Assembly (NCBI GenBank): GCA_903916595.1
Contig: CAIWXI010000030.1
Location: forward strand, 1 to 64,000
Direction of reading: 5' to 3'
Length of the DNA: 64,000 nucleotides
DNA from: an uncultured Bacteroidales bacterium
Lineage (GTDB): Bacteria; Bacteroidota; Bacteroidia; Bacteroidales; FEN-979
A program made the translations under genes and the position numbers. Below are positions 1 to 64,000 of the stretch, piece after piece (within the stretch, counting starts at the first letter, position 1; each line of letters begins with the position of its first letter). The notes beneath the pieces are model-generated. The model searched no databases. It saw only the letters and a program-made list of their open reading frames with translations, and had not been told where the DNA came from.

Positions 1-108
1 AAGGCAGGCGACATCGTGGTCTTTGAAGGTAAGGTCACTCTGGATAAGGATTTTGGTGCCGGTTACTTTTACGAAGTTATTCTCGAAGATGCGAAGCTTA
101 CTAAATAA
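1..108 (+). CDS. 3' end of an unidentified gene (partial)
   Basis: The first base is in frame with an open reading frame of 35 codons that ends at TAA. The visible tail is rich in beta-strand-type residues (IVVFEGKVTLDKDFGAGYFY, then VILEDAKL). This could be the end of a small beta-barrel or OB-like domain, but I do not recognise the family and the N-terminal part lies outside the window. A strong hairpin terminator follows about 30 bases later, so this is the last gene of its transcript. Confidence 0.6.
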   Translation, partial: KAGDIVVFEGKVTLDKDFGAGYFYEVILEDAKLTK

Positions 109-138
109 ATCTGTTAGCTAAGCTGATATTCTGACAAT

Positions 139-170
139 AAAAAAGCCCTGGCATGCCAGGGCTTTTTTAT
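139..170. terminator. Bidirectional rho-independent terminator
   Basis: A perfect palindrome AAAAGCCCTGG/CCAGGGCTTTT around GCATGC lies between two convergent genes. It has A-tract on one side and T-tract on the other, so it can end the partial gene on the plus strand and the small secreted-protein gene on the minus strand. Confidence 0.9.
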
Positions 171-187
171 TTCTACAGGTATTAAAA

Positions 188-457
188 TTACTTCTTGTCA
201 GGAGTTGCAGTTGCGGGAGTGGCTGCTTTCGCACCTTTATCGCAACATTTATCCTTATGCATAGTGCATCCGGGTTTGCAACCATCTTTGGCAGCATCTT
301 TCTTTGCACAGGCAGCGGGAGTTTTTGCATCAGCTTTGGGCTGAGTTGTCTGGGTCGTTGCAGGTTTGACAGTCTGTGCCTGATTCTGTGCAATAACCGT
401 GGTTGTAAAGAATGCTGCCATCGCAATCATTCCAACAAATAATGTGATTTTCTTCAT
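188..457 (-). CDS. Small secreted Cys-rich protein, function unknown
   Basis: An 89-residue protein with a clear signal peptide (MKKITLFVGMIAMAAFFTTT, cleavage likely after VIA). A low-complexity linker rich in Ala, Thr, Lys, Gln and Pro follows. Residues about 49-73 hold five cysteines and a histidine (pattern CAKKD..CKPGCTMHKDKCC), which could bind a metal ion or form disulfides in the periplasm. The tail is again Ala/Thr/Pro/Lys. I do not recognise a family; metal binding is inference from residue content. It has its own candidate -7 box at 514-521 and ends at the hairpin at 139-170, so it is probably monocistronic. Confidence 0.75.
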   Translation of the reverse strand: MKKITLFVGMIAMAAFFTTTVIAQNQAQTVKPATTQTTQPKADAKTPAACAKKDAAKDGCKPGCTMHKDKCCDKGAKAATPATATPDKK

Positions 458-513
458 GGTTTTTCTGTTTTATGTTTCAATATTGTTTAAACGTTCGAAT
501 TCTGATTAAAGTG

Positions 514-521
514 CAAAATTA
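514..521 (-). promoter_or_regulatory. Candidate -7 box (TAATTTTG) for the small secreted protein
   Basis: Read on the minus strand this is TAATTTTG, matching the Bacteroidota TAnnTTTG consensus, about 57 bases upstream of the start codon at 457. No convincing -33 TTG is visible at the usual spacing. Confidence 0.5.
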
Positions 522-1613
522 CAATTTTTTTTTGAGGGCGGATGACATCTCCCATAATTTTTTACCATTTTCCGGATTCAAAGCTTTGGAATCTATTTCT
601 TTACGATTCATTAAAAAAAGATAATCGAAGGCTTTCCCTTCCACATCCGGCGAAGCAGAAAAATAAATAACGGGTGCAGAAGCATCTTTGGGCGACCTGA
701 AGAACATTCTGAATACCAGTTTCAGCAATGGCTGAAACACTTTTGGCGATTCCCTGGCAATATTCGAATTGACTGGTCCCGGACATAAAGCAAATACTGA
801 ACATTGGGTGATGCCGTTCTGATTGAGTCTTCCCGAAAGTTCTACGGCGAATGTCGTTAACAATAACTTGTTGTGGCCGTAATGTTCCATCGATTGCTTT
901 ATCCCGTATGGTGTGAACCTGCCGAAATCCTCCCATTTTATAACGGTCGGGTTGCGGTGCGATTCGGAGGAAACGAATATGATCCTGGGGATGGAGGAAC
1001 CTTCATGAGAGTGCGGATTTGAATCCGATGCAGGGTGCAGGGATGCAGGATGAAGGGATGCAGGATGCAGGGATGCAGGATGCAGGGATGCAAGATGCAG
1101 GGATGCAGGATGCAGGTTGCTGAAACTCCCGTTTTCAATAAGTTTTATCACATACAGGAATTTTGAGAAATAATTCACCATAAACATCTCTTCGAAGCCC
1201 TGTGGTGTCTTCCGCGACTTGCTGGGTACCACCCCCGCGTTACAAATCAGAATGTCAATCGGAGCAAACTGCGAACGAAGATCAGAAGCAAGCTTTTCAA
1301 TGCTGTTCACATCGCTGAAATCAACATGCAGCATATGTACATCGTTGTTCCCGCTGATTTTTTTCACTTCTTCTCCTTTTCCAGGAATGCCGCTGCGGCA
1401 TGCCATGATGGTTTTAGCTCCTCTCGAAGCCACCTCAACCGCGATGGCAAAACCAAGTCCCGAGCTGGCACCGTCTACAACCACAGTCTTGCCGTCGAGG
1501 CGGTCCGACTCGCTCAGAACCCCTACCGGCACCTGTTTCTTAAACAGATCCAAAATACCTGTCAATGTAGCCCTGAACGGGTCCTTGTACTTCTCTTGTT
1601 TATTGTCGCCCAT
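519..1613 (-). CDS. Short-chain dehydrogenase/reductase with an in-frame (LHPAS)n insertion
   Basis: A 364-residue SDR-family oxidoreductase. The Rossmann glycine motif VDGASSGLG is at residues 46-54, the NAG motif (LICNAGVV) at about 127-134, the catalytic serine in FVSSES near 214-218, and the YxxxK pair in YGHNK (Tyr245, Lys249). It is expected to use NAD(P)H on an alcohol or carbonyl; the substrate is unknown, and the sequence resembles retinol-dehydrogenase or protochlorophyllide-reductase-like SDRs. Residues about 167-196 are a run of LHPAS repeats encoded by a tandem DNA repeat (1027-1115). This lies in the loop before the strand carrying the catalytic serine, and SDRs normally lack it. 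The start overlaps the end of the upstream sulfotransferase gene by 14 bases, suggesting one operon. Confidence 0.9.
   Translation of the reverse strand: MGDNKQEKYKDPFRATLTGILDLFKKQVPVGVLSESDRLDGKTVVVDGASSGLGFAIAVEVASRGAKTIMACRSGIPGKGEEVKKISGNNDVHMLHVDFSDVNSIEKLASDLRSQFAPIDILICNAGVVPSKSRKTPQGFEEMFMVNYFSKFLYVIKLIENGSFSNLHPASLHLASLHPASLHPASLHPASLHPASDSNPHSHEGSSIPRIIFVSSESHRNPTVIKWEDFGRFTPYGIKQSMEHYGHNKLLLTTFAVELSGRLNQNGITQCSVFALCPGPVNSNIARESPKVFQPLLKLVFRMFFRSPKDASAPVIYFSASPDVEGKAFDYLFLMNRKEIDSKALNPENGKKLWEMSSALKKKL
1027..1115. repeat. GATGCAG tandem array (7/8-bp units) inside an SDR gene
   Basis: About 12 imperfect units alternate GATGCAG and GGATGCAG, giving a 15-bp period. On the minus strand this reads as the pentapeptide LHPAS, so the gene stays in frame. 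The same heptamer family recurs at 5031-5133 and 40975-41023. Confidence 0.95.
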
Positions 1614-2853
1614 AATGATCCTTTATAAAGTTCTGATAATGTGATGTGTGAAGATCGATGTCGGATTCAGTTAGCCCGAAATCACCCAGAGAATATTGAT
1701 GAACGCCATGCTTGCGGTGGGGATGTTCCAGCTCATGCTGTTTAAACCGCTCAACCAGCCGGGGAGTCAGCCCTCCATCCATCGAATAAATCCTTCCGAG
1801 CTCCTTATTAGAATCACTGATGAGATCCTTATAATAAATGTCCATGAACTTGTCGCTGTTATTCCCTTCAAGCCTGTAATCCAGCGCCTGCTGAAGCATA
1901 TAACCTGTCTTCCTCACCCAGTGTGCCGCAATTTTCCGCTCATCCACATCATCGCTGAACATCATATAATTGTAAGTGAGCATGCTCAGGTAAGAAGGTA
2001 CTGATTCGTAAATGTTCCTGTGAGGCCATATGAAGTTAACGTCGTTGAAACACTTTTCTATGAGATGCGGAAACTCGAGATGGTGAGGGGTTTTCAGAAC
2101 CCAGCGTTTGGCCGGTTTCACCCATTGTAAAAATTTCAGGAGCTTCACCGCATATTCATACGCCGGTGTCTGGTCGGTTTGTTCCAGCCATGAAGCATAG
2201 GAAGGCACATTCATCATCGCCTCGGTGGTGGTACTGAGGAAACTTACATCGAGCATCAGGATATCTTCCTCGGGTTGCATAGCATCGATAGGATGAATGG
2301 CGAAGAATCCCGGCGACATCAGCTCTACGGCCTTGACCGACATACGTGCGACCTTGATACGTTTTGGATCTTGATGAAGCTCTGAAGGGCTGAAATTCAG
2401 CTTCAATGGCATGGGATTGATCACCTCCCAGCTTGGGATCACCCGGTGATTGGGATCTACGGCAAGCAGGCGCTGCAGTTTGGTCGTACCAGTGCGCTGC
2501 AAACCTACAATAATCCAGGCGGGATACAATTCCTGCTCCAGGATCTCAGGATGTTTCTTGAAAAAATACTCCGCCCTCAGCCTTATGGCAATCAGACTCG
2601 TAAGCCTTTCGCGGGTAATGAAACGCCCAATGGGATTCAGGTTTGCTTCTTCATTGATCGAAGCAAGCATGCGATCGACCGGTTCATCCCAGAAGTCTTT
2701 ACCAAGATCGTTCAGACCTGTGAGTTTTTTCGCCCGGCCTATCAGCCCATCCTTATTAAGTTTTATTTTCGAACCCAGCAGATAAGTGTTCTTCCAGATC
2801 GAATTTATACCTCTGAATAAAAGCGGGCGTTTTGAGAAAGTTTTATCATTCAT
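1600..2853 (-). CDS. Sulfotransferase family protein
   Basis: A 417-residue protein. The motif WIIVGLQRTGTTKLQRLLA near residues 110-130 is the 5'-phosphosulfate-binding loop of PAPS-dependent sulfotransferases (Sulfotransfer_3 type). A later segment, VNFIWPHRNIYESVPSYLSM, matches the 3'-phosphate-binding region (R...S). It would transfer sulfate from PAPS to a hydroxyl group of a lipid or other small molecule; the acceptor is unknown. I chose the ATG at 2853 (MNDKTFSKR) over the more upstream TTG at 2910. Its stop overlaps the start of the SDR gene by 14 bases, so the two are likely translated together. Confidence 0.85.
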   Translation of the reverse strand: MNDKTFSKRPLLFRGINSIWKNTYLLGSKIKLNKDGLIGRAKKLTGLNDLGKDFWDEPVDRMLASINEEANLNPIGRFITRERLTSLIAIRLRAEYFFKKHPEILEQELYPAWIIVGLQRTGTTKLQRLLAVDPNHRVIPSWEVINPMPLKLNFSPSELHQDPKRIKVARMSVKAVELMSPGFFAIHPIDAMQPEEDILMLDVSFLSTTTEAMMNVPSYASWLEQTDQTPAYEYAVKLLKFLQWVKPAKRWVLKTPHHLEFPHLIEKCFNDVNFIWPHRNIYESVPSYLSMLTYNYMMFSDDVDERKIAAHWVRKTGYMLQQALDYRLEGNNSDKFMDIYYKDLISDSNKELGRIYSMDGGLTPRLVERFKQHELEHPHRKHGVHQYSLGDFGLTESDIDLHTSHYQNFIKDHYGRQ

Positions 2854-3002
2854 TAAACAGGTCTTGAAAAAAGTTCGCAAGTTATAGAAAATCCTGACGC
2901 CAGCAATCAAAGAAACAGGAATGGTAAGAATGGGCTCATAAAACCCTTGACCAGATCTCGAAAAAAGTTACACTCCGGTTCCCTCAGTGGTGTTTATTGT
3001 TG

Positions 3003-3010
3003 TAACTTTG
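3003..3010 (+). promoter_or_regulatory. Candidate -7 box (TAACTTTG) for the toxin-antitoxin pair
   Basis: TAACTTTG matches TAnnTTTG. Transcription would begin near 3016. That rules out an apparent GTG start at 2987 and favours the in-frame GTG at 3029 for the antitoxin. Confidence 0.55.
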
Positions 3011-3028
3011 TACAATACGGCAATTAGA

Positions 3029-3253
3029 GTGACCTATACAGTACATATTCATGATAAGGGCAAAAAAGCAAAAAGCATTATTAACATGCTTAAAACCCTT
3101 GAAGAAGATTATGATTTCATCGAAATCGTTGAAGAACCTGATGACATTTATCCTCAGACTGAACAGCTACTTAAACAGCGATATCATGAATTTCTGGAAA
3201 ACCCAGGCGGGAAAGACTGGAATGACCTTAAAAAAGAATTAAAAAAATTGTGA
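3029..3253 (+). CDS. Putative antitoxin of a ParE/RelE-type module
   Basis: A small acidic and lysine-rich protein of about 74 residues from the GTG at 3029 (MTYTVHIHDKGKKAKSIINM). It has a helical tail, QLLKQRYHEFLENPGGKDW, followed by DLKKELKKL. I do not recognise a DNA-binding domain with certainty. The antitoxin call rests on size, composition and the 4-base overlap (GTGA) with a following ParE/RelE-like toxin reading frame, an arrangement typical of toxin-antitoxin operons. The start at 3029 is chosen because a -7 box at 3003-3010 lies inside the longer frame. The downstream toxin frame is broken, so the antitoxin may be an orphan. Confidence 0.6.
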   Translation: MTYTVHIHDKGKKAKSIINMLKTLEEDYDFIEIVEEPDDIYPQTEQLLKQRYHEFLENPGGKDWNDLKKELKKL

Positions 3254-3555
3254 CGGCCGGTAAACTCATTTTCACATCCTGAGCTGAGGCGAATATCAAA
3301 GAATCATTTATTTGGTATGAGACGCAACTGCCCGGAGCAGGTGATAAATTCGTTGATGAAGTTAATTCTGTTGCAGTAAGAATTTTGAAACATCCTGGCC
3401 ATTTTCCTGAGGTCCTGCAAAATATTCATAAAGCAAATCTTAAAGAATTTCCCTTTTCTGTTTTCTTTGTTATTTTCACTAGTGATATTTATGTAATTGC
3501 CATATTCCATAATAGCAGAAACCCTCAAATCTGGAAAAACCGGACATTAAAGTAA
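3250..3555 (+). pseudogene. ParE/RelE-type toxin gene with an early in-frame TGA
   Basis: Starting at a GTG that overlaps the antitoxin stop, the frame reads VTAGKLIFTS, then TGA at 3280-3282. It continues in the same frame as AEANIKESFIWYETQLPGAG and ends with IFHNSRNPQIWKNRTLK. The second part is a clear ParE/RelE-superfamily toxin: the amphipathic first helix with WYE, the strand LKEFPFSVFFVIF, and the characteristic C-terminal H-x-S-R-x-P-x-x-W-x-x-R. Only the codon at 3280 breaks the frame, at the position where the family usually has Glu or Pro. No in-frame ATG or GTG follows early enough to rescue the domain. It is most likely an inactivated toxin, or a sequencing error. In an active form it would be a ribosome-dependent RNase or a gyrase poison. 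Confidence 0.75.
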
Positions 3556-3570
3556 TTTTATCGCTTACTT

Positions 3571-4752
3571 TTACTGCGGATGGCGGAGTGAAATCACTTT
3601 GCATGATGGTTCCAGCGCCTGCGCACCGGAATTCAGACGATACCACCTCCAGAGCATAGTGCCTTCGGAATGCCCGCAGGTGTTGATCCAGTTGGGTAGT
3701 CCTGGATCGGAATGGGCCACGATGACCTTTACCGAGCCGTCAGCTTCGTACACCGCCGACGCCTTGTTTACACAGATCGTGAAATACCTGTAATCGAGTG
3801 ACTCCATCCAGTAATTGTTCAGCTGGAAATTCCAGGAGTCACAGTCGGGGGGCTTCACCTCAATAAGCAGAGCCTCTTCGGCAGCAAGTTTCCAGTAACT
3901 GTGGTAATAAATGATAGATGCATCGCCTCCTGCGTCATTTGATTTCTTCTGATCGAAGAGGGGAAGTTTATTGGTGTGCTGCTGAAAGCCTTTAGCCCAT
4001 CGTGAAAACAGCATGGCCGCACCGCCAACGAACATGGACGCGGTGTTCAGTCCCTGGTCAACCATGGCCGGAGTGATATTTCCCGGTGCTTTCCGGCCGT
4101 CAAGATTCTCGATTGTTAATTCGGCAGGGGTCTCGGTAAAGCGGTTGTTAAAGGTCTGCCTCACCATCAGCATACTGCTTGTTTCTTCTATTTTGAGCCA
4201 GTTTTTTCCCTTCTTTTCTTTGCTTAGGATGACTTCAAAACTTCCATCCGCCTCATATAGTATTTCATTATGTTCAAGGACTGCGCAGGGGGCCATGCCG
4301 CCGGTAGTCCCGTAATTGCCGTTCTGAGTGAACAGCCCGAAATAATGGACTGTATTCCTTTTTCCTGTGAGCCTGTATTCATACTCCCCGCTGATCTGGG
4401 CATTGAAATAATAATTGTCGGGATTGTCGGCTCCAAGTTTGATTGTTTCATGAGCCGTACGTCTGAGAACAGGAAAAGAAGGATCGTTGAATTCAATAAA
4501 GGCTTCAAGTCCGCCCCGGGTTAGCCTGCTGAGATATCGTATGCCTTCGGCCTGGCTAAAACCATCCTTTGGGGTTCCGGGCATTTTCAGAGCAGCACCC
4601 GCGGCTTTCAGGTTATCGCAGAATTCATCCCATGCCTTACCCGAAACGATGCGTTCGACGTGGATGTCATCCGCAGTCTTGCCTTTAATCTTTAACATAA
4701 ACAACTGCCAGGCCTTCATGGTCCTGAGAAAGAAAAAAAGCAGTTTAGACAT
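3571..4752 (-). CDS. DUF1214 domain protein
   Basis: About 393 residues. The C-terminal half (WNFQLNNYWMESLDYRYF, CVNKASAVYEADGSVKV, HSDPGLPNWINTCGHSEG, MLWRWYRL) is a typical DUF1214 domain. This family is often found with sulfotransferases, SDRs and steroid or hydrocarbon genes in other bacteria, but its biochemical role is not established. The apparent longer start at 4785 is disfavoured because a -7 box (4783-4790) overlaps it. The ATG at 4752 (MSKLLFFFLRTMKAW) or 4719 is more plausible. The gene is divergent from the second SDR gene, with a very short gap. No signal peptide is convincing. Confidence 0.75.
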   Translation of the reverse strand: MSKLLFFFLRTMKAWQLFMLKIKGKTADDIHVERIVSGKAWDEFCDNLKAAGAALKMPGTPKDGFSQAEGIRYLSRLTRGGLEAFIEFNDPSFPVLRRTAHETIKLGADNPDNYYFNAQISGEYEYRLTGKRNTVHYFGLFTQNGNYGTTGGMAPCAVLEHNEILYEADGSFEVILSKEKKGKNWLKIEETSSMLMVRQTFNNRFTETPAELTIENLDGRKAPGNITPAMVDQGLNTASMFVGGAAMLFSRWAKGFQQHTNKLPLFDQKKSNDAGGDASIIYYHSYWKLAAEEALLIEVKPPDCDSWNFQLNNYWMESLDYRYFTICVNKASAVYEADGSVKVIVAHSDPGLPNWINTCGHSEGTMLWRWYRLNSGAQALEPSCKVISLRHPQ

Positions 4753-4782
4753 TCGCCGGAAATTAAGTATTATTGCAGGCCG

Positions 4783-4790
4783 CAAATTTA
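4783..4790 (-). promoter_or_regulatory. Candidate -7 box (TAAATTTG) for the DUF1214 gene
   Basis: On the minus strand this reads TAAATTTG, a full TAnnTTTG match. It overlaps the longest possible start of the DUF1214 frame, which supports a later start codon. The plus strand carries a one-mismatch TATTATTG at 4769-4776, which could serve the divergent SDR gene. Confidence 0.5.
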
Positions 4791-4799
4791 TAAAATATC

Positions 4800-5669
4800 A
4801 TGGAACAAGCGCAATGGGCTCTGATCGCAGGATCGGCAGGGGGTTTAGGAGAGGCGTTTACTCTGCTGCTTGCCGAACAAGGGTTTAACCTGATTCTGGC
4901 AGATCGTGACGAAGAAGCGTTGGGGAAGATCGTGACGAAGATCGTGACGAAATACGATATTAAAGTCGTGAGTTTGTGTGTTGACCTGGCGGATGAGAAT
5001 GCGTGGAGGGTATGCATGGATGCGGTAAGGGATGCGGGATGCGGGATGCAGGATGCGGGGTGCGGGATGCAGGATGCGGGATGCGGGATGCAGGATGCGG
5101 GATGCGGGATGCAGGATGCGGGATGCGGGATGCTGGTTTATTGTGCAGCCATGTCGGAGGTGAAGCCTTTTCTTGATCACTCGCCCGAAAACCTCAACCG
5201 CTTTATTGATGTGAACAACCGCACGGCCATGCTTCTTGTTCATGCGTTTGCCGGGTATCTAAGGGATCAGAAGAAACCGGGGAAAATACTCCTGATGTCG
5301 TCCCTGGCCGGACTGATGTCGCCCGTTTACGTTACTCCCTATGCAGCCAGCAAAGCTTTCCTGATAAGCCTGTCCAGGTCTTTATTCTACGAGCTGAAGC
5401 CTCTTCAGATCGGCATCAGTGTTTGCTGCGCGGGTATCATCAACACACCGAAATTCCTGGAAAGCAAGGCGCATGGCGACATACCGATGGCTGACCCGTT
5501 AAAAGTTGCCGCCTATGCAATAAAAATGTGCGGAAAAAAGGCGGTCTGTATCCATGGATTTACAAACCGCCTGAGTTATTTTTTTATTTCAGGAATTCTG
5601 CCTTCCGCCCTTGCTTCGTATTTCGTGAACAGGGCCATGCGCAAAATGTACCCTACTTTCTCTCGCTGA
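4800..5669 (+). CDS. Short-chain dehydrogenase/reductase with an in-frame heptapeptide repeat insertion
   Basis: A 289-residue SDR. The nucleotide-binding motif is AGSAGGLG at residues 10-17, the serine motif LLMSSLAG near 161-168, and the catalytic PYAASK places Tyr181 and Lys185. The C-terminal half ([20 protein letters not shown]) is standard. Residues about 78-111 are a heptapeptide repeat DAGCGMQ encoded by a GATGCRG array. It sits just before the strand that normally carries NNAG, here modified to LVYCAA. A second small duplication, IVTKIVTK near residue 45, comes from a doubled 12-base segment. Substrate unknown. The 3' end overlaps the convergent citrate synthase gene by 17 bases. Confidence 0.88.
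5031..5133. repeat. GATGCRG heptamer array inside an SDR gene
   Basis: Fourteen 7-bp units (GATGCGG, with every third one GATGCAG) plus a partial unit give a 21-bp higher-order period that reads as DAGCGMQ on the plus strand. One unit has GGTGCGG. It is the same heptamer family as at 1027-1115 and 40975-41023, but read on the opposite strand relative to the gene. Confidence 0.97.
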
Positions 5670-7002
5670 CCGGGATATATTTATGGTCGGGCTCAACCGC
5701 CTTGTATGCCGGACGGATGATCCTGCGTCCGCTGATCAGTTCCTCGAGACGGTGTGAACACCAGCCTGAGATACGTGAAATAGCGAAGAGAGGAGTAAAT
5801 AATTCCTTGGGTATCTTTAGACATTCATACACAAAGCCGCTGTAAAAGTCAACGTTCGGAGAGATCAGTTTTTCCTTGGTCCCTTTGAATTCATAATAGA
5901 TCTCTGGTCCTATACGTTCAATAGCCTCGTACAGAGCCATTTCCTTTTCACGTCCTTTTTCTTTGGAAAGCAGCCTGGCTTTTTCTTTCAGAAGGATGGC
6001 CCTTGGATCGGAAACAGTATACACTGCATGCCCGAAACCGTAAATCTTTCCGCTTTTGTCATAAGCTTCTTTCTTCAGTATCTTACGCAGATATTCGGTC
6101 ACTTCGTCATCATTGCCCCAATTTTTGATATTGGTCTTGATGTTGTCCATCATATCGATCACCTCAATATTTGCCCCGCCATGGAGTGGTCCTTTAAGGG
6201 AACCTATAGCTGCGACGATAGCCGAATACGTATCGGTGCCGCTGGAACTTACAACCCGGGTTGTAAAAGTGGAGTTGTTTCCGCCTCCGTGCTCGGCATG
6301 AAGCATAAGGCAAAGATCAAGAAGTTCGGCTTCGAGAGGCGTATAATCATGCCCCTTTAGCATATACAGAAAATTTTCGGCTGTACCTAGTTTCTTATCC
6401 GGATAACGCACCGTAAGTGTATCATAATAAATAAGATGGCGCATGGCATGGTAGGAATACACTGCAATGGTCGGAAACTTTGCAATAAGGCTGATCGACT
6501 GCCGTATAATATTTTGAATGCTCGTGTCGTCTGCCTCTTCATCGAGGGTATACAAGGCAAGGATCGACCTGGCAAGCATATTCATAATGTCCTTTCCTTT
6601 CATGGTCAGGATCATATCCCTGTTAAAATTCTCAGGCAGAGCCCTTTGTTCAGCAAGACCTTCTGAAAACACTTTCAGTTCTTCTTCTTTGGGGAGACGC
6701 CCAAACAAAAGAAGAAACACGGTTTCGTCAAAACCGGCGCGTTTCCCGGCCTGGTTGCCGCGAACCAGATCGCTGATCTCAATCCCCCGGTATATCAGTT
6801 TGCCGTCAATAGCTTCAAGCTTACCATCGATTTTTTCGTACCCAACTACGCTTCCGACCCTTGTAAGTCCTACAAGTACACCCGTATGATCTGCATTCCG
6901 CAAACCTCTTTTTACATCAAACTGCTTGAAAAGCTGCTCGTCAATAGTGCATGAACTTTCCGTTTCAGGGGCATGTTCAGCAATAAATTTCTTCATGTCC
7001 AT
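5653..7002 (-). CDS. gltA: Citrate synthase
   Basis: A 449-residue citrate synthase that condenses oxaloacetate and acetyl-CoA into citrate. Conserved segments are LHAEHGGGNNSTFTTRVV (catalytic His, residues about 232-249), GSLKGPLHGGAN, KIYGFGHAVYTVSDPRA (second active-site His, about 321-337) and NVDFYSGFVYE (catalytic Asp near 383). The N-terminal region IDGKLIYRGIEISDL is the usual citrate synthase lead-in. The gene starts 31 bases after the aconitase stop, so both are likely one transcript. It converges on and overlaps the SDR gene by 17 bases. Confidence 0.97.
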   Translation of the reverse strand: MDMKKFIAEHAPETESSCTIDEQLFKQFDVKRGLRNADHTGVLVGLTRVGSVVGYEKIDGKLEAIDGKLIYRGIEISDLVRGNQAGKRAGFDETVFLLLFGRLPKEEELKVFSEGLAEQRALPENFNRDMILTMKGKDIMNMLARSILALYTLDEEADDTSIQNIIRQSISLIAKFPTIAVYSYHAMRHLIYYDTLTVRYPDKKLGTAENFLYMLKGHDYTPLEAELLDLCLMLHAEHGGGNNSTFTTRVVSSSGTDTYSAIVAAIGSLKGPLHGGANIEVIDMMDNIKTNIKNWGNDDEVTEYLRKILKKEAYDKSGKIYGFGHAVYTVSDPRAILLKEKARLLSKEKGREKEMALYEAIERIGPEIYYEFKGTKEKLISPNVDFYSGFVYECLKIPKELFTPLFAISRISGWCSHRLEELISGRRIIRPAYKAVEPDHKYIPVSERK

Positions 7003-7033
7003 ATCTGTCCTTTTAGTGATTGTACAAATGTAA

Positions 7034-9292
7034 TTATTTTTCCTTCATGTAGTTGAGTGCGCTGCCGGCTTTGAACCATTTTATTTGCAAATCGCTGTAG
7101 GTATGGTTCAGGCGGATGTCTTCGATAGCACCTCCGGCATGGTGAATTGTGAGTGTCAACGGCCTGCCGGGAGCGAATTCATCCAGTCCTCTCAGGTCAA
7201 AACTGTCATCCTCACGAATTTTATTGTAATCGGCCGGATTGGCAAAGGTCAAAGCGAGCATGCCCTGCTTTTTAAGGTTGGTCTCATGGATCCTCGCGAA
7301 GGACCTGACCAGAACAACCCTTACACCAAGAAACCGTGGTTCCATCGCGGCATGTTCACGCGATGAACCTTCACCGTAATTTTCATCGCCAACAACCAGT
7401 GACGGGATGTTTTGGGACTTATAATACCTGGCTGTTTTTGACACTTCAGCATATTCGCCGGTTATTCCGTTCTTCACCGAGTTGGTTTTTCCATTAAAGG
7501 TATTGACTGCGCCCATCAGCAGGTTATCGGATATCTTGTCGAGATGTCCGCGGTACTTCAGCCATGGGCCTGCCATGGAGATATGATCGGTAGTGCATTT
7601 GCCTTTTGCCTTGATGAGCAGCCTCATTCCGGTAACATCTTTCCCGTTCCATGTATCAAAGGGTTCCAGAAGCTGAAGCCTGTCGGAAGCGGGATTCACG
7701 GTTACGGCGATCCCCGGCTGATCGGCGGGAGGAGGCAGGAAGCCAGAATCTTTTACATCGAACCCCCTGGGCGGCAACTCGTATCCCTGTGGCTCGTCGA
7801 GCATCACCTCAAGGCCATCAGCATTCACAATAAAATCTTTTGCAGGATTGAATGAAAGTTTTCCTGCCAGAACCATGGCTGTAACCATCTCGGGAGAAGC
7901 GATAAAAGTATGTGTACCGGCATTGCCATCGTTTCGTTTGGCGAAATTCCTGTTAAAGGATGTAACGATGGAATTTTTCCTGTCGGGGTCGTCGATCTTC
8001 CTCGACCACTGACCGATACAGGGGCCGCAGGCGTTGGCCATGATCACCCCTCCTATCTCATCAAACGCATCAAGCAATCCATCTCTTTCTGCCGTATATC
8101 TGATTTGCTCAGAACCGGGAGTGATGATAAAGCCTGCTTTCACATTCAGCTTTTTGGATTTAGCCTGGCGGGCAATGAATGCGGCCCTGGAAAGATCTTC
8201 ATAGGATGAGTTGGTGCAGGAACCGATCAGCCCGACTTCAAGTGTATCGGGATAATTGTTTTCTTTAAGAAAAGCAGGAAGTACCGAGACGGGGGTAGCC
8301 AGGTCTGGTGTAAACGGTCCGTTCACATAGGGTTCAAGTTCCGAAAGATTGATTTTAATATACTGGTCGTAATACTTTGAAGGATCTTTCGCTACTTCAG
8401 GATCGGCCTTCAGGAAAGCTGCATACTGACCGGCTTTTTCAGCAACAACTTTTCTTCCGGTAGCTTCAAGATAGCGTTTCATGCTGTCATCATACGCAAA
8501 CACCGAACATGTAGCGCCAACTTCGGCGCCCATATTGCAGATTGTTCCTTTTCCGGTGCAGGAGAGTGACTCTGCACCTTCTCCGAAATATTCAATGATA
8601 AAGCCGGTACCTCCTTTTACAGTGAGTTGGCCCGAAATAGCCAGTATAATATCTTTTGATGAGACCCAGCCGTTTAACTTGCCGGTAAGCTCAATCCCCA
8701 TGATCTTCGGCATTTTAAGTTCCAGCGGAATGCCCGACATCACATCCACTGCATCGGCTCCGCCAACACCTATGGCAAGCATACCCAGTCCGCCGGCATT
8801 GGGAGTATGCGAGTCCGTCCCTATCATCATCTGGCCGGGAAAAGCATAATTTTCAAACACTACCTGGTGAATGATACCAGCGCCGGGTTTCCAGAATCCT
8901 ATCCCGTATTTTGCCGAGACTGACTGAAGGAAGTCGTACACTTCGGCATTTTGTGATAATGCCGCTGTGAGGTCAGAGCTAACCCCTTCTTTTGCCAGAA
9001 TAAGGTGATCGCAATGCACTGTAGCCGGGACAGCCGAACCTGGCCTTCCGGCCGTCATAAACTGAAGCAATGCCATCTGGGCCGTGGCATCCTGCATAGC
9101 CACCCGGTCAATCTGGAAATTCACGTAATCGCCACCTCTCTCGAAAGGTACTGAGGGAATATCATCGTACAGATGTCCGTACAAAAGCTTCTCGGTAAGC
9201 GTTAGAGGGTGGTTCAGTACCGTTCTCGCTTTCTCGGTTGATCTGCTGATCTTATGATAGATAGCCTCTATGTTTTCTTCTTTTAGTAACAT
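7034..9292 (-). CDS. acnA: Aconitate hydratase
   Basis: A 752-residue aconitase that interconverts citrate and isocitrate in the TCA cycle through a [4Fe-4S] cluster. Cluster cysteines are visible in [13 protein letters not shown] (residues about 353-365) and [10 protein letters not shown] (about 418-428). Substrate segments include [20 protein letters not shown] and, in the swivel domain, [16 protein letters not shown] place the start at the ATG at 9292 ([14 protein letters not shown]). The longer open frame to 9637 has only antisense-type, Ser/Arg-rich sequence overlapping the divergent ligase gene. The length fits mitochondrial-type aconitases. A -7 box (9319-9326) lies just upstream. Probably cotranscribed with citrate synthase. 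Confidence 0.97.
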
Positions 9293-9318
9293 GCTTGAAA
9301 ATATCTTTAATTCGAAGT

Positions 9319-9326
9319 CAAAATTA
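9319..9326 (-). promoter_or_regulatory. Candidate -7 box (TAATTTTG) for aconitase-citrate synthase
   Basis: Minus-strand TAATTTTG, 27 bases from the aconitase ATG at 9292. Its position agrees with the chosen start. No clear -33 TTG. Confidence 0.55.
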
Positions 9327-9340
9327 ACAATTTGAATCGA

Positions 9341-9348
9341 TAAATTTG
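9341..9348 (+). promoter_or_regulatory. Candidate -7 box (TAAATTTG) for the ligase-GNAT fusion gene
   Basis: Plus-strand TAAATTTG, 39 bases before the ATG at 9387. Together with the box at 9319-9326 it makes a compact divergent promoter region between aconitase and the fusion gene. Confidence 0.55.
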
Positions 9349-9386
9349 CATGTTTCGTTTGATGATTCTGATTAAAACCTGAGATC

Positions 9387-12300
9387 ATGCTGGCTGATTT
9401 ACTGAGTTCCTGGAAAAACGCAGAAGATGCGCAAAAACCTGTTTTTGCTTCGGCCCTTCTTGACGGGGCAGAGGCCGCACTTGAAGCGATACCCCATGCC
9501 GGTCCTGAACGAATTACGTCTCTCCATGCCGGTCCTGAACGTATTACCCTGGCCCACCCGAGGAAAAGCCGGGATGAGACAGGAAGTATCGCCAGGGAAA
9601 CATGGCTGGATTTCCTGAATGAAACCGGGAGAGCCATCTTCCTGAAACACTTTGATACTCCTCAGAGAAACCGCTGGGCGGAGGTTGTGTTCAGAGTACT
9701 CCAGATTTCCCGTTTTTCCTTCAACGACCTGATGCAACAGAGAGTGAACGAACATCCGCGGCAGGTCCTTTTTAAAGATATGTCGGCAACACCCCCGGTT
9801 GACTGGACATACGAACAGATTTACCGTCATCTTAAAGAAATTTCCGCGATCATTTGCAAGACTGTCAGCGAAGAACCCAGGGTGGCAATATACACCGAGA
9901 ACTGTGTTGAAGGGGCTTGTGTTGATCTCTCATGCCTGTGTTCGGGTATTTTCATTTCGCCAATCAGCATTCATTTCGGTGTGGAAATTGTATCGGCCCT
10001 GTTTGATAAACTTTCCATCAACATGGCCTTTTCCGATACCCCCCAGAGGATTGCGGTTCTGGAAAAGGTCAATGAAATGACGGCCAAACGATTTCAGATC
10101 CTCACGATAAGCCCGGGTTCAAAGAAAGGTTCTTCAGTAGCTTACCTTCAGGAAGAATGTAAGAAGCTCTCGCGTTCCGAGATCGAAGACATTCATGCAT
10201 CCCGGCCCGTCAAAAGTACGAATGCTGTTGCCACAACCATGTTCACTTCGGGAAGCACCGGACTTCCCAAGGGAGTCTCCTTTTCGATATATAATATTTT
10301 ATCTAAACGTTTTGCCCGTGCAGCGGCCCTCCCCGAAGTTGACCATGAGACTTTACTCTGTTACCTTCCATTGTTCCATACTTTTGGCAGATACCTTGAA
10401 ATGACCGGGGCGATTTACTGGCATGGCACTTATGTTTTTGCCGGGAACAGTTCTGCCGAAACCCTGTTTGACCTTTTTCCCAGGATCAATCCCAGCGGCT
10501 TTATCAGTATCCCTCTTCGCTGGCAGGAACTCTATGAAAAATGTCAGGAAAAGATCAGCGGGATAGAGAGTTCAGAGCTGAAGGCAAGGGCTATTGAAGA
10601 AGTTACAGGCAACCGCCTTAAATGGGGCCTCAGTGCTGCAGGGTATCTTGACCCCCAGGTATTCCGGTTCTTCAACGCTCATGGCATCGCCTTATCGAGC
10701 GGGTTTGGCATGACTGAAGCTACAGGTGGGATAACCATGACACCCCCTTTTCAATATCAGGATTTTAAAGTGGGAATTCCCTTGCCAGGCGTTGTCACCA
10801 GGCTGAACGAAAACCGGGAACTGGAAATCAGCGGTCATTATATTGCAAGGTACCTCGAAGATGCTCCTCCTGAAGGGGTGATCCCCTACCCCGTTTCTGA
10901 AAAGAAAGACTACTGGCTGAAGACCGGTGATGTCTTCATCATCAATAAAGACGGGTACCATGAGATTGTCGACAGGGTAAAGGACATTTATAAGAATAAC
11001 CGTGGCCAGACTGTCGCCCCCCAGGTGATAGAAAAGAAATTTCATCATGTCCCGGGTATTAAAAGCACTTTCGTGGTAGGTGATAACAAGCCGTACAATG
11101 TACTTCTGATTGTTCCTGACAAAGCTGATACTCTGTTCGCCTCCATCAAGGGACATAACCTCCGGGAATATTTTCACCAGATCGTCATGTCGGCAAACAA
11201 AGATGTTGCACCCTATGAAAGGGTTGTCAATTTTACGCTGCTTGAAAGGGAATTCAGCGCCGAAAAAGGCGAACTTACACCAAAAGGATCGTTTAACCGT
11301 AAAGCCATAGAAAACGGATTCTCCTCCCTCATTGATTCACTTTACCAGAGCAATATAGTTCAGATTGAACGTCCCGGCATCAGCATCTCCATCCCGAAAT
11401 GGGTTTACAGGGATTTAGGGATACTGGAAACCGATATTGTGTTCAGCAAGGACAGGCTCGTGAACAAACGCACGAAGCACAGCTTAAAAATCAGAAAACA
11501 CAAAAAGGGAGGCTGGATCGTTGGCGACCTGGTCTATGGCATCAATGGCAAAATACTGGATCTGGGGATGTTTACCCGTTCTCCGAAACTCTGGACCGGG
11601 AACCCTGCCTTAATTTCATTCTGTCCGGTGAAGGAGGGCTGGGACGTTCCGGTAAAAGGGATCACCGAAAGTATTTACCTGAACCAACCAGGTTTAATCA
11701 ATGAGCACGAATGCAAGGCCCCGGCAAATATACGCGATCAGTTTTTGGCTAACACTAATCTTCTCCTCTGCCAGGCATTATACTCAACTGATTCCCTGGC
11801 TGAAGCTGCTATTGTAAAAATAGGAGAAATGTTTGGAGAAGCGGAACCCAGGCTTGCCGAAGTGATGAGGCTGAGGCTTGAAGCCCTGGCTTTCCATCCT
11901 TCTGAAGAGATCCGATGCCTGGCCTACCGGACTATCCTCCTGCATGCTTCACAGCCTGAAACCATTCCCAACCTGCCGATGTTCCTCGAGTCGGGACTCT
12001 CGTTCCTGAACGAAAAATCAATCAGGGCCATTGCTTCCTCAAAAATCGGAAAACACAGACTTGACGCACTTAAGCAAAGACTTTATTTTTACCGCACTTA
12101 TTTCACTTGGCCGGTACCTGTAAAAACGCGGAGGCAATTCGAGGATGTGCTCAGGATGCTATTCAATTTTGCACTTCAGCATCTCGACTTTTATGTTCCA
12201 GTGAGGGCCGAACTTTCGAGATGGATACTTCACCGCCAGGATCCATGGCTTTCGAAAAAAGCTGAAAATTATTTTTATAAGCTGGCTGATGTGTTTGAGA

Positions 12301-14042
12301 CCTATATGGAAGGAAGAGGACAGAAATATCCCCTCGCAATCTGGCGATCAAAAATGGTGTTTGAGCATGGGATTCAGGACAATGACAAAGAAAGGATTCT
12401 GAATATTCTCCAGTCAACAAGGTTTCTTGAAGAGAGCATCGCCCTGACGTTTAACGAATGGGATTTTGACCTTAAAGACGCTCCTCCCGGTGGGATATGG
12501 TTGCTGCGCCTACTGGCCTATAAGGAATTCAAACATTACAGAATGAGTATCAACACCAGGGCCGGAAAACATTTTGACCTGCATTTTGTAATCAGTAACA
12601 ATGCGAAATTTAAACCCAACCCCGATACGTTTTACTGGCAGGCTTCCCTTGCAGGCTTCCCGTATGGTGCAGCCGTGGCTTCCTTATTGGGCAGTAGCAG
12701 GCCAAATCTCGGACTTCTCAGCACTCAATATATCGGAGGGCTTACTGCCTGGGATAAGATCAGGGAATTCGCTGAAATTCACCGTTCTTCGGGGTATGTC
12801 AGGCCCAACGCCTGGAAAAAAGTTTTTATACGCTCCCTGGCTACTGTTTTCAAAGCCTGGCACCATAGTGGGTACCAGATAGTGCCGGGAGCTATCACCC
12901 CCACTAACATCTCGGTCCCGGAAATGGATTTTCGGGAATCGGCCGTGATCCTTACCCTTACGGGCTGGTCGGAGTACCGCGATCCTCTTTCGCTTATTTC
13001 CCCAATGGTAGAGGATTACTACTGTAAAACCGTTGCATTGTACCCATGGGTCAAAAAACAGATCGAGATCCAGTGGATCTTCGATGCCTGTATTGAAGCC
13101 CTGGGCAAGGAGGAGGCCATAAAGTTCCTTGACAGCTTAATGAACGAACTGAGTAAACGACTTGTAATTTGCCATGATCAGAGCAAACTGAAAGACCACC
13201 TTGCAAAATACCTTACAGAAAATATAAAACGCTTCCACCTTCCGCTTTCATTGTTCGCAGCCATCGACCAGTATATCGACTGGCATCGTATGAATCCCAT
13301 GACAACCGTTACAGCCAGGGAACAAACTATAATTGAACTCATGGAACTTTTCAGGCTAAACTTGTGGCCCGACCTGGTGAGATATTATTTTTACCGGCAT
13401 ACATATTTCATGAACTTCAGCACTGAGGTCATAGTATCATTTGATAATCTGCTCGAAAAAATGCAGGAAAAACAGGATACTTTGCCTATCCAGATGATAG
13501 AACTTTCCGATCTGCAGTCAGCCATATCAGAAGAAGAAGATAAAAATATTTTCAGCCATATGGTTTTTCCAAGGCTACAGACCGATCAGCATATAGACCT
13601 GTTGAAAATAGGGGAAATCTCAAAAGAGCATATTCTTGTACGCTTCGACATTCACGACAGCGAAGGAAAACAGTATACACAGTATGAGCCTGTTGAGCCA
13701 AGGGAAATTGGTCAGCTCTACCAGATGTTCTTCAGGGAGAATTACCCCAAGGAGATCAGCAAAACAGATCATCTGCATGTAGTTTCTGACCTATCAGGTA
13801 AAATTATCGGCGGGCTCACCTGGCATTTTCTGGATGCCGAGACAGCGCTGTTCGACGGAATCGTCGTAACTTCGGCCCTTCAGGGAAAAGGAATTGCTGC
13901 TGCCATGATCGCAAATTTCTTTGTCAGCATTTCGGTATACGGCATCAAGATCATAAAAGCACATTTTCTTTTCGGAAATTATTATATGAAACATTTCTTT
14001 GAAATCGATCAGAAATGGGGAGCGCTGGTGAAAGTGATATGA
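9387..14042 (+). CDS. Fusion protein: acyl-adenylate ligase (AMP-binding) + long unknown region + GNAT acetyltransferase
   Basis: A 1551-residue protein. Residues about 110-660 are an AMP-binding, long-chain acyl-CoA-synthetase-like domain. The P-loop [12 protein letters not shown] is near 284-295, [15 protein letters not shown] near 325-339, [10 protein letters not shown] at 439-448, YWLKTGDVF near 508-516, [12 protein letters not shown] near 540, and a C-terminal lysine region [13 protein letters not shown] at about 629-641. Residues about 690-1400 match no family I can name; they include helix-rich HEAT-like stretches and a segment [20 protein letters not shown] (about 1160-1180) faintly like a kinase-fold loop. 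The C-terminus (about 1440-1551) is a GNAT domain with the acetyl-CoA loop [13 protein letters not shown]. Residues 37-56 contain a duplicated HAGPERIT motif. It is divergent from aconitase and upstream of icd. Ligase and GNAT folds are secure; the substrate and overall role are unknown. Confidence 0.85.
9494..9553 (+). repeat. 30-bp direct duplication at the start of the fusion gene
   Basis: CCATGCCGGTCCTGAACG occurs at 9494-9511 and again at 9524-9541, exactly 30 bases apart. The decapeptide beginning HAGPERIT is therefore doubled, and the frame is kept. Confidence 0.9.
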
Positions 14043-14148
14043 TGTACGATGTACGATGTACGATGTACGATGTACGATGTACGATGTACGATGTACGATG
14101 TACGATGTACGATGTACGATGTACGATGTACGATGTACGATGTACGAT
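14041..14148. repeat. GATGTAC heptamer array, 15 perfect copies
   Basis: Fifteen identical GATGTAC units run from 14041 to 14145, then GAT. The first bases form part of the TGA stop of the fusion gene. The copies show no divergence, which suggests recent expansion. An antisense open frame with a YIVHRTS-type repeat across it is an artefact of the array. Confidence 0.98.
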
Positions 14149-14182
14149 TTCACCATCTCACCATTTCACCATTTCACCATTT
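14149..14182. repeat. TTTCACCA octamer tract
   Basis: Three to four units of TTTCACCA (one reads TCTCACCA) directly follow the GATGTAC array. On the other strand this is the GTGAAATG octamer seen at 34616-34661 and 37869-37936. The rest of the gap up to 14206 is AT-rich, with no clear promoter. Confidence 0.85.
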
Positions 14183-14206
14183 ATTAACTATTAACACATT
14201 AACATC

Positions 14207-15469
14207 ATGGGAGAGAAAATAACACTAACGAATGGCCGGTTGAATGTCCCCGACAACCCGGTGATACCTTTTATTGAAGGCGACGGCACGGGCCCGGATA
14301 TCTGGAATGCAAGTGTAAAAGTTTTTGATGCAGCCGTTGAAAAGGCTTATTCAGGTAAACGTAAAATTGCCTGGAAAGAAGTGCTGGCCGGCGAAAAAGC
14401 TTTCAAACAAACAGGGGAATGGTTACCTCAGGCTACCCTCGATGAGATCCGCGAATACATTGTGGCTATCAAAGGTCCCCTCACAACACCTGTGGGTGGT
14501 GGAATACGTTCCCTGAATGTGGCCCTGAGGCAGATATTAGATCTATACGTATGCCTCAGGCCGGTAAGATATTTCACGGGAGTTCCTTCCCCGGTTAAAA
14601 AACCGGAACTTACCGATATGGTCATCTTCCGTGAAAATTCTGAAGATATATACGCGGGGATTGAATGGATGGCAGGTACTGCCGAGGTGAAAAAAGTCCT
14701 GGATTTCCTTATCGGTGAAATGGGAGTTAAAAAGATCCGGTTCCCTGAGAGCTCCTCTATCGGTATCAAACCGGTATCGAAAGCGGGAACTGAACGACTG
14801 GTGAGAGCTGCAATAGAGTTTGCCATAGAAAAGAAAAAGCCATCTGTAACCCTGGTGCATAAGGGGAATATAATGAAGTACACCGAAGGAGGCTTTAAAA
14901 CCTGGGGTTATGCACTTGCAGAAAAGGAATTCAGTGCAAAAGTCTTTACCTGGACTCAGTATGATAAGATAAAGGATCAGGATGGTGAACAGGCTGCTGA
15001 AGAAGCTCAGAAAAGAGCTGTATCAGAAGGCCGCATTATCATCAAGGATGTCATTGCCGATGCATTCCTGCAGCAGATTCTTACCCGGCCGGCTGATTAC
15101 TCGGTTATTGCAACTCTGAACCTCAACGGCGATTATATCTCCGATGCTCTGGCCGCCATTGTAGGGGGAATAGGTATCGCCCCGGGAGCCAATATCAACT
15201 ATGAAACCGGCCATGCAGTGTTTGAAGCCACACATGGCACGGCTCCTAAATATGCCAATAAGGACCAGGTAAACCCGGGTTCGGTGATCCTTTCCGGAGT
15301 GATGATGTTGGAATATATGGGATGGCACGAGGCCGGAGCCCTTATTGTGAAGGGACTGGAGGCTTCTATTGCAAAAAAGAGGGTGACTTACGATTTTGAA
15401 CGCCAGATGGAGGGCGCTACTAAACTCAAATGTTCAGAGTTTGGTTCTGAGATCATCGCAAATATGTAA
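14207..15469 (+). CDS. icd: Isocitrate dehydrogenase (NADP-type)
   Basis: A 420-residue protein of the E. coli-type isocitrate dehydrogenase family, oxidatively decarboxylating isocitrate to 2-oxoglutarate. Landmarks are [12 protein letters not shown] near residue 23-34, [20 protein letters not shown] (substrate loop, with the regulatory-type Ser), [28 protein letters not shown] (catalytic Lys) and the nucleotide site [20 protein letters not shown]. The last segment (HGTAPKYA) favours NADP. It follows the ligase-GNAT gene across a tandem-repeat gap and ends at a strong hairpin. With citrate synthase and aconitase it completes the citrate to 2-oxoglutarate branch in one 10-kb neighbourhood. 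Confidence 0.97.
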
Positions 15470-15473
15470 TGAA

Positions 15474-15507
15474 TAAAAAAGCCGGGTTTCAGCCCGGCTT
15501 TTTTATT
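15474..15507. terminator. Bidirectional terminator between icd and porP
   Basis: Stem AAAAAAGCCGGG / CCCGGCTTTTTT with a TTTCAG loop between two convergent genes. A-tract and T-tract flank it, so it serves both strands. Confidence 0.93.
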
Positions 15508-16612
15508 AATAGAAACTCGGACATTCCATGGCGCCGCCATATTTCCTTCCACCCCCACCTCCGGGTAAAGAACCGCCACCGCCACCGCCGCCGAAGATCG
15601 ACAATTTATCGAACTCGAGAATAAGACTTATTTCATGAGCGCCGCCAGTACCCTGTAAAGCGCCACTTATCTGGATGTCATATGAATACATAAATTTAAT
15701 ACTCATATTTTCATAAAAATTGTATTTGTAGCCAGCTAACACTGCACAAGCGCTGTTAACTACACCGGTCAAAGTGCTCTTATACCAGCAACCAAGGTAT
15801 AGATTGTACTTCAAAAGGTTTAGTCCAAACTGCAGGGAGTTAAGGTTTGCCTGGTTCATGTACAAAGCTCCGACGTTGATCTTAAGAGGCTCCGATGCAC
15901 TGGCATACATTGCACTGGAACTTCCCCCCGGGCCGGTTGCAAAAACAAGGTCAAGATGGCCAACCCATTTTCTTGGATACTGCGAAGAACCTACAGAAAG
16001 AAAGGAAACATCAGGTTTGAAAATATGATCCACGGCAAAGCCCACATTACCGGTTATATTTCCTTCAGTTGATGAAAACTGAAGAATACCACCTGCACCG
16101 AAATCGGGTACCACCCTTTTATTAGCATTAAAATCAGTGAACCCGTTTTGGTAAATATTCCCGTATCTTGGGTCTAAACTACTTGTGAATACAAGGTCAT
16201 CGTAGTTAATCTTTCGTTGCATAATACCTGCTTTAACACCCACCTGAGCAACCATAAAGCTTGTAATAGGAATACGAACACCAATGGTCAGAGATACATT
16301 AAGGTTGTTTATCAGACCAACTCCGGGATTATCCGATTCAACTTGCAATCCCAGTCCCCCGGCCCCTGGCAATCCACGATCACCCAGGTCGGCCGAGAAA
16401 TAATAAGACTTAAAAGGAATCGGAGCAGAAGGCCACTGATCCCTGAACAGGAATCTCGCGCGAAGGCCGGTGTTAAGCCCGGTAAACGCGGGGTTTACAT
16501 AAAGTGGTGCGCTGAAATACTGAGTGTAATTCATGTCCTGCCCAAGGGCAGTTGTAAGAGGCATTATCCAGACCAGAACCAGCAGGCAAAGAATACATAA
16601 TCGTTTTTTCAT
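15506..16612 (-). CDS. PorP/SprF family type IX secretion outer-membrane protein
   Basis: A 368-residue protein with a signal peptide (MKKRLCILCLLVLVWIMPLT). The PorP/SprF hallmark DMNYTQYFSAPLYVNPAFTG follows directly after it. The remainder is alternating beta strands, as expected for an outer-membrane barrel, ending in a Gly-rich tail (SLPGGGGGRKYGG). PorP/SprF proteins are paired with T9SS adhesins and help secrete or anchor them at the cell surface. This gene lies 21 bases downstream of the giant PKD adhesin on the same strand, the same arrangement as sprB-sprF, so the two probably form one functional pair and transcript. Confidence 0.92.
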   Translation of the reverse strand: MKKRLCILCLLVLVWIMPLTTALGQDMNYTQYFSAPLYVNPAFTGLNTGLRARFLFRDQWPSAPIPFKSYYFSADLGDRGLPGAGGLGLQVESDNPGVGLINNLNVSLTIGVRIPITSFMVAQVGVKAGIMQRKINYDDLVFTSSLDPRYGNIYQNGFTDFNANKRVVPDFGAGGILQFSSTEGNITGNVGFAVDHIFKPDVSFLSVGSSQYPRKWVGHLDLVFATGPGGSSSAMYASASEPLKINVGALYMNQANLNSLQFGLNLLKYNLYLGCWYKSTLTGVVNSACAVLAGYKYNFYENMSIKFMYSYDIQISGALQGTGGAHEISLILEFDKLSIFGGGGGGGSLPGGGGGRKYGGAMECPSFY

Positions 16613-16633
16613 CGGGCTTTATGTTAGATAATG

Positions 16634-19600
16634 TTATCTTAATAATATTACTGATCCCATTGTACCACCACTGCCGCTTACGCCGGTGTTCGAACCGGTC
16701 CAGGGAGAGTCGTCAATGAAGGTCGCGGTTGCCTTCCAGAAATAATTTCCCTGAGGCATCAATTCTCCGTTATAAGTACCATCCCACCCGTCAAGCGGGG
16801 CGCCGTTATTGTCGAGTCTGTTCGACTCCCACATAAGATGCCCCCCAGGATCGAATACCTGCATAAGATAGGTTTTCAGGTTAATACCTACCGGCTTAAA
16901 TAACCTTACTGCCATATTGCCGCTTGTAGGGGCAAAGGCATTCGGTACGAAGAGACCGCGGAACAGGATTTTATACTCGTAGAAAGTTGTATCCTTACAA
17001 CCAAAGTTATTTGTTGAGATAAGTCTTATGGAATACGTTCCATCCTCTGAATACGTTGCTACAGGATTTGTATCATTGCTGGTTTTTCCATTACCGAAAT
17101 CCCAGGTATAGCCAGATGCTCCTACAGTAAGGTTATTCAGTTTGACTCTTCCGGGAATTCCGTCATACCCGTTAATCAGAGTAAATGCCGATATTGGTGT
17201 AATATGCACTGTTACTGTCGAGTCAAGTGTATCCCTGCATCCATAATTGTCTTTGACAATCAGGCTTACCAGATAATCTCCTCCCGATTTGTACTTGTAT
17301 ACCGGATCCTGTAGCAATGAAGTATCCTTCTTTGAACTCATATCACCGAACTGCCAACGCCAGTATGCTATGGTTGTGTCTGCAATCAATGTAGTGTCTC
17401 TGAAGTATGTAGGATCACCTGTACAGGCAGCAGTATAACTGAAACTTGCTACTGGCAAACCATATATCCTCATGGATTTTACAAGAGAGTCTTTACATCC
17501 GAATTTATTCATCGTTACGAGTTTCACATCAAATGTATCTCTGCTTGTATAAGTATGCGTGGGATTTTTCAGTATCGATGTGTCTTTCGCACCTGAAGAA
17601 GGTTCACCAAAGGTCCAGACCCATGCCGAAATCCCTTCTCCATAAGTAAGCGAAGTGTCCCTGAACAATGAGGGCTGATGGAGGCAAACGGGTATATCCG
17701 AGAATAAGGTCTTAGGTGTAGGATGGATTATAACCTGCTGTGTAATACTATCGGGCACATCCTTCGAATTAACGACAGCCTTGATCCATAGCTTCACATT
17801 ATAGGTCCCCGCGAGGGCATACCTGTGCTGTAAATACTGGGAATATGTACTGTAAGTTGTATCCTTTCCGTCGCCCCATGTCCATTTCCATAGTCTTATC
17901 CGGCTCGTGGGGATTGATGTATCCTGGAATGTCACCATGTAATTGGCACACCTGAGCGTATCCTGGTAAGTGTAATCAGCCTTGATACACGGCAGCCTTG
18001 TAACTCCCTTTGTAATACTGTCTACACATCCGCGGGTATTTGTAACGATCAGGGTTACAAGGTAATCACCTGGTACGCTGTAAATATGTGATGTGTCTCC
18101 GGGGCCTGGTGCTGGTATAATCAGAGGCGCTGATCCATCACCAAAACGCCATTCCCAGCTTGCAATAGTCCCGGTACCGAAATTTGTGGTTGTGTCGTTA
18201 AAATGCAGTACGCTGTCGCATTGAGGCGCCACATAACTGAAAAATGGTTTTGGCAAAGCATACACCTGAATTGTTCTGAAAACACTATCGATACAATTAT
18301 CGGAATTAAACACTTTCAGCTTCACATAATATAAGCCGGGAGCTGTGAAGATATGAGATGCATTATACAGGCTCGAATTATTGGCCGGGCCTGAATTGGG
18401 ATCACCGAATTCCCACCTTGGTGAGAATAAAGAGTCTCCTGCAGCTTGATTCACAGGATGAAAATGGGTCGCGTAAGCAAGACATACAGTATCGTTGGTA
18501 AAGGTAAATTTAAAGGCAGGTTTCACCCTCACACTATCAACAACAGTATCCTTACATCCATATGAATCAGTAACCATAAGTGTTACAGCATAGGTAGTGT
18601 CGGTAACCGGGAATGTATACACCGGATTTGGAACCGTGGATGTACCTCCTGCTTCGAAGTTCCATAAATGGTCTGTAATGACTGCTCCGGCAGCCGACGA
18701 CAAATCCTGGAATGTCACCTGTCCCTTCGGACAGAATTTGCTGGTATACTGGAATGCCGCTAAAGGTTTTGTATGGACAATCACCGACTGGGTTATCGAG
18801 TCCTTGCATCCGCTAAGATTAGTCACCACTTCCTTCACCGTATATGTTCCGGCAACAGCATATCTGTGTTTTGGGTTCTGTATTGCCGCAGTGCCTCCGT
18901 CGCCAAAGTCCCATAACCATGCTACGAGCTGGCTGTTAGGTGCTATTGAAAGATCAGTGAACGTTGTTGAATCCTGGGCACAGGCCGCTGAATACTGGAA
19001 CAAGGCCAGGGGCTTCGGACTCACCGAGATCTGCTTGATGGTGTCGTGAGAACAGTTATTGGTGTTCGTGACATTGAGAGTAACCATGTAATAGCCCGGG
19101 GCTGCATAATTATGAATCGGGTTCTGCAGTGTGGAGGTATTTGCTGAACCTGAAGAAGGTTCACCAAAGTTCCATTGCCAGGCATTTACAGTGCCGCTCG
19201 GTGAAGTAGAATTATCGTGGAATTGTGTTGGGCTGTTCACACATGCAGTATCGTATGTAAATAATGGAACCGGTGCTGCATTTACGGAGATCTGAGTGCT
19301 AAGTGTATCGTAGCAACCAGTCGCATTGGTAACCATAAGGTGGACAAGGAAAGTTCCTCCTGCAGAAAAAGCATGAGTGGGGTTTTGTTGGGTGGACGTA
19401 TTATTGGATCCGGAAGTGGGGTCGCCAAAACTCCAGGACCAGCTTGCAAGTGGGGTCCCTCCGTTGGTCTGGGAAAGGTCTGTGAACTGATTTGCCATCA
19501 GGGCACAGGCTCCTGAAGCATTGCTGAAATTAGCTGTTGGTTTATGTTCCACCGGAACCGAAATTGTGATTTCATTTTTACAACTGTCGGTAGTTGTAAT

Positions 19601-22600
19601 AGAAAGCTTCACATTATAGGAACCACCGCTGGTATACCGATGTTTCAGATTCGGGTTTGAAGGGAAAACGACATGAGCAAGTGCCCCATCTCCGAAATCC
19701 CAGTACCAGTCGTGTATACTTCCGTGAACTGTGGTTGAGAGATTGGTAAACTGCACCGAATCGCTTGCACAGGTTGGAGATGAGAAACTGAACTGAGCTA
19801 CGGGGGCGCCATATACATCAATCGATTTGTGTTTGACTCCCTGACAACCCAGAGAATTTGTGGCTGTAAGTGTCACATCAAAGGTTCCGGAGTTACTATA
19901 TGTATAAGTAGGATTCTTAACGGTTGAAGTACCTCCGTCGCCGAAACTCCAGGCCCATCCAACGATAGTGCCGCCAGTAGAATTATCTGTGAACACCGTT
20001 GGACTTGATTTGCAAACGCTCGTTGCTGTAAAATCGGCCAGCGGATTTGCCGTAATGGTGACTGTGGCACTGCTGTCCTTGTAACATCCGCTTGCATTGG
20101 TGACTTTTAAATGAACAATATATGATCCGGCAACAGCAAAACTATGAATCGGATTCTGCTGAGTGGATGTATTATTACCTCCTGATGTGGGATCTCCAAA
20201 ATTCCATTGCCACTGAGAAATCTGTCCGCCTCCATTAGGTTGCGAAATATCAGTAAACTGAACAGGTGCCAATTCACAGTTAACGGTTGACCACTGGAAG
20301 CCGGAGATCGGGTTATACTGAATCTGAACCGGAATAGTATTTAGCTGGGTACAATTATCAGAGGTGGTTACCGTAAGAATTACCTGATAAGTGCCTCCTG
20401 TTGCATACGTATGCGAGATAGTCGGTGAGGCCGAGCTTTGAGTATTGCCATCACCAAAATCCCAGGTCCTGTTATTAATGTAGCCGTGCGATGTTGTGGA
20501 AAGATCAGTAAATGTTACCGGGCTTCCTGCACAGGTTGGAGAGGTAAAGCTGAATGTAACAATAGGTTTGGCCCAGACCTGAACAGGCTTGGTAGCTGAA
20601 TGAACGCATCCATTTGAAGTAGTCACCAAAAGGGTAACATTGAAAGTGCCTCCTATAGCATAAGTATAGGTTGGATTCTGAGCCGCAGAACTCCCGCCAT
20701 CACCAAAGCTCCATAACCATGACACAATCGTGCCTGAAGCAGATGTTGAATTATCGGTGAAGGTGGTTGCGTTACCCTGGCAAGCCGATGTGGCGCTGAA
20801 GTTAGAAACCGGGTTGGCGTTGATAGTAACCTGTATGGAGTCTCTTCCAAGACAGCCATCTGCATTTGCAATAACCAGATGAACCCAGAATATACCGGCA
20901 GCAGTGAAATTATGTACCGGGTTCTGCTGGGTTGAATTATTGTTTCCTCCTGAACCAGGATCCCCGAAAGTCCAGTTCCATTGTGTGATAGCGCCTCCAC
21001 CGTTTGGCTGGGAGTTGTCGTTGAACTGAACCGGAGTTAGGACACAGAGTGAATTAGTTACGGTAAATGATGCTGTCGGGGCAAACTGAATGGATACCGG
21101 GATAGTCTTCGTTCCTGTACAACTGTCGGAAGTCCTTACCGTGAGCAACACATTATAATTGCCTCCCGTGGTATACTGATGAGTAATCGAAGGGGAAAAC
21201 GTATTCACGATATTTCCGTCGCCGAAATCCCAGATTCTTCTGAAAATATATCCGTGACCTGTTGTCGACATATCCGTAAAAGTCACATCGTTACCTGCAC
21301 AGGTTGGAGATGAGAAACTAAAGGATGTAACCGGGAATGGATATACTTCGATTGGATTGGTGATGCTTTTTGTACAACCGTTTGAATTAGTTACCGTGAG
21401 TGTTACATAATGAATCCCTGCTGTGCTGAAAAGATAGGTCGGATTGGGTACACTGGCCGTTCCTCCGTCACCAAAATCCCAGGCCCATGTAACAATGGTC
21501 CCGGTGGGCGTAGTTGAAGCATCTGTAAATACAGTCAGATCACTTAAGCAGCTATTGGCTGATGTGAAAGCTGCAACCGGCTTTTCACCAATCGTCACAT
21601 CAATGGTCTTGGTGGCAGTACATCCATTTACACTGGTAACAATCAGAACTACATGATGAATACCTGCACTTGTAAAGCTGTGAAATGGATTCTGCAGAGG
21701 CGAAGTATTGGATGAACCTGAACCCGGATCATCGAAAGTCCAGGCCCATTGTGTGATCGTACCTCCGCCATTGGTCTGTGAATTATCAATAAAACTCAGG
21801 GTCTGGTTCAGACAACCTACACCGAGAAAAGTGAAATCTGCAATCGGAGCAGGAATCCCTGTAACAACCTTTTGTATTGAGTCAATACATCCATCGGTGG
21901 TCGTTGCAATAAGTGTAACAGTATGAGAGACTGATGCATCAAGATAAGTATGAGTCGCTACCGGGCCGCTTCCGTATAGTGTGGCATCACCCCATTTCCA
22001 TACCCAGCTGTTGATAAAACTTGTAAACCCGGCCGGAACATAGGCCTGGCTTGTAAAAGTAATTTGTGCATGCTGGCAGAACGGACTGGTACTTATAAAA
22101 TCAACCACCGGTTTTGGGTTTACAGTTACGCTCCGGGTAATTGTATTTGTACAGCCGTTGGAGTTGACAACCACAAGTGTGACTGAATGTGTTCCTGCTG
22201 TGGCAAATAGATGTTGCGGATTCTGAAGGGGTGAGGTGCCGCCGTCGCCAAAATCCCATGCCCATGACAGTATGCCGGAAGCATTTGGTACTGTGTTATC
22301 TGTAAAGAGGGTATTATCGCCCAGGCAGGGTGTTGAAAAAGCAAAAGCAGGAGCTGGCAATTCATTAATAATGATTGTTTTAATGATGGTGTTGCTGCAA
22401 TAGTTGGTATTGGTGACAATTAGCTTGACCGTTTTTGAACCCGGCGTATTATAAATATGCGAAGGGTTTTGGGCAGGGGAGAAATTGAATGATCCGGAAG
22501 CCGGATCGCCAAAATCCCAGGACCAAGACATCAGATTTCCTCCTCCATTGGTCTGCGAAAGATCGCTGAAATGAACCGATTGGGGTGCAATGCAGGAAAA

Positions 22601-25477
22601 TGATCCGCCTGTAACCTCAAAATCAGCAAGAGGGGATGCCACCTGCTGAACATTTATAGTCCTGGACTGAGTACAACCGCGGTTTGTGGTAACCGTAAGA
22701 ACCACATCCCATCCTGTGGAACTGTAAACAGCATAAATATGCGAAGGATTTCGTGTTAAATCATGAATCGAACCATCTCCAAAATCCCAGTCCCATGCAA
22801 CGATTACATCATTATATGGCAAGGGGACAGCTGAAAGGTCTGTAAACTGAATGGCCGAGCCGAAACAAGTAGGTGTTGTAAATGTGAAATTGGCTATTGG
22901 TTTGGGGATTATACTCACAACATGCTGTTTCGATTTACTGCAGCCATTTACATCAGTCAGGGTCAGAGTAACTGTATAATCACCAACCGAGGCATATAAA
23001 TGAGATACACTACCGGGTGCTGAAGAATTGTTGGCATCGCCAAAGTCCCATAACCAGGTATAGTTGGCTGGAGGTAAAGCTATGGGATCGGTTGTTAAGT
23101 TTACCGATTGATCAAGACAAACATTATTGTTATATGAAAATTCTACAGGAATAGGTGCATTGATGGGCACATTGATGGTCTTCACAGGGCTGGGGCAGTT
23201 CTCGAGGTTCTCCCATGATTGTAAAGTTACATTATAAGAGGTTTTACCGCTCTTAAAAGTATGCGTTGGATTCTGCAGGTTGGATGTGTTGGCTGCTCCT
23301 GATAAGGGATCATCAAAAGTCCACAACCACTGGTAAATAGTACCCGGGGGAGTAGTGTTCGCATAAGACTGGTCTACAAAGTAAACATCCTGTCCGTCGC
23401 AGGCCTGCGTCTGATGCAGGTGGGCAGGATCGCTGAACCATATGAAATTCGCGGTTGGTGCATCATATATTGTTACCCATAAATCGAATTGAGTTTCGAG
23501 AGGGGTCCCCAGGTTAAGTACCCTTGTTACATGGTAGGGACCGGGACCGGCATAGGCATGAGTTGGGGAAGCAGGAACATTTGGAGCAACAAAATGCTGA
23601 ATCCCCGAGCCATCGCCGAAATCCCAGTCCTCGGTGGTGATCAGGCCTCCCGGCGGACAGGGGACAAATAAAACATCGACATTCTGGCACTGGTTAGGCG
23701 GATTTGCAGTAAAGCAGGCTGCAGGCGGTGCACCCAGCGAAACATCATGTGTTACAAAATTGGTGCAGCCGGTTACCATATCGGTTGCTGTACAACGGAC
23801 CGTATAGCCCCCAGGTCCTGGATAAGTATGTGTGATAGGTGAGCCAAATCCATTCGTGCCATCGCCAAACTCCCAATAAACATTATTGCTGACATGCTGG
23901 GCAGGGTTTACCTGGGCCGTAAAAGTCTGTTCATAGGCCGTAGCGCCCTGAGCAGAAGCAAAATCAATGTCAGGACGAGGATTCACAACAAGAGGGCTGG
24001 TTTGCAGGATTTTTGTGTTTGCACAGCCATTCTGATTTGTAACAATAAGTGATACGTGATAGATTCCGGGACCTGAAAAAAGATGAATGGGGTTTTGGTC
24101 AGTAGAAGAATTGCTTGGTGATGCAGGATCATCAAAGTTCCAGAGATATGAAGCAATGGGGCTGCCTGTAAGCGGCGAACTCATGTCGGTGAACTGCACT
24201 ATATCCCCGGCGCAAGTGATAGTAGGATAACTGAAATCTGCCCTGGGAGAAGGTTCAGCCTGAACGGGTACGGCGATGGTTGCATTTTCGCAGCCATTGC
24301 TGTTCATCACTCTCAATGTTACATTATGCGGTAGGAGATCTGTAAAAATGTGGGTTAACGGAACAGGTGGAGGAGTGCCGGTAGTACTGTAATGATCAGT
24401 GCCGGAACCATCACCCCATGACCACCACCAGTCGGTCATTGAACCTGTGTTTGCCTGTGAAATATCGGTAAATATGGTAGCTTCATTTACACAAGCCTGG
24501 TTAAATGTAAAGGCAGCAACTGGTACTGTGTTACCAACAACAACGGCTTGAGGAGTCGTGGTGCTTTCACAGTTTATCGTGTTTGTAACCTTTACAGAAA
24601 CATAATATGTGCCGGGAGCCAGGAAGGTATACGTGGCGGTCATAGAGCAGGGAATCGTTACCCCGTCGCCCGAATGGTAAAAAAGTACGCCATCAATATA
24701 CCAGTCACAGTATTTTATTTTAATCGTTGCATCAGGATTACTGGCAGGCTTTGGTAAACTGCCTGCAGCAGAAAAAGCATACTGGTTGTACAAACAGTTC
24801 GGGGCAGTAACTGAAGTGAGATCGGCAGTAGGCTTGAATTTATCAGGATCAACATACACATAATCGGTAATTTCATCCGTTTGACCGGCTGGATTCTGGA
24901 TCGTTAGCTTTACAGGAAAAGTATGAGGCGGAGCATAGGCTCCGGTTATAGGGAAAGTCCATGATTGTGCCGCGGTGCCTAAATGGCTCCCTGTTCCGTC
25001 TCCAAAATCCCAGGTATAAGTCACTGTGGGGTCATTCGGATGTACTGAAACATTAGGATCGGCCGTAAAATTCACAACGTTATAATAACATCCTCCGGTA
25101 GGGTCGAACTGATAATAAAAATAAGAATGTAACAAAGGCTGGATAGCCACAGTTATGGAGGCAGATACCGCGTTGCATGGAAGATCTGCAGAATTTTTTT
25201 CATTTATCGTAAGCGTGGCAGTAGTTGGAGTATTTCCCCACACAACGGTTACCTGGTTGGAGATGCTGGAACCTGTAATCGACCCGCCTGAGGGTAATGA
25301 CCAGATGTACGTATGACCTGGAATGGCATTGGTCATATACGTGACAGTTTGCCCTGCCCTGACTACATCAGGACCAATTACAACCGGCTGAGTATCGCGA
25401 CATTGTGCAAAAAGCGAAGCATATGAGAGTAGCAGGAACCCGGAAATAAAAGTAAGGCGCAATGTTAAATTCCGCAT
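16634..25477 (-). CDS. Giant PKD-repeat surface adhesin with T9SS type B C-terminal domain
   Basis: A 2947-residue secreted protein with an N-terminal signal peptide (LRLTFISGFLLLSYASLFAQ). About 30 PKD domains follow, recognisable by W-x-W-x-FGD (for example WAWDFGDGGTS, WNWTFGDPGSGG) and conserved NPxHxF and VTLxVTNxxGC segments. The last about 95 residues (LFVPNAFAPTSGNMAVRLFK, then YLMQVFDPGGHLMWES, DGWDGTYNGELMPQGNYFW) are the gliding-motility-associated C-terminal domain, a type B T9SS sorting signal. Between about residues 985 and 2015 the modules follow a three-domain super-repeat of 256-259 residues. Likely a SprB-like surface adhesin or extracellular matrix component; the ligand is unknown. 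Its partner is the PorP/SprF gene immediately downstream. Confidence 0.95.
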   Translation of the reverse strand: MRNLTLRLTFISGFLLLSYASLFAQCRDTQPVVIGPDVVRAGQTVTYMTNAIPGHTYIWSLPSGGSITGSSISNQVTVVWGNTPTTATLTINEKNSADLPCNAVSASITVAIQPLLHSYFYYQFDPTGGCYYNVVNFTADPNVSVHPNDPTVTYTWDFGDGTGSHLGTAAQSWTFPITGAYAPPHTFPVKLTIQNPAGQTDEITDYVYVDPDKFKPTADLTSVTAPNCLYNQYAFSAAGSLPKPASNPDATIKIKYCDWYIDGVLFYHSGDGVTIPCSMTATYTFLAPGTYYVSVKVTNTINCESTTTPQAVVVGNTVPVAAFTFNQACVNEATIFTDISQANTGSMTDWWWSWGDGSGTDHYSTTGTPPPVPLTHIFTDLLPHNVTLRVMNSNGCENATIAVPVQAEPSPRADFSYPTITCAGDIVQFTDMSSPLTGSPIASYLWNFDDPASPSNSSTDQNPIHLFSGPGIYHVSLIVTNQNGCANTKILQTSPLVVNPRPDIDFASAQGATAYEQTFTAQVNPAQHVSNNVYWEFGDGTNGFGSPITHTYPGPGGYTVRCTATDMVTGCTNFVTHDVSLGAPPAACFTANPPNQCQNVDVLFVPCPPGGLITTEDWDFGDGSGIQHFVAPNVPASPTHAYAGPGPYHVTRVLNLGTPLETQFDLWVTIYDAPTANFIWFSDPAHLHQTQACDGQDVYFVDQSYANTTPPGTIYQWLWTFDDPLSGAANTSNLQNPTHTFKSGKTSYNVTLQSWENLENCPSPVKTINVPINAPIPVEFSYNNNVCLDQSVNLTTDPIALPPANYTWLWDFGDANNSSAPGSVSHLYASVGDYTVTLTLTDVNGCSKSKQHVVSIIPKPIANFTFTTPTCFGSAIQFTDLSAVPLPYNDVIVAWDWDFGDGSIHDLTRNPSHIYAVYSSTGWDVVLTVTTNRGCTQSRTINVQQVASPLADFEVTGGSFSCIAPQSVHFSDLSQTNGGGNLMSWSWDFGDPASGSFNFSPAQNPSHIYNTPGSKTVKLIVTNTNYCSNTIIKTIIINELPAPAFAFSTPCLGDNTLFTDNTVPNASGILSWAWDFGDGGTSPLQNPQHLFATAGTHSVTLVVVNSNGCTNTITRSVTVNPKPVVDFISTSPFCQHAQITFTSQAYVPAGFTSFINSWVWKWGDATLYGSGPVATHTYLDASVSHTVTLIATTTDGCIDSIQKVVTGIPAPIADFTFLGVGCLNQTLSFIDNSQTNGGGTITQWAWTFDDPGSGSSNTSPLQNPFHSFTSAGIHHVVLIVTSVNGCTATKTIDVTIGEKPVAAFTSANSCLSDLTVFTDASTTPTGTIVTWAWDFGDGGTASVPNPTYLFSTAGIHYVTLTVTNSNGCTKSITNPIEVYPFPVTSFSFSSPTCAGNDVTFTDMSTTGHGYIFRRIWDFGDGNIVNTFSPSITHQYTTGGNYNVLLTVRTSDSCTGTKTIPVSIQFAPTASFTVTNSLCVLTPVQFNDNSQPNGGGAITQWNWTFGDPGSGGNNNSTQQNPVHNFTAAGIFWVHLVIANADGCLGRDSIQVTINANPVSNFSATSACQGNATTFTDNSTSASGTIVSWLWSFGDGGSSAAQNPTYTYAIGGTFNVTLLVTTSNGCVHSATKPVQVWAKPIVTFSFTSPTCAGSPVTFTDLSTTSHGYINNRTWDFGDGNTQSSASPTISHTYATGGTYQVILTVTTSDNCTQLNTIPVQIQYNPISGFQWSTVNCELAPVQFTDISQPNGGGQISQWQWNFGDPTSGGNNTSTQQNPIHSFAVAGSYIVHLKVTNASGCYKDSSATVTITANPLADFTATSVCKSSPTVFTDNSTGGTIVGWAWSFGDGGTSTVKNPTYTYSNSGTFDVTLTATNSLGCQGVKHKSIDVYGAPVAQFSFSSPTCASDSVQFTNLSTTVHGSIHDWYWDFGDGALAHVVFPSNPNLKHRYTSGGSYNVKLSITTTDSCKNEITISVPVEHKPTANFSNASGACALMANQFTDLSQTNGGTPLASWSWSFGDPTSGSNNTSTQQNPTHAFSAGGTFLVHLMVTNATGCYDTLSTQISVNAAPVPLFTYDTACVNSPTQFHDNSTSPSGTVNAWQWNFGEPSSGSANTSTLQNPIHNYAAPGYYMVTLNVTNTNNCSHDTIKQISVSPKPLALFQYSAACAQDSTTFTDLSIAPNSQLVAWLWDFGDGGTAAIQNPKHRYAVAGTYTVKEVVTNLSGCKDSITQSVIVHTKPLAAFQYTSKFCPKGQVTFQDLSSAAGAVITDHLWNFEAGGTSTVPNPVYTFPVTDTTYAVTLMVTDSYGCKDTVVDSVRVKPAFKFTFTNDTVCLAYATHFHPVNQAAGDSLFSPRWEFGDPNSGPANNSSLYNASHIFTAPGLYYVKLKVFNSDNCIDSVFRTIQVYALPKPFFSYVAPQCDSVLHFNDTTTNFGTGTIASWEWRFGDGSAPLIIPAPGPGDTSHIYSVPGDYLVTLIVTNTRGCVDSITKGVTRLPCIKADYTYQDTLRCANYMVTFQDTSIPTSRIRLWKWTWGDGKDTTYSTYSQYLQHRYALAGTYNVKLWIKAVVNSKDVPDSITQQVIIHPTPKTLFSDIPVCLHQPSLFRDTSLTYGEGISAWVWTFGEPSSGAKDTSILKNPTHTYTSRDTFDVKLVTMNKFGCKDSLVKSMRIYGLPVASFSYTAACTGDPTYFRDTTLIADTTIAYWRWQFGDMSSKKDTSLLQDPVYKYKSGGDYLVSLIVKDNYGCRDTLDSTVTVHITPISAFTLINGYDGIPGRVKLNNLTVGASGYTWDFGNGKTSNDTNPVATYSEDGTYSIRLISTNNFGCKDTTFYEYKILFRGLFVPNAFAPTSGNMAVRLFKPVGINLKTYLMQVFDPGGHLMWESNRLDNNGAPLDGWDGTYNGELMPQGNYFWKATATFIDDSPWTGSNTGVSGSGGTMGSVILLR
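19427..22513 (-). repeat. Three-PKD super-repeat (period about 770 bp) within the adhesin
   Basis: Equivalent FGDP or FDDP codons fall at 22511, 21734, 20966, 20198 and 19427, spaced 777, 768, 768 and 771 bp. Within each period the modules appear in the order GDP-x-SGG, GDGG-[ST]-S, then a third type (R-x-WDFGDGN). The pattern points to amplification of a three-domain block. Confidence 0.85.
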
Positions 25478-25582
25478 AGGGTCAGTATTAGAAGACGTTT
25501 ACAATAATTAACTTATACTTGAATTGGTTGACAATGGTTGCAGTTGTATGGTTGCCTGAAACTCATATTTTTTCATAATGCA

Positions 25583-25590
25583 CAAATGTA
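25583..25590 (-). promoter_or_regulatory. Candidate -7 box (TACATTTG) for the PKD adhesin
   Basis: Minus-strand TACATTTG about 105 bases upstream of the adhesin ATG, giving a long untranslated leader. No convincing -33 element. Confidence 0.5.
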
Positions 25591-25667
25591 AAACTATTTT
25601 TTTATTTTTTGGCTTTTCCCATACAACCCTAACAAATTAATTCTGTCTTCTGAAATAATTACTTACA

Positions 25668-25698
25668 TTTTGATATTAAATAAATCCTTGTACTTTTG
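25668..25698 (+). promoter_or_regulatory. Promoter for the small lipoprotein (TTTTG ... TACTTTTG)
   Basis: TTTTG at 25668-25672 and TACTTTTG at 25691-25698, 18 bases apart, fit the Bacteroidota -33/-7 promoter. The box covers an apparent TTG start at 25696 and so favours the ATG at 25717. Confidence 0.65.
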
Positions 25699-25716
25699 CA
25701 GAAGCGAACTTTTTAT

Positions 25717-26052
25717 ATGAAAAAAAATCTCCTTTTTCTGTTCACACTGGTTTTTTGTACAGTGTTTTTGTCATCTTCCTGTAAGAAGAATTCCACTTCC
25801 GCACCTTGCAACGGTGTAGGAACTATCTGCTTTGAAAACAAAAGGGATTCACTGCTGATAATCACTATAACGCAAATCCACACAACAATTCCCCTTTTGC
25901 ATGATCAGATGCAATGCCAGAATCTGGCAGGAGGCGCAACCTATACGGTCAAATTCTCAGGCCCGGCTTATACTGGAAACCTTAGAGACACTACTATGCT
26001 TATTCAGAATTGTGATAATAAACTTTATATTATCCTCCCGGCGAAGAAATAG
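25717..26052 (+). CDS. Small lipoprotein, function unknown
   Basis: A 111-residue protein starting at MKKNLLFLFTLVFCTVFL. A lipobox-like LSSSCKK gives lipidation at Cys about residue 22. The mature part has three further cysteines (APCNGVGTICFEN, MQCQN, IQNCDNK) and beta-type sequence such as RDSLLIITITQI and YTVKFSG. It is a predicted membrane-anchored lipoprotein of about 90 residues with possible disulfides. No known family. The start is set by the promoter at 25668-25698. It converges on the next gene with two bases between the stops. Confidence 0.8.
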   Translation: MKKNLLFLFTLVFCTVFLSSSCKKNSTSAPCNGVGTICFENKRDSLLIITITQIHTTIPLLHDQMQCQNLAGGATYTVKFSGPAYTGNLRDTTMLIQNCDNKLYIILPAKK

Positions 26053-26054
26053 TC

Positions 26055-27620
26055 CTACTCTTCAAATTTTACTTTGGTTAATTGAAATACAAACCTCTTG
26101 TTGTTGCTCTCCAGAGCCACGTTTTTTATTTCCTGGAACCCATAGCACAGAAAAAAACTGTCGTACCATGGCATCAATCCACTCCTGGTTTCTGTAATAA
26201 GTTTATCGTCAGGGTATTTTGATTCCAGTAAACTAAATTCAATTTTGCCTGTAGTTTCTTCATTATGAATCACTTTGGAAGCAATTTTTCCTCCTGTATA
26301 GTAGGCCAGAAGCATTGTATCGCCATGGAACCTTGTGACTACCTTAGGATTCAGATCAGAACTTATCATGTCTTTAAATTCCATGATATTGTCCCATAAT
26401 TTCTGTCCATCTGAATTAAATGCTGTAAATATAGCGCCTGTAAACTTGTAACCGTCGAAAACCGAATAAGAATTTGTAAACGGCCGGCCGTAGAAATCGA
26501 AATCAGTATAATTCTCTGAATGAAACTGCGGATAAAAGACCTCCGAAACGCCGATATACTGACCTTCATGTTCTATAGGCTCATGTTGAATAACACTGAA
26601 ATCCAAAGAGTATTCTCCAATATTTTTATTTTTTTTTAATGCCTTCTTCTTCAGATCGATGAGATCTTTACTGCTCAGAAGAGTGCTGATGCTTTTTAGT
26701 TCCAGGAAGTTTATAAAATTCAGGTTTTTTTGATTTCCGGGAACGATAAGGCTGGTAAAGATTCCCGAGGATTGATCAGGAGTTTTGTTTTTCGTGGAAG
26801 CCCTGCCCGAATTCAGCCGGTAGGTTCCGATTACGAGCTGATCACCCTTCTGATCTGATATTGCTTGAAACCCGGTGAACTCCCTGTCCTGGTTTATGGC
26901 ACTGATTCTGACCGAAATCTTTTCATTTCCGATGGTATCGAAGACCTTATACCAATGTTCAACTTCCTTTTTATTTAACGTTTTTGTTACAATTGCTTTT
27001 ATAGCAGGGCCGACGGTATCAATCTGAAACCAGCGGAAAGCCGCCGGATTTTCGCGATCAATCAGAAAACCTTTGCTGTGATTTGACTTCAAATCGAGGA
27101 TCTCGACTGCCGCCTGGCCGGTTTTATGGTTAAGGGCCAGGAAAGCATAGCGGCCCAGAACATAAAAAAAATCGGGTTCGGAATTAGCGGGCACTTTTGT
27201 GATGTTCGGAATAAAACTACCTTTTTTAAGAGCAATCCTTAGTATTTCAAGAGGCTGATCCACACTTTTCATTTTCCCATTATAAGTAAAAACGAGAAAA
27301 ACAGTATCTCCGGAAAAAAATTTAAATCTGAAATCAAGGTCTTCTGAGAGGGGAAGGCTCTTCACCCATTTCTGATGCAGATCCTCATCATAAAAAGAGA
27401 AATACCATTTTATTCTTTGAGCATCAGCTACCTCCACGCTTTTGAAAAATATCAGGGCTCCGTCCCGCCCGCAGGGAATTGCACGATAAGACTCCTTGTC
27501 AGTCCTGGCAGGAATCTCAACCCTTGCAGCCTCATCTTCCCTTATCGAATTGGCTTGCTGAGCAATAAGAAGAGGTAGAAATAGAACACAGGACAATGCA
27601 GATAAGATCAGCCTTTGCAT
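26055..27620 (-). CDS. Secreted protein of unknown function, possible beta-propeller
   Basis: A 521-residue protein with a signal peptide (MQRLILSALSCVLFLPLLIA, cleavage before QQANS). The mature part consists of repeated strand-rich stretches such as IKWYFSFYDEDLHQKWVKSL, SGDTVFLVFTYNGKM, FFYVLGRYAFLALNHKTGQ and GYKFTGAIFTAFNSDGQKLW. This fits a beta-propeller-like fold seen in Bacteroidota periplasmic or surface proteins of unknown role. I do not recognise a named family or catalytic motif. A -7 box is at 27640-27647. It ends two bases from the convergent lipoprotein gene. Confidence 0.75.
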   Translation of the reverse strand: MQRLILSALSCVLFLPLLIAQQANSIREDEAARVEIPARTDKESYRAIPCGRDGALIFFKSVEVADAQRIKWYFSFYDEDLHQKWVKSLPLSEDLDFRFKFFSGDTVFLVFTYNGKMKSVDQPLEILRIALKKGSFIPNITKVPANSEPDFFYVLGRYAFLALNHKTGQAAVEILDLKSNHSKGFLIDRENPAAFRWFQIDTVGPAIKAIVTKTLNKKEVEHWYKVFDTIGNEKISVRISAINQDREFTGFQAISDQKGDQLVIGTYRLNSGRASTKNKTPDQSSGIFTSLIVPGNQKNLNFINFLELKSISTLLSSKDLIDLKKKALKKNKNIGEYSLDFSVIQHEPIEHEGQYIGVSEVFYPQFHSENYTDFDFYGRPFTNSYSVFDGYKFTGAIFTAFNSDGQKLWDNIMEFKDMISSDLNPKVVTRFHGDTMLLAYYTGGKIASKVIHNEETTGKIEFSLLESKYPDDKLITETRSGLMPWYDSFFLCYGFQEIKNVALESNNKRFVFQLTKVKFEE

Positions 27621-27639
27621 AACGAATGAGTTTCCGGGG

Positions 27640-27647
27640 CAAAAATA
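27640..27647 (-). promoter_or_regulatory. Candidate -7 box (TATTTTTG) for the secreted protein
   Basis: Minus-strand TATTTTTG, 20 bases upstream of the ATG at 27620, immediately after the dnaK terminator. Confidence 0.55.
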
Positions 27648-27650
27648 AAG

Positions 27651-27684
27651 AAAAAAAGGCCGGCACCTTGCGGGACGGCCTTGA
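27651..27684 (-). terminator. Terminator of dnaK
   Basis: On the minus strand AAGGCCG ... CGGCCTT pairs around a 13-base loop, followed by a T-run. It lies 20 bases after the dnaK stop. Confidence 0.85.
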
Positions 27685-27704
27685 ATTGATTTAATATAGT
27701 TTGA

Positions 27705-29639
27705 TTACTTATCCTTCACTTCCTCGAAGTCAACATCAGTAACCTCATCGTTACCTGATCCTTTCTGATGGCCACTCTGTTCCTGGCCTGGCTGAGGACC
27801 GGATTGTGTACCGGATTGCGGACCCTGCTGGGCTCCCTGGGTGTTCTTGTACATCTCCTCGCTGGCTACCTGCCAGATAGCGTTCAGATTTGCAAGAGCC
27901 CCGTCAATTGCAGCCACGTCGTGGTTTTTATGAGCTTTTTTCAATTCCTCCAGGGCTTTTTCGATTCCGCCTTTTTTATCGGCAGGTATCTTGTCGCCAA
28001 ATTCCTTGAGTTGCTTCTCTGTCTGGAAGATCATAGTGTCGGCCTGATTTACCTTGTCGATTTCTTCCTTCATCTTCTTATCAGAATCTGCATTTCGCTG
28101 GGCTTCTTCTTTCATTTTCCTGATATCCTCTTCAGAAAGACCTGATGAAGCTTCAATCCTGATCTGCTGGGATTTACCTGTAGCTTTGTCCTTCGCGGTT
28201 ACATGCAGAATTCCGTTGGCATCAATGTCAAAGATGACTTCAACCTGAGGGATGCCTCTGGGAGCAGGGGGTATCCCATCGAGGTGGAACCTGCCGATGC
28301 TCTTGTTCTGCGTTGCCATGGGTCGTTCACCCTGAAGCACATGGATCTCAACAGAAGTCTGACTATCGGCTGCAGTCGAAAACACTTCCGATTTTTTAGT
28401 TGGGATAGTCGTATTGGACTCGATCAGCTTGGTCAATACTCCACCCAGGGTTTCAATACCTAATGAAAGCGGGGTGACGTCGAGAAGCAATACATCCTTA
28501 ACCTCACCGGTAAGAACACCTCCCTGTATTGCGGCACCCACGGCCACTACTTCATCGGGATTAACACCCTTGGAAGGCTCTTTTCCAAAGAAATCCTTAA
28601 CAATCTTCTGAATAGCAGGGATTCTTGTTGATCCTCCAACTAAAATCACTTCGTCTACATCCGAAGCTTTCATTCCCGCATCTTTCAGCGCCTGCTGACA
28701 GGGAGGAATAGTCGACTGCATCAGATTGTCGATAAGCTGTTCAAACTTTGACCTTGATAATTTTTTCACAAGATGCTTAGGCACACCGTCAACCGGCATA
28801 ATATAAGGCAGGTTAATTTCGGTTTCCATTGAGCTTGAAAGTTCAATCTTAGCCTTTTCGGAAGCTTCTTTCAAACGCTGCAAAGCCATCGGGTCCTTAC
28901 GGAGGTCTATCCCTTCATCCTTCAGAAATTCATCGGCCAGCCAGTCAATCACGATGTGATCAAAATCATCGCCTCCCAAATGAGTATTTCCATTGGTCGA
29001 CTTCACCTCAAATACGCCGTCGCCGAGCTCAAGTATTGAGATATCAAATGTTCCACCCCCAAGGTCATAAACGGCTACCTTGATGTCCTTATGCTTCTTG
29101 TCAAGGCCGTATGCAAGCGCAGCCGCTGTAGGTTCATTAATGATACGTTTTACAGTAAGGCCGGCAATTTCACCAGCCTCTTTGGTTGCCTGCCTTTGCG
29201 AATCACTAAAATAAGCCGGAACTGTAATTACAGCTTCCTTGATTTCCTGTCCAAGATAGTCTTCGGCAGTTTTCTTCATTTTCTGAAGTACCATGGCGGA
29301 TATTTCCTGGGGAGTATATAATTTCCCGTTTATATCAACCCGTGGTGTATTATTTTCACCCTTGACGACTTTGTAAGGTACTCGCTTTGTCTCAACCTGC
29401 ACCTGGTCAAAAGTCTCACCCATAAAGCGCTTTATTGAGAACACCGTGTTCCTGGGGTTAGTGATAGCCTGACGTTTAGCAGGATCTCCCACTTTTCTTT
29501 CCCCATTGTCGGTAAAGGCAACGATAGAAGGTGTTGTTCTTCTTCCTTCACTGTTTGCAATAACAACAGGCTCATTACCTTCCATCACTGCAACACAGGA
29601 ATTTGTTGTTCCTAAATCAATTCCAATTATTTTTCCCAT
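27705..29639 (-). CDS. dnaK: Molecular chaperone DnaK (Hsp70)
   Basis: A 644-residue Hsp70. The N-terminal ATPase begins [19 protein letters not shown] and contains [19 protein letters not shown] and [16 protein letters not shown]. The substrate-binding domain has [14 protein letters not shown], and the tail is [16 protein letters not shown] followed by the acidic end [15 protein letters not shown]. It folds and refolds cytosolic proteins with DnaJ and GrpE; neither dnaJ nor grpE is adjacent, although a CbpA-type J-protein lies at 57807. A strong AAGGAG ribosome-binding site precedes the ATG, which is unusual in this phylum. Upstream is a distinctive control region at 29680-29739. It ends at its own hairpin and appears monocistronic. 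Confidence 0.98.
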
Positions 29640-29679
29640 AATATGTATCTCCTTTCATTGTAAATTTTGAGAAGTAAGA

Positions 29680-29739
29680 CACAAATGTCAATCATTGTGC
29701 CAAAAGGAAAAACCCTGACAAAAAATGACAAAACGACAG
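29680..29739 (-). promoter_or_regulatory. Control region of dnaK: TGTCA repeats and a sigma-54-like element
   Basis: Read on the minus strand, CTGTCGTTTTGTCA then TTTTTTGTCAGGG gives three spaced TGTC copies (29715-29739). About ten bases later comes TTTGGCACAATGATTGACAT (29685-29704). TTGGCACA matches a sigma-54 -24 box; the -12 position reads TTGAC instead of TTGC. No TAnnTTTG box is visible here. The arrangement fits a regulated, heat-shock or enhancer-dependent promoter, but this is inference. Confidence 0.4.
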
Positions 29740-29755
29740 AAAAAGAGGATGAAAA

Positions 29756-30745
29756 TTAAAAGCCCAGGTCTTTGGTATGCTGGTTAGTCTTGATCTCGCG
29801 TAGTGTAAAGTCACTGAAAAGGAGTGAATCGATCGATTGGACGTTACGCGCTGTAAACAGTCCGATTCCATTAATTATATCAGAAAAGGCAGGTCTCTCC
29901 TGAATGATAGTCATTGAGGGTTCCGTTACATCCATATATGTACTCAGGTCTTCCGAGCCGACAGTAAAGATGAAATCACAATCCCGCAGAGCTCTTGTAA
30001 CATTAGGATTTACAGAAATATGTGAACCCATAAAAACAAAAAAGGCATCTCCGCTGATGAAGTGATCCATCGTCTGACCACCTTTGTCGGAAAACGACCT
30101 GATATCGCTGAGGGCAAGCCAGTCCAGCGTTTTTATTACAGTTGAATTCGGAACTCCGATAGTCGCTTCGGCATACCTAATCCTGATGTTTACCTGGTAA
30201 CGCTTGCCAGATTTGGCAGAGATCCATTTCACCTCGGTACTTTTACCGGCCTGGAAGCTTGCAGGCGCAACCGACATGGGGATTTCAACATCCAGTTCAC
30301 CAATAAGACTTGTATTCCCTTCAACCAATTTACCGGTTACCGTATTTTTGACACTCAGATGGTATGTCAGCTGAGAGGTAAGTTTGGCAGTAGTACAATA
30401 GACTTTCTGTACCGGGAAATAGAAAACACCACTGTCTTTGTTGGTGATCAACGTGTCATGAAGAATAATCGTACGAAGAAACTCTGAACCGTTATATTCA
30501 TCCATAGTCACCAAAAGCGGCTGGGAGTAATTGCTTGAATCCGGAATCTGTGCAAATTGCAATGCGTTGCCGGGGCCCAGAAAGGCTTTGGTGATTTTCA
30601 CATAATGAACAGTTTCAGTCTGGTCAAGAAGTCCGTATACAACAGTAATGTCTTTCCATGCAGCATTGACATCAAGCGTTTTTTTGCATGAAGAAAGAGA
30701 AAACATAGCTATGGAAAAAACCAGCAGAAAGCAGTAATTTTTCAT
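29756..30745 (-). CDS. Lipoprotein, DUF4249-like
   Basis: A 329-residue lipoprotein starting MKNYCFLLVFSIAMFSL, with lipobox LSSCKK and Cys near residue 20. The mature part is beta-rich: ITVVYGLLDQTETVHYVKIT, LTYHLSVKNTVTGKLVEG, EVKWISAKSGKRYQVNIRIR, DCDFIFTVGSEDLSTYMDV. The opening, where a value is scored by 'gain of a lipoprotein after VYGLLD', resembles DUF4249-type outer-membrane lipoproteins of Bacteroidota, though I am not certain of the family. The ATG at 30745 is preferred over the longer frame to 30826, because a -7 box sits at 30772-30779. It is divergent from panB. Confidence 0.7.
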   Translation of the reverse strand: MKNYCFLLVFSIAMFSLSSCKKTLDVNAAWKDITVVYGLLDQTETVHYVKITKAFLGPGNALQFAQIPDSSNYSQPLLVTMDEYNGSEFLRTIILHDTLITNKDSGVFYFPVQKVYCTTAKLTSQLTYHLSVKNTVTGKLVEGNTSLIGELDVEIPMSVAPASFQAGKSTEVKWISAKSGKRYQVNIRIRYAEATIGVPNSTVIKTLDWLALSDIRSFSDKGGQTMDHFISGDAFFVFMGSHISVNPNVTRALRDCDFIFTVGSEDLSTYMDVTEPSMTIIQERPAFSDIINGIGLFTARNVQSIDSLLFSDFTLREIKTNQHTKDLGF

Positions 30746-30771
30746 GTATCGGCAGCATAATGATCGTTTCG

Positions 30772-30779
30772 CAAAGATA
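30772..30779 (-). promoter_or_regulatory. Candidate -7 box (TATCTTTG) for the DUF4249-like lipoprotein
   Basis: Minus-strand TATCTTTG, 27 bases before the ATG at 30745. It lies within the longer alternative frame, so it also decides the start. Confidence 0.6.
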
Positions 30780-30838
30780 ATTATTCTTTTGATTGGTATT
30801 GAATTAAAAGTCAGGGTAGGAAACATATTTTATTGTAA

Positions 30839-30846
30839 TACCTTTG
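30839..30846 (+). promoter_or_regulatory. Candidate -7 box (TACCTTTG) for the panB operon
   Basis: TACCTTTG, 18 bases before the panB ATG at 30865. It overlaps an alternative TTG start at 30844, which it makes unlikely. No clear -33. Confidence 0.6.
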
Positions 30847-30864
30847 CAGTTAAATTTTACATTT

Positions 30865-31689
30865 ATGGCGGTTTCCTATTCATTCCGTAACGTCACTAAA
30901 GTGACCACCCATGTGCTGCAGGAGATGAAGGTAAAAGGAGAGAAAATTGCGATGCTCACAGCATATGATTTTTCTTTTGCCAGGATTTTAGAGAGTACCG
31001 GTATCGATATCATTCTGGTTGGAGATTCGGCTTCGAACGTGATGGCAGGCTATTCTTCCACGTTACCAATCACATTGAACGAGATGATCTATCACGCCTC
31101 CTCTGTTGTGAGGGCCGTGAAAAGGGCTTTAGTGGTTGTAGACCTTCCATTCGGCACATACCAGGGTAACTCCAAGGAAGCTCTGAATTCCGCGATCAGA
31201 ATCATGAAGGAAAGTGGCGCCGACGCGGTAAAAATGGAAGGTGGCAAGGAGATTATCGAATCGGTTGACCGGATCTTGTCGGCCGGGATCCCGGTAATGG
31301 GTCATCTTGGACTCACTCCCCAGTCTATCCATAAATTCGGGACCTATGTAGTTCGGGCAACAACCGAATCAGAGGCTGCAAAGCTTTTCGAAGATGCCCG
31401 TCTTCTTGAGAAATCAGGCTGTTTTGCAATTGTACTCGAAAAAATTCCTGCAAAACTTGGGGGAAAAGTGGCCAGAGAACTTAAAATCCCGCTTATCGGG
31501 ATTGGAGCCGGGGCTGAAGTCGACGGTCAGGTTCTCGTTTTACACGATATGCTGGGTATTACCATGGAATTCTCTCCCCGTTTCCTCCGCCGGTATCACA
31601 ATCTGTCTGAAGAAATAAAGGGAGCCGTAGACTCGTATATCTCTGATATCAAATCGCTCAATTTTCCGAATGAACGCGAGCAGTATTGA
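30865..31689 (+). CDS. panB: 3-methyl-2-oxobutanoate hydroxymethyltransferase
   Basis: A 274-residue PanB, which makes ketopantoate from 2-oxoisovalerate and methylene-tetrahydrofolate, the first committed step toward pantothenate and CoA. Motifs are [40 protein letters not shown] (metal-binding Asp), [36 protein letters not shown] and [24 protein letters not shown] at 30865 chosen after the -7 box. First gene of a plus-strand run; the pseudouridine synthase gene overlaps its end by 20 bases. panC and panD are 20 kb away in this window. Confidence 0.97.
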
Positions 31690-32380
31690 AAAAAGGGTCT
31701 TGTATGAAGACAACCACCTTCTGGTGATCAATAAGCTTCCTTCGGAAATAGTGCAGGGGGATAAAACCGGGGATGAACCTCTGAGCGATAAAATCAAATC
31801 CTACATTAAAATTAAATATAATAAACCGGGGGAAGTATTCCTGGGAGTAGTTCACCGTATCGACAGGCCTGTTAGCGGAGCTGTTGTCTTTGCGCGCACT
31901 TCCAAATCACTGAGCCGGCTCAATGAACTGCTGAAAACAGGTAAAATTAATAAAACTTACTGGGCTGTTGTTAAACAGATTCCACCCCGGGACAGCGACA
32001 GGCTGATAAATTTTTTGTGGAGGGATGAGGCAAAGAATAAAACCTTTATCAAACCTCAGATGGAAATTCATGCGCAAGTGGCCGAACTAATCTATAAAGT
32101 GATAGGAAAAAGTAAAGATTATTACCTTCTCGAAATCAACCTTATAACAGGCAGACACCACCAGATCAGGGCTCAACTTGCACATATCGGCTGTCCGATC
32201 CGGGGCGATCTGAAATATGGATACAACAGGTCTAACCAGGATGGCTCTATACACCTTCATTCAAGATCCATCTCCCTAATCCACCCTGTAAAGCAAACTC
32301 CTCTTGAGGTCGTGGCACCCGCTCCCCCTGATGCTCTCTGGAGCCATTTTGAAAGTCAGTTCAACACTTCGGGAAGTTGA
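31670..32380 (+). CDS. RluA-family pseudouridine synthase
   Basis: A 236-residue protein of the RluA/RluC/RluD family, which isomerises uridines in rRNA or tRNA. The active-site motif is [16 protein letters not shown] (catalytic Asp near residue 64, in the HRxDRxxSG context). [20 protein letters not shown] and [14 protein letters not shown] are the other conserved blocks. It has no S4 domain, so it is the short single-domain type. The exact target base cannot be told from sequence. It overlaps panB by 20 bases and the next gene by 4 bases. Confidence 0.92.
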
Positions 32381-33165
32381 GTATTATTCACTACTCACCG
32401 GACACAACCTTTGCCCTGCAGAGCTTAGAAAGACCTGTACAGTATTATGAAACCTCGCTGTTCAGGGAACATCAGCTGCATAAAGTGACTTATGGCAGTT
32501 CCGCAAGGCAACATTATCCTGCCGACTGGATCGTGCTTTCCTTTCTCGTCTGCCTGATTCTTTTTGCCTGGGTGCAATTTTTTTATTACAAACGTCTCCG
32601 GCAAATTTGTTACGCACCGATTTCTCAACGTTTTTTCAATCTGTTAACAAAGGAAGGCAGCCTCTTTAATGAAAGGATCTCGCTTGCACTTTCAGTGATT
32701 TATCTTTTCACTTACAGCTTCTTTCTAAGCCTTATCCTGAAGGATTTTATTCCAAAGATCTCTTTGCTATTTGCTGATTATCATATTTGCATTCTGTGTT
32801 CTTCCGGTTTAATCCTCTTCTGGATGCTTAAACTATCTTTGATTCGTTTCCTCGGACAGGTTTTTCAAACAAAAAATTCCACCTGGGATTATCAGCAAAA
32901 CATTCTTGCCTTTTCATTTATTACAGGTCTTATTCTGCTTCCTCTTCTAATTCTTACAATCTTCCTTCAATCAAAAATACTACTAACTATTACATTGGCA
33001 GTCATATGTTTATTATATTTTTTTAGGGTGATGAGAGGTTTTTTTATAGGAATTTCTCTGAAGAAATTTTCCTATATATTTTTATTTGTGTATCTTTGCA
33101 GCCTCGAAATCCTGCCCCTGCTGGTAATCCTGAAAGGGTTTTACATCTTCAGCAAGAGTTTTTGA
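32377..33165 (+). CDS. DUF4271 membrane protein
   Basis: A 262-residue integral membrane protein with about six hydrophobic segments, such as WIVLSFLVCLILFAWVQFFY, LALSVIYLFTYSFFLSLIL, ILLTITLAVICLLYFF and FLFVYLCSLEILPLLVILKG. It matches the DUF4271 family, which in Bacteroidota is usually encoded directly before the hemD-like gene, as here. Function unknown. No ATG is available near the N-terminus, so translation probably starts at the TTG at 32377, overlapping the preceding stop (TTGA). Confidence 0.82.
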   Translation: MSIIHYSPDTTFALQSLERPVQYYETSLFREHQLHKVTYGSSARQHYPADWIVLSFLVCLILFAWVQFFYYKRLRQICYAPISQRFFNLLTKEGSLFNERISLALSVIYLFTYSFFLSLILKDFIPKISLLFADYHICILCSSGLILFWMLKLSLIRFLGQVFQTKNSTWDYQQNILAFSFITGLILLPLLILTIFLQSKILLTITLAVICLLYFFRVMRGFFIGISLKKFSYIFLFVYLCSLEILPLLVILKGFYIFSKSF

Positions 33166-33193
33166 TTTCATATAATGTCTGATTAAATACATT

Positions 33194-33952
33194 TTGAAAT
33201 TGAAGATCAGGAATATCCTTGTTTCCCAGCCACAGCCCACAGATTTTGAAAAGTCTCCTTATGCAGAGATTTCCCGAAAGTTCTGTGTCACCTTCACATT
33301 CAAACAATTGATCCAGATTGAGGGAGTCCCGGCGAAAGATTTCAGGAAAGACCGTATTAACATTCTCGATTATTCTGCTATAATATTTACTTCGAAGAAT
33401 GCGGTTGACCATTTTTTCAGGATCTGCAAGGAGATGCGTATTGAAGTTCCTGAAGCGATGAAATATTTCAGCATCTCTGAATCCACGGCATATTATCTTC
33501 AGAAATACGTTCAGTTCAGAAAAAGAAAAATCTTTCACAGCAAGGAAAATTTTGCATTACTGGTCGACCTGATAAAAAAGCACAAGAACGAAAAATTCCT
33601 CCTTCCTTGTTCAGATGTTCATAAACAGGATGTACCTAAAATGCTTGAAGACAGCAAGGTAGTTTATAAGAAAGCGATTATATATCGTACCCTTGCCCGC
33701 GATATGTCCGACACTGACATCACAAAATACGACATGCTGGTATTCTTTAGTCCGGCAGGGATCAAGTCGCTTTTCAAGAATTACCCGGAATTTATTCAGG
33801 GGGACATGGTAATTGCTGCTCTGGGGACAAGTGTTGCCCAGGCTGCCAAGGATGCAGGTCTGCGCCTGGATGTTGAAGCTCCAACCAAAGAAGCTCCTTC
33901 CATCACCAGCGCTATTGAACAATTTCTGACCCGGGAAGCCAAGAAAAAATAG
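33194..33952 (+). CDS. hemD: Uroporphyrinogen-III synthase-like protein
   Basis: A 252-residue HemD-family protein of tetrapyrrole synthesis, expected to cyclise hydroxymethylbilane. The two-lobe pattern is visible: an N-terminal RNILVSQPQPTD, YSAIIFTSKNAVDHFFRICK in lobe one, FLLPCSDVHKQDVPKMLED, and YDMLVFFSPAGIKSLFKNYP with VIAALGTSVAQAAKDAGL in lobe two. In Bacteroidota this gene follows DUF4271. The start is likely the TTG at 33194, since no ATG fits. HemD proteins diverge strongly, so the assignment rests on pattern and synteny. Confidence 0.85.
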   Translation: MKLKIRNILVSQPQPTDFEKSPYAEISRKFCVTFTFKQLIQIEGVPAKDFRKDRINILDYSAIIFTSKNAVDHFFRICKEMRIEVPEAMKYFSISESTAYYLQKYVQFRKRKIFHSKENFALLVDLIKKHKNEKFLLPCSDVHKQDVPKMLEDSKVVYKKAIIYRTLARDMSDTDITKYDMLVFFSPAGIKSLFKNYPEFIQGDMVIAALGTSVAQAAKDAGLRLDVEAPTKEAPSITSAIEQFLTREAKKK

Positions 33953-34007
33953 TTCAGCCCAGGATCGGTAACAACCCTCTTGAATAAGCGGTTAAATTAT
34001 CCGGAAA

Positions 34008-34397
34008 ATGTCTCTTACTCTTACAAAAAACGAACGCCTTTATGAATTCCGGCTCATTCGCGCACTTTTTGCACGGGGACGAATATTTTCGGTACCACAT
34101 ATAAAGGTCACCTGGCTGAAATGTAATGAAACGGCTGAGATTTCAAACCAGATAATGATCAGTGTACCTAAAGCAATTCACCGTAATGCGACAAACCGGA
34201 ACCTCATCAGGCGCCGTATCAGAGAATCTTACCGGCTCAACAAATCGATACTATATGACCGGCGATCATCAAAGCCGTCGCAACTCTCTTTCTGTATTAC
34301 CTATACATCGAAAGAAATCATGCCCTATAGGGCCATACAAGATAAAATAATTTTACTTTTACGGCGTTTAAAAGAAGAGTGTGAAAAAGATTTTTAG
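34008..34397 (+). CDS. rnpA: Ribonuclease P protein component
   Basis: A 129-residue basic protein, the protein subunit of RNase P that trims tRNA 5' leaders. The family signature is [16 protein letters not shown], with the N-terminal [20 protein letters not shown] and the central strand [12 protein letters not shown]. It is followed by yidD with a 17-base overlap, the common rnpA-yidD order; rpmH is not next to it here. The protein ends near a lysine/glutamate-rich tail. Confidence 0.95.
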
Positions 34398-34602
34398 CGG
34401 TTTTTTCATTCTTCTGATACGATTTTACCAGGGAGCTATTTCTCCCTTCCTGATGCCTTCATGCAGGTATACACCAAGCTGCTCAGAGTATGGTATAGAA
34501 GCCATAAAAAAGCACGGGCCTTTAAAAGGAGGATGGCTTACTTTGAAGCGGCTTGGCCGATGTAATCCCTGGGGCGGGAATGGGTTTGATCCGGTACCGT
34601 GA
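34381..34602 (+). CDS. yidD: Membrane protein insertion efficiency factor YidD
   Basis: A 73-residue YidD with the family motifs [32 protein letters not shown] (conserved Cys residues) and [17 protein letters not shown]. YidD assists YidC-dependent insertion of inner-membrane proteins. Translation begins at a GTG within rnpA, overlapping by 17 bases. A tandem octamer repeat follows the stop. Confidence 0.95.
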
Positions 34603-34615
34603 TAAGTACGAAGTA

Positions 34616-34661
34616 GCGAAATGGTGAAATGGTGAAATGGTGAAATGGTGAAATGGCGAAA
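34616..34661. repeat. GTGAAATG octamer array
   Basis: Five units (the first GCGAAATG, then four GTGAAATG) plus a partial unit lie between yidD and the S41 protease gene. The same octamer occurs at 37869-37936 and, on the other strand, at 14149-14182. Confidence 0.96.
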
Positions 34662-34694
34662 CAGATATTATCACGATAAAAACAAAGACTGGAT

Positions 34695-36434
34695 ATGAGC
34701 AGGTTGAAAATTTTTCTTTTTATAGTTTTAACAGGGATCAGCTTTTTCGCTGTTGCTCAGGACAAACCGGCTCCGGAGGAGAACAAAGGGAATATCGGGT
34801 TTGAGCTGATGAAAAACCTCGACATTTATTCAAATCTTATTAAGGAATTAAGTGTTGATTATGTGGATGTGATCAACCCTGGACAGCTCACCCAGACCGG
34901 AATTGATGCAATGCTTGAATCACTGGACCCATATACTAATTTTATCCCTGAAAACCAGGTAGAAGATTATAGATTTATTACAACCGGACAATATGGCGGT
35001 ATCGGAGCCCTGATTCACCAGCAAGGAAAATATGTGGTTATTTCTGAGCCCTATGAAGGATCACCAGCCCAGAAATCAGGACTTAAGTCAGGCGATAAGC
35101 TGATCAGAATCAACGGGCAGATGGCTGTTAATAAAACGTATGACGAGGTAAGCACTATTTTAAAAGGCCAGGCTGGAACACAGGTTAGCCTCTTGGTTGA
35201 ACGAAGCAATCCTTCGGATACCCTGGTTATAAATATTATCCGCGAAAACATAAGAATCGATAATGTACCCTATGCCGGCATGCTCCCCGATGGAATCGGG
35301 TATATTAAACTTACCGGCTTCACGCAGAATGCTTCAAAAGAGTTCCGACAGGCTTTCTTAAAACTGAAGGAAAAGAATACCCTCAAAGGGCTTATCATTG
35401 ATATCAGAGGAAACGGTGGCGGACTGCTTAATGAAGCCGTCGATATAGCGAACCTGTTTGTTGAAAAAGGGCAGGAGATTGTTTCAACAAAAGGAAAAAA
35501 AGCCGACAAAAACCAGGTACACTCCACTACTTCTTCGCCGGTTGATCTTGAAGTACCCCTGATTATCCTGGTCGACAGCCAGAGTGCCTCCGCATCGGAA
35601 ATCCTGGCAGGCGCTCTGCAGGACCTTGACCGGGGTGTTGTATTTGGTCAGCGTACTTTTGGAAAAGGGCTGGTACAAAATGTAGTGCCCTTAAGTTATA
35701 ATGCCCAGATGAAGATTACGGTGGCAAAATATTATATCCCCAGCGGCCGATGCATACAAGCCATCGATTATTCACATAAAAACAAACAGGGATCGTTTGA
35801 TAAAATTCCTGATTCCCTGATCCGTGAATTCAAAACCAGGCACGGTCGTAAAGTATATGATGGCGGCGGTATAAGTCCGGATGTCAAGGGCAGCGAACGC
35901 AAAATCAGCAACATCGCCCTGGCCCTTTATAATAAATTTCTCATCTTCGATTACGGAACACAGTTTGAACGTTCACACCAGACCATCTTGCCTCCCGATC
36001 AGTTTGAAATCACCGACACAATCTTTAATGATTTTCTGAAATTCCTGAAAGATAAGGACTACAAATATACCACCCGCAGTGAGCTTGCCTTGGAAAGACT
36101 GAGAAAGGAAGCTGAGAAAGAGCAGTATTACGATGCTGTCAAAGCTGAGCTTGATATGGCACAAACCAGTATGGACAATGACAAAAAAGAAGACCTTAAC
36201 AAGTACAGGGATCAGATACGGGAGTTGCTTAAAATGGACATTCTGTCGAGGTACTATTATCAGAAAGGAAAAGTCATCGGTTCACTATACACTGATCCTG
36301 TGCTTAATGATGCTGCAGGAGTTCTTAAGGACCCAGCCAGATATGCCGGAATCCTCGAGGGAAAATTCTCACAGCCCGACAACAGCTTACCCGGTTCAGT
36401 GGAAGAAGAAATACATTCTAAAGATGGTCAGTAA
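34695..36434 (+). CDS. S41 family carboxy-terminal processing peptidase
   Basis: A 579-residue exported protease with a signal peptide (LKIFLFIVLTGISFFAVAQ). It has a PDZ domain near residues 95-175 (YGGIGALIHQQGKYVVISEP, SGLKSGDKLIRINGQ) and an S41 catalytic core. The Ser motif DSQSASASEILAG is at residues 294-306 and the catalytic Lys in FGKGLVQ near 324. The C-terminal third is charged and helical (RSELALERLRKEAEKEQYYD). CtpA/Prc-like proteases process or degrade periplasmic proteins from the C-terminus. It follows yidD across a repeat-filled gap and precedes the ChaN-like gene. Confidence 0.93.
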   Translation: MSRLKIFLFIVLTGISFFAVAQDKPAPEENKGNIGFELMKNLDIYSNLIKELSVDYVDVINPGQLTQTGIDAMLESLDPYTNFIPENQVEDYRFITTGQYGGIGALIHQQGKYVVISEPYEGSPAQKSGLKSGDKLIRINGQMAVNKTYDEVSTILKGQAGTQVSLLVERSNPSDTLVINIIRENIRIDNVPYAGMLPDGIGYIKLTGFTQNASKEFRQAFLKLKEKNTLKGLIIDIRGNGGGLLNEAVDIANLFVEKGQEIVSTKGKKADKNQVHSTTSSPVDLEVPLIILVDSQSASASEILAGALQDLDRGVVFGQRTFGKGLVQNVVPLSYNAQMKITVAKYYIPSGRCIQAIDYSHKNKQGSFDKIPDSLIREFKTRHGRKVYDGGGISPDVKGSERKISNIALALYNKFLIFDYGTQFERSHQTILPPDQFEITDTIFNDFLKFLKDKDYKYTTRSELALERLRKEAEKEQYYDAVKAELDMAQTSMDNDKKEDLNKYRDQIRELLKMDILSRYYYQKGKVIGSLYTDPVLNDAAGVLKDPARYAGILEGKFSQPDNSLPGSVEEEIHSKDGQ

Positions 36435-36450
36435 TTAATTAAATTTACTT

Positions 36451-37458
36451 ATGAAAAAAATACTACTTGTCAGTTTATTATTAGCTGGTTTTATTTTTTC
36501 CGGATTCAGTTCCGGTAAACCTGCCTATAAAGTATTCACATCTAAAGGCAAATCGGCTGATTTTAAAGATATTGTAAAAGCAGCCAGCTCGTCCGATATG
36601 ATTTTTTTCGGGGAACTGCATGATAATCCAATCTGCCACTGGCTGGAACTACAGCTTGCCAAAAACCTGCTCCAGGTGAAAGGCAAAAGCCTTGTACTCG
36701 GAGCCGAGATGTTCGAAACAGACAATCAGCTGCTCCTGAATGAATATGTTACCAGACAAATCATCCGGAAAAAAGATTTTGATGCCGAAGCTAAATTATG
36801 GCCGAATTACAAAACTGACTATTCTCCCCTGGTCGAATTAGCCAGGGAAAACAAGCTCAGGTTTGTTGCAACAAGCATTCCCCGCAGATTCGCAGCCATC
36901 GTGAATCTGAAAGGCTTTGACGGGCTAACTAATATCCTGGCCAATGAACGCGGACTGATGGCACCACAACCCATTCCATTTGATTCATCACTGGGTTGTT
37001 ACAAGAACATCATGGAAGCTGTTAAGGGAGCACCCCATATGGGCACCAATCTGGCGCAGGCACAGGCAATGAAAGATGCAACTATGGCCTGGTTCCTGAT
37101 TAAAAACACACTGATGGACAGCACTATTTTTCTGCATTTCAATGGCGCTTACCATAGTGAAAACTATGAAGGAATCGTATGGATGGTACAACAATATGTG
37201 CTAAGAGGCAATACTTCACCAAAAATCATGACAATAACCTGCGTGGAACAGGATGAACTTAATGACCTTGAAAAATCAAACGAAGGGAAGGCAGACTTCA
37301 TCATTGTTATCCCATCTGATATGACAAAGACCTATGCTACCGACCCTGCTTTTATGGCTCCTGCAAAGCCTTCCGCCGACGACAAAAAAGAAAAAGAAAC
37401 GAGCTTAAAACCCAAACCCGGTCAACAGCAGGTTGCAGTGGATGATGACGACGACTAG
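36451..37458 (+). CDS. ChaN/Tiki-family protein (heme-uptake-type)
   Basis: A 335-residue exported protein with a hydrophobic leader (MKKILLVSLLLAGFIFSGFS). The ChaN/Tiki-superfamily motif is MIFFGELHDNPICHWLELQL, followed by SLVLGAEMFETDNQ and LHFNGAYHSENYEGIVWMVQ. ChaN-like proteins have been linked to heme or iron uptake, but some relatives are peptidase-like, and the substrate is not certain. The C-terminus is an unusual charged tail (PSADDKKEKETSLKPKPGQ, then QQVAVDDDDD), probably a flexible extension. It begins 17 bases after the S41 protease. Confidence 0.8.
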   Translation: MKKILLVSLLLAGFIFSGFSSGKPAYKVFTSKGKSADFKDIVKAASSSDMIFFGELHDNPICHWLELQLAKNLLQVKGKSLVLGAEMFETDNQLLLNEYVTRQIIRKKDFDAEAKLWPNYKTDYSPLVELARENKLRFVATSIPRRFAAIVNLKGFDGLTNILANERGLMAPQPIPFDSSLGCYKNIMEAVKGAPHMGTNLAQAQAMKDATMAWFLIKNTLMDSTIFLHFNGAYHSENYEGIVWMVQQYVLRGNTSPKIMTITCVEQDELNDLEKSNEGKADFIIVIPSDMTKTYATDPAFMAPAKPSADDKKEKETSLKPKPGQQQVAVDDDDD

Positions 37459-37461
37459 TCG

Positions 37462-37863
37462 TTATGCAAACGTAAAATAAGCATTGATTAAAAAATTCCA
37501 AAACGTAACCAACAGGGTTGCAACCAGTTTGGAGACATAGAAATTTATCTTGAATTTGCCCGTCAGCGCCCAGATAATTAAAAGGTTGATTCCCAACCCG
37601 ATCAGCGCAATCAGGAAAAACCTCGAAAACTCAAGTCCAATCTGAGGATTGTGGCTGTGAAAAGTCCACATACGATTCATCATGTAGTTGGTTGTTGCAG
37701 CCGTGGCAAAGCCAATGGAATTTGAAACGTATTTCTGGATTTTGATGTATTCCTTGCATATAAAAGTGATGCCGAAATCCACGAAGACTCCTGAAAAACC
37801 CACCAAACAGAATTTGATGAATTTCAATACGAAGGCGTTGTTGAATATTTGCGGAATGTCCAT
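37462..37863 (-). CDS. GtrA-family membrane protein
   Basis: A 133-residue four-helix membrane protein of the GtrA family. Conserved segments are FIKFCLVGFSGVFVDFGITF, ATAATTNYMMNRMWTFH and FLIALIGLGINLLIIWALTG, with a final LVATLLVTFWNFLINAYFTF. GtrA-like proteins are thought to help move lipid-linked sugars across the membrane. Its start codon lies five bases from an octamer repeat array that fills the gap to the M28 gene. Convergent with the ChaN-like gene, with three bases between. Confidence 0.9.
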   Translation of the reverse strand: MDIPQIFNNAFVLKFIKFCLVGFSGVFVDFGITFICKEYIKIQKYVSNSIGFATAATTNYMMNRMWTFHSHNPQIGLEFSRFFLIALIGLGINLLIIWALTGKFKINFYVSKLVATLLVTFWNFLINAYFTFA

Positions 37864-37868
37864 GATTT

Positions 37869-37936
37869 AAATGGTGAAATGGTGAAATGGTGAAATGGTA
37901 AAATGGTGAAATGGTGAAATGGTGAAATGGTGAAAT
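37869..37936. repeat. GTGAAATG octamer array (eight units)
   Basis: Eight 8-bp units (one variant ending in TA) plus a partial unit fill nearly the whole space between the GtrA start at 37863 and the M28 peptidase stop at 37943. Confidence 0.97.
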
Positions 37937-37942
37937 CACAAC

Positions 37943-39724
37943 TTATAACTGAATAATTAATATCTCGACTTTCCCGTTCCGGAGTACTTCAACATTGACC
38001 GTCATCCCTGTCTTGAGCTTATTTAAACGGGCCATGTAGTCATAAATACTTTCGACTTTCATGCCGTGTACCGAAATAATGATATCGCCCTTAAGCATCC
38101 CGCCCTTGTATGCCGGGCCGTCTTTTGTCACACCGTCTACCCTCAGCCCTTTTTTCTCCGAGCCGGCAAAATCGGGCATGATACCCAGGGTTACTTTAAG
38201 ACGACGACCGCTTCTTCCGGCATTTTCCTTTTTCCCCGATTCCTTAAATGTAAGGTCTTTGGCCAGGTTATCAATATCAGCAATAAGGGCTGTACTGAAA
38301 TCCCCTATTATCTTTTCTGCATTATAATCCAGCCTATCTGCATCATCAAGAGGAGTGTGATAATCCATATGCACGCCCGTGGTGAAGAAAAAGACAGGTA
38401 TATTTGAAGAGTAGAAAGCTGCATGATCCGATGGGCCATAGCCATCGGGAGAATGAGTAACAGCGAAAGGCAAACCTTTTTCAAAGATTTTCAATATACT
38501 GTCGCCTTCGGCGGATGTCCCTGTACCTCCTATTGATATGGAATTCTTTTCCTTATCAAAACGGCCCACCATGTCGAAATTGAACATGGCTTTTATTTTT
38601 TTTATAGGAACAGGCGAGTTGTTTACAAAATATTTTGATCCGAGCAGACCCATTTCTTCACCTGAAAATGCAACGAAAATAATGCTCCTTCTCAATTTCG
38701 CTTTCTGTGCGCCAAGTTTCCTGGCGAGCTCCATGACCATCGCGGTCCCTGAAGCGTTATCATCGGCACCGTTATGAATGGCAACTGTGTCGGGCACCCT
38801 CGAACCTGAATTCGGTCCGCCGAAACCGAGGTGATCATAGTGTGCTCCAACCACCAGATATTCATCTTTCAAAACTTTATCGCTGCCCTCAAGCAATGCA
38901 ATAACGTTTGCCGTTTTTGCATGCTTCTGAACTACGTCGACCTGTCCGCGAACTATCGTTCCGGTTTCAAAGCTGCCGGGTTTTTTCTTTGCAACGATGA
39001 GATGCTCCAGGCTGTCGGCCGAAATACCTTTTGAAGCCAATATACGGTCTGCCAGTTCGTGTTTAATATTTATAACCGGAATCCCACTGGTAACTTCATT
39101 GTTTTCAACAACTACAGCCATCAGCTTATCATCTTTGTCGAGCCCCCTGGGTGTGACAAGCAACACGCCCGCGGCTCCCTTGTCCCTGGCGGTAAGCACC
39201 TTGCCGCGGGTATCGCTGAAAGGGATGAACTTACTATTAGTATTATCCAGCTCGGGATCAGCCCTGAAAATCATAACCCACTTGCCTTTAACGTCCACGC
39301 CTGAATAATCGTTCCATTTCAGGCTGTCCAGATCCAGGTCAAAGCCATATCCGCCAAAAACCACAGAAGCATTGACTTCTCCGCTTGATGAATAAGCGAG
39401 CGGGATAAAATCCTTTCTGAAAGCGGCGTCATAGCCGTCTATCGAAATTTTATTATCGGCGCCAAGGGTCACGTCGGTAACAATGTCAAAATACTGAAAT
39501 CCGCCATCAGCCAAGGGTTTAAGACCTGCCGCTACAAAATGATCAAGAATATATTTTGCAGCCACGTTCATCTCTGAAGTGCCTGGTTTCCTGCCTTTAA
39601 GTGAATCGGATGCCAGAAAAGAAACATATTTCTTCAGATCCTTTGCAGTTATTTCATTTTTCTGGGCGTGCACCGGCAGCGCAAACACCGCAATTACCAA
39701 ATAAACTAAAAATCGTTTCATCAT
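37943..39724 (-). CDS. M28 family metallopeptidase with PDZ domain
   Basis: About 593 residues with a signal peptide (MKRFLVYLVIAVFALPVHA). It has a PA domain (KWVMIFRADPELD, GAAGVLLVTPRG), the M28 zinc-peptidase domain (VVGAHYDHLGFGG, NGADDNASGTAMVMELAR, FVAFSGEEMGLLGS, NFDMVGRF, GVHMDYHTPLDDADRLDY), and a C-terminal PDZ domain (KDGPAYKGGMLKGDIIISVH). It is expected to be an exported aminopeptidase for peptides. I chose the Met at 39724 (MMKRFL), since the longer frame to 39772 runs into repeat-like sequence. Downstream of mnmA on the same strand. Confidence 0.92.
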   Translation of the reverse strand: MMKRFLVYLVIAVFALPVHAQKNEITAKDLKKYVSFLASDSLKGRKPGTSEMNVAAKYILDHFVAAGLKPLADGGFQYFDIVTDVTLGADNKISIDGYDAAFRKDFIPLAYSSSGEVNASVVFGGYGFDLDLDSLKWNDYSGVDVKGKWVMIFRADPELDNTNSKFIPFSDTRGKVLTARDKGAAGVLLVTPRGLDKDDKLMAVVVENNEVTSGIPVINIKHELADRILASKGISADSLEHLIVAKKKPGSFETGTIVRGQVDVVQKHAKTANVIALLEGSDKVLKDEYLVVGAHYDHLGFGGPNSGSRVPDTVAIHNGADDNASGTAMVMELARKLGAQKAKLRRSIIFVAFSGEEMGLLGSKYFVNNSPVPIKKIKAMFNFDMVGRFDKEKNSISIGGTGTSAEGDSILKIFEKGLPFAVTHSPDGYGPSDHAAFYSSNIPVFFFTTGVHMDYHTPLDDADRLDYNAEKIIGDFSTALIADIDNLAKDLTFKESGKKENAGRSGRRLKVTLGIMPDFAGSEKKGLRVDGVTKDGPAYKGGMLKGDIIISVHGMKVESIYDYMARLNKLKTGMTVNVEVLRNGKVEILIIQL

Positions 39725-39737
39725 AATGTTAATATTA

Positions 39738-39775
39738 AGTAGCGAAATAGCGAAATATCTGATATCTGCCATCTT
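39738..39775. repeat. Degenerate GCGAAATA / TCTGATA / TCTGCCA tract
   Basis: AGTAGCGAAATAGCGAAATA is followed by TCTGATATCTGCCATC. These are short units resembling those at 34611-34623 and 59341-59381. It fills the gap between the M28 start and the mnmA stop. Confidence 0.6.
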
Positions 39776-40867
39776 TCAAACAATCACATTTTTAATAACC
39801 CCGCCTCCCAGCACCACATCCCCGTTGTAAAACACAGCGCTTTGTCCGGGAGTTATTGAATCATTAGGGTAAAAAAAAGTAGCTTTTACAAGTCCGTCTT
39901 CATACGGTTCAATCAATGCATCTTTCTCTTTCTGTGCCGAACGGATCTTGATACTCACATCCATCGGGCCCTGTAACCCTTCAATAGCGATCCAGTTCAG
40001 GTCGCTGACCAGAAACTCCGTATTGAGTGTATCTTGCCTGTTACCAACTACCACCGTATTCATTTCCTTATCAATCCTGATCACATACAAGGGTTCCGAC
40101 CATGCTATGCCCATACCCTTTCTCTGCCCGATAGTGTAATTCCAGATCCCCTGATGAGTACCAACCACCTTCCCGTTAGTATGTATAATATTACCCGGGG
40201 CGGATTCATGTTCCAGAAGATCCTTGTAATTCCCGCTATAAAAATCCTGACTCTCCTCTTTATCATAAACAGGGAGCCCGGCTTCTTTAGCAATCTCTTT
40301 TATCTCAGTCTTTGTATACCTTCCTACAGGAAGCATGGTCCTGCCAAGCTGCTGCTGGGTAAGCCGGTAAATAAAATAAGTCTGGTCCTTTTTCTGATCA
40401 ACTCCCTTCTTCAGCAAATACCGGCCTGAGAGAGAATCCAGTTCCACCCTCGCGTAATGGCCGGTAGCGAAATAATCGTAGGCAAAACCCTTTTTCTCAG
40501 CCATTGCCGGAAGTAATCCAAATTTAATATGCTGGTTGCATTGAATGCATGGATTCGGAGTACGTCCTGCAAAATATTCGTTCCTGAAATAATCAAGTAC
40601 CACTTTCTTATATTCTCCAGAGCAATCAAAAACATCAAAAGGGATTTCAAGGATTCCGGCAATCTCCCGGGCTTCACGGATCTCTTCTTCCTCATCCGGA
40701 CCGTAACAGGCATGCTTGCCGCCTGAAGATACCGGAAGTTTTTTTCCATCCCACAAAGCCATGGTCACACCAATAACCTGATAACCTTGCTGTTTTAAAA
40801 GATATGCTGCAACAGAAGAATCAACTCCTCCGCTCAATCCAATAAGTACAGTATTCTTAGTATTCAA
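39776..40867 (-). CDS. mnmA: tRNA 2-thiouridylase MnmA, atypical cysteine set
   Basis: A 363-residue MnmA, which puts sulfur on wobble U34 of some tRNAs. The ATP-binding PP-loop LIGLSGGVDSSVAAYLL is at residues 8-24. TPNPCIQCNQHIKFG holds Cys107 and Cys110, and YTIGQRKGMGI and QSAVFYNGDVVLGGGVI are also conserved. The segment that normally carries the second catalytic Cys (SQEICF-type) reads ESQDFYSGNYKDLLE near residues 205-219 and has no cysteine. The only cysteines are 54, 82, 107 and 110. This may be an iron-sulfur-type or otherwise different MnmA subclass. A -7 box lies at 40900-40907. Confidence 0.92.
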   Translation of the reverse strand: MNTKNTVLIGLSGGVDSSVAAYLLKQQGYQVIGVTMALWDGKKLPVSSGGKHACYGPDEEEEIREAREIAGILEIPFDVFDCSGEYKKVVLDYFRNEYFAGRTPNPCIQCNQHIKFGLLPAMAEKKGFAYDYFATGHYARVELDSLSGRYLLKKGVDQKKDQTYFIYRLTQQQLGRTMLPVGRYTKTEIKEIAKEAGLPVYDKEESQDFYSGNYKDLLEHESAPGNIIHTNGKVVGTHQGIWNYTIGQRKGMGIAWSEPLYVIRIDKEMNTVVVGNRQDTLNTEFLVSDLNWIAIEGLQGPMDVSIKIRSAQKEKDALIEPYEDGLVKATFFYPNDSITPGQSAVFYNGDVVLGGGVIKNVIV

Positions 40868-40899
40868 AACCAGATTATTTTCTGTAAAAAATCCGGCTT

Positions 40900-40907
40900 C
40901 AAAGGTA
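40900..40907 (-). promoter_or_regulatory. Candidate -7 box (TACCTTTG) for mnmA
   Basis: Minus-strand TACCTTTG, 32 bases upstream of the mnmA ATG, directly after the preceding gene's stop. It gives mnmA-M28-gtrA its own start signal. Confidence 0.6.
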
Positions 40908-40911
40908 GTAT

Positions 40912-43176
40912 TTATTTTACTTGGATAAGCCTGATGGTTTTTGTGAAATCAGGAGCAGTAAGGCGAAGGAGCAGGATGCGGGATGCGGGATGCGGGATGC
41001 AGGATGCAGGATGCAGGATGGAGGGATCATATGTTATTTCATATATTCCTGACTGCTGATACCTGTGAACCAGAGTTGCAATTAATGTTCCCTCAATACT
41101 GAAAACCTCCAGTTTTACCTTACCCGGAGTTTGAAGCTCGTATGCTATTGTGGTCTGATCTGTGAACGGATTAGGGTAGTTGATTAATCTGTTTTCGGCG
41201 GATGACTTTTCGTTGGATATTCCTGTGATAGGAGAACAAGGCGAAAACTGAACTCCATCGGCCCACAGAGTAAATCCGTAATCCCAGCAATCGGCATGAA
41301 TTTCAACATAATTTACTGAATCGTAGTTCATATTTCCAACAATCGTTCTCGAAAAACCATTCCCTCCCGAAACCGGACATTTCAGGAGCTTCCAATTAAG
41401 GTTCGCTGAATTCAGCAAGCCAGGCGAAGCAGTGTACTTAAAATACCCTCCCTTTGAGTTCCCTATCCTGACCGAAAAATACTGAAAACCAAAGGGATTT
41501 TTTATCGTTCTTACCCAGAAATACAGGGTATCAGACGATGTCAGACCCCAGTTTGAAACCGAATCGGCCGAAGGCCTGTAATTCAAAGCAAGGTCCCATC
41601 CCCTGCTGGTAACCATTTTTACCGAGGCCATGCCCACTTTTTTAACCGCGGTGTCGAAATAAACCGAGTCGCCAAACCGATTCGTGGCAGGATAACCGGT
41701 TTCAGGATATGCATACCAGACCGAAGGGGGTTCAGCCATATCGCATGGCGGGTTCGACTGTATTGCAGGTTGCTCACCCTGTGTATATGGCCACCACTGG
41801 ACCTGGCCGAGGGAGGAGTTGTTGTGTTTATCATACACTTTGTGAAGTATCATCAGACTGTCGGATGGTATAAAAAGGTTATCCGGAGCATATATATTGT
41901 AAGAGGATGTATTCTGAAAATGATACACGGTAGGCGAGATGAAAGTATTCCCTGTGATAGTATCAAGGTTCGATTGGCCATCGAAATATAACGAGGCGCT
42001 CTGACTGTAATTGTAGATGTTCCCGGTCATATGGGTATGCTCAGTTTTGGAAAGGGAAACCGCCAGAGTGTTGCCATCGAAGATATTCGAATGGATGTCG
42101 TAATCCTTGGAATACTGAGTTGTATAGCCTGTGATCGGACTGCCTTCCCATAAGGCAATACCCCTGGGATTGTTTCTTATCGTGTTGTTTGTTATCTGGT
42201 TGCTGAAACCACGGTCGATGGCAATGCCATCTGTAGTATTTCCGTTGATTTCGTTGCTGTCGATAACCGATTGGAAAGAATACCCAAGCCATAATCCGTA
42301 ACTGCTGTAGTTGCATAGGTTATGTTTATACACGTTGCCGGAAGCAAAGGTTGCTTCGATGGCATTGTGAGGAGAATACGAACATTCATTATATGCGAAA
42401 TAATTGTTGTTCGGAGTGGTTGAATGTTGATACTGCCCCAGAAAAACACCGTCGCCAGACCACGACAGATCATTGTTGGTGACGGTGTTGTTATTCGAAA
42501 TAATCAGTAGCAGGGCCGCACAATCACTGGGATCGGTCCTGGGCCGGTTTACATGCGAACAGTTGTTCTGGTAAATATGACAGGTGTCGGTCCAGAACAT
42601 CCTTATTCCATAGGATGTATTCCACGAAAAATCGTTGTCATGAATTTTAATGGAATCACAGTGATACAGGGCCACCCCATCATTCTGCATATTCATAATA
42701 TTATTATGAATATGCACAGCGCGGCTCTGATATAGCATTACTCCTCCTCCAAGCGCTTTGGTATAGTCGGCCCACACATCAATCCAACCTGCTGAATCAA
42801 CCTTGTTATGGCAAAACGTATTGCTGTCGATGGTAATATGGTCGGAATTCGTAATGTAAACGGCATATTTATAACTAAAAACTGAATCAAAATTTTTGAT
42901 TATGATGTTGTGCGAATTGTTGATTTTTATCATGTATCCCTTGAAAATCTGTCCGTTGACTCTGCAACTGTCACCATCAAGAACAATATTATGCTGACCG
43001 TTGATCTGGATCACACCGTTCGAATCGGGGTCGGAGAAGACATAGTTGTTCGGAATGAATTTGATATTTGAATAACTGTTGATCTGCATATTATTGGTGA
43101 TGGGGATACGGGTCTGAGCATGTAATCCAGTCATCACAAGAAACAATGCAAGAAACGAAAAAGCGAGAGTTCGCAT
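40912..43176 (-). CDS. Secreted parallel beta-helix protein with T9SS sorting domain
   Basis: A 754-residue protein with a signal peptide (MRTLAFSFLALFLVMTGLHA). Residues about 50-440 are NosD-like right-handed beta-helix repeats (NNSHNIIIKNFDSVFSYKYA, NSDHITIDSNTFCHN, DSNEINGNTTDGIAIDRG). A beta-sandwich carbohydrate-like region follows (WYAYPETGYPATNRFGDSVY; SDTLYFWVRTIKNPFGFQYF). The C-terminus (NRLINYPNPFTDQTTIAYEL, KVKLEVFSIEGTLIATL) is a type A T9SS sorting domain. In place of the usual loop near its end, residues about 718-734 are a GATGCRG-derived insertion ([15 protein letters not shown]) before LLLRLTAPDFTKTIRLIQVK. Probably a surface or secreted polysaccharide-active protein; activity unknown. 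Confidence 0.88.
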   Translation of the reverse strand: MRTLAFSFLALFLVMTGLHAQTRIPITNNMQINSYSNIKFIPNNYVFSDPDSNGVIQINGQHNIVLDGDSCRVNGQIFKGYMIKINNSHNIIIKNFDSVFSYKYAVYITNSDHITIDSNTFCHNKVDSAGWIDVWADYTKALGGGVMLYQSRAVHIHNNIMNMQNDGVALYHCDSIKIHDNDFSWNTSYGIRMFWTDTCHIYQNNCSHVNRPRTDPSDCAALLLIISNNNTVTNNDLSWSGDGVFLGQYQHSTTPNNNYFAYNECSYSPHNAIEATFASGNVYKHNLCNYSSYGLWLGYSFQSVIDSNEINGNTTDGIAIDRGFSNQITNNTIRNNPRGIALWEGSPITGYTTQYSKDYDIHSNIFDGNTLAVSLSKTEHTHMTGNIYNYSQSASLYFDGQSNLDTITGNTFISPTVYHFQNTSSYNIYAPDNLFIPSDSLMILHKVYDKHNNSSLGQVQWWPYTQGEQPAIQSNPPCDMAEPPSVWYAYPETGYPATNRFGDSVYFDTAVKKVGMASVKMVTSRGWDLALNYRPSADSVSNWGLTSSDTLYFWVRTIKNPFGFQYFSVRIGNSKGGYFKYTASPGLLNSANLNWKLLKCPVSGGNGFSRTIVGNMNYDSVNYVEIHADCWDYGFTLWADGVQFSPCSPITGISNEKSSAENRLINYPNPFTDQTTIAYELQTPGKVKLEVFSIEGTLIATLVHRYQQSGIYEITYDPSILHPASCIPHPASRILLLRLTAPDFTKTIRLIQVK
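40975..41023. repeat. GATGCRG heptamer array in the T9SS sorting domain
   Basis: Seven units: three GATGCGG, three GATGCAG, then GATGGAG. Read on the minus strand within the end of the beta-helix protein it adds the heptad [14 protein letters not shown]. Same family as 1027-1115 and 5031-5133. Confidence 0.95.
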
Positions 43177-43435
43177 GGCAATAAAGGTTTTAGGTAGCGA
43201 AAGTAAAAAAAAACAAAGTACTATAAAACAATCCGGATAAATGTTGTATATTTATGGATTCACTTCTGTAAGGAAGGATGATTGGATTTTTTGATGAAAC
43301 ACAATTCCCTGTCAATTTCATACAGAAACGAAATTTATGCGTACACTTACATATTTCACCTTTTACGACTTAATTAATGATTCTATTTTTGCTACCAATA
43401 AAACAGATTAAACAAAAACCACAAACAATACCTGT
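43177..43435. other. Divergent AT-rich intergenic region
   Basis: About 260 bases between the beta-helix gene and the LruC lipoprotein. One -7 box for the plus-strand gene is visible at 43384-43391. No RNA gene or hairpin stands out. Confidence 0.5.
43384..43391 (+). promoter_or_regulatory. Candidate -7 box (TATTTTTG) for the LruC lipoprotein
   Basis: TATTTTTG, 44 bases before the ATG. No clear -33 element. Confidence 0.5.
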
Positions 43436-46117
43436 ATGAAAAAGTTAAAACAAAGCTTATTATTTTCATGGTTGTTTCTTTTACTTTTATCTGGCGGCCT
43501 GCTGATGCAGACCGGTTGTAAGAAACACACAAGCAACGGGAACTCCAATCCCACTAAATTTACCGAACTTCAGGTAGACCCGAATTTCAAATTCAGTTCG
43601 TATACCGATGTAAACGTTACCGTGAATGTTGAGCAAACCACTGCATTCACTATGTTCGTTATACAGCTTTTCAACGGCGACCCTGCAAGCGGGGGAAAAC
43701 TTATTGGCACAGGAGCTACTGACGCCAATTTTCAGTATAAAACCAAAATCCGCATGCCTTCCAGCGTGAAACAGATTTACATCGGGAAGATAAGCCCCGA
43801 CGGCATTAATAAATACATTGTAGCAAATATCTCAGGTACTTCTGTTATGTACACGTTTACGAACGGAACAAAATCGGCAGAGAGTGAAAATACTGTTCCC
43901 GATTGCAGCTCTGGCTGTACCCAGACCCTGGCCAGCGGGACTATAAACAACCTCATTATAGGAGCTGGTGCAATTGTATGCGTTCCCTCGGGAAGAACTG
44001 TTACCCTTAACACACCTACCCTTAATGCAGGAGGCACTATCCGTATCTGCGGTACGGTTCATTGGAAAAATATCAACGGCAGCGGAGGCACTATCCTGCT
44101 GACTTCAACAGGTGACATGAACGGGACTTATTCTCTCACGGGAAGAACTCTGAACAATTATTCTCTTTCCTACAATCTTCCCAACAATAATTTTGACGGC
44201 ACATTAAACAATTTCGGCACTCTTGATGTTTCAGGAGAAGGCACTTTCCAGATCAATTCGTCTGCAGCTGTTCATAATTTTGGAACGATGAACATTCCCT
44301 CTAAAATTACTATCAATGGCACTCTGACCAACGACGGACCTATGACCATAGGAGACGAAGTAATAGTTAATGGTTCAGGAGTTGTTACAAATTCTTGTAC
44401 TATCACTCTTACCAATGACCATGATTTCAAACAGAACGGAACCCTTACCAATTCGGGATATATCTCTGTTTGCAATTCACAATTCAGCGCTCAGGGTGGT
44501 TCCACGACAACACTTGTTGAAGGCAGCCTTATCAAGTGCAAAATTTTTGACCTTGAAGGAACAATAACAGGACCAGCCGGCCCAAGGGCACAGATCAAGG
44601 CCCTCAGTAATGAAAGCAAAAGCAAAGTCACCTCAGCCTGCACGGTAAGCGGTTATGTAGATATTTGTGCTCCAAAAGGCATTGATCCGAATAACGGACA
44701 TTACGAAAGTCATGTTTCTTTCTGCTCCTATACTCTGCCGATCCCGGGCTGCAGCTCGCAGGTTGCCCCGGTAATCACCAGTGCACTTACAGCAAATGCA
44801 TTTACCGGGTCACAGTTCACTTATAATATAACTGCATCCGGAACAGCCCCTATTACCTATAATGCTACCGGGCTTCCCCCGGGATTATTTTTCAGCGGAT
44901 CAACAATAAGCGGAAACCCAGGCGTTGTTGGAATTTACAATGTAACTCTTACCGCAACGAATGCGCTGGGCTTTGATACACAGATACTTGTTATCACTGT
45001 TGCAGTGCCACCTTCATCACCGGTTATTACCAGTGCTCTTACTGCATCGGGTACGGTAAACCAGGCGTTCAGCTACCAGATTACTGCTACCGGAACTTCG
45101 CCTATCACATACAATGCCACCAGCCTTCCAGGTGGCCTGAGTTTCAGCGGAAGCACTATTTCCGGCTTACCTGCAACCGCGGGCACATTCAATGTAAATC
45201 TTACAGCTACAAATGCAGTTGGATCAGACGCTAAGGTAATGGTAATTACTATCGCCAGCCCTCCTCCTCTGGATACCGACGGTGACGGTGTTGCCGACAA
45301 CCTCGATGCATACCCATTGGATCCCACCAGAGCTTTCAATTCTTACTATCCTAATGAATCGGATTACGGAACAGTGGCTTTCGAAGACCTCTGGCCGGCA
45401 TACGGAGATTACGATATGAACGACCTGGTAATGAATTTCAACTACAAAATCGTTACTAATGCCCAGAATGAGTCAGTAGATATTATTGTTCGGTATAAGA
45501 TCAAAGCTGCAGGCGCTCAGATGAACAATGGTTTTGGAATTATCCTTAATACTGCTCCCTCAAACATTGCAAGTGTGACCGGATGTATAAAAGTAGGCTC
45601 AGCCGTAACGATTGACCCCAAGGGCTATGAAGCAGGTCATACCAACGAAACAGTGATCATCCCTGTAGATGCAATAAACACATTGCTTGGAGCCAATATT
45701 GTGAACACTGTTCATGGAGGCAACACGATTGAGACTGTTGAACAAACAATAACTATTCACTTCTCGGTTCCCCAGGCCAGCATAGGTGCTGCACCTTTCA
45801 ATCCGTTTATTTTTGTTAACCAGGAAAGGGGCAAGGAAATTCACTTAAAGGATCAGCCTCCTTCAGAACTTGTAAATCCGGTTTATTTCGACACCTGGTA
45901 CGATGCAAGTAATGTAGCTCAGGGAAAATACTACCGTTCGGTATCAGGTCTCTGCTGGGCTATCGAAATACCTATCGACTGGTCGTATCCCCAGGAAATG
46001 GTCGACATCCTCCAGACTTACCTGCATTTTGCAGACTGGGCACAGTCAAACGGAACAACTTACCAGGACTGGTATGTGCTGCAGCCGGGATACCAGAACG
46101 CAAGTAATTTATATTAA
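43436..46117 (+). CDS. LruC-domain lipoprotein with putative Ig-like domains
   Basis: An 893-residue surface lipoprotein (leader MKKLKQSLLFSWLFLLLLSG, lipobox LLMQTGCKK). The middle is a beta-solenoid-like stretch (TLNNFGTLDVSGEGTFQINS, GTLTNDGPMTIGDEVIVNG). Two He_PIG-type Ig-like repeats follow (TYNATGLPPGLFFSGSTISG; TYNATSLPGGLSFSGSTISG). A calcium-type DTDGDGVADNLDAYPLDP comes next, then the C-terminal LruC domain (VAFEDLWPAYGDYDMNDLVM and the following conserved block, ending PVYFDTWYDASN). LruC proteins are Bacteroidota-type surface proteins; the ligand is unknown. It ends near a strong hairpin shared with the convergent MFS gene. Confidence 0.88.
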   Translation: MKKLKQSLLFSWLFLLLLSGGLLMQTGCKKHTSNGNSNPTKFTELQVDPNFKFSSYTDVNVTVNVEQTTAFTMFVIQLFNGDPASGGKLIGTGATDANFQYKTKIRMPSSVKQIYIGKISPDGINKYIVANISGTSVMYTFTNGTKSAESENTVPDCSSGCTQTLASGTINNLIIGAGAIVCVPSGRTVTLNTPTLNAGGTIRICGTVHWKNINGSGGTILLTSTGDMNGTYSLTGRTLNNYSLSYNLPNNNFDGTLNNFGTLDVSGEGTFQINSSAAVHNFGTMNIPSKITINGTLTNDGPMTIGDEVIVNGSGVVTNSCTITLTNDHDFKQNGTLTNSGYISVCNSQFSAQGGSTTTLVEGSLIKCKIFDLEGTITGPAGPRAQIKALSNESKSKVTSACTVSGYVDICAPKGIDPNNGHYESHVSFCSYTLPIPGCSSQVAPVITSALTANAFTGSQFTYNITASGTAPITYNATGLPPGLFFSGSTISGNPGVVGIYNVTLTATNALGFDTQILVITVAVPPSSPVITSALTASGTVNQAFSYQITATGTSPITYNATSLPGGLSFSGSTISGLPATAGTFNVNLTATNAVGSDAKVMVITIASPPPLDTDGDGVADNLDAYPLDPTRAFNSYYPNESDYGTVAFEDLWPAYGDYDMNDLVMNFNYKIVTNAQNESVDIIVRYKIKAAGAQMNNGFGIILNTAPSNIASVTGCIKVGSAVTIDPKGYEAGHTNETVIIPVDAINTLLGANIVNTVHGGNTIETVEQTITIHFSVPQASIGAAPFNPFIFVNQERGKEIHLKDQPPSELVNPVYFDTWYDASNVAQGKYYRSVSGLCWAIEIPIDWSYPQEMVDILQTYLHFADWAQSNGTTYQDWYVLQPGYQNASNLY

Positions 46118-46143
46118 GAAGCTTTGTTTGTGGTTAGTTTGTT

Positions 46144-46182
46144 ACGGCCGCCCCTGGTTCCCGGGGCGGCCGTATTTTTTTC
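46144..46182. terminator. Bidirectional terminator between LruC and MFS genes
   Basis: GC-rich stem ACGGCCGCCCC / GGGGCGGCCGT with a short loop, followed by T7. It lies between convergent genes and serves the plus strand best. Confidence 0.92.
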
Positions 46183-47357
46183 TAAGCGAGCTTCCTTGAA
46201 ATGACGAGAAAATAGATCCCCGCCAGAAAAACCCCTGCTCCCGAAATTATAAACATCGCCTTCATCCCCAGGGTAAACCATAAAACACCGGCAATGCTGC
46301 TGGCGAACAATGAAAAAACACTGGCAAAACTGGTATAAAATCCAAGCGCCGTAGCTGTATCCTGCCGGGCGGCCAGATTGCTGATCAGCGCCTTGGAAAT
46401 ACCTTCGGTGCTGGCCGCGTAAATCCCGTAAAAAAAGAAAAGAACTACAAATCCGGAAATGGCCGAGGCAAAGCCAAAACTCAGGTAAACACCCGCGAAC
46501 AGGAGAAGTCCGAAAACAAGCATGGTCTTTAACCCAATCTTATCGGCCAGAATACCCAAAGGATACGAGGCAAGAGCATACACCAGGTTGTAAAAAATAT
46601 ACATGGATATCATTCCTGTGTCGGAAACATGGTTTTCTTTTATTGCAAGCAGAAGAAAGGCATCGGAACTGTTGAACAGGGTGAACATCAGTAATCCGGG
46701 AACAAGATAGCGGAAAGAAACCGGCGAGCGCTTCCAGTATTTCAGATACGACAGAAACCCCGGCCTGACCATATCCGGCGAAGCCAAAAGTTTCTTCTCT
46801 TTCAGAAAAAACGTCAACCCAACCGCTATCAGCCCGGGAAAAAAGGCAACGTAAAACAGCATCTTGTATTCACCCGGATAAAACCACAGAAAAACCAGCG
46901 CCATCATCGGTCCTATTGCAGCGCCGAGGGTATCCATACCGCGGTGAAATCCAAATACCCTGCCCTTATGTTCTGGTGTGGTCTCATCACTCAGTATAGC
47001 ATCCCTTGCACTGGTGCGGATCCCCTTGCCCAGCCTGTCGGTGGTCCGTGCAAGGAATATCCACCAGGGCCAGGTTAGAACAGCCAACATAGGTTTTGAA
47101 AGAGCGCTGAGCATATACCCTGTCCTTACAAAAGGAACCCTCTTACCGAGAGCATCGGAACTCTGCCCGAAATAACCCTTGCTCAGGCCGGCAACGGCTT
47201 CGGCAATGCCCTCCAGAACACCGATCAGCATGATAGAAAACCCAATGGATCTAAGGTATACCGGCATTACCGGATACAACATCTCCGAAGCTATATCGGT
47301 AAACATGCTCACGAAAGAGACCAGTAAAATGGTCCGTGTTATGATGCGGGTTTTCAT
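46182..47357 (-). CDS. MFS transporter
   Basis: A 391-residue major facilitator with about 12 predicted membrane helices. Features are the loop GYFGQSSDALGKRVPF, RTTDRLGKGIRTSARDAILS and PLGILADKIGLKTMLVFGLL. The family with RxxDRxGKGxRxxxRDA is common in bacteria and its substrates are mostly unknown. The start overlaps the upstream M1 aminopeptidase gene by 4 bases, so the two are probably cotranscribed. Confidence 0.9.
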   Translation of the reverse strand: MKTRIITRTILLVSFVSMFTDIASEMLYPVMPVYLRSIGFSIMLIGVLEGIAEAVAGLSKGYFGQSSDALGKRVPFVRTGYMLSALSKPMLAVLTWPWWIFLARTTDRLGKGIRTSARDAILSDETTPEHKGRVFGFHRGMDTLGAAIGPMMALVFLWFYPGEYKMLFYVAFFPGLIAVGLTFFLKEKKLLASPDMVRPGFLSYLKYWKRSPVSFRYLVPGLLMFTLFNSSDAFLLLAIKENHVSDTGMISMYIFYNLVYALASYPLGILADKIGLKTMLVFGLLLFAGVYLSFGFASAISGFVVLFFFYGIYAASTEGISKALISNLAARQDTATALGFYTSFASVFSLFASSIAGVLWFTLGMKAMFIISGAGVFLAGIYFLVISRKLA

Positions 47358-49747
47358 TTCTGCTCAATCTTGAAATAGCTGAGATATGCTTTGGCCGCAT
47401 TGGCCAGCTTGAAATTCCAGTGCTTTGCCGCAGCCATCGCGTTCGCTGTAGTCACCGGATCATTGTAATTAAGTTTCTGCATTACCGAGAAAGCATTCAT
47501 CCTTGTTTCGAACTCATAGCCTGGGCCACTGTAAGGAATAAGCTCCTTCAGGTATTCGTATTTACCACCCCGTATAGCTATCTCAAGCCAGGCCATCCTG
47601 ATGTTCCTTCCTCTCCATCCTTCCATTTCCTTTGTCATTTCAAGGTAATGCCCGGTTTCTGATGGGAATGAATTACAAAGGCGCTCCAGGGCAAACTGAA
47701 CGTTGGTATACGACGAATCGGTGAGGCAATTCTCAACATCCGGTTTTAGCACAGACGGAATCGTGTCGAGCATTACCAGGACTGTCTTCCTTACAAACGC
47801 ACTGTTGTCATGCAAGGCCTGCCGGAAAAGAGTTACAGCCTCCTCCGATCGGTCTTTTGCCATCTGTTCAATCACCGCCGAACGGATCAGATGAAACTGG
47901 TTTTTCTTATAGGCTTCGATGAGAACCTCTTTTTTACTGGCTAACGGAAGACTATGCATGGCTTGTAAAGCATCATACCTGTCTATCATTAACGGGGCTT
48001 TCATGAGCTGTGACGATAGTTCCTGGAACGACCTGTCGAAGCTGAGTTTTTTAAGTATCCTACGGCCGGGATCAAACAATACAAAATCGACTGCCACCCC
48101 GGCAGAATTGTATACCTTAAGCTTTTGCTCCTTCTTTTCTATCCATGCTGTAAGGCTGTCGCAGGAACCGTTCTTATAGTAAACCCTGATCCCAACCGGC
48201 ATCCTGAACAAGGGCTTCAGATCATTCACTTCCTGTATCTGTTCCACGCTGAACTCAGTAAACATCCGGCCCAGGGAGTCCGATACGGGTGCATAGCTTA
48301 CTTTGTAAGCCGGTTCCCCACCCCTCAGTATCCATTCATCGAAAAACCAGGCGTACGACTTGCCCGTTACATCATATACACACCGCATAAAATCACAGGT
48401 CTGGGAATAACCATACATGTACTTTTGAGCATATCGCTGCACAGCATCATGGAATTCCTTTTCCCCCATTGCATCCCTTAACATATCGAGTACCAGTGAA
48501 CCTTTCTGGTAAATCCGCTGAACTCCCCCCTGGGATCCGCCAACCGGGTAATCGTTTTTCTTTGAAGCCTCAAAAGCCAGGTTCATCTCATCATTCCTGA
48601 TGTTCTCGTAATACTCTTCACCGTAAACCGAACGTTCAAACATCTTGGCATAATAGGTACCGAAGCTCTCGGTAAGCCAAACGTCTTTATTTACAAGATG
48701 AGCAATGCCATCGCCAAACCACTGGTGGGCGAGTTCATGTGCATTTACATTCACATAATTCCTTTGCCACCATGCCCGCGGGTCGATCAGCATATAATCA
48801 CCAAACACGGTTGCCGTGGTTGTCTCCATGCCCCCGTACATATAATCTGCAACCGGGGCCTCGCGGTATTGAGCATAGGGATAATTCACCCCGAACTCTT
48901 TTTCGAAAAAGTCAAACATCCTCTCGGTATACTTGTATGTATAAGGTACACGGTCGGCCATCCCACTCCAGTACCAGTATTCAAGAGGCACTCCCCTCTT
49001 TGTAACAGAAGTATTATATTCATAATCGCCTATGACCAGCGAAGTTGAGAAATACGGATGGTCCTTGCGCATAGCATAATGCCAGGTTTTTGTGCCGTCT
49101 GGATTTGAAATCACACCCAGTCGCTCTCCATTTGAAAATATCTTGTACCGGCCGTCGAACGTGAAAAACATATCAGTCGTTACCCTGGCATCCATATACG
49201 GTAGCCAGTTTTGCGAGCGGTGCGCCCATATTGTCTTCCTCCTGCCTTCCTCTTCAGGTTTCCATCCGATGAAATAAATCGGGCCGGCCATAGGTCTTGC
49301 TTCATAGGCTATGCTGATGACATATCTGTTTCCTTTGGTGAGAAAGGCAGATCCCTGCACTGGCTTTATTACCAGGTTAGGGCCGGCGAGCTTCCAGGTG
49401 AACGGAATCAGCCGGGCGGATTTCTTGCCTCCGCTTCCGGCCATAGAACCGGTGGCTCCTTCATCCGCCGTCATTAAGATTACTTTACTGATAACGAAAT
49501 CGGGAGTGTATACTACAATTGAATCGGTATGATAACGGTTCGCTGTCAAGGTAAGTTCAGCATTCCCTATGACCAGGTTTTCGGAAGGGTTAAAGCGCAC
49601 ATGGGCCCCGACATGCTGCAATGAGACTAAAAGATCGGGGGGAATGGATGCCGGATCCTGGTAGCAGGTCACCGTTTTTTCCTGTGAGAACAACTGCAAA
49701 GCCGGCAAAACCAAGGCCAGCAGACTAAAATATTTTCGTAAATTCAT
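47354..49747 (-). CDS. M1 family aminopeptidase
   Basis: A 797-residue exported aminopeptidase with a signal peptide (MNLRKYFSLLALVLPALQLF). The exopeptidase motif is YGGMETTTATVF, the zinc site HELAHQWFGD (His337) with the distant Glu in WLTESFGTYYA, and the C-terminal half has HEAT-like helices (KKEVLIEAYKKNQFHLIRSA, FVRKTVLVMLDTIPSVLK). It hydrolyses N-terminal residues from peptides outside the cytoplasm. Its ATG overlaps head-to-head with a possible start of the divergent histidine kinase gene. Confidence 0.93.
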   Translation of the reverse strand: MNLRKYFSLLALVLPALQLFSQEKTVTCYQDPASIPPDLLVSLQHVGAHVRFNPSENLVIGNAELTLTANRYHTDSIVVYTPDFVISKVILMTADEGATGSMAGSGGKKSARLIPFTWKLAGPNLVIKPVQGSAFLTKGNRYVISIAYEARPMAGPIYFIGWKPEEEGRRKTIWAHRSQNWLPYMDARVTTDMFFTFDGRYKIFSNGERLGVISNPDGTKTWHYAMRKDHPYFSTSLVIGDYEYNTSVTKRGVPLEYWYWSGMADRVPYTYKYTERMFDFFEKEFGVNYPYAQYREAPVADYMYGGMETTTATVFGDYMLIDPRAWWQRNYVNVNAHELAHQWFGDGIAHLVNKDVWLTESFGTYYAKMFERSVYGEEYYENIRNDEMNLAFEASKKNDYPVGGSQGGVQRIYQKGSLVLDMLRDAMGEKEFHDAVQRYAQKYMYGYSQTCDFMRCVYDVTGKSYAWFFDEWILRGGEPAYKVSYAPVSDSLGRMFTEFSVEQIQEVNDLKPLFRMPVGIRVYYKNGSCDSLTAWIEKKEQKLKVYNSAGVAVDFVLFDPGRRILKKLSFDRSFQELSSQLMKAPLMIDRYDALQAMHSLPLASKKEVLIEAYKKNQFHLIRSAVIEQMAKDRSEEAVTLFRQALHDNSAFVRKTVLVMLDTIPSVLKPDVENCLTDSSYTNVQFALERLCNSFPSETGHYLEMTKEMEGWRGRNIRMAWLEIAIRGGKYEYLKELIPYSGPGYEFETRMNAFSVMQKLNYNDPVTTANAMAAAKHWNFKLANAAKAYLSYFKIEQK

Positions 49748-49762
49748 GAGATACTATTTTTT

Positions 49763-49770
49763 TACCTTTG
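49763..49770 (+). promoter_or_regulatory. Candidate -7 box (TACCTTTG) for the two-component pair
   Basis: TACCTTTG lies inside the longest possible frame of the kinase gene, so transcription would start near 49777 and the real start is a later ATG, most likely 49794. Confidence 0.6.
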
Positions 49771-49793
49771 TGGCCCTCGTGTTTTTTTATACT

Positions 49794-50456
49794 ATGGCCG
49801 CCCCCAAAAATAACAAAAAGTCCAGGATGTCGCACATCCTTTCGGTGATTGATGGCCAGGAGCTTGAACGTCAGCGTCTTTCGCGTGAACTCCATGATGG
49901 TATCGGGCAGTCGTTGGTAGCTATCAAGATGAAACTTGAAAGCCTCAACTATATCCCGGAAGAAGATATCAAACCTCAGCTTGAGGTAATAAAAAAGCAG
50001 TTTGACCAGATTATTGATGAGATACGCAGAATCACAACCGACTTAATGCCGCCTGTTTTGGAGGAGTTCGGGCTTGTAATTGCTTTGTTTAACCTTTGTG
50101 AAGACACGGGAAGACACTCGTCGGTAAAGATCAGGTTTGAACATAATGTGAGGACTGATGACTGGAATAAAAAGATACAGACGTATCTTTACAGAATAGT
50201 TCAGGAAGCACTGAATAATATCATTAAACATTCCAATGCCGACCAGGCCTATATTAAACTGCAGTACGATCATGATTTTATTTATCTAAGCATTCAGGAT
50301 AACGGCAAAGGGTTCAGTCCGCATAATTCAGGCAGCCAGGGTGGACATGGCCTGCACAATATGCATGAACGGGTCAAATTGCTTGGTGGCGCTCTTGACC
50401 TGAAAACCGCGTCGGGTAAAGGGACATTGATACAAATTAAAGTTCCGAAATTTTAA
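49794..50456 (+). CDS. NarL-type sensor histidine kinase (no evident sensor domain)
   Basis: About 220 residues from the ATG at 49794 (MAAPKNNKKSRM). A HisKA_3 dimerisation segment has the phospho-acceptor in RLSRELHDGIGQSLVAIKMK (His34). A HATPase_c domain follows with LYRIVQEALNNIIKHSNADQ, LSIQDNGKGF and GHGLHNMHERVKLLGG. A longer start at 49746 would add a hydrophobic N-terminus, but a -7 box lies within it. In the shorter form the kinase is soluble and senses through an unknown input. It is followed two bases later by its response regulator. Confidence 0.88.
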   Translation: MAAPKNNKKSRMSHILSVIDGQELERQRLSRELHDGIGQSLVAIKMKLESLNYIPEEDIKPQLEVIKKQFDQIIDEIRRITTDLMPPVLEEFGLVIALFNLCEDTGRHSSVKIRFEHNVRTDDWNKKIQTYLYRIVQEALNNIIKHSNADQAYIKLQYDHDFIYLSIQDNGKGFSPHNSGSQGGHGLHNMHERVKLLGGALDLKTASGKGTLIQIKVPKF

Positions 50457-50458
50457 TT

Positions 50459-51118
50459 ATGGAGACGATCAGGATATTTCTTGTTGAAGACCATGACCTG
50501 GTTCGCGATGGTCTCAAAGCCCTGCTTGCCTCTATCCCCGATATTGCCATAATAGGCGAAGCGTCAACTGGTAAAAGTCTGTTTGAAAAGCTCAGGATAG
50601 TGCAACCCGATATCATAGTTCTTGATATTTCCCTGCCTGATGTTTCGGGTATTGAGATTACCAAACGCCTCCGTGGCGAATATCCCCAGATCAGGGTGCT
50701 GATACTCTCGATGTATACTCACGAAGATTTTGTTACAGGTGCCATCCGATCGGGCGCAAAAGGCTACCTCCCGAAAAACACTTCAAGGGATGAGCTGGTT
50801 AAAGCAATTTACTCGATCTACAGAGGAGAAGAGTTTTTCGGAGACACTATTTCCAAGATCCTGCTGAAGAGTTTTATCCGTAACGCAGTGGAACAGGAGG
50901 AACAATCTGAAAAACCCGCATACAATCTGTCTTCCAGGGAACTTGAGATCCTCAGGCTCTATGCCGAAGGTTTTAACAATAAGGAGATCGGGGCGAAACT
51001 GAATATTTCGATACGCACGGTCGAAACCCATAAAAACCATATCATGAAAAAACTGGGGATCAGATCTCCTGTAGAAATGGTAAAATTTGCCATCCGCAAT
51101 AAAATCATTAATCTTTAA
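50459..51118 (+). CDS. NarL/LuxR-type response regulator
   Basis: A 219-residue regulator. The receiver domain has IRIFLVEDHDLVRDGLKALL, the phospho-acceptor Asp56 in PDIIVLDISLPDVSG, and AKGYLPKNTSRDELV. The C-terminal LuxR helix-turn-helix includes LSSRELEILRLYAEGFNNKE and LNISIRTVETHKNHIMKKLG. Partner of the kinase just upstream. Next genes are panC and panD, so it could control or be expressed with pantothenate synthesis; the targets are unknown. Confidence 0.95.
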   Translation: METIRIFLVEDHDLVRDGLKALLASIPDIAIIGEASTGKSLFEKLRIVQPDIIVLDISLPDVSGIEITKRLRGEYPQIRVLILSMYTHEDFVTGAIRSGAKGYLPKNTSRDELVKAIYSIYRGEEFFGDTISKILLKSFIRNAVEQEEQSEKPAYNLSSRELEILRLYAEGFNNKEIGAKLNISIRTVETHKNHIMKKLGIRSPVEMVKFAIRNKIINL

Positions 51119-51127
51119 AGCCTGAAG

Positions 51128-51979
51128 ATGAAAGAAATCTCCACGATCAAAGAGGCAAGACTTTGGCTCAAACCCGCTCTGAAAAAAAATCTGAAGATCG
51201 GATTTGTCCCCACGATGGGAGCCCTTCATGAAGGCCATCTCCGGCTTATCCGGCAGTCAGAAGTTGAAAATGACCTCACGGTATGCAGCATATTTGTCAA
51301 TCCCATACAGTTCAACAACCCGGATGACCTGGCAAAATATCCCCGTAATGTATCCCAGGATGCCCGTTTACTCAGTGTCAACGGATGTGACATGCTGTTC
51401 TGCCCGGGTGAGGAACAGATGTATCCTAATGGCAGGACAGAAAATATTGAAATAGAATTCGGCATGCTCGATAAAGTGATGGAAGGCATGTATCGTCCTG
51501 GTCATTTCAAAGGGGTGGTGATCGTGGTAAAAAAGCTGTTTGATATTATCAGCCCTACCAATGCTTACTTCGGAAAAAAAGACTATCAGCAGCTAATGGT
51601 CATAACCCGGATGAAAGAAGCTTTGCAGCTTCCTGTAAACGTGATTGCATGCGAAACGGTGAGGGAAGATGACGGGCTGGCGATGAGTTCCAGGAATCTG
51701 CAGCTTACCATCGGAGAACGGCATATTGCGCGCAGAATCTTTGAAACGCTATGCAAAGTGAAGGAAAAAGGAACGAAAACTCCGGTGAGGGAACTCAGGG
51801 GGTGGGCTGTAAAAAAAATACAGGAAGATTCAAGGTTCAGGGTTGAGTATTTCGAGATCGCCGACAGAGAGACCCTGATGCCTATCGAGATTTGGGGACA
51901 GGCGAGCCAGGCTGTCGCACTTACAGCAGTATATCTTGGGGATGTGAGGCTGATCGACAATGTGGAACTTTTTTCGTAA
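51128..51979 (+). CDS. panC: Pantothenate synthetase
   Basis: A 283-residue PanC, which joins pantoate and beta-alanine using ATP. Motifs are GFVPTMGALHEGHLRLIRQS (HIGH-type nucleotide site), SIFVNPIQFN, MYRPGHFKGVVIVVKKLFDI and FGKKDYQQLMVITRM, then AMSSRNLQL. It lies ten bases after the response regulator and ten before panD, so the pathway genes probably share a transcript. Confidence 0.97.
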   Translation: MKEISTIKEARLWLKPALKKNLKIGFVPTMGALHEGHLRLIRQSEVENDLTVCSIFVNPIQFNNPDDLAKYPRNVSQDARLLSVNGCDMLFCPGEEQMYPNGRTENIEIEFGMLDKVMEGMYRPGHFKGVVIVVKKLFDIISPTNAYFGKKDYQQLMVITRMKEALQLPVNVIACETVREDDGLAMSSRNLQLTIGERHIARRIFETLCKVKEKGTKTPVRELRGWAVKKIQEDSRFRVEYFEIADRETLMPIEIWGQASQAVALTAVYLGDVRLIDNVELFS

Positions 51980-51984
51980 TTTTG
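51977..51984 (+). promoter_or_regulatory. Weak internal -7 box (TAATTTTG) before panD
   Basis: TAATTTTG overlaps the panC stop and lies five bases before the panD ATG at 51989. It would give an almost leaderless message, so it may be chance. Confidence 0.25.
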
Positions 51985-51988
51985 CAGC

Positions 51989-52354
51989 ATGATGCAGATT
52001 CAAGTACTTAAATCAAAGATTCATCGAGCCACGGTCACCGGTGCCAACATCAATTATGTTGGAAGCGTTACCATTGATGAGATTCTTATGAAGGAGGCAA
52101 ACCTGATAGAATTCGAAAAAGTTCAGGTACTTAATATTAATAATGGCGAGCGTATAGAAACATACGTGATAAAAGGAAAAAAAGGCAGTGGAGTTATTTG
52201 CCTGAACGGAGCTGCAGCCCGTAAATTCCTGAAAGACGACCTGGTCATTATCGTGTCTTACGCGACAATGGATTTTGATCAGGCGAAAAAATTCAAGCCA
52301 TCAATTGCTTTTCCTGATGAAAAAAATGCCCTTTCGGCACGAAAAAAGAACTAA
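51989..52354 (+). CDS. panD: Aspartate 1-decarboxylase
   Basis: A 121-residue PanD, which makes beta-alanine from aspartate and matures by self-cleavage at Gly-Ser. The site is visible in [13 protein letters not shown]; using the second Met as start gives Gly24-Ser25, the usual numbering. [20 protein letters not shown] and [11 protein letters not shown] are conserved. It directly follows panC. Confidence 0.97.
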
Positions 52355-52357
52355 TTC

Positions 52358-53401
52358 ATGACTCTGACCATACCCGAAACTTCCTCCCCCGGGAAGAAAA
52401 TAATTACCGCTTTGAAATTTGTTTTCTTTCTGGGCCTGGGCTTGTTGATCATCTGGTTCTCTCTTAAGGATCTTACTGCTGAAGAGAGGGCCCAGATAAT
52501 TCATTCTTTTAAAACAGCCAACTATTACTGGGTTGTGCTTGCTATCATCCTCGGCCTCTTTAGCCATTTGCTGCGGGCTGCACGCTGGGTTTTATTCTTT
52601 GAACCCATGGGTTTTAAACCAAAGCTGAAAACTACTTTTTTCGCGGTGATGGTCGGTTATTTCGCCAACATGGCTTTTCCAAGGCTGGGCGAAGTCACCC
52701 GCTGTGGCATCATGTCGAAGTACGAAAAAGTACCATTTCAGAAAGCCCTGGGAACTGTCGTTACTGAGCGTGCCATCGATATGCTGATATTTCTCTTTCT
52801 TTTTCTGCTGATGTTCTTTACCCAGCTTGGTACAATCAGAGAATACCTTGACCAGAATATTTATCCAAGGCTGGTAGCTAAATTCGGCGACATGCATTAT
52901 TCCCGCATGATCTTTCTTTTTCTTGGCAGTCTCTTGCTTGTTTTTGTTGCGACATGGTTTCTTGTTCGGAAAAAAGTAAAGGCCTCCAGGACATATCACA
53001 AAATTACAAACCTGTTAATCGGGTTCTGGGAAGGATTGAAATCACTTAGCCAGGTTACAAAACCCCGATTGTTTGTCTTGTATTCAATCGTTATCTGGGT
53101 CCTGTATTTCCTGATGCTGTATGTCATCTTTTTCTGCTTTGCCGAAACATCAGGCCTCGGCCCCGGCGCAGGACTTTCGGCACTTGTTCTTGGCAGCGTC
53201 GGGATCATGATTACACCCGGCGGGATTGGTCTTTATCCGGCCATCATTCAGGAGACCCTTATTCTGTATGGTATTGCAAAACCCACCGGACTGGCCCTGG
53301 GCTGGATCGCATGGTCGGCACAGACTTTGATGATACTTGTTGTTGGAGGAATTTCTTTGTTACTTTTATCGATTAAACGGTCTGAGAATGGGAAAGCTTA
53401 A
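52358..53401 (+). CDS. Lysylphosphatidylglycerol synthase-type membrane flippase-like protein
   Basis: A 347-residue multi-helix membrane protein of the YbhN/UPF0104 (LPG_synthase_TM) family. Landmarks are FSHLLRAARWVLFFEPMG, MVGYFANMAFPRLGEVTRC, TVVTERAIDMLIFLFLFLLM and GSVGIMITPGGIGLYPAII. The family includes the flippase domain of aminoacyl-phosphatidylglycerol synthases, but this protein has no catalytic aminoacyltransferase domain. It overlaps the following gene by 14 bases. Confidence 0.85.
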   Translation: MTLTIPETSSPGKKIITALKFVFFLGLGLLIIWFSLKDLTAEERAQIIHSFKTANYYWVVLAIILGLFSHLLRAARWVLFFEPMGFKPKLKTTFFAVMVGYFANMAFPRLGEVTRCGIMSKYEKVPFQKALGTVVTERAIDMLIFLFLFLLMFFTQLGTIREYLDQNIYPRLVAKFGDMHYSRMIFLFLGSLLLVFVATWFLVRKKVKASRTYHKITNLLIGFWEGLKSLSQVTKPRLFVLYSIVIWVLYFLMLYVIFFCFAETSGLGPGAGLSALVLGSVGIMITPGGIGLYPAIIQETLILYGIAKPTGLALGWIAWSAQTLMILVVGGISLLLLSIKRSENGKA

Positions 53402-53885
53402 AATTATAAAATCCAGGATCTATAGCTGGGAATCCCTTCAGAGGCAACTGGCCTTGTGGAAATTTCAGGATAAAAAGATTGTCTTCACCAACGGATGTTT
53501 CGACATCCTTCACCTGGGCCATATTGAGTTGTTGGGCAAAGCCAGAGGGCTGGGAAATATTCTGATTGTTGGCATGAACTCCGACGAAAGCGTTCATCGC
53601 ATCAAAGGACCCCACCGGCCGGTAAACAGCCATCATGCCCGTGCTTTTGTTCTGGCTTCTCTTGTCTTTGTCGATGCCGTTGTTATTTTCGACGAAGATA
53701 CACCCTACGAACTCATCAAATTAGTTCAACCTGATATCCTGGTTAAAGGCAAGGATTACGAGGGAAAAGAGATCGTAGGATCAGATATTGTCGAAGCCAG
53801 GGGTGGAGAAGTTGTCACAATTGAACTTACCAAAGGATATTCCACTACTCATACCATTGAAAAGGCCCATAAGGTTCATCTTTAA
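53388..53885 (+). CDS. RfaE2-type heptose-1-phosphate nucleotidyltransferase
   Basis: A 165-residue stand-alone cytidylyltransferase-like domain as in the C-terminal half of HldE/RfaE. Motifs are IVFTNGCFDILHLGHIELLG (HxGH nucleotide site), VGMNSDESVHRIKGPHRPVN, and VKGKDYEGKEIVGSDIVEAR with the C-terminal GYSTTHTIEK. It would adenylylate heptose-1-phosphate for LPS or capsule; no kinase partner is present in the window. The ATG at 53388 is chosen over the longer frame to 53337. Confidence 0.88.
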   Translation: MGKLKIIKSRIYSWESLQRQLALWKFQDKKIVFTNGCFDILHLGHIELLGKARGLGNILIVGMNSDESVHRIKGPHRPVNSHHARAFVLASLVFVDAVVIFDEDTPYELIKLVQPDILVKGKDYEGKEIVGSDIVEARGGEVVTIELTKGYSTTHTIEKAHKVHL

Positions 53886-53894
53886 GATCCTGCC

Positions 53895-55259
53895 ATGGCG
53901 AAAGTCAAGACTGCATTTTTCTGCACAAGCTGCGGAGCCCAGCAGAGCAAATGGATGGGCAAATGCCCTGCCTGCGGGGAATGGAACACTCTTGTTGAAG
54001 AAGTAATCCAGAGAGAAGAAAAACGCCCTGGCATCACAAGATCTGCAGAGCAAAGACCTGTTCCCAGGAAAATTTCTGAAGTCAGCTTTGTGCCTGAACA
54101 ACGTATCAACACCCATGATGCCGAGTTGAACCGGGTTTTAGGCGGCGGACTGGTTCCCGGCTCGCTGGTCCTCATAGGAGGTGAACCCGGGATCGGAAAA
54201 TCAACCCTGATGCTTCAGGTTGCACTGAAGTGCAAAGGCCTGAAGATTCTTTATATCAGCGGTGAAGAAAGTGACCAGCAGCTGCGGATGCGGGCTTCCC
54301 GGCTTGGTATAGAAAATGAACATTGCTTTGTACTCACAGAGACCAATACCCAGGCTATTTTTCAGCATCTTGAGCAGGTTCAACCGGATTTGGTCATCAT
54401 TGATTCCATCCAGACCCTCCAGACCGACAGTATTGAGTCATCGGCCGGCAGTATCAGCCAGATAAAAGAATGTGCCGGTGAGATGCAGAAATATTCAAAA
54501 ATTACCCATACTCCCGTATTCCTGATTGGTCATATCACCAAAGACGGCAGCCTGGCAGGCCCTAAAATTCTGGAACATATGGTCGATGCTGTACTTCAGT
54601 TCGAAGGCGACCGGAATTATGGATACCGTATCCTGCGTTCTCTTAAAAACAGGTTTGGGTCTACTTCGGAACTTGGAATTTACGAGATGAATGACACCGG
54701 TATGCGAGAGGTCTCAAACCCTTCAGAAATACTGCTCAGCCAGCATGACGAAAAAGTGAGCGGCATCGCCATTGCCGCAATGGTAGAAGGCTTACGACCC
54801 ATGCTTATCGAAACCCAGGCGCTGGTGAGCAGTGCGGTTTACGGCACTCCTCAGCGGTCAACCACGGGCTTTAATGTACGCCGCCTTAATATGCTGCTTG
54901 CAGTACTGGAAAAAAGAAGCGGCTTCAGACTTGGCCATAAGGACGTCTTTCTCAACATAGCCGGGGGAATAGAAGTAGATGATCCGGCCATTGATCTGGC
55001 TATCGTTGCTGCTATTCTTTCCTCAAACCAGGACGAACCCATCGACACAAATACATGTTTTGCCGCTGAAGTCGGATTAAGCGGTGAAATACGTCCTACT
55101 AACCGTATTGAGCAGCGGATTTCCGAAGCAGAAAAGCTGGGATTCGAACGTATTTTCATCTCTAAATACAATACCCGCTCACTGGATAAAGCCAGATACC
55201 ATATCGAAATCATTCCTGTTAGCAAAGTGCAGGAAGTATATAAAGCCCTGTTCGGCTAA
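53895..55259 (+). CDS. radA: DNA repair protein RadA
   Basis: A 454-residue RadA. An N-terminal zinc finger reads FFCTSCGAQQSKWMGKCPAC. The Walker A is LIGGEPGIGKSTLMLQV, the signature LKNRFGSTSELGIYEM carries the KNRFG motif, and the C-terminal Lon-like domain has FLNIAGGIEVDDPAIDLAI. It aids branch migration in homologous recombination. It begins nine bases after the nucleotidyltransferase gene. Confidence 0.98.
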   Translation: MAKVKTAFFCTSCGAQQSKWMGKCPACGEWNTLVEEVIQREEKRPGITRSAEQRPVPRKISEVSFVPEQRINTHDAELNRVLGGGLVPGSLVLIGGEPGIGKSTLMLQVALKCKGLKILYISGEESDQQLRMRASRLGIENEHCFVLTETNTQAIFQHLEQVQPDLVIIDSIQTLQTDSIESSAGSISQIKECAGEMQKYSKITHTPVFLIGHITKDGSLAGPKILEHMVDAVLQFEGDRNYGYRILRSLKNRFGSTSELGIYEMNDTGMREVSNPSEILLSQHDEKVSGIAIAAMVEGLRPMLIETQALVSSAVYGTPQRSTTGFNVRRLNMLLAVLEKRSGFRLGHKDVFLNIAGGIEVDDPAIDLAIVAAILSSNQDEPIDTNTCFAAEVGLSGEIRPTNRIEQRISEAEKLGFERIFISKYNTRSLDKARYHIEIIPVSKVQEVYKALFG

Positions 55260-55272
55260 AATCTCAACAAAT

Positions 55273-55734
55273 ATGCGTTCCCGTTCCATTACACAAGATC
55301 ACGAAATCCTTGAAATCATTCGTCACTGCCAATGGTGCCACCTGGCCATGGTCGATTCCGGGGGCAACCCTTATGTAATTCCAATGAATTTTGGGTTTCG
55401 CGACAACATACTGTATATGCATGGGGCGAAGCATGGAAAAAAGATTTCTATCCTTCATCAGAACCCTTCTGTTTGTGTCAACTTCAGCACAGATCATGCC
55501 TTGCGCTATCAGAATGAAGACGTGGCCTGTTCCTGGAGTATGAAATACAGATCAGTACTGGTATATGGAAAAGCAGTGTTTATCACCGAACCTGAAGAGA
55601 AAATTGCGGCCCTGAAGATTGTCATGGCTCAATACAAAGAAAAAGAATTTACATTCAACCCACCCTCCATACGCGAAGTCAACGTCTGGAAGATCATTGT
55701 TGAAAAAACCGAAGGCAGGGCTTTCGGATATTAG
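55273..55734 (+). CDS. FMN-binding split-barrel (pyridoxamine-phosphate-oxidase-like) protein
   Basis: A 153-residue member of the NimA/PNPOx-like flavin-binding fold. It shows the typical CQWCHLAMVDSGGNPYVIPM and FGFRDNILYMHGAKHGKKIS, followed by NPSVCVNFSTDHAL, WSMKYRSVLVYGKAVFI and the C-terminal VWKIIVEKTEGRAFGY. Such proteins bind flavin or heme; some relatives reduce nitroimidazoles. The ATG at 55273 is used because the longer frame overlaps radA. Confidence 0.88.
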   Translation: MRSRSITQDHEILEIIRHCQWCHLAMVDSGGNPYVIPMNFGFRDNILYMHGAKHGKKISILHQNPSVCVNFSTDHALRYQNEDVACSWSMKYRSVLVYGKAVFITEPEEKIAALKIVMAQYKEKEFTFNPPSIREVNVWKIIVEKTEGRAFGY

Positions 55735-55769
55735 CCTGTTTAAAGTGTTTTTTATTTGCATAAACATAG

Positions 55770-55777
55770 TACTTTTG
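55770..55777 (+). promoter_or_regulatory. Candidate -7 box (TACTTTTG) for the KimA-like gene
   Basis: TACTTTTG, 19 bases before the ATG at 55797. The -33 region is weak. I see no riboswitch-like fold in the short upstream space. Confidence 0.55.
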
Positions 55778-55796
55778 CCTGTCAATTTTAATTCTG

Positions 55797-57797
55797 ATGA
55801 AACCCCGGGAAAGGCTTAGCACAACAGAAAGAATCAGAAAGGTATTCGTTGGTAATGCCCGCGATCTGAAAGATCAGAATATTTTCGAGAAAGTCACGCT
55901 GGTTGCAATCATGGCCTGGATTGGCCTGGGTTCCGACGGACTTTCATCATCCTGCTACGGCCCGGAAGAAGCGTACCGTGCACTGGGCAATTACCATGGC
56001 ATGACTATTTTTATTGCTCTTGCCGTTGTTCTTACTATAGCGATCATCAGCAGCAGCTATTCTCAGATCATCAAGCTTTTCCCCTCAGGAGGAGGTGGTT
56101 ACCAGGTTGCGTCCAAATTACTGTCGCCCCGTTTAGGGATGATCTCAGGCTGCTCCCTTATTGTAGATTACATTCTAACTATCTCTATCAGTGTCGCCAG
56201 CGGCGTAGATGCCATCTTCAGCAATTTTCCCGATCCCTACCAGGTTTATAAACTGTATACAACGCTGGGCATCATCCTCATCCTTCTGCTGTTAAACCTC
56301 AGGGGAGTTAAAGAATCGGTGCTTTCTCTGATGCCGATATTCATTATCTTCCTGCTTACACATGCCTTCGCTATTGTCTACCCGATCATGTTTCACACAC
56401 GGGAATTTATTAACCTCGTACCTGATGCAACAAGGGAGTTCAGGCAGGCCAGTAACCAGATGGGGACTTTTGCCGTTTTGCTTATTCTTGCAAGGGCTTA
56501 TAGTATGGGTGCAGGTACTTATACAGGGATTGAAGCCGTGTCAAATTCTATGGTAATCCTTAAAGAACCCAGGGTTAAAACCGGCATTGCAACCATGCGC
56601 CTGATGGCTTTTTCTCTCGGTATTACCGTGCTTGGACTGCTGGCGGCCTATTCCCTGTTTCATCTGAAACATGTGCCGGGAAAGACCATGAATGCCAATC
56701 TTCTTGAGGCCATGACGGCCGGATGGAATAAATGGGTGGGCCAGACTTTTGTGATCATCACACTGATTTCTGAAGCTGCCCTGCTTTTCGTTGGTGCCCA
56801 AACAGGTTTCCTTGGTGGCCCCAGAGTTATTTCGAACATGGCTCAGGATCGCTGGTTTCCACGACGTTTCTCGGTTCTTTCCGATCGCCTCGTGACCCAG
56901 AACGGACTTATCCTGATGGCCGTTGCAGCCTCGTTTATTCTGCTGGTCACGGGTGGAAAAGTCACTACTTTGATCGTTCTCTATAGTATCAACGTGTTTG
57001 TTACCTTCACTCTCTCCCAGGCTGGTATGGTAAGGCATTGGTGGCAGGTGAAGAAAAAAGAAGGTTACTGGATCCCGAAACTTCTCATCAATGGGTTAGG
57101 CTTAATACTTACATTAAGCATCCTTTGCACCGTTCTTTTTGTAAAATTCACTGAAGGCGGCTGGCTCACTATTTTAATAACTTCCAGCCTTGTTCTCTTT
57201 GTGGTCAGGGTAAGAAATCATTATGACCGGGCTGCCAAACTGCTAAAGCGTCTCGATACTAAGATGTTACGCCATGTAGATGGAGCCATGCAGAGCTGGG
57301 AAAAAGCAAACAGGGCCTATCCCGAATTCGACACTGAATCTCATACCGCTTGTATCTGCGTCAACGAATTCAACGGGATCGGGATAAATACTTTTCTGAA
57401 GATCAGGGAAGACTTCGAAAATTACAAGAATTTCATCTTTATCTCCGTCGGAATGGTCGATACAGGGACATTCAAGGGAGAAGAAGAACTGCAAAACCTG
57501 GAAGAGAGTGTTAAACTCAATTTGAAAAAATTTGAAGATCTTTCCCGGGCTTACGGATGCTTTGCCGACAGCTACTATGCAATAGGCACCGATGTGGCCG
57601 ATGAAGTAAAGGAGCTTTCAAAGAAAGTAGTCCATAAATACCACAGGGTGATTTTCTTTATAGGTAATGCCATCTTTGCCCGCCCTTCTTCCCTTACGCG
57701 TATGCTTCATAACCAGACCCAGCTTACTTTGCAGAACCGGCTTGCACATAAAGGGTTTATGATGGTTATGATCCCTGTAAAACTGACAGCCGATTAA
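55797..57797 (+). CDS. APC-family permease, KimA-like potassium importer
   Basis: A 666-residue APC-superfamily protein. About 12 membrane helices run from IMAWIGLGSDGLSSSCYGPE, with KLFPSGGGGYQVASKLLSPR and YSMGAGTYTGIEAVSNSMVI. A cytosolic C-terminal domain of about 170 residues has HTACICVNEFNGIGINTF and KNFIFISVGMVDTGTFKG. The overall plan fits KimA, a high-affinity potassium importer regulated by cyclic di-AMP in Firmicutes; amino-acid transport is an alternative. The next gene starts ten bases later. Confidence 0.75.
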   Translation: MKPRERLSTTERIRKVFVGNARDLKDQNIFEKVTLVAIMAWIGLGSDGLSSSCYGPEEAYRALGNYHGMTIFIALAVVLTIAIISSSYSQIIKLFPSGGGGYQVASKLLSPRLGMISGCSLIVDYILTISISVASGVDAIFSNFPDPYQVYKLYTTLGIILILLLLNLRGVKESVLSLMPIFIIFLLTHAFAIVYPIMFHTREFINLVPDATREFRQASNQMGTFAVLLILARAYSMGAGTYTGIEAVSNSMVILKEPRVKTGIATMRLMAFSLGITVLGLLAAYSLFHLKHVPGKTMNANLLEAMTAGWNKWVGQTFVIITLISEAALLFVGAQTGFLGGPRVISNMAQDRWFPRRFSVLSDRLVTQNGLILMAVAASFILLVTGGKVTTLIVLYSINVFVTFTLSQAGMVRHWWQVKKKEGYWIPKLLINGLGLILTLSILCTVLFVKFTEGGWLTILITSSLVLFVVRVRNHYDRAAKLLKRLDTKMLRHVDGAMQSWEKANRAYPEFDTESHTACICVNEFNGIGINTFLKIREDFENYKNFIFISVGMVDTGTFKGEEELQNLEESVKLNLKKFEDLSRAYGCFADSYYAIGTDVADEVKELSKKVVHKYHRVIFFIGNAIFARPSSLTRMLHNQTQLTLQNRLAHKGFMMVMIPVKLTAD

Positions 57798-57806
57798 ATT
57801 TCCGAC

Positions 57807-58751
57807 ATGGATTTCAAAGATTATTATAACCTGCTTGGCGTTTCGAAAACAGCCACTTCAGATGAGATAAAGAAAGCATACCGCAAACTCGCGGTAAAGT
57901 ACCATCCTGATAAAAACCCCGGAAATAAACAGGCTGAAGAGAAATTTAAGGCAATCAGCGAAGCCAACGAGGTGCTGAAAGACCCTGAAAAAAGAAAGAA
58001 GTACGATAAACTTGGCTCCAACTGGAAACAATATGAACAATCCTCGGGCAACGGGGCCGATTTCAGCCAGTGGGCACGACAGGGAGGAGGAAGAAACTAC
58101 TCAGGGGCAAGCAATGCAGATGATTTTGGCGGATCTGATTTCTCTGATTTCTTTAATTCTTTCTTCGCTGGACAGTATGGTCAGGACTCTGACAATCCCT
58201 TTGGCAGCCAGGGAAGGGGACGTCAGGGCGGAAGGCCCGTAAAAGGACAGGACTATGAAGCAAGCCTTGAAGTTTCCCTTGAAGGCGCTTACATGGGGTC
58301 TAAGCGGATGATTACGCTCGGAGAAGAGCAACTGAGCGTTACTATTCCACAGGGAGTATATGACGGCCAGGTGCTCCGTGTTAAAGGTAAAGGGGCACAG
58401 GGAAGGCGGGGTGGTGAACCAGGTGACCTGTATATGCATGTTAAAATTATTTCCGACCCTGCTTTTACAATCAAAGACCATGACCTCTATTGCGACCTGC
58501 ATGTTTCGCTTTACCAGGCGATTCTCGGCGGAGAGGTAAACGTTCATCCGCCGAAAGGAAGCGTTACAATGAAAATCCCGAAGGAAACGCAAAATGGAAA
58601 AGTTTTGAGGATGAAAGGCCTGGGTATGCCTGTATACAGGAAGAAAAATGAATTTGGCGACCTTTACCTGAAAATCATCATCGACATTCCTCAGAACCTG
58701 AGTCCCAGGGAAGTCGAACTGTTTACCCAGCTTGCATCATTGAGGCCTTGA
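57807..58751 (+). CDS. cbpA: CbpA-type DnaJ chaperone
   Basis: A 314-residue J-domain protein without the zinc-finger region. The J-domain carries the HPD motif in [21 protein letters not shown] glycine-rich linker follows ([18 protein letters not shown]). Two C-terminal substrate-binding domains contain [40 protein letters not shown] and [20 protein letters not shown]. It would act as a cochaperone for DnaK, encoded at 27705. The 3' end overlaps the convergent PAP2 gene by 15 bases. Confidence 0.93.
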
Positions 58752-59321
58752 AATTCCCTGCCCCTGTAAATTCAATAACCATATCGTTATTCGGCCTGTA
58801 AACCATCCCAGCAGGCAACCTACCGTAGCCCCACACATTAAATCGAAGGGATAATGTACCCCGAGATAAATCCTGGTATAAGTCATCAGGCTGGCCCAAC
58901 CCAGGAGTAAAAGATACAAGTACCTGTATCGCTTCTGAAAAAGTATGATCAGAAAAACGGCCAGGGCAAATGTACTCGATGCATGAGCCGAGTAAAAACC
59001 ATGCTTACCGCCCCTATATTCTTTCACAATATGAACATTTCCCGCCAACGTAGGTTCATGGGATGGCCTGAAACGTTTAACATCATTTTTAACCATTTCA
59101 GACAACTGATCCGAAACAGTTATCAGGAGCGCCACTGCGACAAGCACGGTAAGGGTTTTCCAGCGAAAAGTCTTAATAACAAGAAACAGAAGAAAAACAA
59201 ACAAGGGTAGCCACACAATGCTGTTGCTGGCCCAGTACATCACAGGATCAAGCCAGTAAGCATGCTGCCCGTTAAAGCTTAGGAAAAGGGAGCGGTCGAA
59301 TAATACCAGCTTTTCAAGCAT
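58737..59321 (-). CDS. PAP2-type phosphatase
   Basis: A 194-residue membrane PAP2 phosphatase. The three active-site blocks are [32 protein letters not shown] and [20 protein letters not shown]. Membrane helices alternate with these loops. It probably dephosphorylates a lipid phosphate such as undecaprenyl diphosphate; the exact substrate is not visible. It is the last gene of the hpt-adk-obgE run. Confidence 0.92.
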
Positions 59322-59340
59322 AGGGAAATATTTGATTTAC

Positions 59341-59381
59341 AATCTGCCATCTGCCATCAGATATCTGATGTCAGATATTCA
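59341..59381. repeat. Degenerate TCTGCCA / TCAGATA tract
   Basis: AATCTGCCATCTGCCATCAG is followed by ATATCTGATGTCAGATATTC. The two TCTGCCA units and palindromic TCAGATATCTGA core resemble the tract at 39738-39775. It lies between the PAP2 start and the obgE stop. Confidence 0.7.
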
Positions 59382-60360
59382 GAGCTTCCCAAAGCATTCC
59401 CTTCAGTTTCTCCAGACCCGTTTTCTTGTGCGAGGAGATGAAAACAGAGGGTAAGTCGGGTAGCTCTTTTTTCAGTTCACTTACAATCTCATCATCAGCA
59501 AGATCTGATTTTGTGATCGCCAGCAGCCTTGATTTATCAAGTAATTCGGGGTTGTACATCTCTAGTTCCCTGAGCAGGATCTGGTACTCATGCCTGATAT
59601 CATTACTGTCGGCCGGGATCATGAACAGCAGTACCGAATTTCTTTCAATATGCCTGAGGAACCTAAGCCCGATACCTTTCCCTTCATGCGCCCCTTCTAT
59701 GATCCCGGGAATATCGGCCATAACAAATGACCTGTTGTCGTGATATTGTACAATTCCGAGGTTGGGAACCAGGGTTGTAAAAGGATAATCGGCAATCTCA
59801 GGTTTAGCCGCGGAAATCACAGACAACAAAGTGGATTTTCCCGCATTGGGAAATCCCACAAGTCCCACATCGGCCAGCAGTTTCAACTCAAGGACTTGCC
59901 AACCCTCAATTCCCGGTTCGCCCGGTTGTGCAAACCTGGGGGCCTGGTGTGTTGCTGATTTGAAATGGTCGTTCCCCAGTCCTCCCCTTCCACCCGGCAC
60001 GAGAATGTGAGTCTGGCCATCTTCGGTAATCTCGCATTCGAATGCCAAGGTTTCTGCATCCCGGGCAACGGTACCAAGAGGGACTTCGATGATCATGTCT
60101 TTGCCATAAGCGCCTGTTTGCAGACTTTTTGCGCCGTTAACACCATGGCCGGCACGGATATGTTTTGTGAATTTCAGATGCAGCAAGGTCCATAACTGCT
60201 TGTTCCCCTTTAGCATAACATGGCCTCCTCTTCCTCCGTCGCCTCCATCGGGACCTCCTCTCGCGGTAAGCCGGGTCCTCAGGAAATGCTTAGAACCTGC
60301 GCCTCCCTTCCCGGAAGCACAAAAGATTTTTACATAATCAACAAAATTCGATTCGGACAT
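59371..60360 (-). CDS. obgE: Obg-family GTPase
   Basis: A 329-residue ObgE. The glycine-rich Obg domain has [20 protein letters not shown] and [20 protein letters not shown]. The G-domain has [14 protein letters not shown] (G1), [20 protein letters not shown] (G3) and ITKSDL (G4). It is needed for 50S ribosome assembly and the stress response. The ATG at 60360 ([10 protein letters not shown]) is chosen over the longer frame to 60402, which would lie in front of the domain. Confidence 0.97.
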
Positions 60361-60380
60361 GCAATACTTTTTAAGTGATT

Positions 60381-60947
60381 TTATATTCTGATAGCCCGGC
60401 AAAGGCTCTCGAAAATGTCGTCAATGCCTCCGACTCCGTGAACTTCAGTGTAAATACCTTGTTCCTGATAGTACAATTGCAAGGGTTTTGTATGTTTATG
60501 ATATTGAACCAGACGGTTCTTGATCACCTCTTCGGTATCATCGACGCGACCCTGTTCCATGGCCCTTTTCAGAAGACGTGTTACCAGTTCATCCTCATTC
60601 ACCTCAAGCGAAATGACTTGATTTACAGGATGATTCAACCCAACGAGCAGCTTGTCAAGTTCTTCTGCCTGCTTTAGGGTGCGGGGAAATCCGTCAAACA
60701 CAAAACCTTCTGCCTCCTCATGCTTCAGAAATACCGATTTCATAATTTCAATCAGCAGTTCATCCGAAACCAGGTGGCCAGCCTCCATCACGGCTTTCAC
60801 CTGCAACCCCAAAGGGCTTCCCTGGCTTACTTCCGCGCGAAGTATGTCGCCGGTTGAAACATGGATCCAATTGTATTTCTTTGCAATTTTTACAGCCTGG
60901 GTGCCTTTGCCGGCTCCCGGAGGCCCGAATAAAATCAGGTTAAACAT
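60381..60947 (-). CDS. adk: Adenylate kinase
   Basis: A 188-residue adenylate kinase. Walker [19 protein letters not shown], the AMP site [31 protein letters not shown], and [18 protein letters not shown] in the lid and core. It has a short lid without zinc cysteines. Interconverts ATP+AMP and 2 ADP. Located 20 bases upstream of obgE and 19 downstream of hpt. Confidence 0.98.
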
Positions 60948-60966
60948 TCGTTATATATTATTTTAG

Positions 60967-61533
60967 TTAGACGTCAGATTCATCCAGTTGGTAAATATCA
61001 GGAAAATTCCGTCCCGCACCATCATAGTCAAGGCCATATCCCACAACAAAAAGCTTAGGGATCTCTAATCCGCAGTAATCAATTGAAAAATTTTCCCTGA
61101 AAGCCTCCGTCTTAAAACAAAAACTGGCAATACGAAGACTGGCCGGTTCGTGATTTTTAAGGTCCGTCAACAGCTGGGCCATGGTAAAACCAGTATCAAC
61201 AATATCTTCCACGATAATTACATCACGGCCCCGGATCCCTTCATTCAGGCCAATCAGCCGGTTTATCTCCTCACTGCTTTCCAGTCCATGATAGGATGAA
61301 TATTTTACAAACGAAATTTCACATGGTATATGGAGCTTTCTTACCAGGTCGGATGCAAAAATAAACGCCCCATTAAGAATGCCCAGAATCAGAGGTGTTT
61401 TGCCCGAATAATCCTGGTCGATGCGGGCGGCAAGACCGTTCACGATCTCATCTATCTTTTCTTTCTGCAGGTAAAGGCGGAAGAATTTATCCCTGACCTT
61501 GACGCGGGTGGCCTGTTCATGCGGTGTTACCAT
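60967..61533 (-). CDS. hpt: Hypoxanthine phosphoribosyltransferase
   Basis: A 188-residue purine phosphoribosyltransferase. The PRPP-binding signature is DVIIVEDIVDTGFTMAQLLT, with LILGILNGAFIFASDLVRKL and FVVGYGLDYDGAGRNFPDIY. Salvages hypoxanthine or guanine. The ATG at 61533 is used; the TTG at 61536 is an alternative. The gene opens the hpt-adk-obgE run and has a -7 box at 61538-61545, which is close enough to suggest a short or leaderless message. Confidence 0.95.
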   Translation of the reverse strand: MVTPHEQATRVKVRDKFFRLYLQKEKIDEIVNGLAARIDQDYSGKTPLILGILNGAFIFASDLVRKLHIPCEISFVKYSSYHGLESSEEINRLIGLNEGIRGRDVIIVEDIVDTGFTMAQLLTDLKNHEPASLRIASFCFKTEAFRENFSIDYCGLEIPKLFVVGYGLDYDGAGRNFPDIYQLDESDV

Positions 61534-61537
61534 CAAA

Positions 61538-61545
61538 CAAAGTTA
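61538..61545 (-). promoter_or_regulatory. Candidate -7 box (TAACTTTG) for hpt
   Basis: Minus-strand TAACTTTG just upstream of the hpt start. A second box for the opposite strand lies at 61567-61574, so hpt and purE share a divergent promoter region. Confidence 0.5.
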
Positions 61546-61566
61546 GCAATATTCTGATTTTCTGGC

Positions 61567-61574
61567 TAATTTTG
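61567..61574 (+). promoter_or_regulatory. Candidate -7 box (TAATTTTG) for purE
   Basis: Plus-strand TAATTTTG, 16 bases before the purE ATG at 61590. It places the start of transcription downstream of the longer frame beginning at 61524. Confidence 0.55.
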
Positions 61575-61589
61575 CAAAAACGAAACATT

Positions 61590-62096
61590 ATGCAAGCATT
61601 GGTAAGTATTATCATGGGCAGCACTTCCGATCTTCCCGTGATGGAAGCTGCGGCAAAGTTCCTGAACGATATGCAGATACCCTTTGAGATCAATGCCTTA
61701 TCGGCTCACCGTACACCTGATAAAGTTGAAGAATTTGCGAAAGGTGCATATGATCGCGGGATCCGCGTAATAATTGCAGCAGCCGGAATGGCAGCCCATC
61801 TTCCGGGTGTGATCGCTGCTTTGACCTCAATACCGGTAATCGGAGTGCCTATGAAAGCTACACTGGAAGGCATCGATTCTATGCTTGCCATTATACAAAT
61901 GCCCCCGGGAGTGCCTGTGGCAACAGTCGGGATCAATGCCGCCCAGAACTCTGCAATACTGGCTACCGAAATTCTTGCCGTTTCAGATCATGCTCTGTAC
62001 CAGAAACTGATTGAATTCAAGGAAGAATTGAAGAAAAAGATTGTAAAGGCGAATGAAGAACTGGCCCACGTGAAATACGATTTCAAAGTCGGTTAA
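61590..62096 (+). CDS. purE: N5-carboxyaminoimidazole ribonucleotide mutase
   Basis: A 168-residue PurE of de novo purine synthesis. It begins MQALVSIIMGSTSDLPVMEA. The active-site motifs are SAHRTPDKVEEFA and AAAGMAAHLPGVIAALTSIP, followed by GIDSMLAIIQMPPGVPVATV. The ATG at 61590 is chosen because of the upstream -7 box and the family start. It overlaps the convergent O-methyltransferase gene by 4 bases. Confidence 0.98.
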   Translation: MQALVSIIMGSTSDLPVMEAAAKFLNDMQIPFEINALSAHRTPDKVEEFAKGAYDRGIRVIIAAAGMAAHLPGVIAALTSIPVIGVPMKATLEGIDSMLAIIQMPPGVPVATVGINAAQNSAILATEILAVSDHALYQKLIEFKEELKKKIVKANEELAHVKYDFKVG

Positions 62097-62719
62097 ATCT
62101 TTCTCGCGATCATCAGCCCGTCGCGGAATGGGAGAAGCAGATTCTCAACCCTTTCATCGTTCTGCACAAACTCGTTATATTCGGCAATTCCAAGAGTGTC
62201 TTTATCTGATGTTTTGGCTGATAGCACTTTGCCATCCCATAAAGCATTATCGGCCATGATCCAGCCACCCTTCCTGACCAGCGGGAAAACCAATTTGTAA
62301 TAATTGAGATAGTTTGGCTTGTCTGCATCAATGAATACCAGATCCCATACTTCGTTCAGATCAGGAATGATATTCAGGGCTTCTCCCACATGCAGAATAA
62401 CCCTGTTTTCCACACCGGTTTCTTTAATGTATCTGCGGATGATGTTTTCCAGTTCCGGATTGACCTCGATGGTATGAATGATTCCCTCTGAACCCAGGGC
62501 CAGGCTGATTGCAGAATAGCCTGTAAACGTTCCGATCTCAAGAACCATTTTCGGCTTGATCATTTGACAGATAAAACGCAAAAGCATACCCTGCATATGC
62601 CCTGAGAGCATACGTGGATAAACCTGGGTAAGATGTGTTTCACGGTTTAGTGCAGCCAGGAATGAGAGTTCGGGGCTTGAATGCAGCTCGCAATATCGTT
62701 CTATTTCTTCCGGGATCAT
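62093..62719 (-). CDS. Class I SAM-dependent O-methyltransferase
   Basis: A 208-residue methyltransferase of the catechol/caffeoyl-CoA type. SAM motif VLEIGTFTGYSAISLALGSE, metal-binding DLVFIDADKPNYLNYY and GGWIMADNALWDGKVL. It likely methylates a catechol or similar diphenol in a divalent-metal-dependent way; the substrate is unknown. Start lies 11 bases after the methylmalonyl-CoA mutase gene, so the two may share a transcript. Confidence 0.92.
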   Translation of the reverse strand: MIPEEIERYCELHSSPELSFLAALNRETHLTQVYPRMLSGHMQGMLLRFICQMIKPKMVLEIGTFTGYSAISLALGSEGIIHTIEVNPELENIIRRYIKETGVENRVILHVGEALNIIPDLNEVWDLVFIDADKPNYLNYYKLVFPLVRKGGWIMADNALWDGKVLSAKTSDKDTLGIAEYNEFVQNDERVENLLLPFRDGLMIARKI

Positions 62720-62730
62720 GAGAAGCAGTT

Positions 62731-64000
62731 TTATATCCTGCTTTCAATCAGGATGTCGAGGAGCTTTATGGCTGCATCGGAGATTACTGTGCCTGGTCCG
62801 AAAATAGCGGCTGCACCGGCTTGATAAAGGAATTCGTAATCCTGGTGTGGGATAACGCCTCCCACGATCACCAGGATATCCTCCCTTCCGAGTTTTGCAA
62901 GTTCCTCAATTACCTGGGGAACCAGGGTTTTATGTCCGCCGGCAAGACTTGAAACGCCCAGAATATGTACATCGTTTTCAACAGCCTGTCTTGCTGCTTC
63001 AGCGGGGGTCTGGAACAAAGGCCCTATATCCACGTCAAAGCCAATATCGGCATAGCCGGTAGAGACTACTTTGGCTCCGCGGTCATGGCCATCCTGGCCC
63101 ATTTTCGCAACCATGATTCTTGGCCTGCGGCCTTCCATCTCTGCAAATTTATCAGCCAGGGCACGTGCTTTTTTGAACAATTCGTTGTTCCCCGACTCCG
63201 ACGAATAGACTCCTGAAATGCTACGGATCACTGCTTTATACCTCCCGAATACTTTTTCCAATGAATATGAAATCTCTCCCAGAGTAGCTCGATTGCGGGC
63301 CGCATCAATGGCGAGAGCCAGCAGATTTCCCTCCCCTGATTCAGCAGAACGTGTAAGTGCATCAAGAGATTTCTTAACTACCTCGTTATCCCTTGAGGCT
63401 TTAACCTGTTCCAACCTCCTGATTTGAGATTCCCTTACCGCTGTGTTGTCGACTTCAAGAATCTCCATCGGGGCTTCCTTCTCAAGTTTGTAAAGGTTCA
63501 CTCCAATGATCTTATCGTTGCCCGAATCAATGCGAGCCTGCTTTCTGGCAGAAGCCTCCTCAATGCGCATCTTTGGGATGCCGGTCTCAATAGCTTTTGC
63601 CATTCCGCCCAAATCCTCCACTTCCTGAATCAATTGCCAGGCTTTATGGGCAATTTCATGAGTCAGAGATTCCACGTAATACGATCCGGCCCAGGGGTCC
63701 AGCGACTTGCAGATCTGGGTTTCTTCCTGGATATAAAGCTGGGTGTTTCTTGCAATACGTGCCGAAAAATCGGTGGGTAAAGCAATGGCCTCATCCAGTG
63801 AGTTTGTATGCAACGACTGAGTATGGCCCAGGGCAGCAGCAAGCGCCTCAATGCAGGTACGTGCAACATTATTGAATGGATCCTGTTCTGTGAGGCTCCA
63901 GCCGGAAGTTTGCGTATGTGTTCGCAGGGCCATCGACTTAGGATTCTTCGGATTGAATTGTTTTACCAGCTTGGCCCAGAGCATTCGCCCGGCACGCATT
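62731..64000 (-). CDS. Methylmalonyl-CoA mutase, large subunit (partial, 5' end outside the window)
   Basis: The visible 422 residues are the C-terminal part of the B12-dependent mutase that converts succinyl-CoA and methylmalonyl-CoA. The barrel end has [20 protein letters not shown] and [20 protein letters not shown]. The cobalamin-binding domain has [20 protein letters not shown] (with the coordinating His), [20 protein letters not shown] and [20 protein letters not shown]. It runs off the window edge; the beginning is missing because of the cut, not through truncation. It links propionate-type metabolism to the TCA cycle. Confidence 0.97.

Follow-up and report, generated by a model that had tools for sequence, protein, structure and literature searches.

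Slots of 7- and 8-bp intergenic tandem repeats often outlast their repeated words in a genus of uncultured Bacteroidales

Among the closest described systems are the heptanucleotide repeats of Calothrix PCC7601, which are named STRR. Three tandem heptanucleotides are given for that organism in the parts of Rehm et al. (2015, PMC4692102) drawn on here, which also describe the heptamers GGGAATC and GGGGA(C/T)T of Xanthomonas and Nostoc as mostly intergenic, with many lying by stop codons. In Xanthomonas the heptamers form inverted pairs; the number of units is variable, and in two related genomes 90% of the heptamer repeats lie between the same ORFs (PMC4692102, same parts). TAACTGA direct repeats are reported, in the parts of MacGregor (2015, PMC4679880) used here, from Beggiatoaceae, Cyanobacteria and five Bacteroidetes, where they occur sporadically among relatives; in Bacteroidetes, gaps can hold several heptamer words and contigs end in repeats. 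The same parts of PMC4679880 summarise the survey of long simple sequence repeats (units of 5-11 bp) by Mrazek et al. (2007), in which heptamers outnumbered the other classes in most genomes and slippage was proposed to be tied to the DNA length contacted by the polymerase.

The sequence considered here is a 64-kb stretch of DNA (the window) from an uncultured Bacteroidales bacterium, whose genome (G000; 3,786,092 bases or 3.79 Mb, 166 contigs, 97.8% complete) is compared with seven congeners, G001 to G007. The octamer GTGAAATG had been predicted to recur at three intergenic sites of the window, and it was indeed found at all three, once on the minus strand. The arrays considered in the window are the following.

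34618-34661, + strand: GTGAAATG array between yidD and the S41 gene, with variant units at both ends (full span 34611..34661)
34611-34618, + strand: first unit of the yidD–S41 array, the variant AAGTAGCG
within the span 34611..34661, + strand: last unit of the yidD–S41 array, the variant AAATGGCG
37869..37936, + strand: AAATGGTG x8.5 array between gtrA and M28
14147..14182, - strand: ATTTCACC x4.5 array before icd (equal to GTGAAATG on the - strand)
14041..14148, + strand: GATGTAC x15.4 heptamer array, abutting the octamer array of the icd gap
5029..5133, + strand: GGGATGC x15 in-frame array within a short-chain dehydrogenase gene (4800-5669)
1027..1120, - strand: in-frame array with a 15-bp superunit (7+8) within a short-chain dehydrogenase gene (519-1613)
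40967..41024, - strand: AGGATGC array in the gene for a beta-helix protein (40912-43176), close to its 3' end

Pfam identifies icd (Iso_dh), YidD, the RNase P protein, the S41 peptidase, GtrA and M28; no Rfam family has a match in the window at gathering scores. Allowing up to three mismatches, the 16-mer GTGAAATGGTGAAATG (two units) has 17 matches in the window against 1.22 expected, a number reached by 0/100 shuffles. Within the gtrA–M28 gap (37864-37942) the array leaves 5 and 6 bases at its sides, in agreement with the approximately five that the original prediction had given. That prediction also described the yidD–S41 gap as filled by units, which it is not: yidD ends at 34602, the S41 gene starts at 34695, and 33 bases are free between array and start. 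The gap before icd does hold octamers in part, as had been said, but most of it is the GATGTAC array, and the orthologous gap in G007 carries TGTACAA. The AGGATGC array is a short insert in the beta-helix gene relative to G006.

The idea of a shared word was to be abandoned if its genome-wide count proved no higher than chance. The exact two-unit 16-mer has 668 matches in G000 (291 forward and 377 reverse), and the reversed control has 0. At least seven contigs (C39, C67, C97, C100, C119, C143 and C157) have a terminus inside a GTGAAATG array or only a few bases away from one, so that the G000 counts are lower bounds and such tracts seem to break assemblies. In the C30/C31 stretches (244 kb), 49 exact 16-mers group into 15 GTGAAATG arrays, and extrapolation from contigs picked for holding matches gives about two hundred arrays, well over a hundred tracts, for G000 as a whole. 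The seven congeners have only 0-2 matches each, other genera of the family have up to 33, and the 16-mer occurs in 12/41 genomes of a sample of relatives, the own genome included. A wide taxonomic reach of the word was rejected, as only 2/296 genomes sampled across the phylum, again with the own genome included, contain it.

GTGAAATG is one among many words of a class of 7-/8-bp tandem repeats. In 441 kb of own sequence, TRF (score at least 50) returned 38 period-7 rows and 45 period-8 rows, counted with rows that overlap one another, and the next most frequent periods, 21 (15 rows), 14 (13) and 24 (8), are multiples of 7 or 8. Words in G000 include AAATGGTG, GATGTAC, GGATGC(A/G), CAGATNN, ACCCAGTC, AAGTAGCG and CACGTGA. 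Among merged arrays, 39/49 have period 7 or 8 in G000 (C30/C31 stretches), as do 7/10 in G005, 12/15 in G006 and 8/14 in G002; this dominance is uneven, with only 4/11 in G007. Density at score 50 is 20.1 arrays per 100 kb in G000, 7.0 in G002, 5.6 in G005, 8.3 in G006 and 5.5 in G007, and 40 kb of G001 contained no array of any period (density 0). In intergenic DNA the autocorrelation has maxima at lags 7, 14, 21 and 28 in G000, G005, G006 and G007, with further peaks at lags 8 and 24 in G000; the lag-7 signal is weak in G002, and the 6.7 kb of gaps from G001 show no lag-7 peak. Coding DNA shows the codon period only, without lag-7 peaks. Samples at the level of the order include five of eight without arrays (four of 20 kb and one of 3.9 kb), and three with one (G028), four (G034) and two (G040) arrays in 5-14 kb. 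Being head-to-tail runs of units within 5-11 bp and longer than chance, the arrays are long simple sequence repeats. In the GGATGC arrays a pattern of three units is seen in addition, with a lag-3 agreement of 0.786 compared to 0.652 for shuffles (only seven arrays); it could reflect copying between loci or slippage in steps of 21 bases.

The slots of these arrays often outlast their words: an occupied gap persists among congeners while the repeated word usually differs. In the yidD–S41 gap an array of 7- or 8-mers is seen by eye in all 8 genus genomes, degenerate in G003, and its word is GTGAAATG in G000, CAGGGAG in G005, GCGAAAR in G002 and GAATATT in G007; a shuffle test of this gap in G005 and G007 was passed by both. 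The gtrA–M28 gap has arrays by eye in 7/7 genomes reached, G000 included, with words that differ from that of G000 in 6/6 congeners reached, and of four congeners shuffle-tested at this gap G002, G005 and G007 pass and G001 fails. Across 139 shuffle-tested comparisons between orthologous gaps (minimum length 50 bp), a set from which the yidD gap is absent, 33 have arrays in both genomes, 19 in the own genome only, 3 in the sister only and 84 in neither (Fisher P = 3e-15, with sisters that are not independent), and the sister array is missing in 19/52 comparisons at own arrays. Counted by distinct gap, the corresponding numbers are 14, 4, 2 and 33 (P = 1e-7); an earlier, smaller gap set gave 10/4/1/46 (P = 1e-7), or 8/3/1/28 by distinct gaps (P = 2e-5). 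The S41 DNA of the congeners is 75-88% identical. A simple clade sharing ARRTRGYG units was rejected: in a tree of S41 DNA that included one outgroup, G000 did not group with G001, G002 and G004 alone; the outgroup fell beside G004, and the tree was left unused.

Words were scored as shared at no more than one mismatch, in any rotation or strand. By this measure 69/330 same-species pairs share a word, compared to 14/84 orthologous-slot pairs and 60/1539 other pairs, and the species effect and the slot effect were each reached by 0/2000 permutations, with own loci that were partly picked for GTGAAATG matches. With G000 removed, 24/140 same-species pairs share a word against 31/716 (null mean 13.2; 0/500 permutations), and with the window and L034 slots only, 26/142 same-species pairs do (null mean 9.9; 0/500 permutations). 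Sharing both within species and at orthologous slots thus indicates that words spread through a genome as well as being inherited at slots. Orthologous slots have the same strand polarity little above half of the time (GC-skew sign in 36/65 pairs, purine sign in 44/77), and a conserved polarity was rejected on these numbers. Since words and periods change at kept slots and strand is weakly conserved there, a sequence-specific or strand-specific signal at the arrays is disfavoured.

Placement relative to genes was assessed on gene calls from our own codon model, which makes start codon positions approximate. Of 59 arrays in the C30/C31 stretches whose period is 7, 8 or a related multiple, 46 lie mostly in gaps, which amount to 10.4% of the sequence. 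For GTGAAATG itself, gaps hold 29/31 arrays across 20 own loci (9.8% of this DNA is outside called genes) and 14/15 in the C30/C31 stretches. The original prediction had the repeats placed or expanded specifically between genes, and this holds for the large majority of GTGAAATG arrays, but 2/31 lie in called genes and three window genes hold in-frame arrays of another word; for this reason the preference for gaps seems to reflect tolerance and retention instead of targeting. Of 79 array ends that face a stop codon, 56% are at most 10 bp away, compared to 32% when arrays are placed at random within those gaps, whereas for 87 ends facing a start codon the values are 22% and 23%. Among the arrays of 57 tandem gaps, 37 lie closer to the upstream stop and 19 closer to the downstream start.

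Crowding at stop codons, together with the persistence of slots among congeners, is what would be expected if selection kept the arrays at fixed gaps in a regulatory or structural role, be it as terminators, RNA stability tracts or protein-binding platforms. The inverted pair at L034:19551/19618, a strong hairpin with z -8.7, points the same way, as do neighbouring pairs of the same word, 6 of them inverted vs 3 direct, numbers too small to claim an enrichment of inverted pairs. Against such a role, word and period differ at one and the same slot, strand is weakly conserved and arrays sit in frame inside genes too. Folds of stretches without an inverted partner lie near shuffles in four of five cases (z -0.36 to -1.19, with two of the five being both strands of one array), while the fifth, at -2.96, folds better than shuffles; these same folds also bear on whether the arrays contain the palindrome of a MITE- or REP-type mobile repeat. 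Terminators and promoters were rejected as candidates by a scan of 33900-40000, where both kinds of site are at chance level (6 vs 6.6 and 14 vs 11.6). A selected regulatory or structural role is thus distinctly unlikely, and the arrays most likely have no sequence-specific function.

Several sites with short and long states bear on how arrays arise. The dehydrogenase gene 4800-5669 was read in G000, G002, G003, G005, G006 and G007. It contains two tandem units of GGATGC type in G005, G006 and G007, a mutated pair in G003, a degenerate longer run in G002 and 15 units in frame in G000, whose product has 28 residues more than that of G007. States of 2 and 15 units at one site in different species may be copy-number variation left by slippage and likely represent one array birth. 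The two-unit state is the commoner and would for that reason be ancestral, or else it could be a contraction. In the gene 519-1613 an in-frame insert of the GGATGC word family lies in a loop whose length differs between the seven species read, and G007 has no array there. At L034:11446, G000 has 8 pure units, G007 a single AAATAGCG unit and G001 AAATAACG. In the sisters, the gaps that correspond to own GTGAAATG arrays contain 37 ARRTRGYG units in 3264 bp, and gaps without an own array 13 in 28171 bp, a per-kb contrast that is inflated by tandem units and comes mostly from G004 and G002; counted per gap, the seed test gives 8/31 vs 11/113 (P = 0.03), which is weak.

Short and long states at one gene site, and the occurrence of the same word in other genera of the family, would also fit purely local slippage, in which arrays are independent and shared words are simply slippage-prone words. 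The strong species effect on the word (0/2000 permutations, and 0/500 without G000) argues against this, and slippage alone leaves the dominance of one word in one genome (668 matches vs 0-2 per congener) unexplained. The borders of the arrays do not favour it either: 30/41 GTGAAATG runs start exactly at AAATGGTG, where a hand estimate from uniform phase and chance extension puts about 14% of starts at that base, and 26/41 end in AAA or AAAT, some other run borders being only switches to variant units. Local slippage as the sole process is therefore unlikely. The AAAT at array borders could be homology or, as in a MITE- or REP-type mobile repeat, a target duplication. Variant units are found at the ends only in 6 of the 11 arrays that have them and inside too in the other 5. 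Borders and variant units together suggest edges set by AAAT homology and growth that comes partly from inside arrays. A preferred starting phase and many copies of a single word might alternatively be produced by RNA-templated synthesis through a telomerase-like reverse transcriptase. Matches to RVT_1 (PF00078) were found in only 2/8 genus genomes, G006 and G007; because G000, the genome richest by far in the word, has no such match, this route is highly improbable.

The reading that we hold to be the probable one is that the arrays are slippage-born long simple sequence repeats, kept where they are harmless, with one word spread by copying between arrays. New arrays would be seeded by chance pairs or single units and would lengthen by strand slippage; a short and a long state are seen at one gene site, and the direction of change and the polymerase step are inferred. 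They would be retained where extra DNA does no harm, in gaps and there most frequently directly behind a stop codon, or within genes if in frame, with purifying selection deciding where arrays stay. At an occupied slot an array would tend to persist, its word drifting or giving way to another. In G000, GTGAAATG was probably amplified by copying, perhaps during repair or replication, between arrays with a short homology in common, the AAAT of their borders. We infer such exchange from word sharing and from the borders; a donor-recipient copying event between arrays was not seen. Loops of 7-8 bases escape mismatch repair, which would favour units of this size over units of 1-4 bases. As MutS is present in 8/8 genus genomes, its loss does not explain the burst of repeats. 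The common process that the original prediction had invoked is supported by counts far above chance, by the 29/31 arrays in gaps, by the preferred boundary phase (30/41) and by within-species word sharing. A bolder version, which we consider possible if doubtful, is a bacterial satellite drive, in which slots are long-lived landing sites and word-specific copying carries a single word, in periodic sweeps, through a genome's slots. The copying route would be either template switching primed by microhomology or gene conversion among unlinked arrays, leaving each species with its own words at lasting slots. If such word sweeps are true, concerted evolution as known from eukaryotic satellites also takes place in bacteria. 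One gap can be traced across eight species in single-unit, degenerate and pure-array states, which makes bacterial heptamer repeats testable.

The repeat class itself is already known, and the new part is slot persistence with species-specific word replacement, which was not found in the literature searched, some of it represented by parts of papers. Bacteroidales, tandem repeats, intergenic position and heptamers together gave no match in that literature, which is no proof of absence from print. Compared to the repeats of Xanthomonas and Nostoc, as portrayed in the parts of PMC4692102 cited above, the arrays are alike in 7-base units, intergenic position, proximity to stop codons, inverted pairs, variable unit number and kept positions. 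They differ in that those lineages have one G-quadruplex-type word each, whereas here many 7-/8-base words are replaced at kept slots. GTGAAATG lacks the GGG run of the GGGNATC G-quadruplex type, although other G000 words, GCGGGAT and TTAGGGA, do contain GGG. The Calothrix PCC7601 repeats (PMC4692102, same parts) likewise comprise several heptanucleotide words in one genome, in another phylum and with other words; those parts give no account of how their slots evolve. With the TAACTGA repeats, as far as the parts of PMC4679880 used here describe them, the arrays share heptamer direct repeats, sporadic occurrence, multiple words per gap and repeat-ended contigs. The unit here is GTGAAATG, and TAACTGA is absent among the words listed; in the main genome of that study TAACTGA is found for the most part immediately before start codons, whereas the present arrays lie nearer stops and are dominated by an octamer. 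The study of Mrazek et al. (2007) is a statistical survey, and its summary in those parts of PMC4679880 contains no between-species comparison of slots and words, the comparison by which the present arrays are set apart as slots that often persist under changing words.

The dominant octamer GTGAAATG of the source genome is not the only word that appears to have been amplified there. A second word, GGATGC(A/G), forms in-frame arrays within three genes of the window, encoding peptides such as LHPAS and DAGCGMQ:

1027-1120, in-frame GGATGC(A/G) array in a short-chain dehydrogenase gene
5029-5133, in-frame GGATGC(A/G) array in a second short-chain dehydrogenase gene
40967-41024, in-frame GGATGC(A/G) array in a beta-helix protein gene

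This word, too, looks amplified in the source genome, as a protein search with a query from one of the three arrays gave 157 matches there, including many overlapping frames of arrays, compared with 2-15 in the congeners. The window also holds a very long ORF of 2947 aa on the minus strand (16634-25477).

Arrays of GTGAAATG lie at, or a few bases from, the ends of at least seven contigs of the source genome (C39, C67, C97, C100, C119, C143 and C157), and therefore these repeats seem to have fragmented its assembly.

An apparent burst of a different word is found in a family member, G022, where 20 kb (locus L118, C1:1-20000) carry 24 arrays, 11 of them with AACACTT. At a single orthologous gap (L043:13784-13984) the repeat period itself has changed, with the CTGGGTCA octamer in the source genome and a tetranucleotide ATTG array in the congener G007 (C54).
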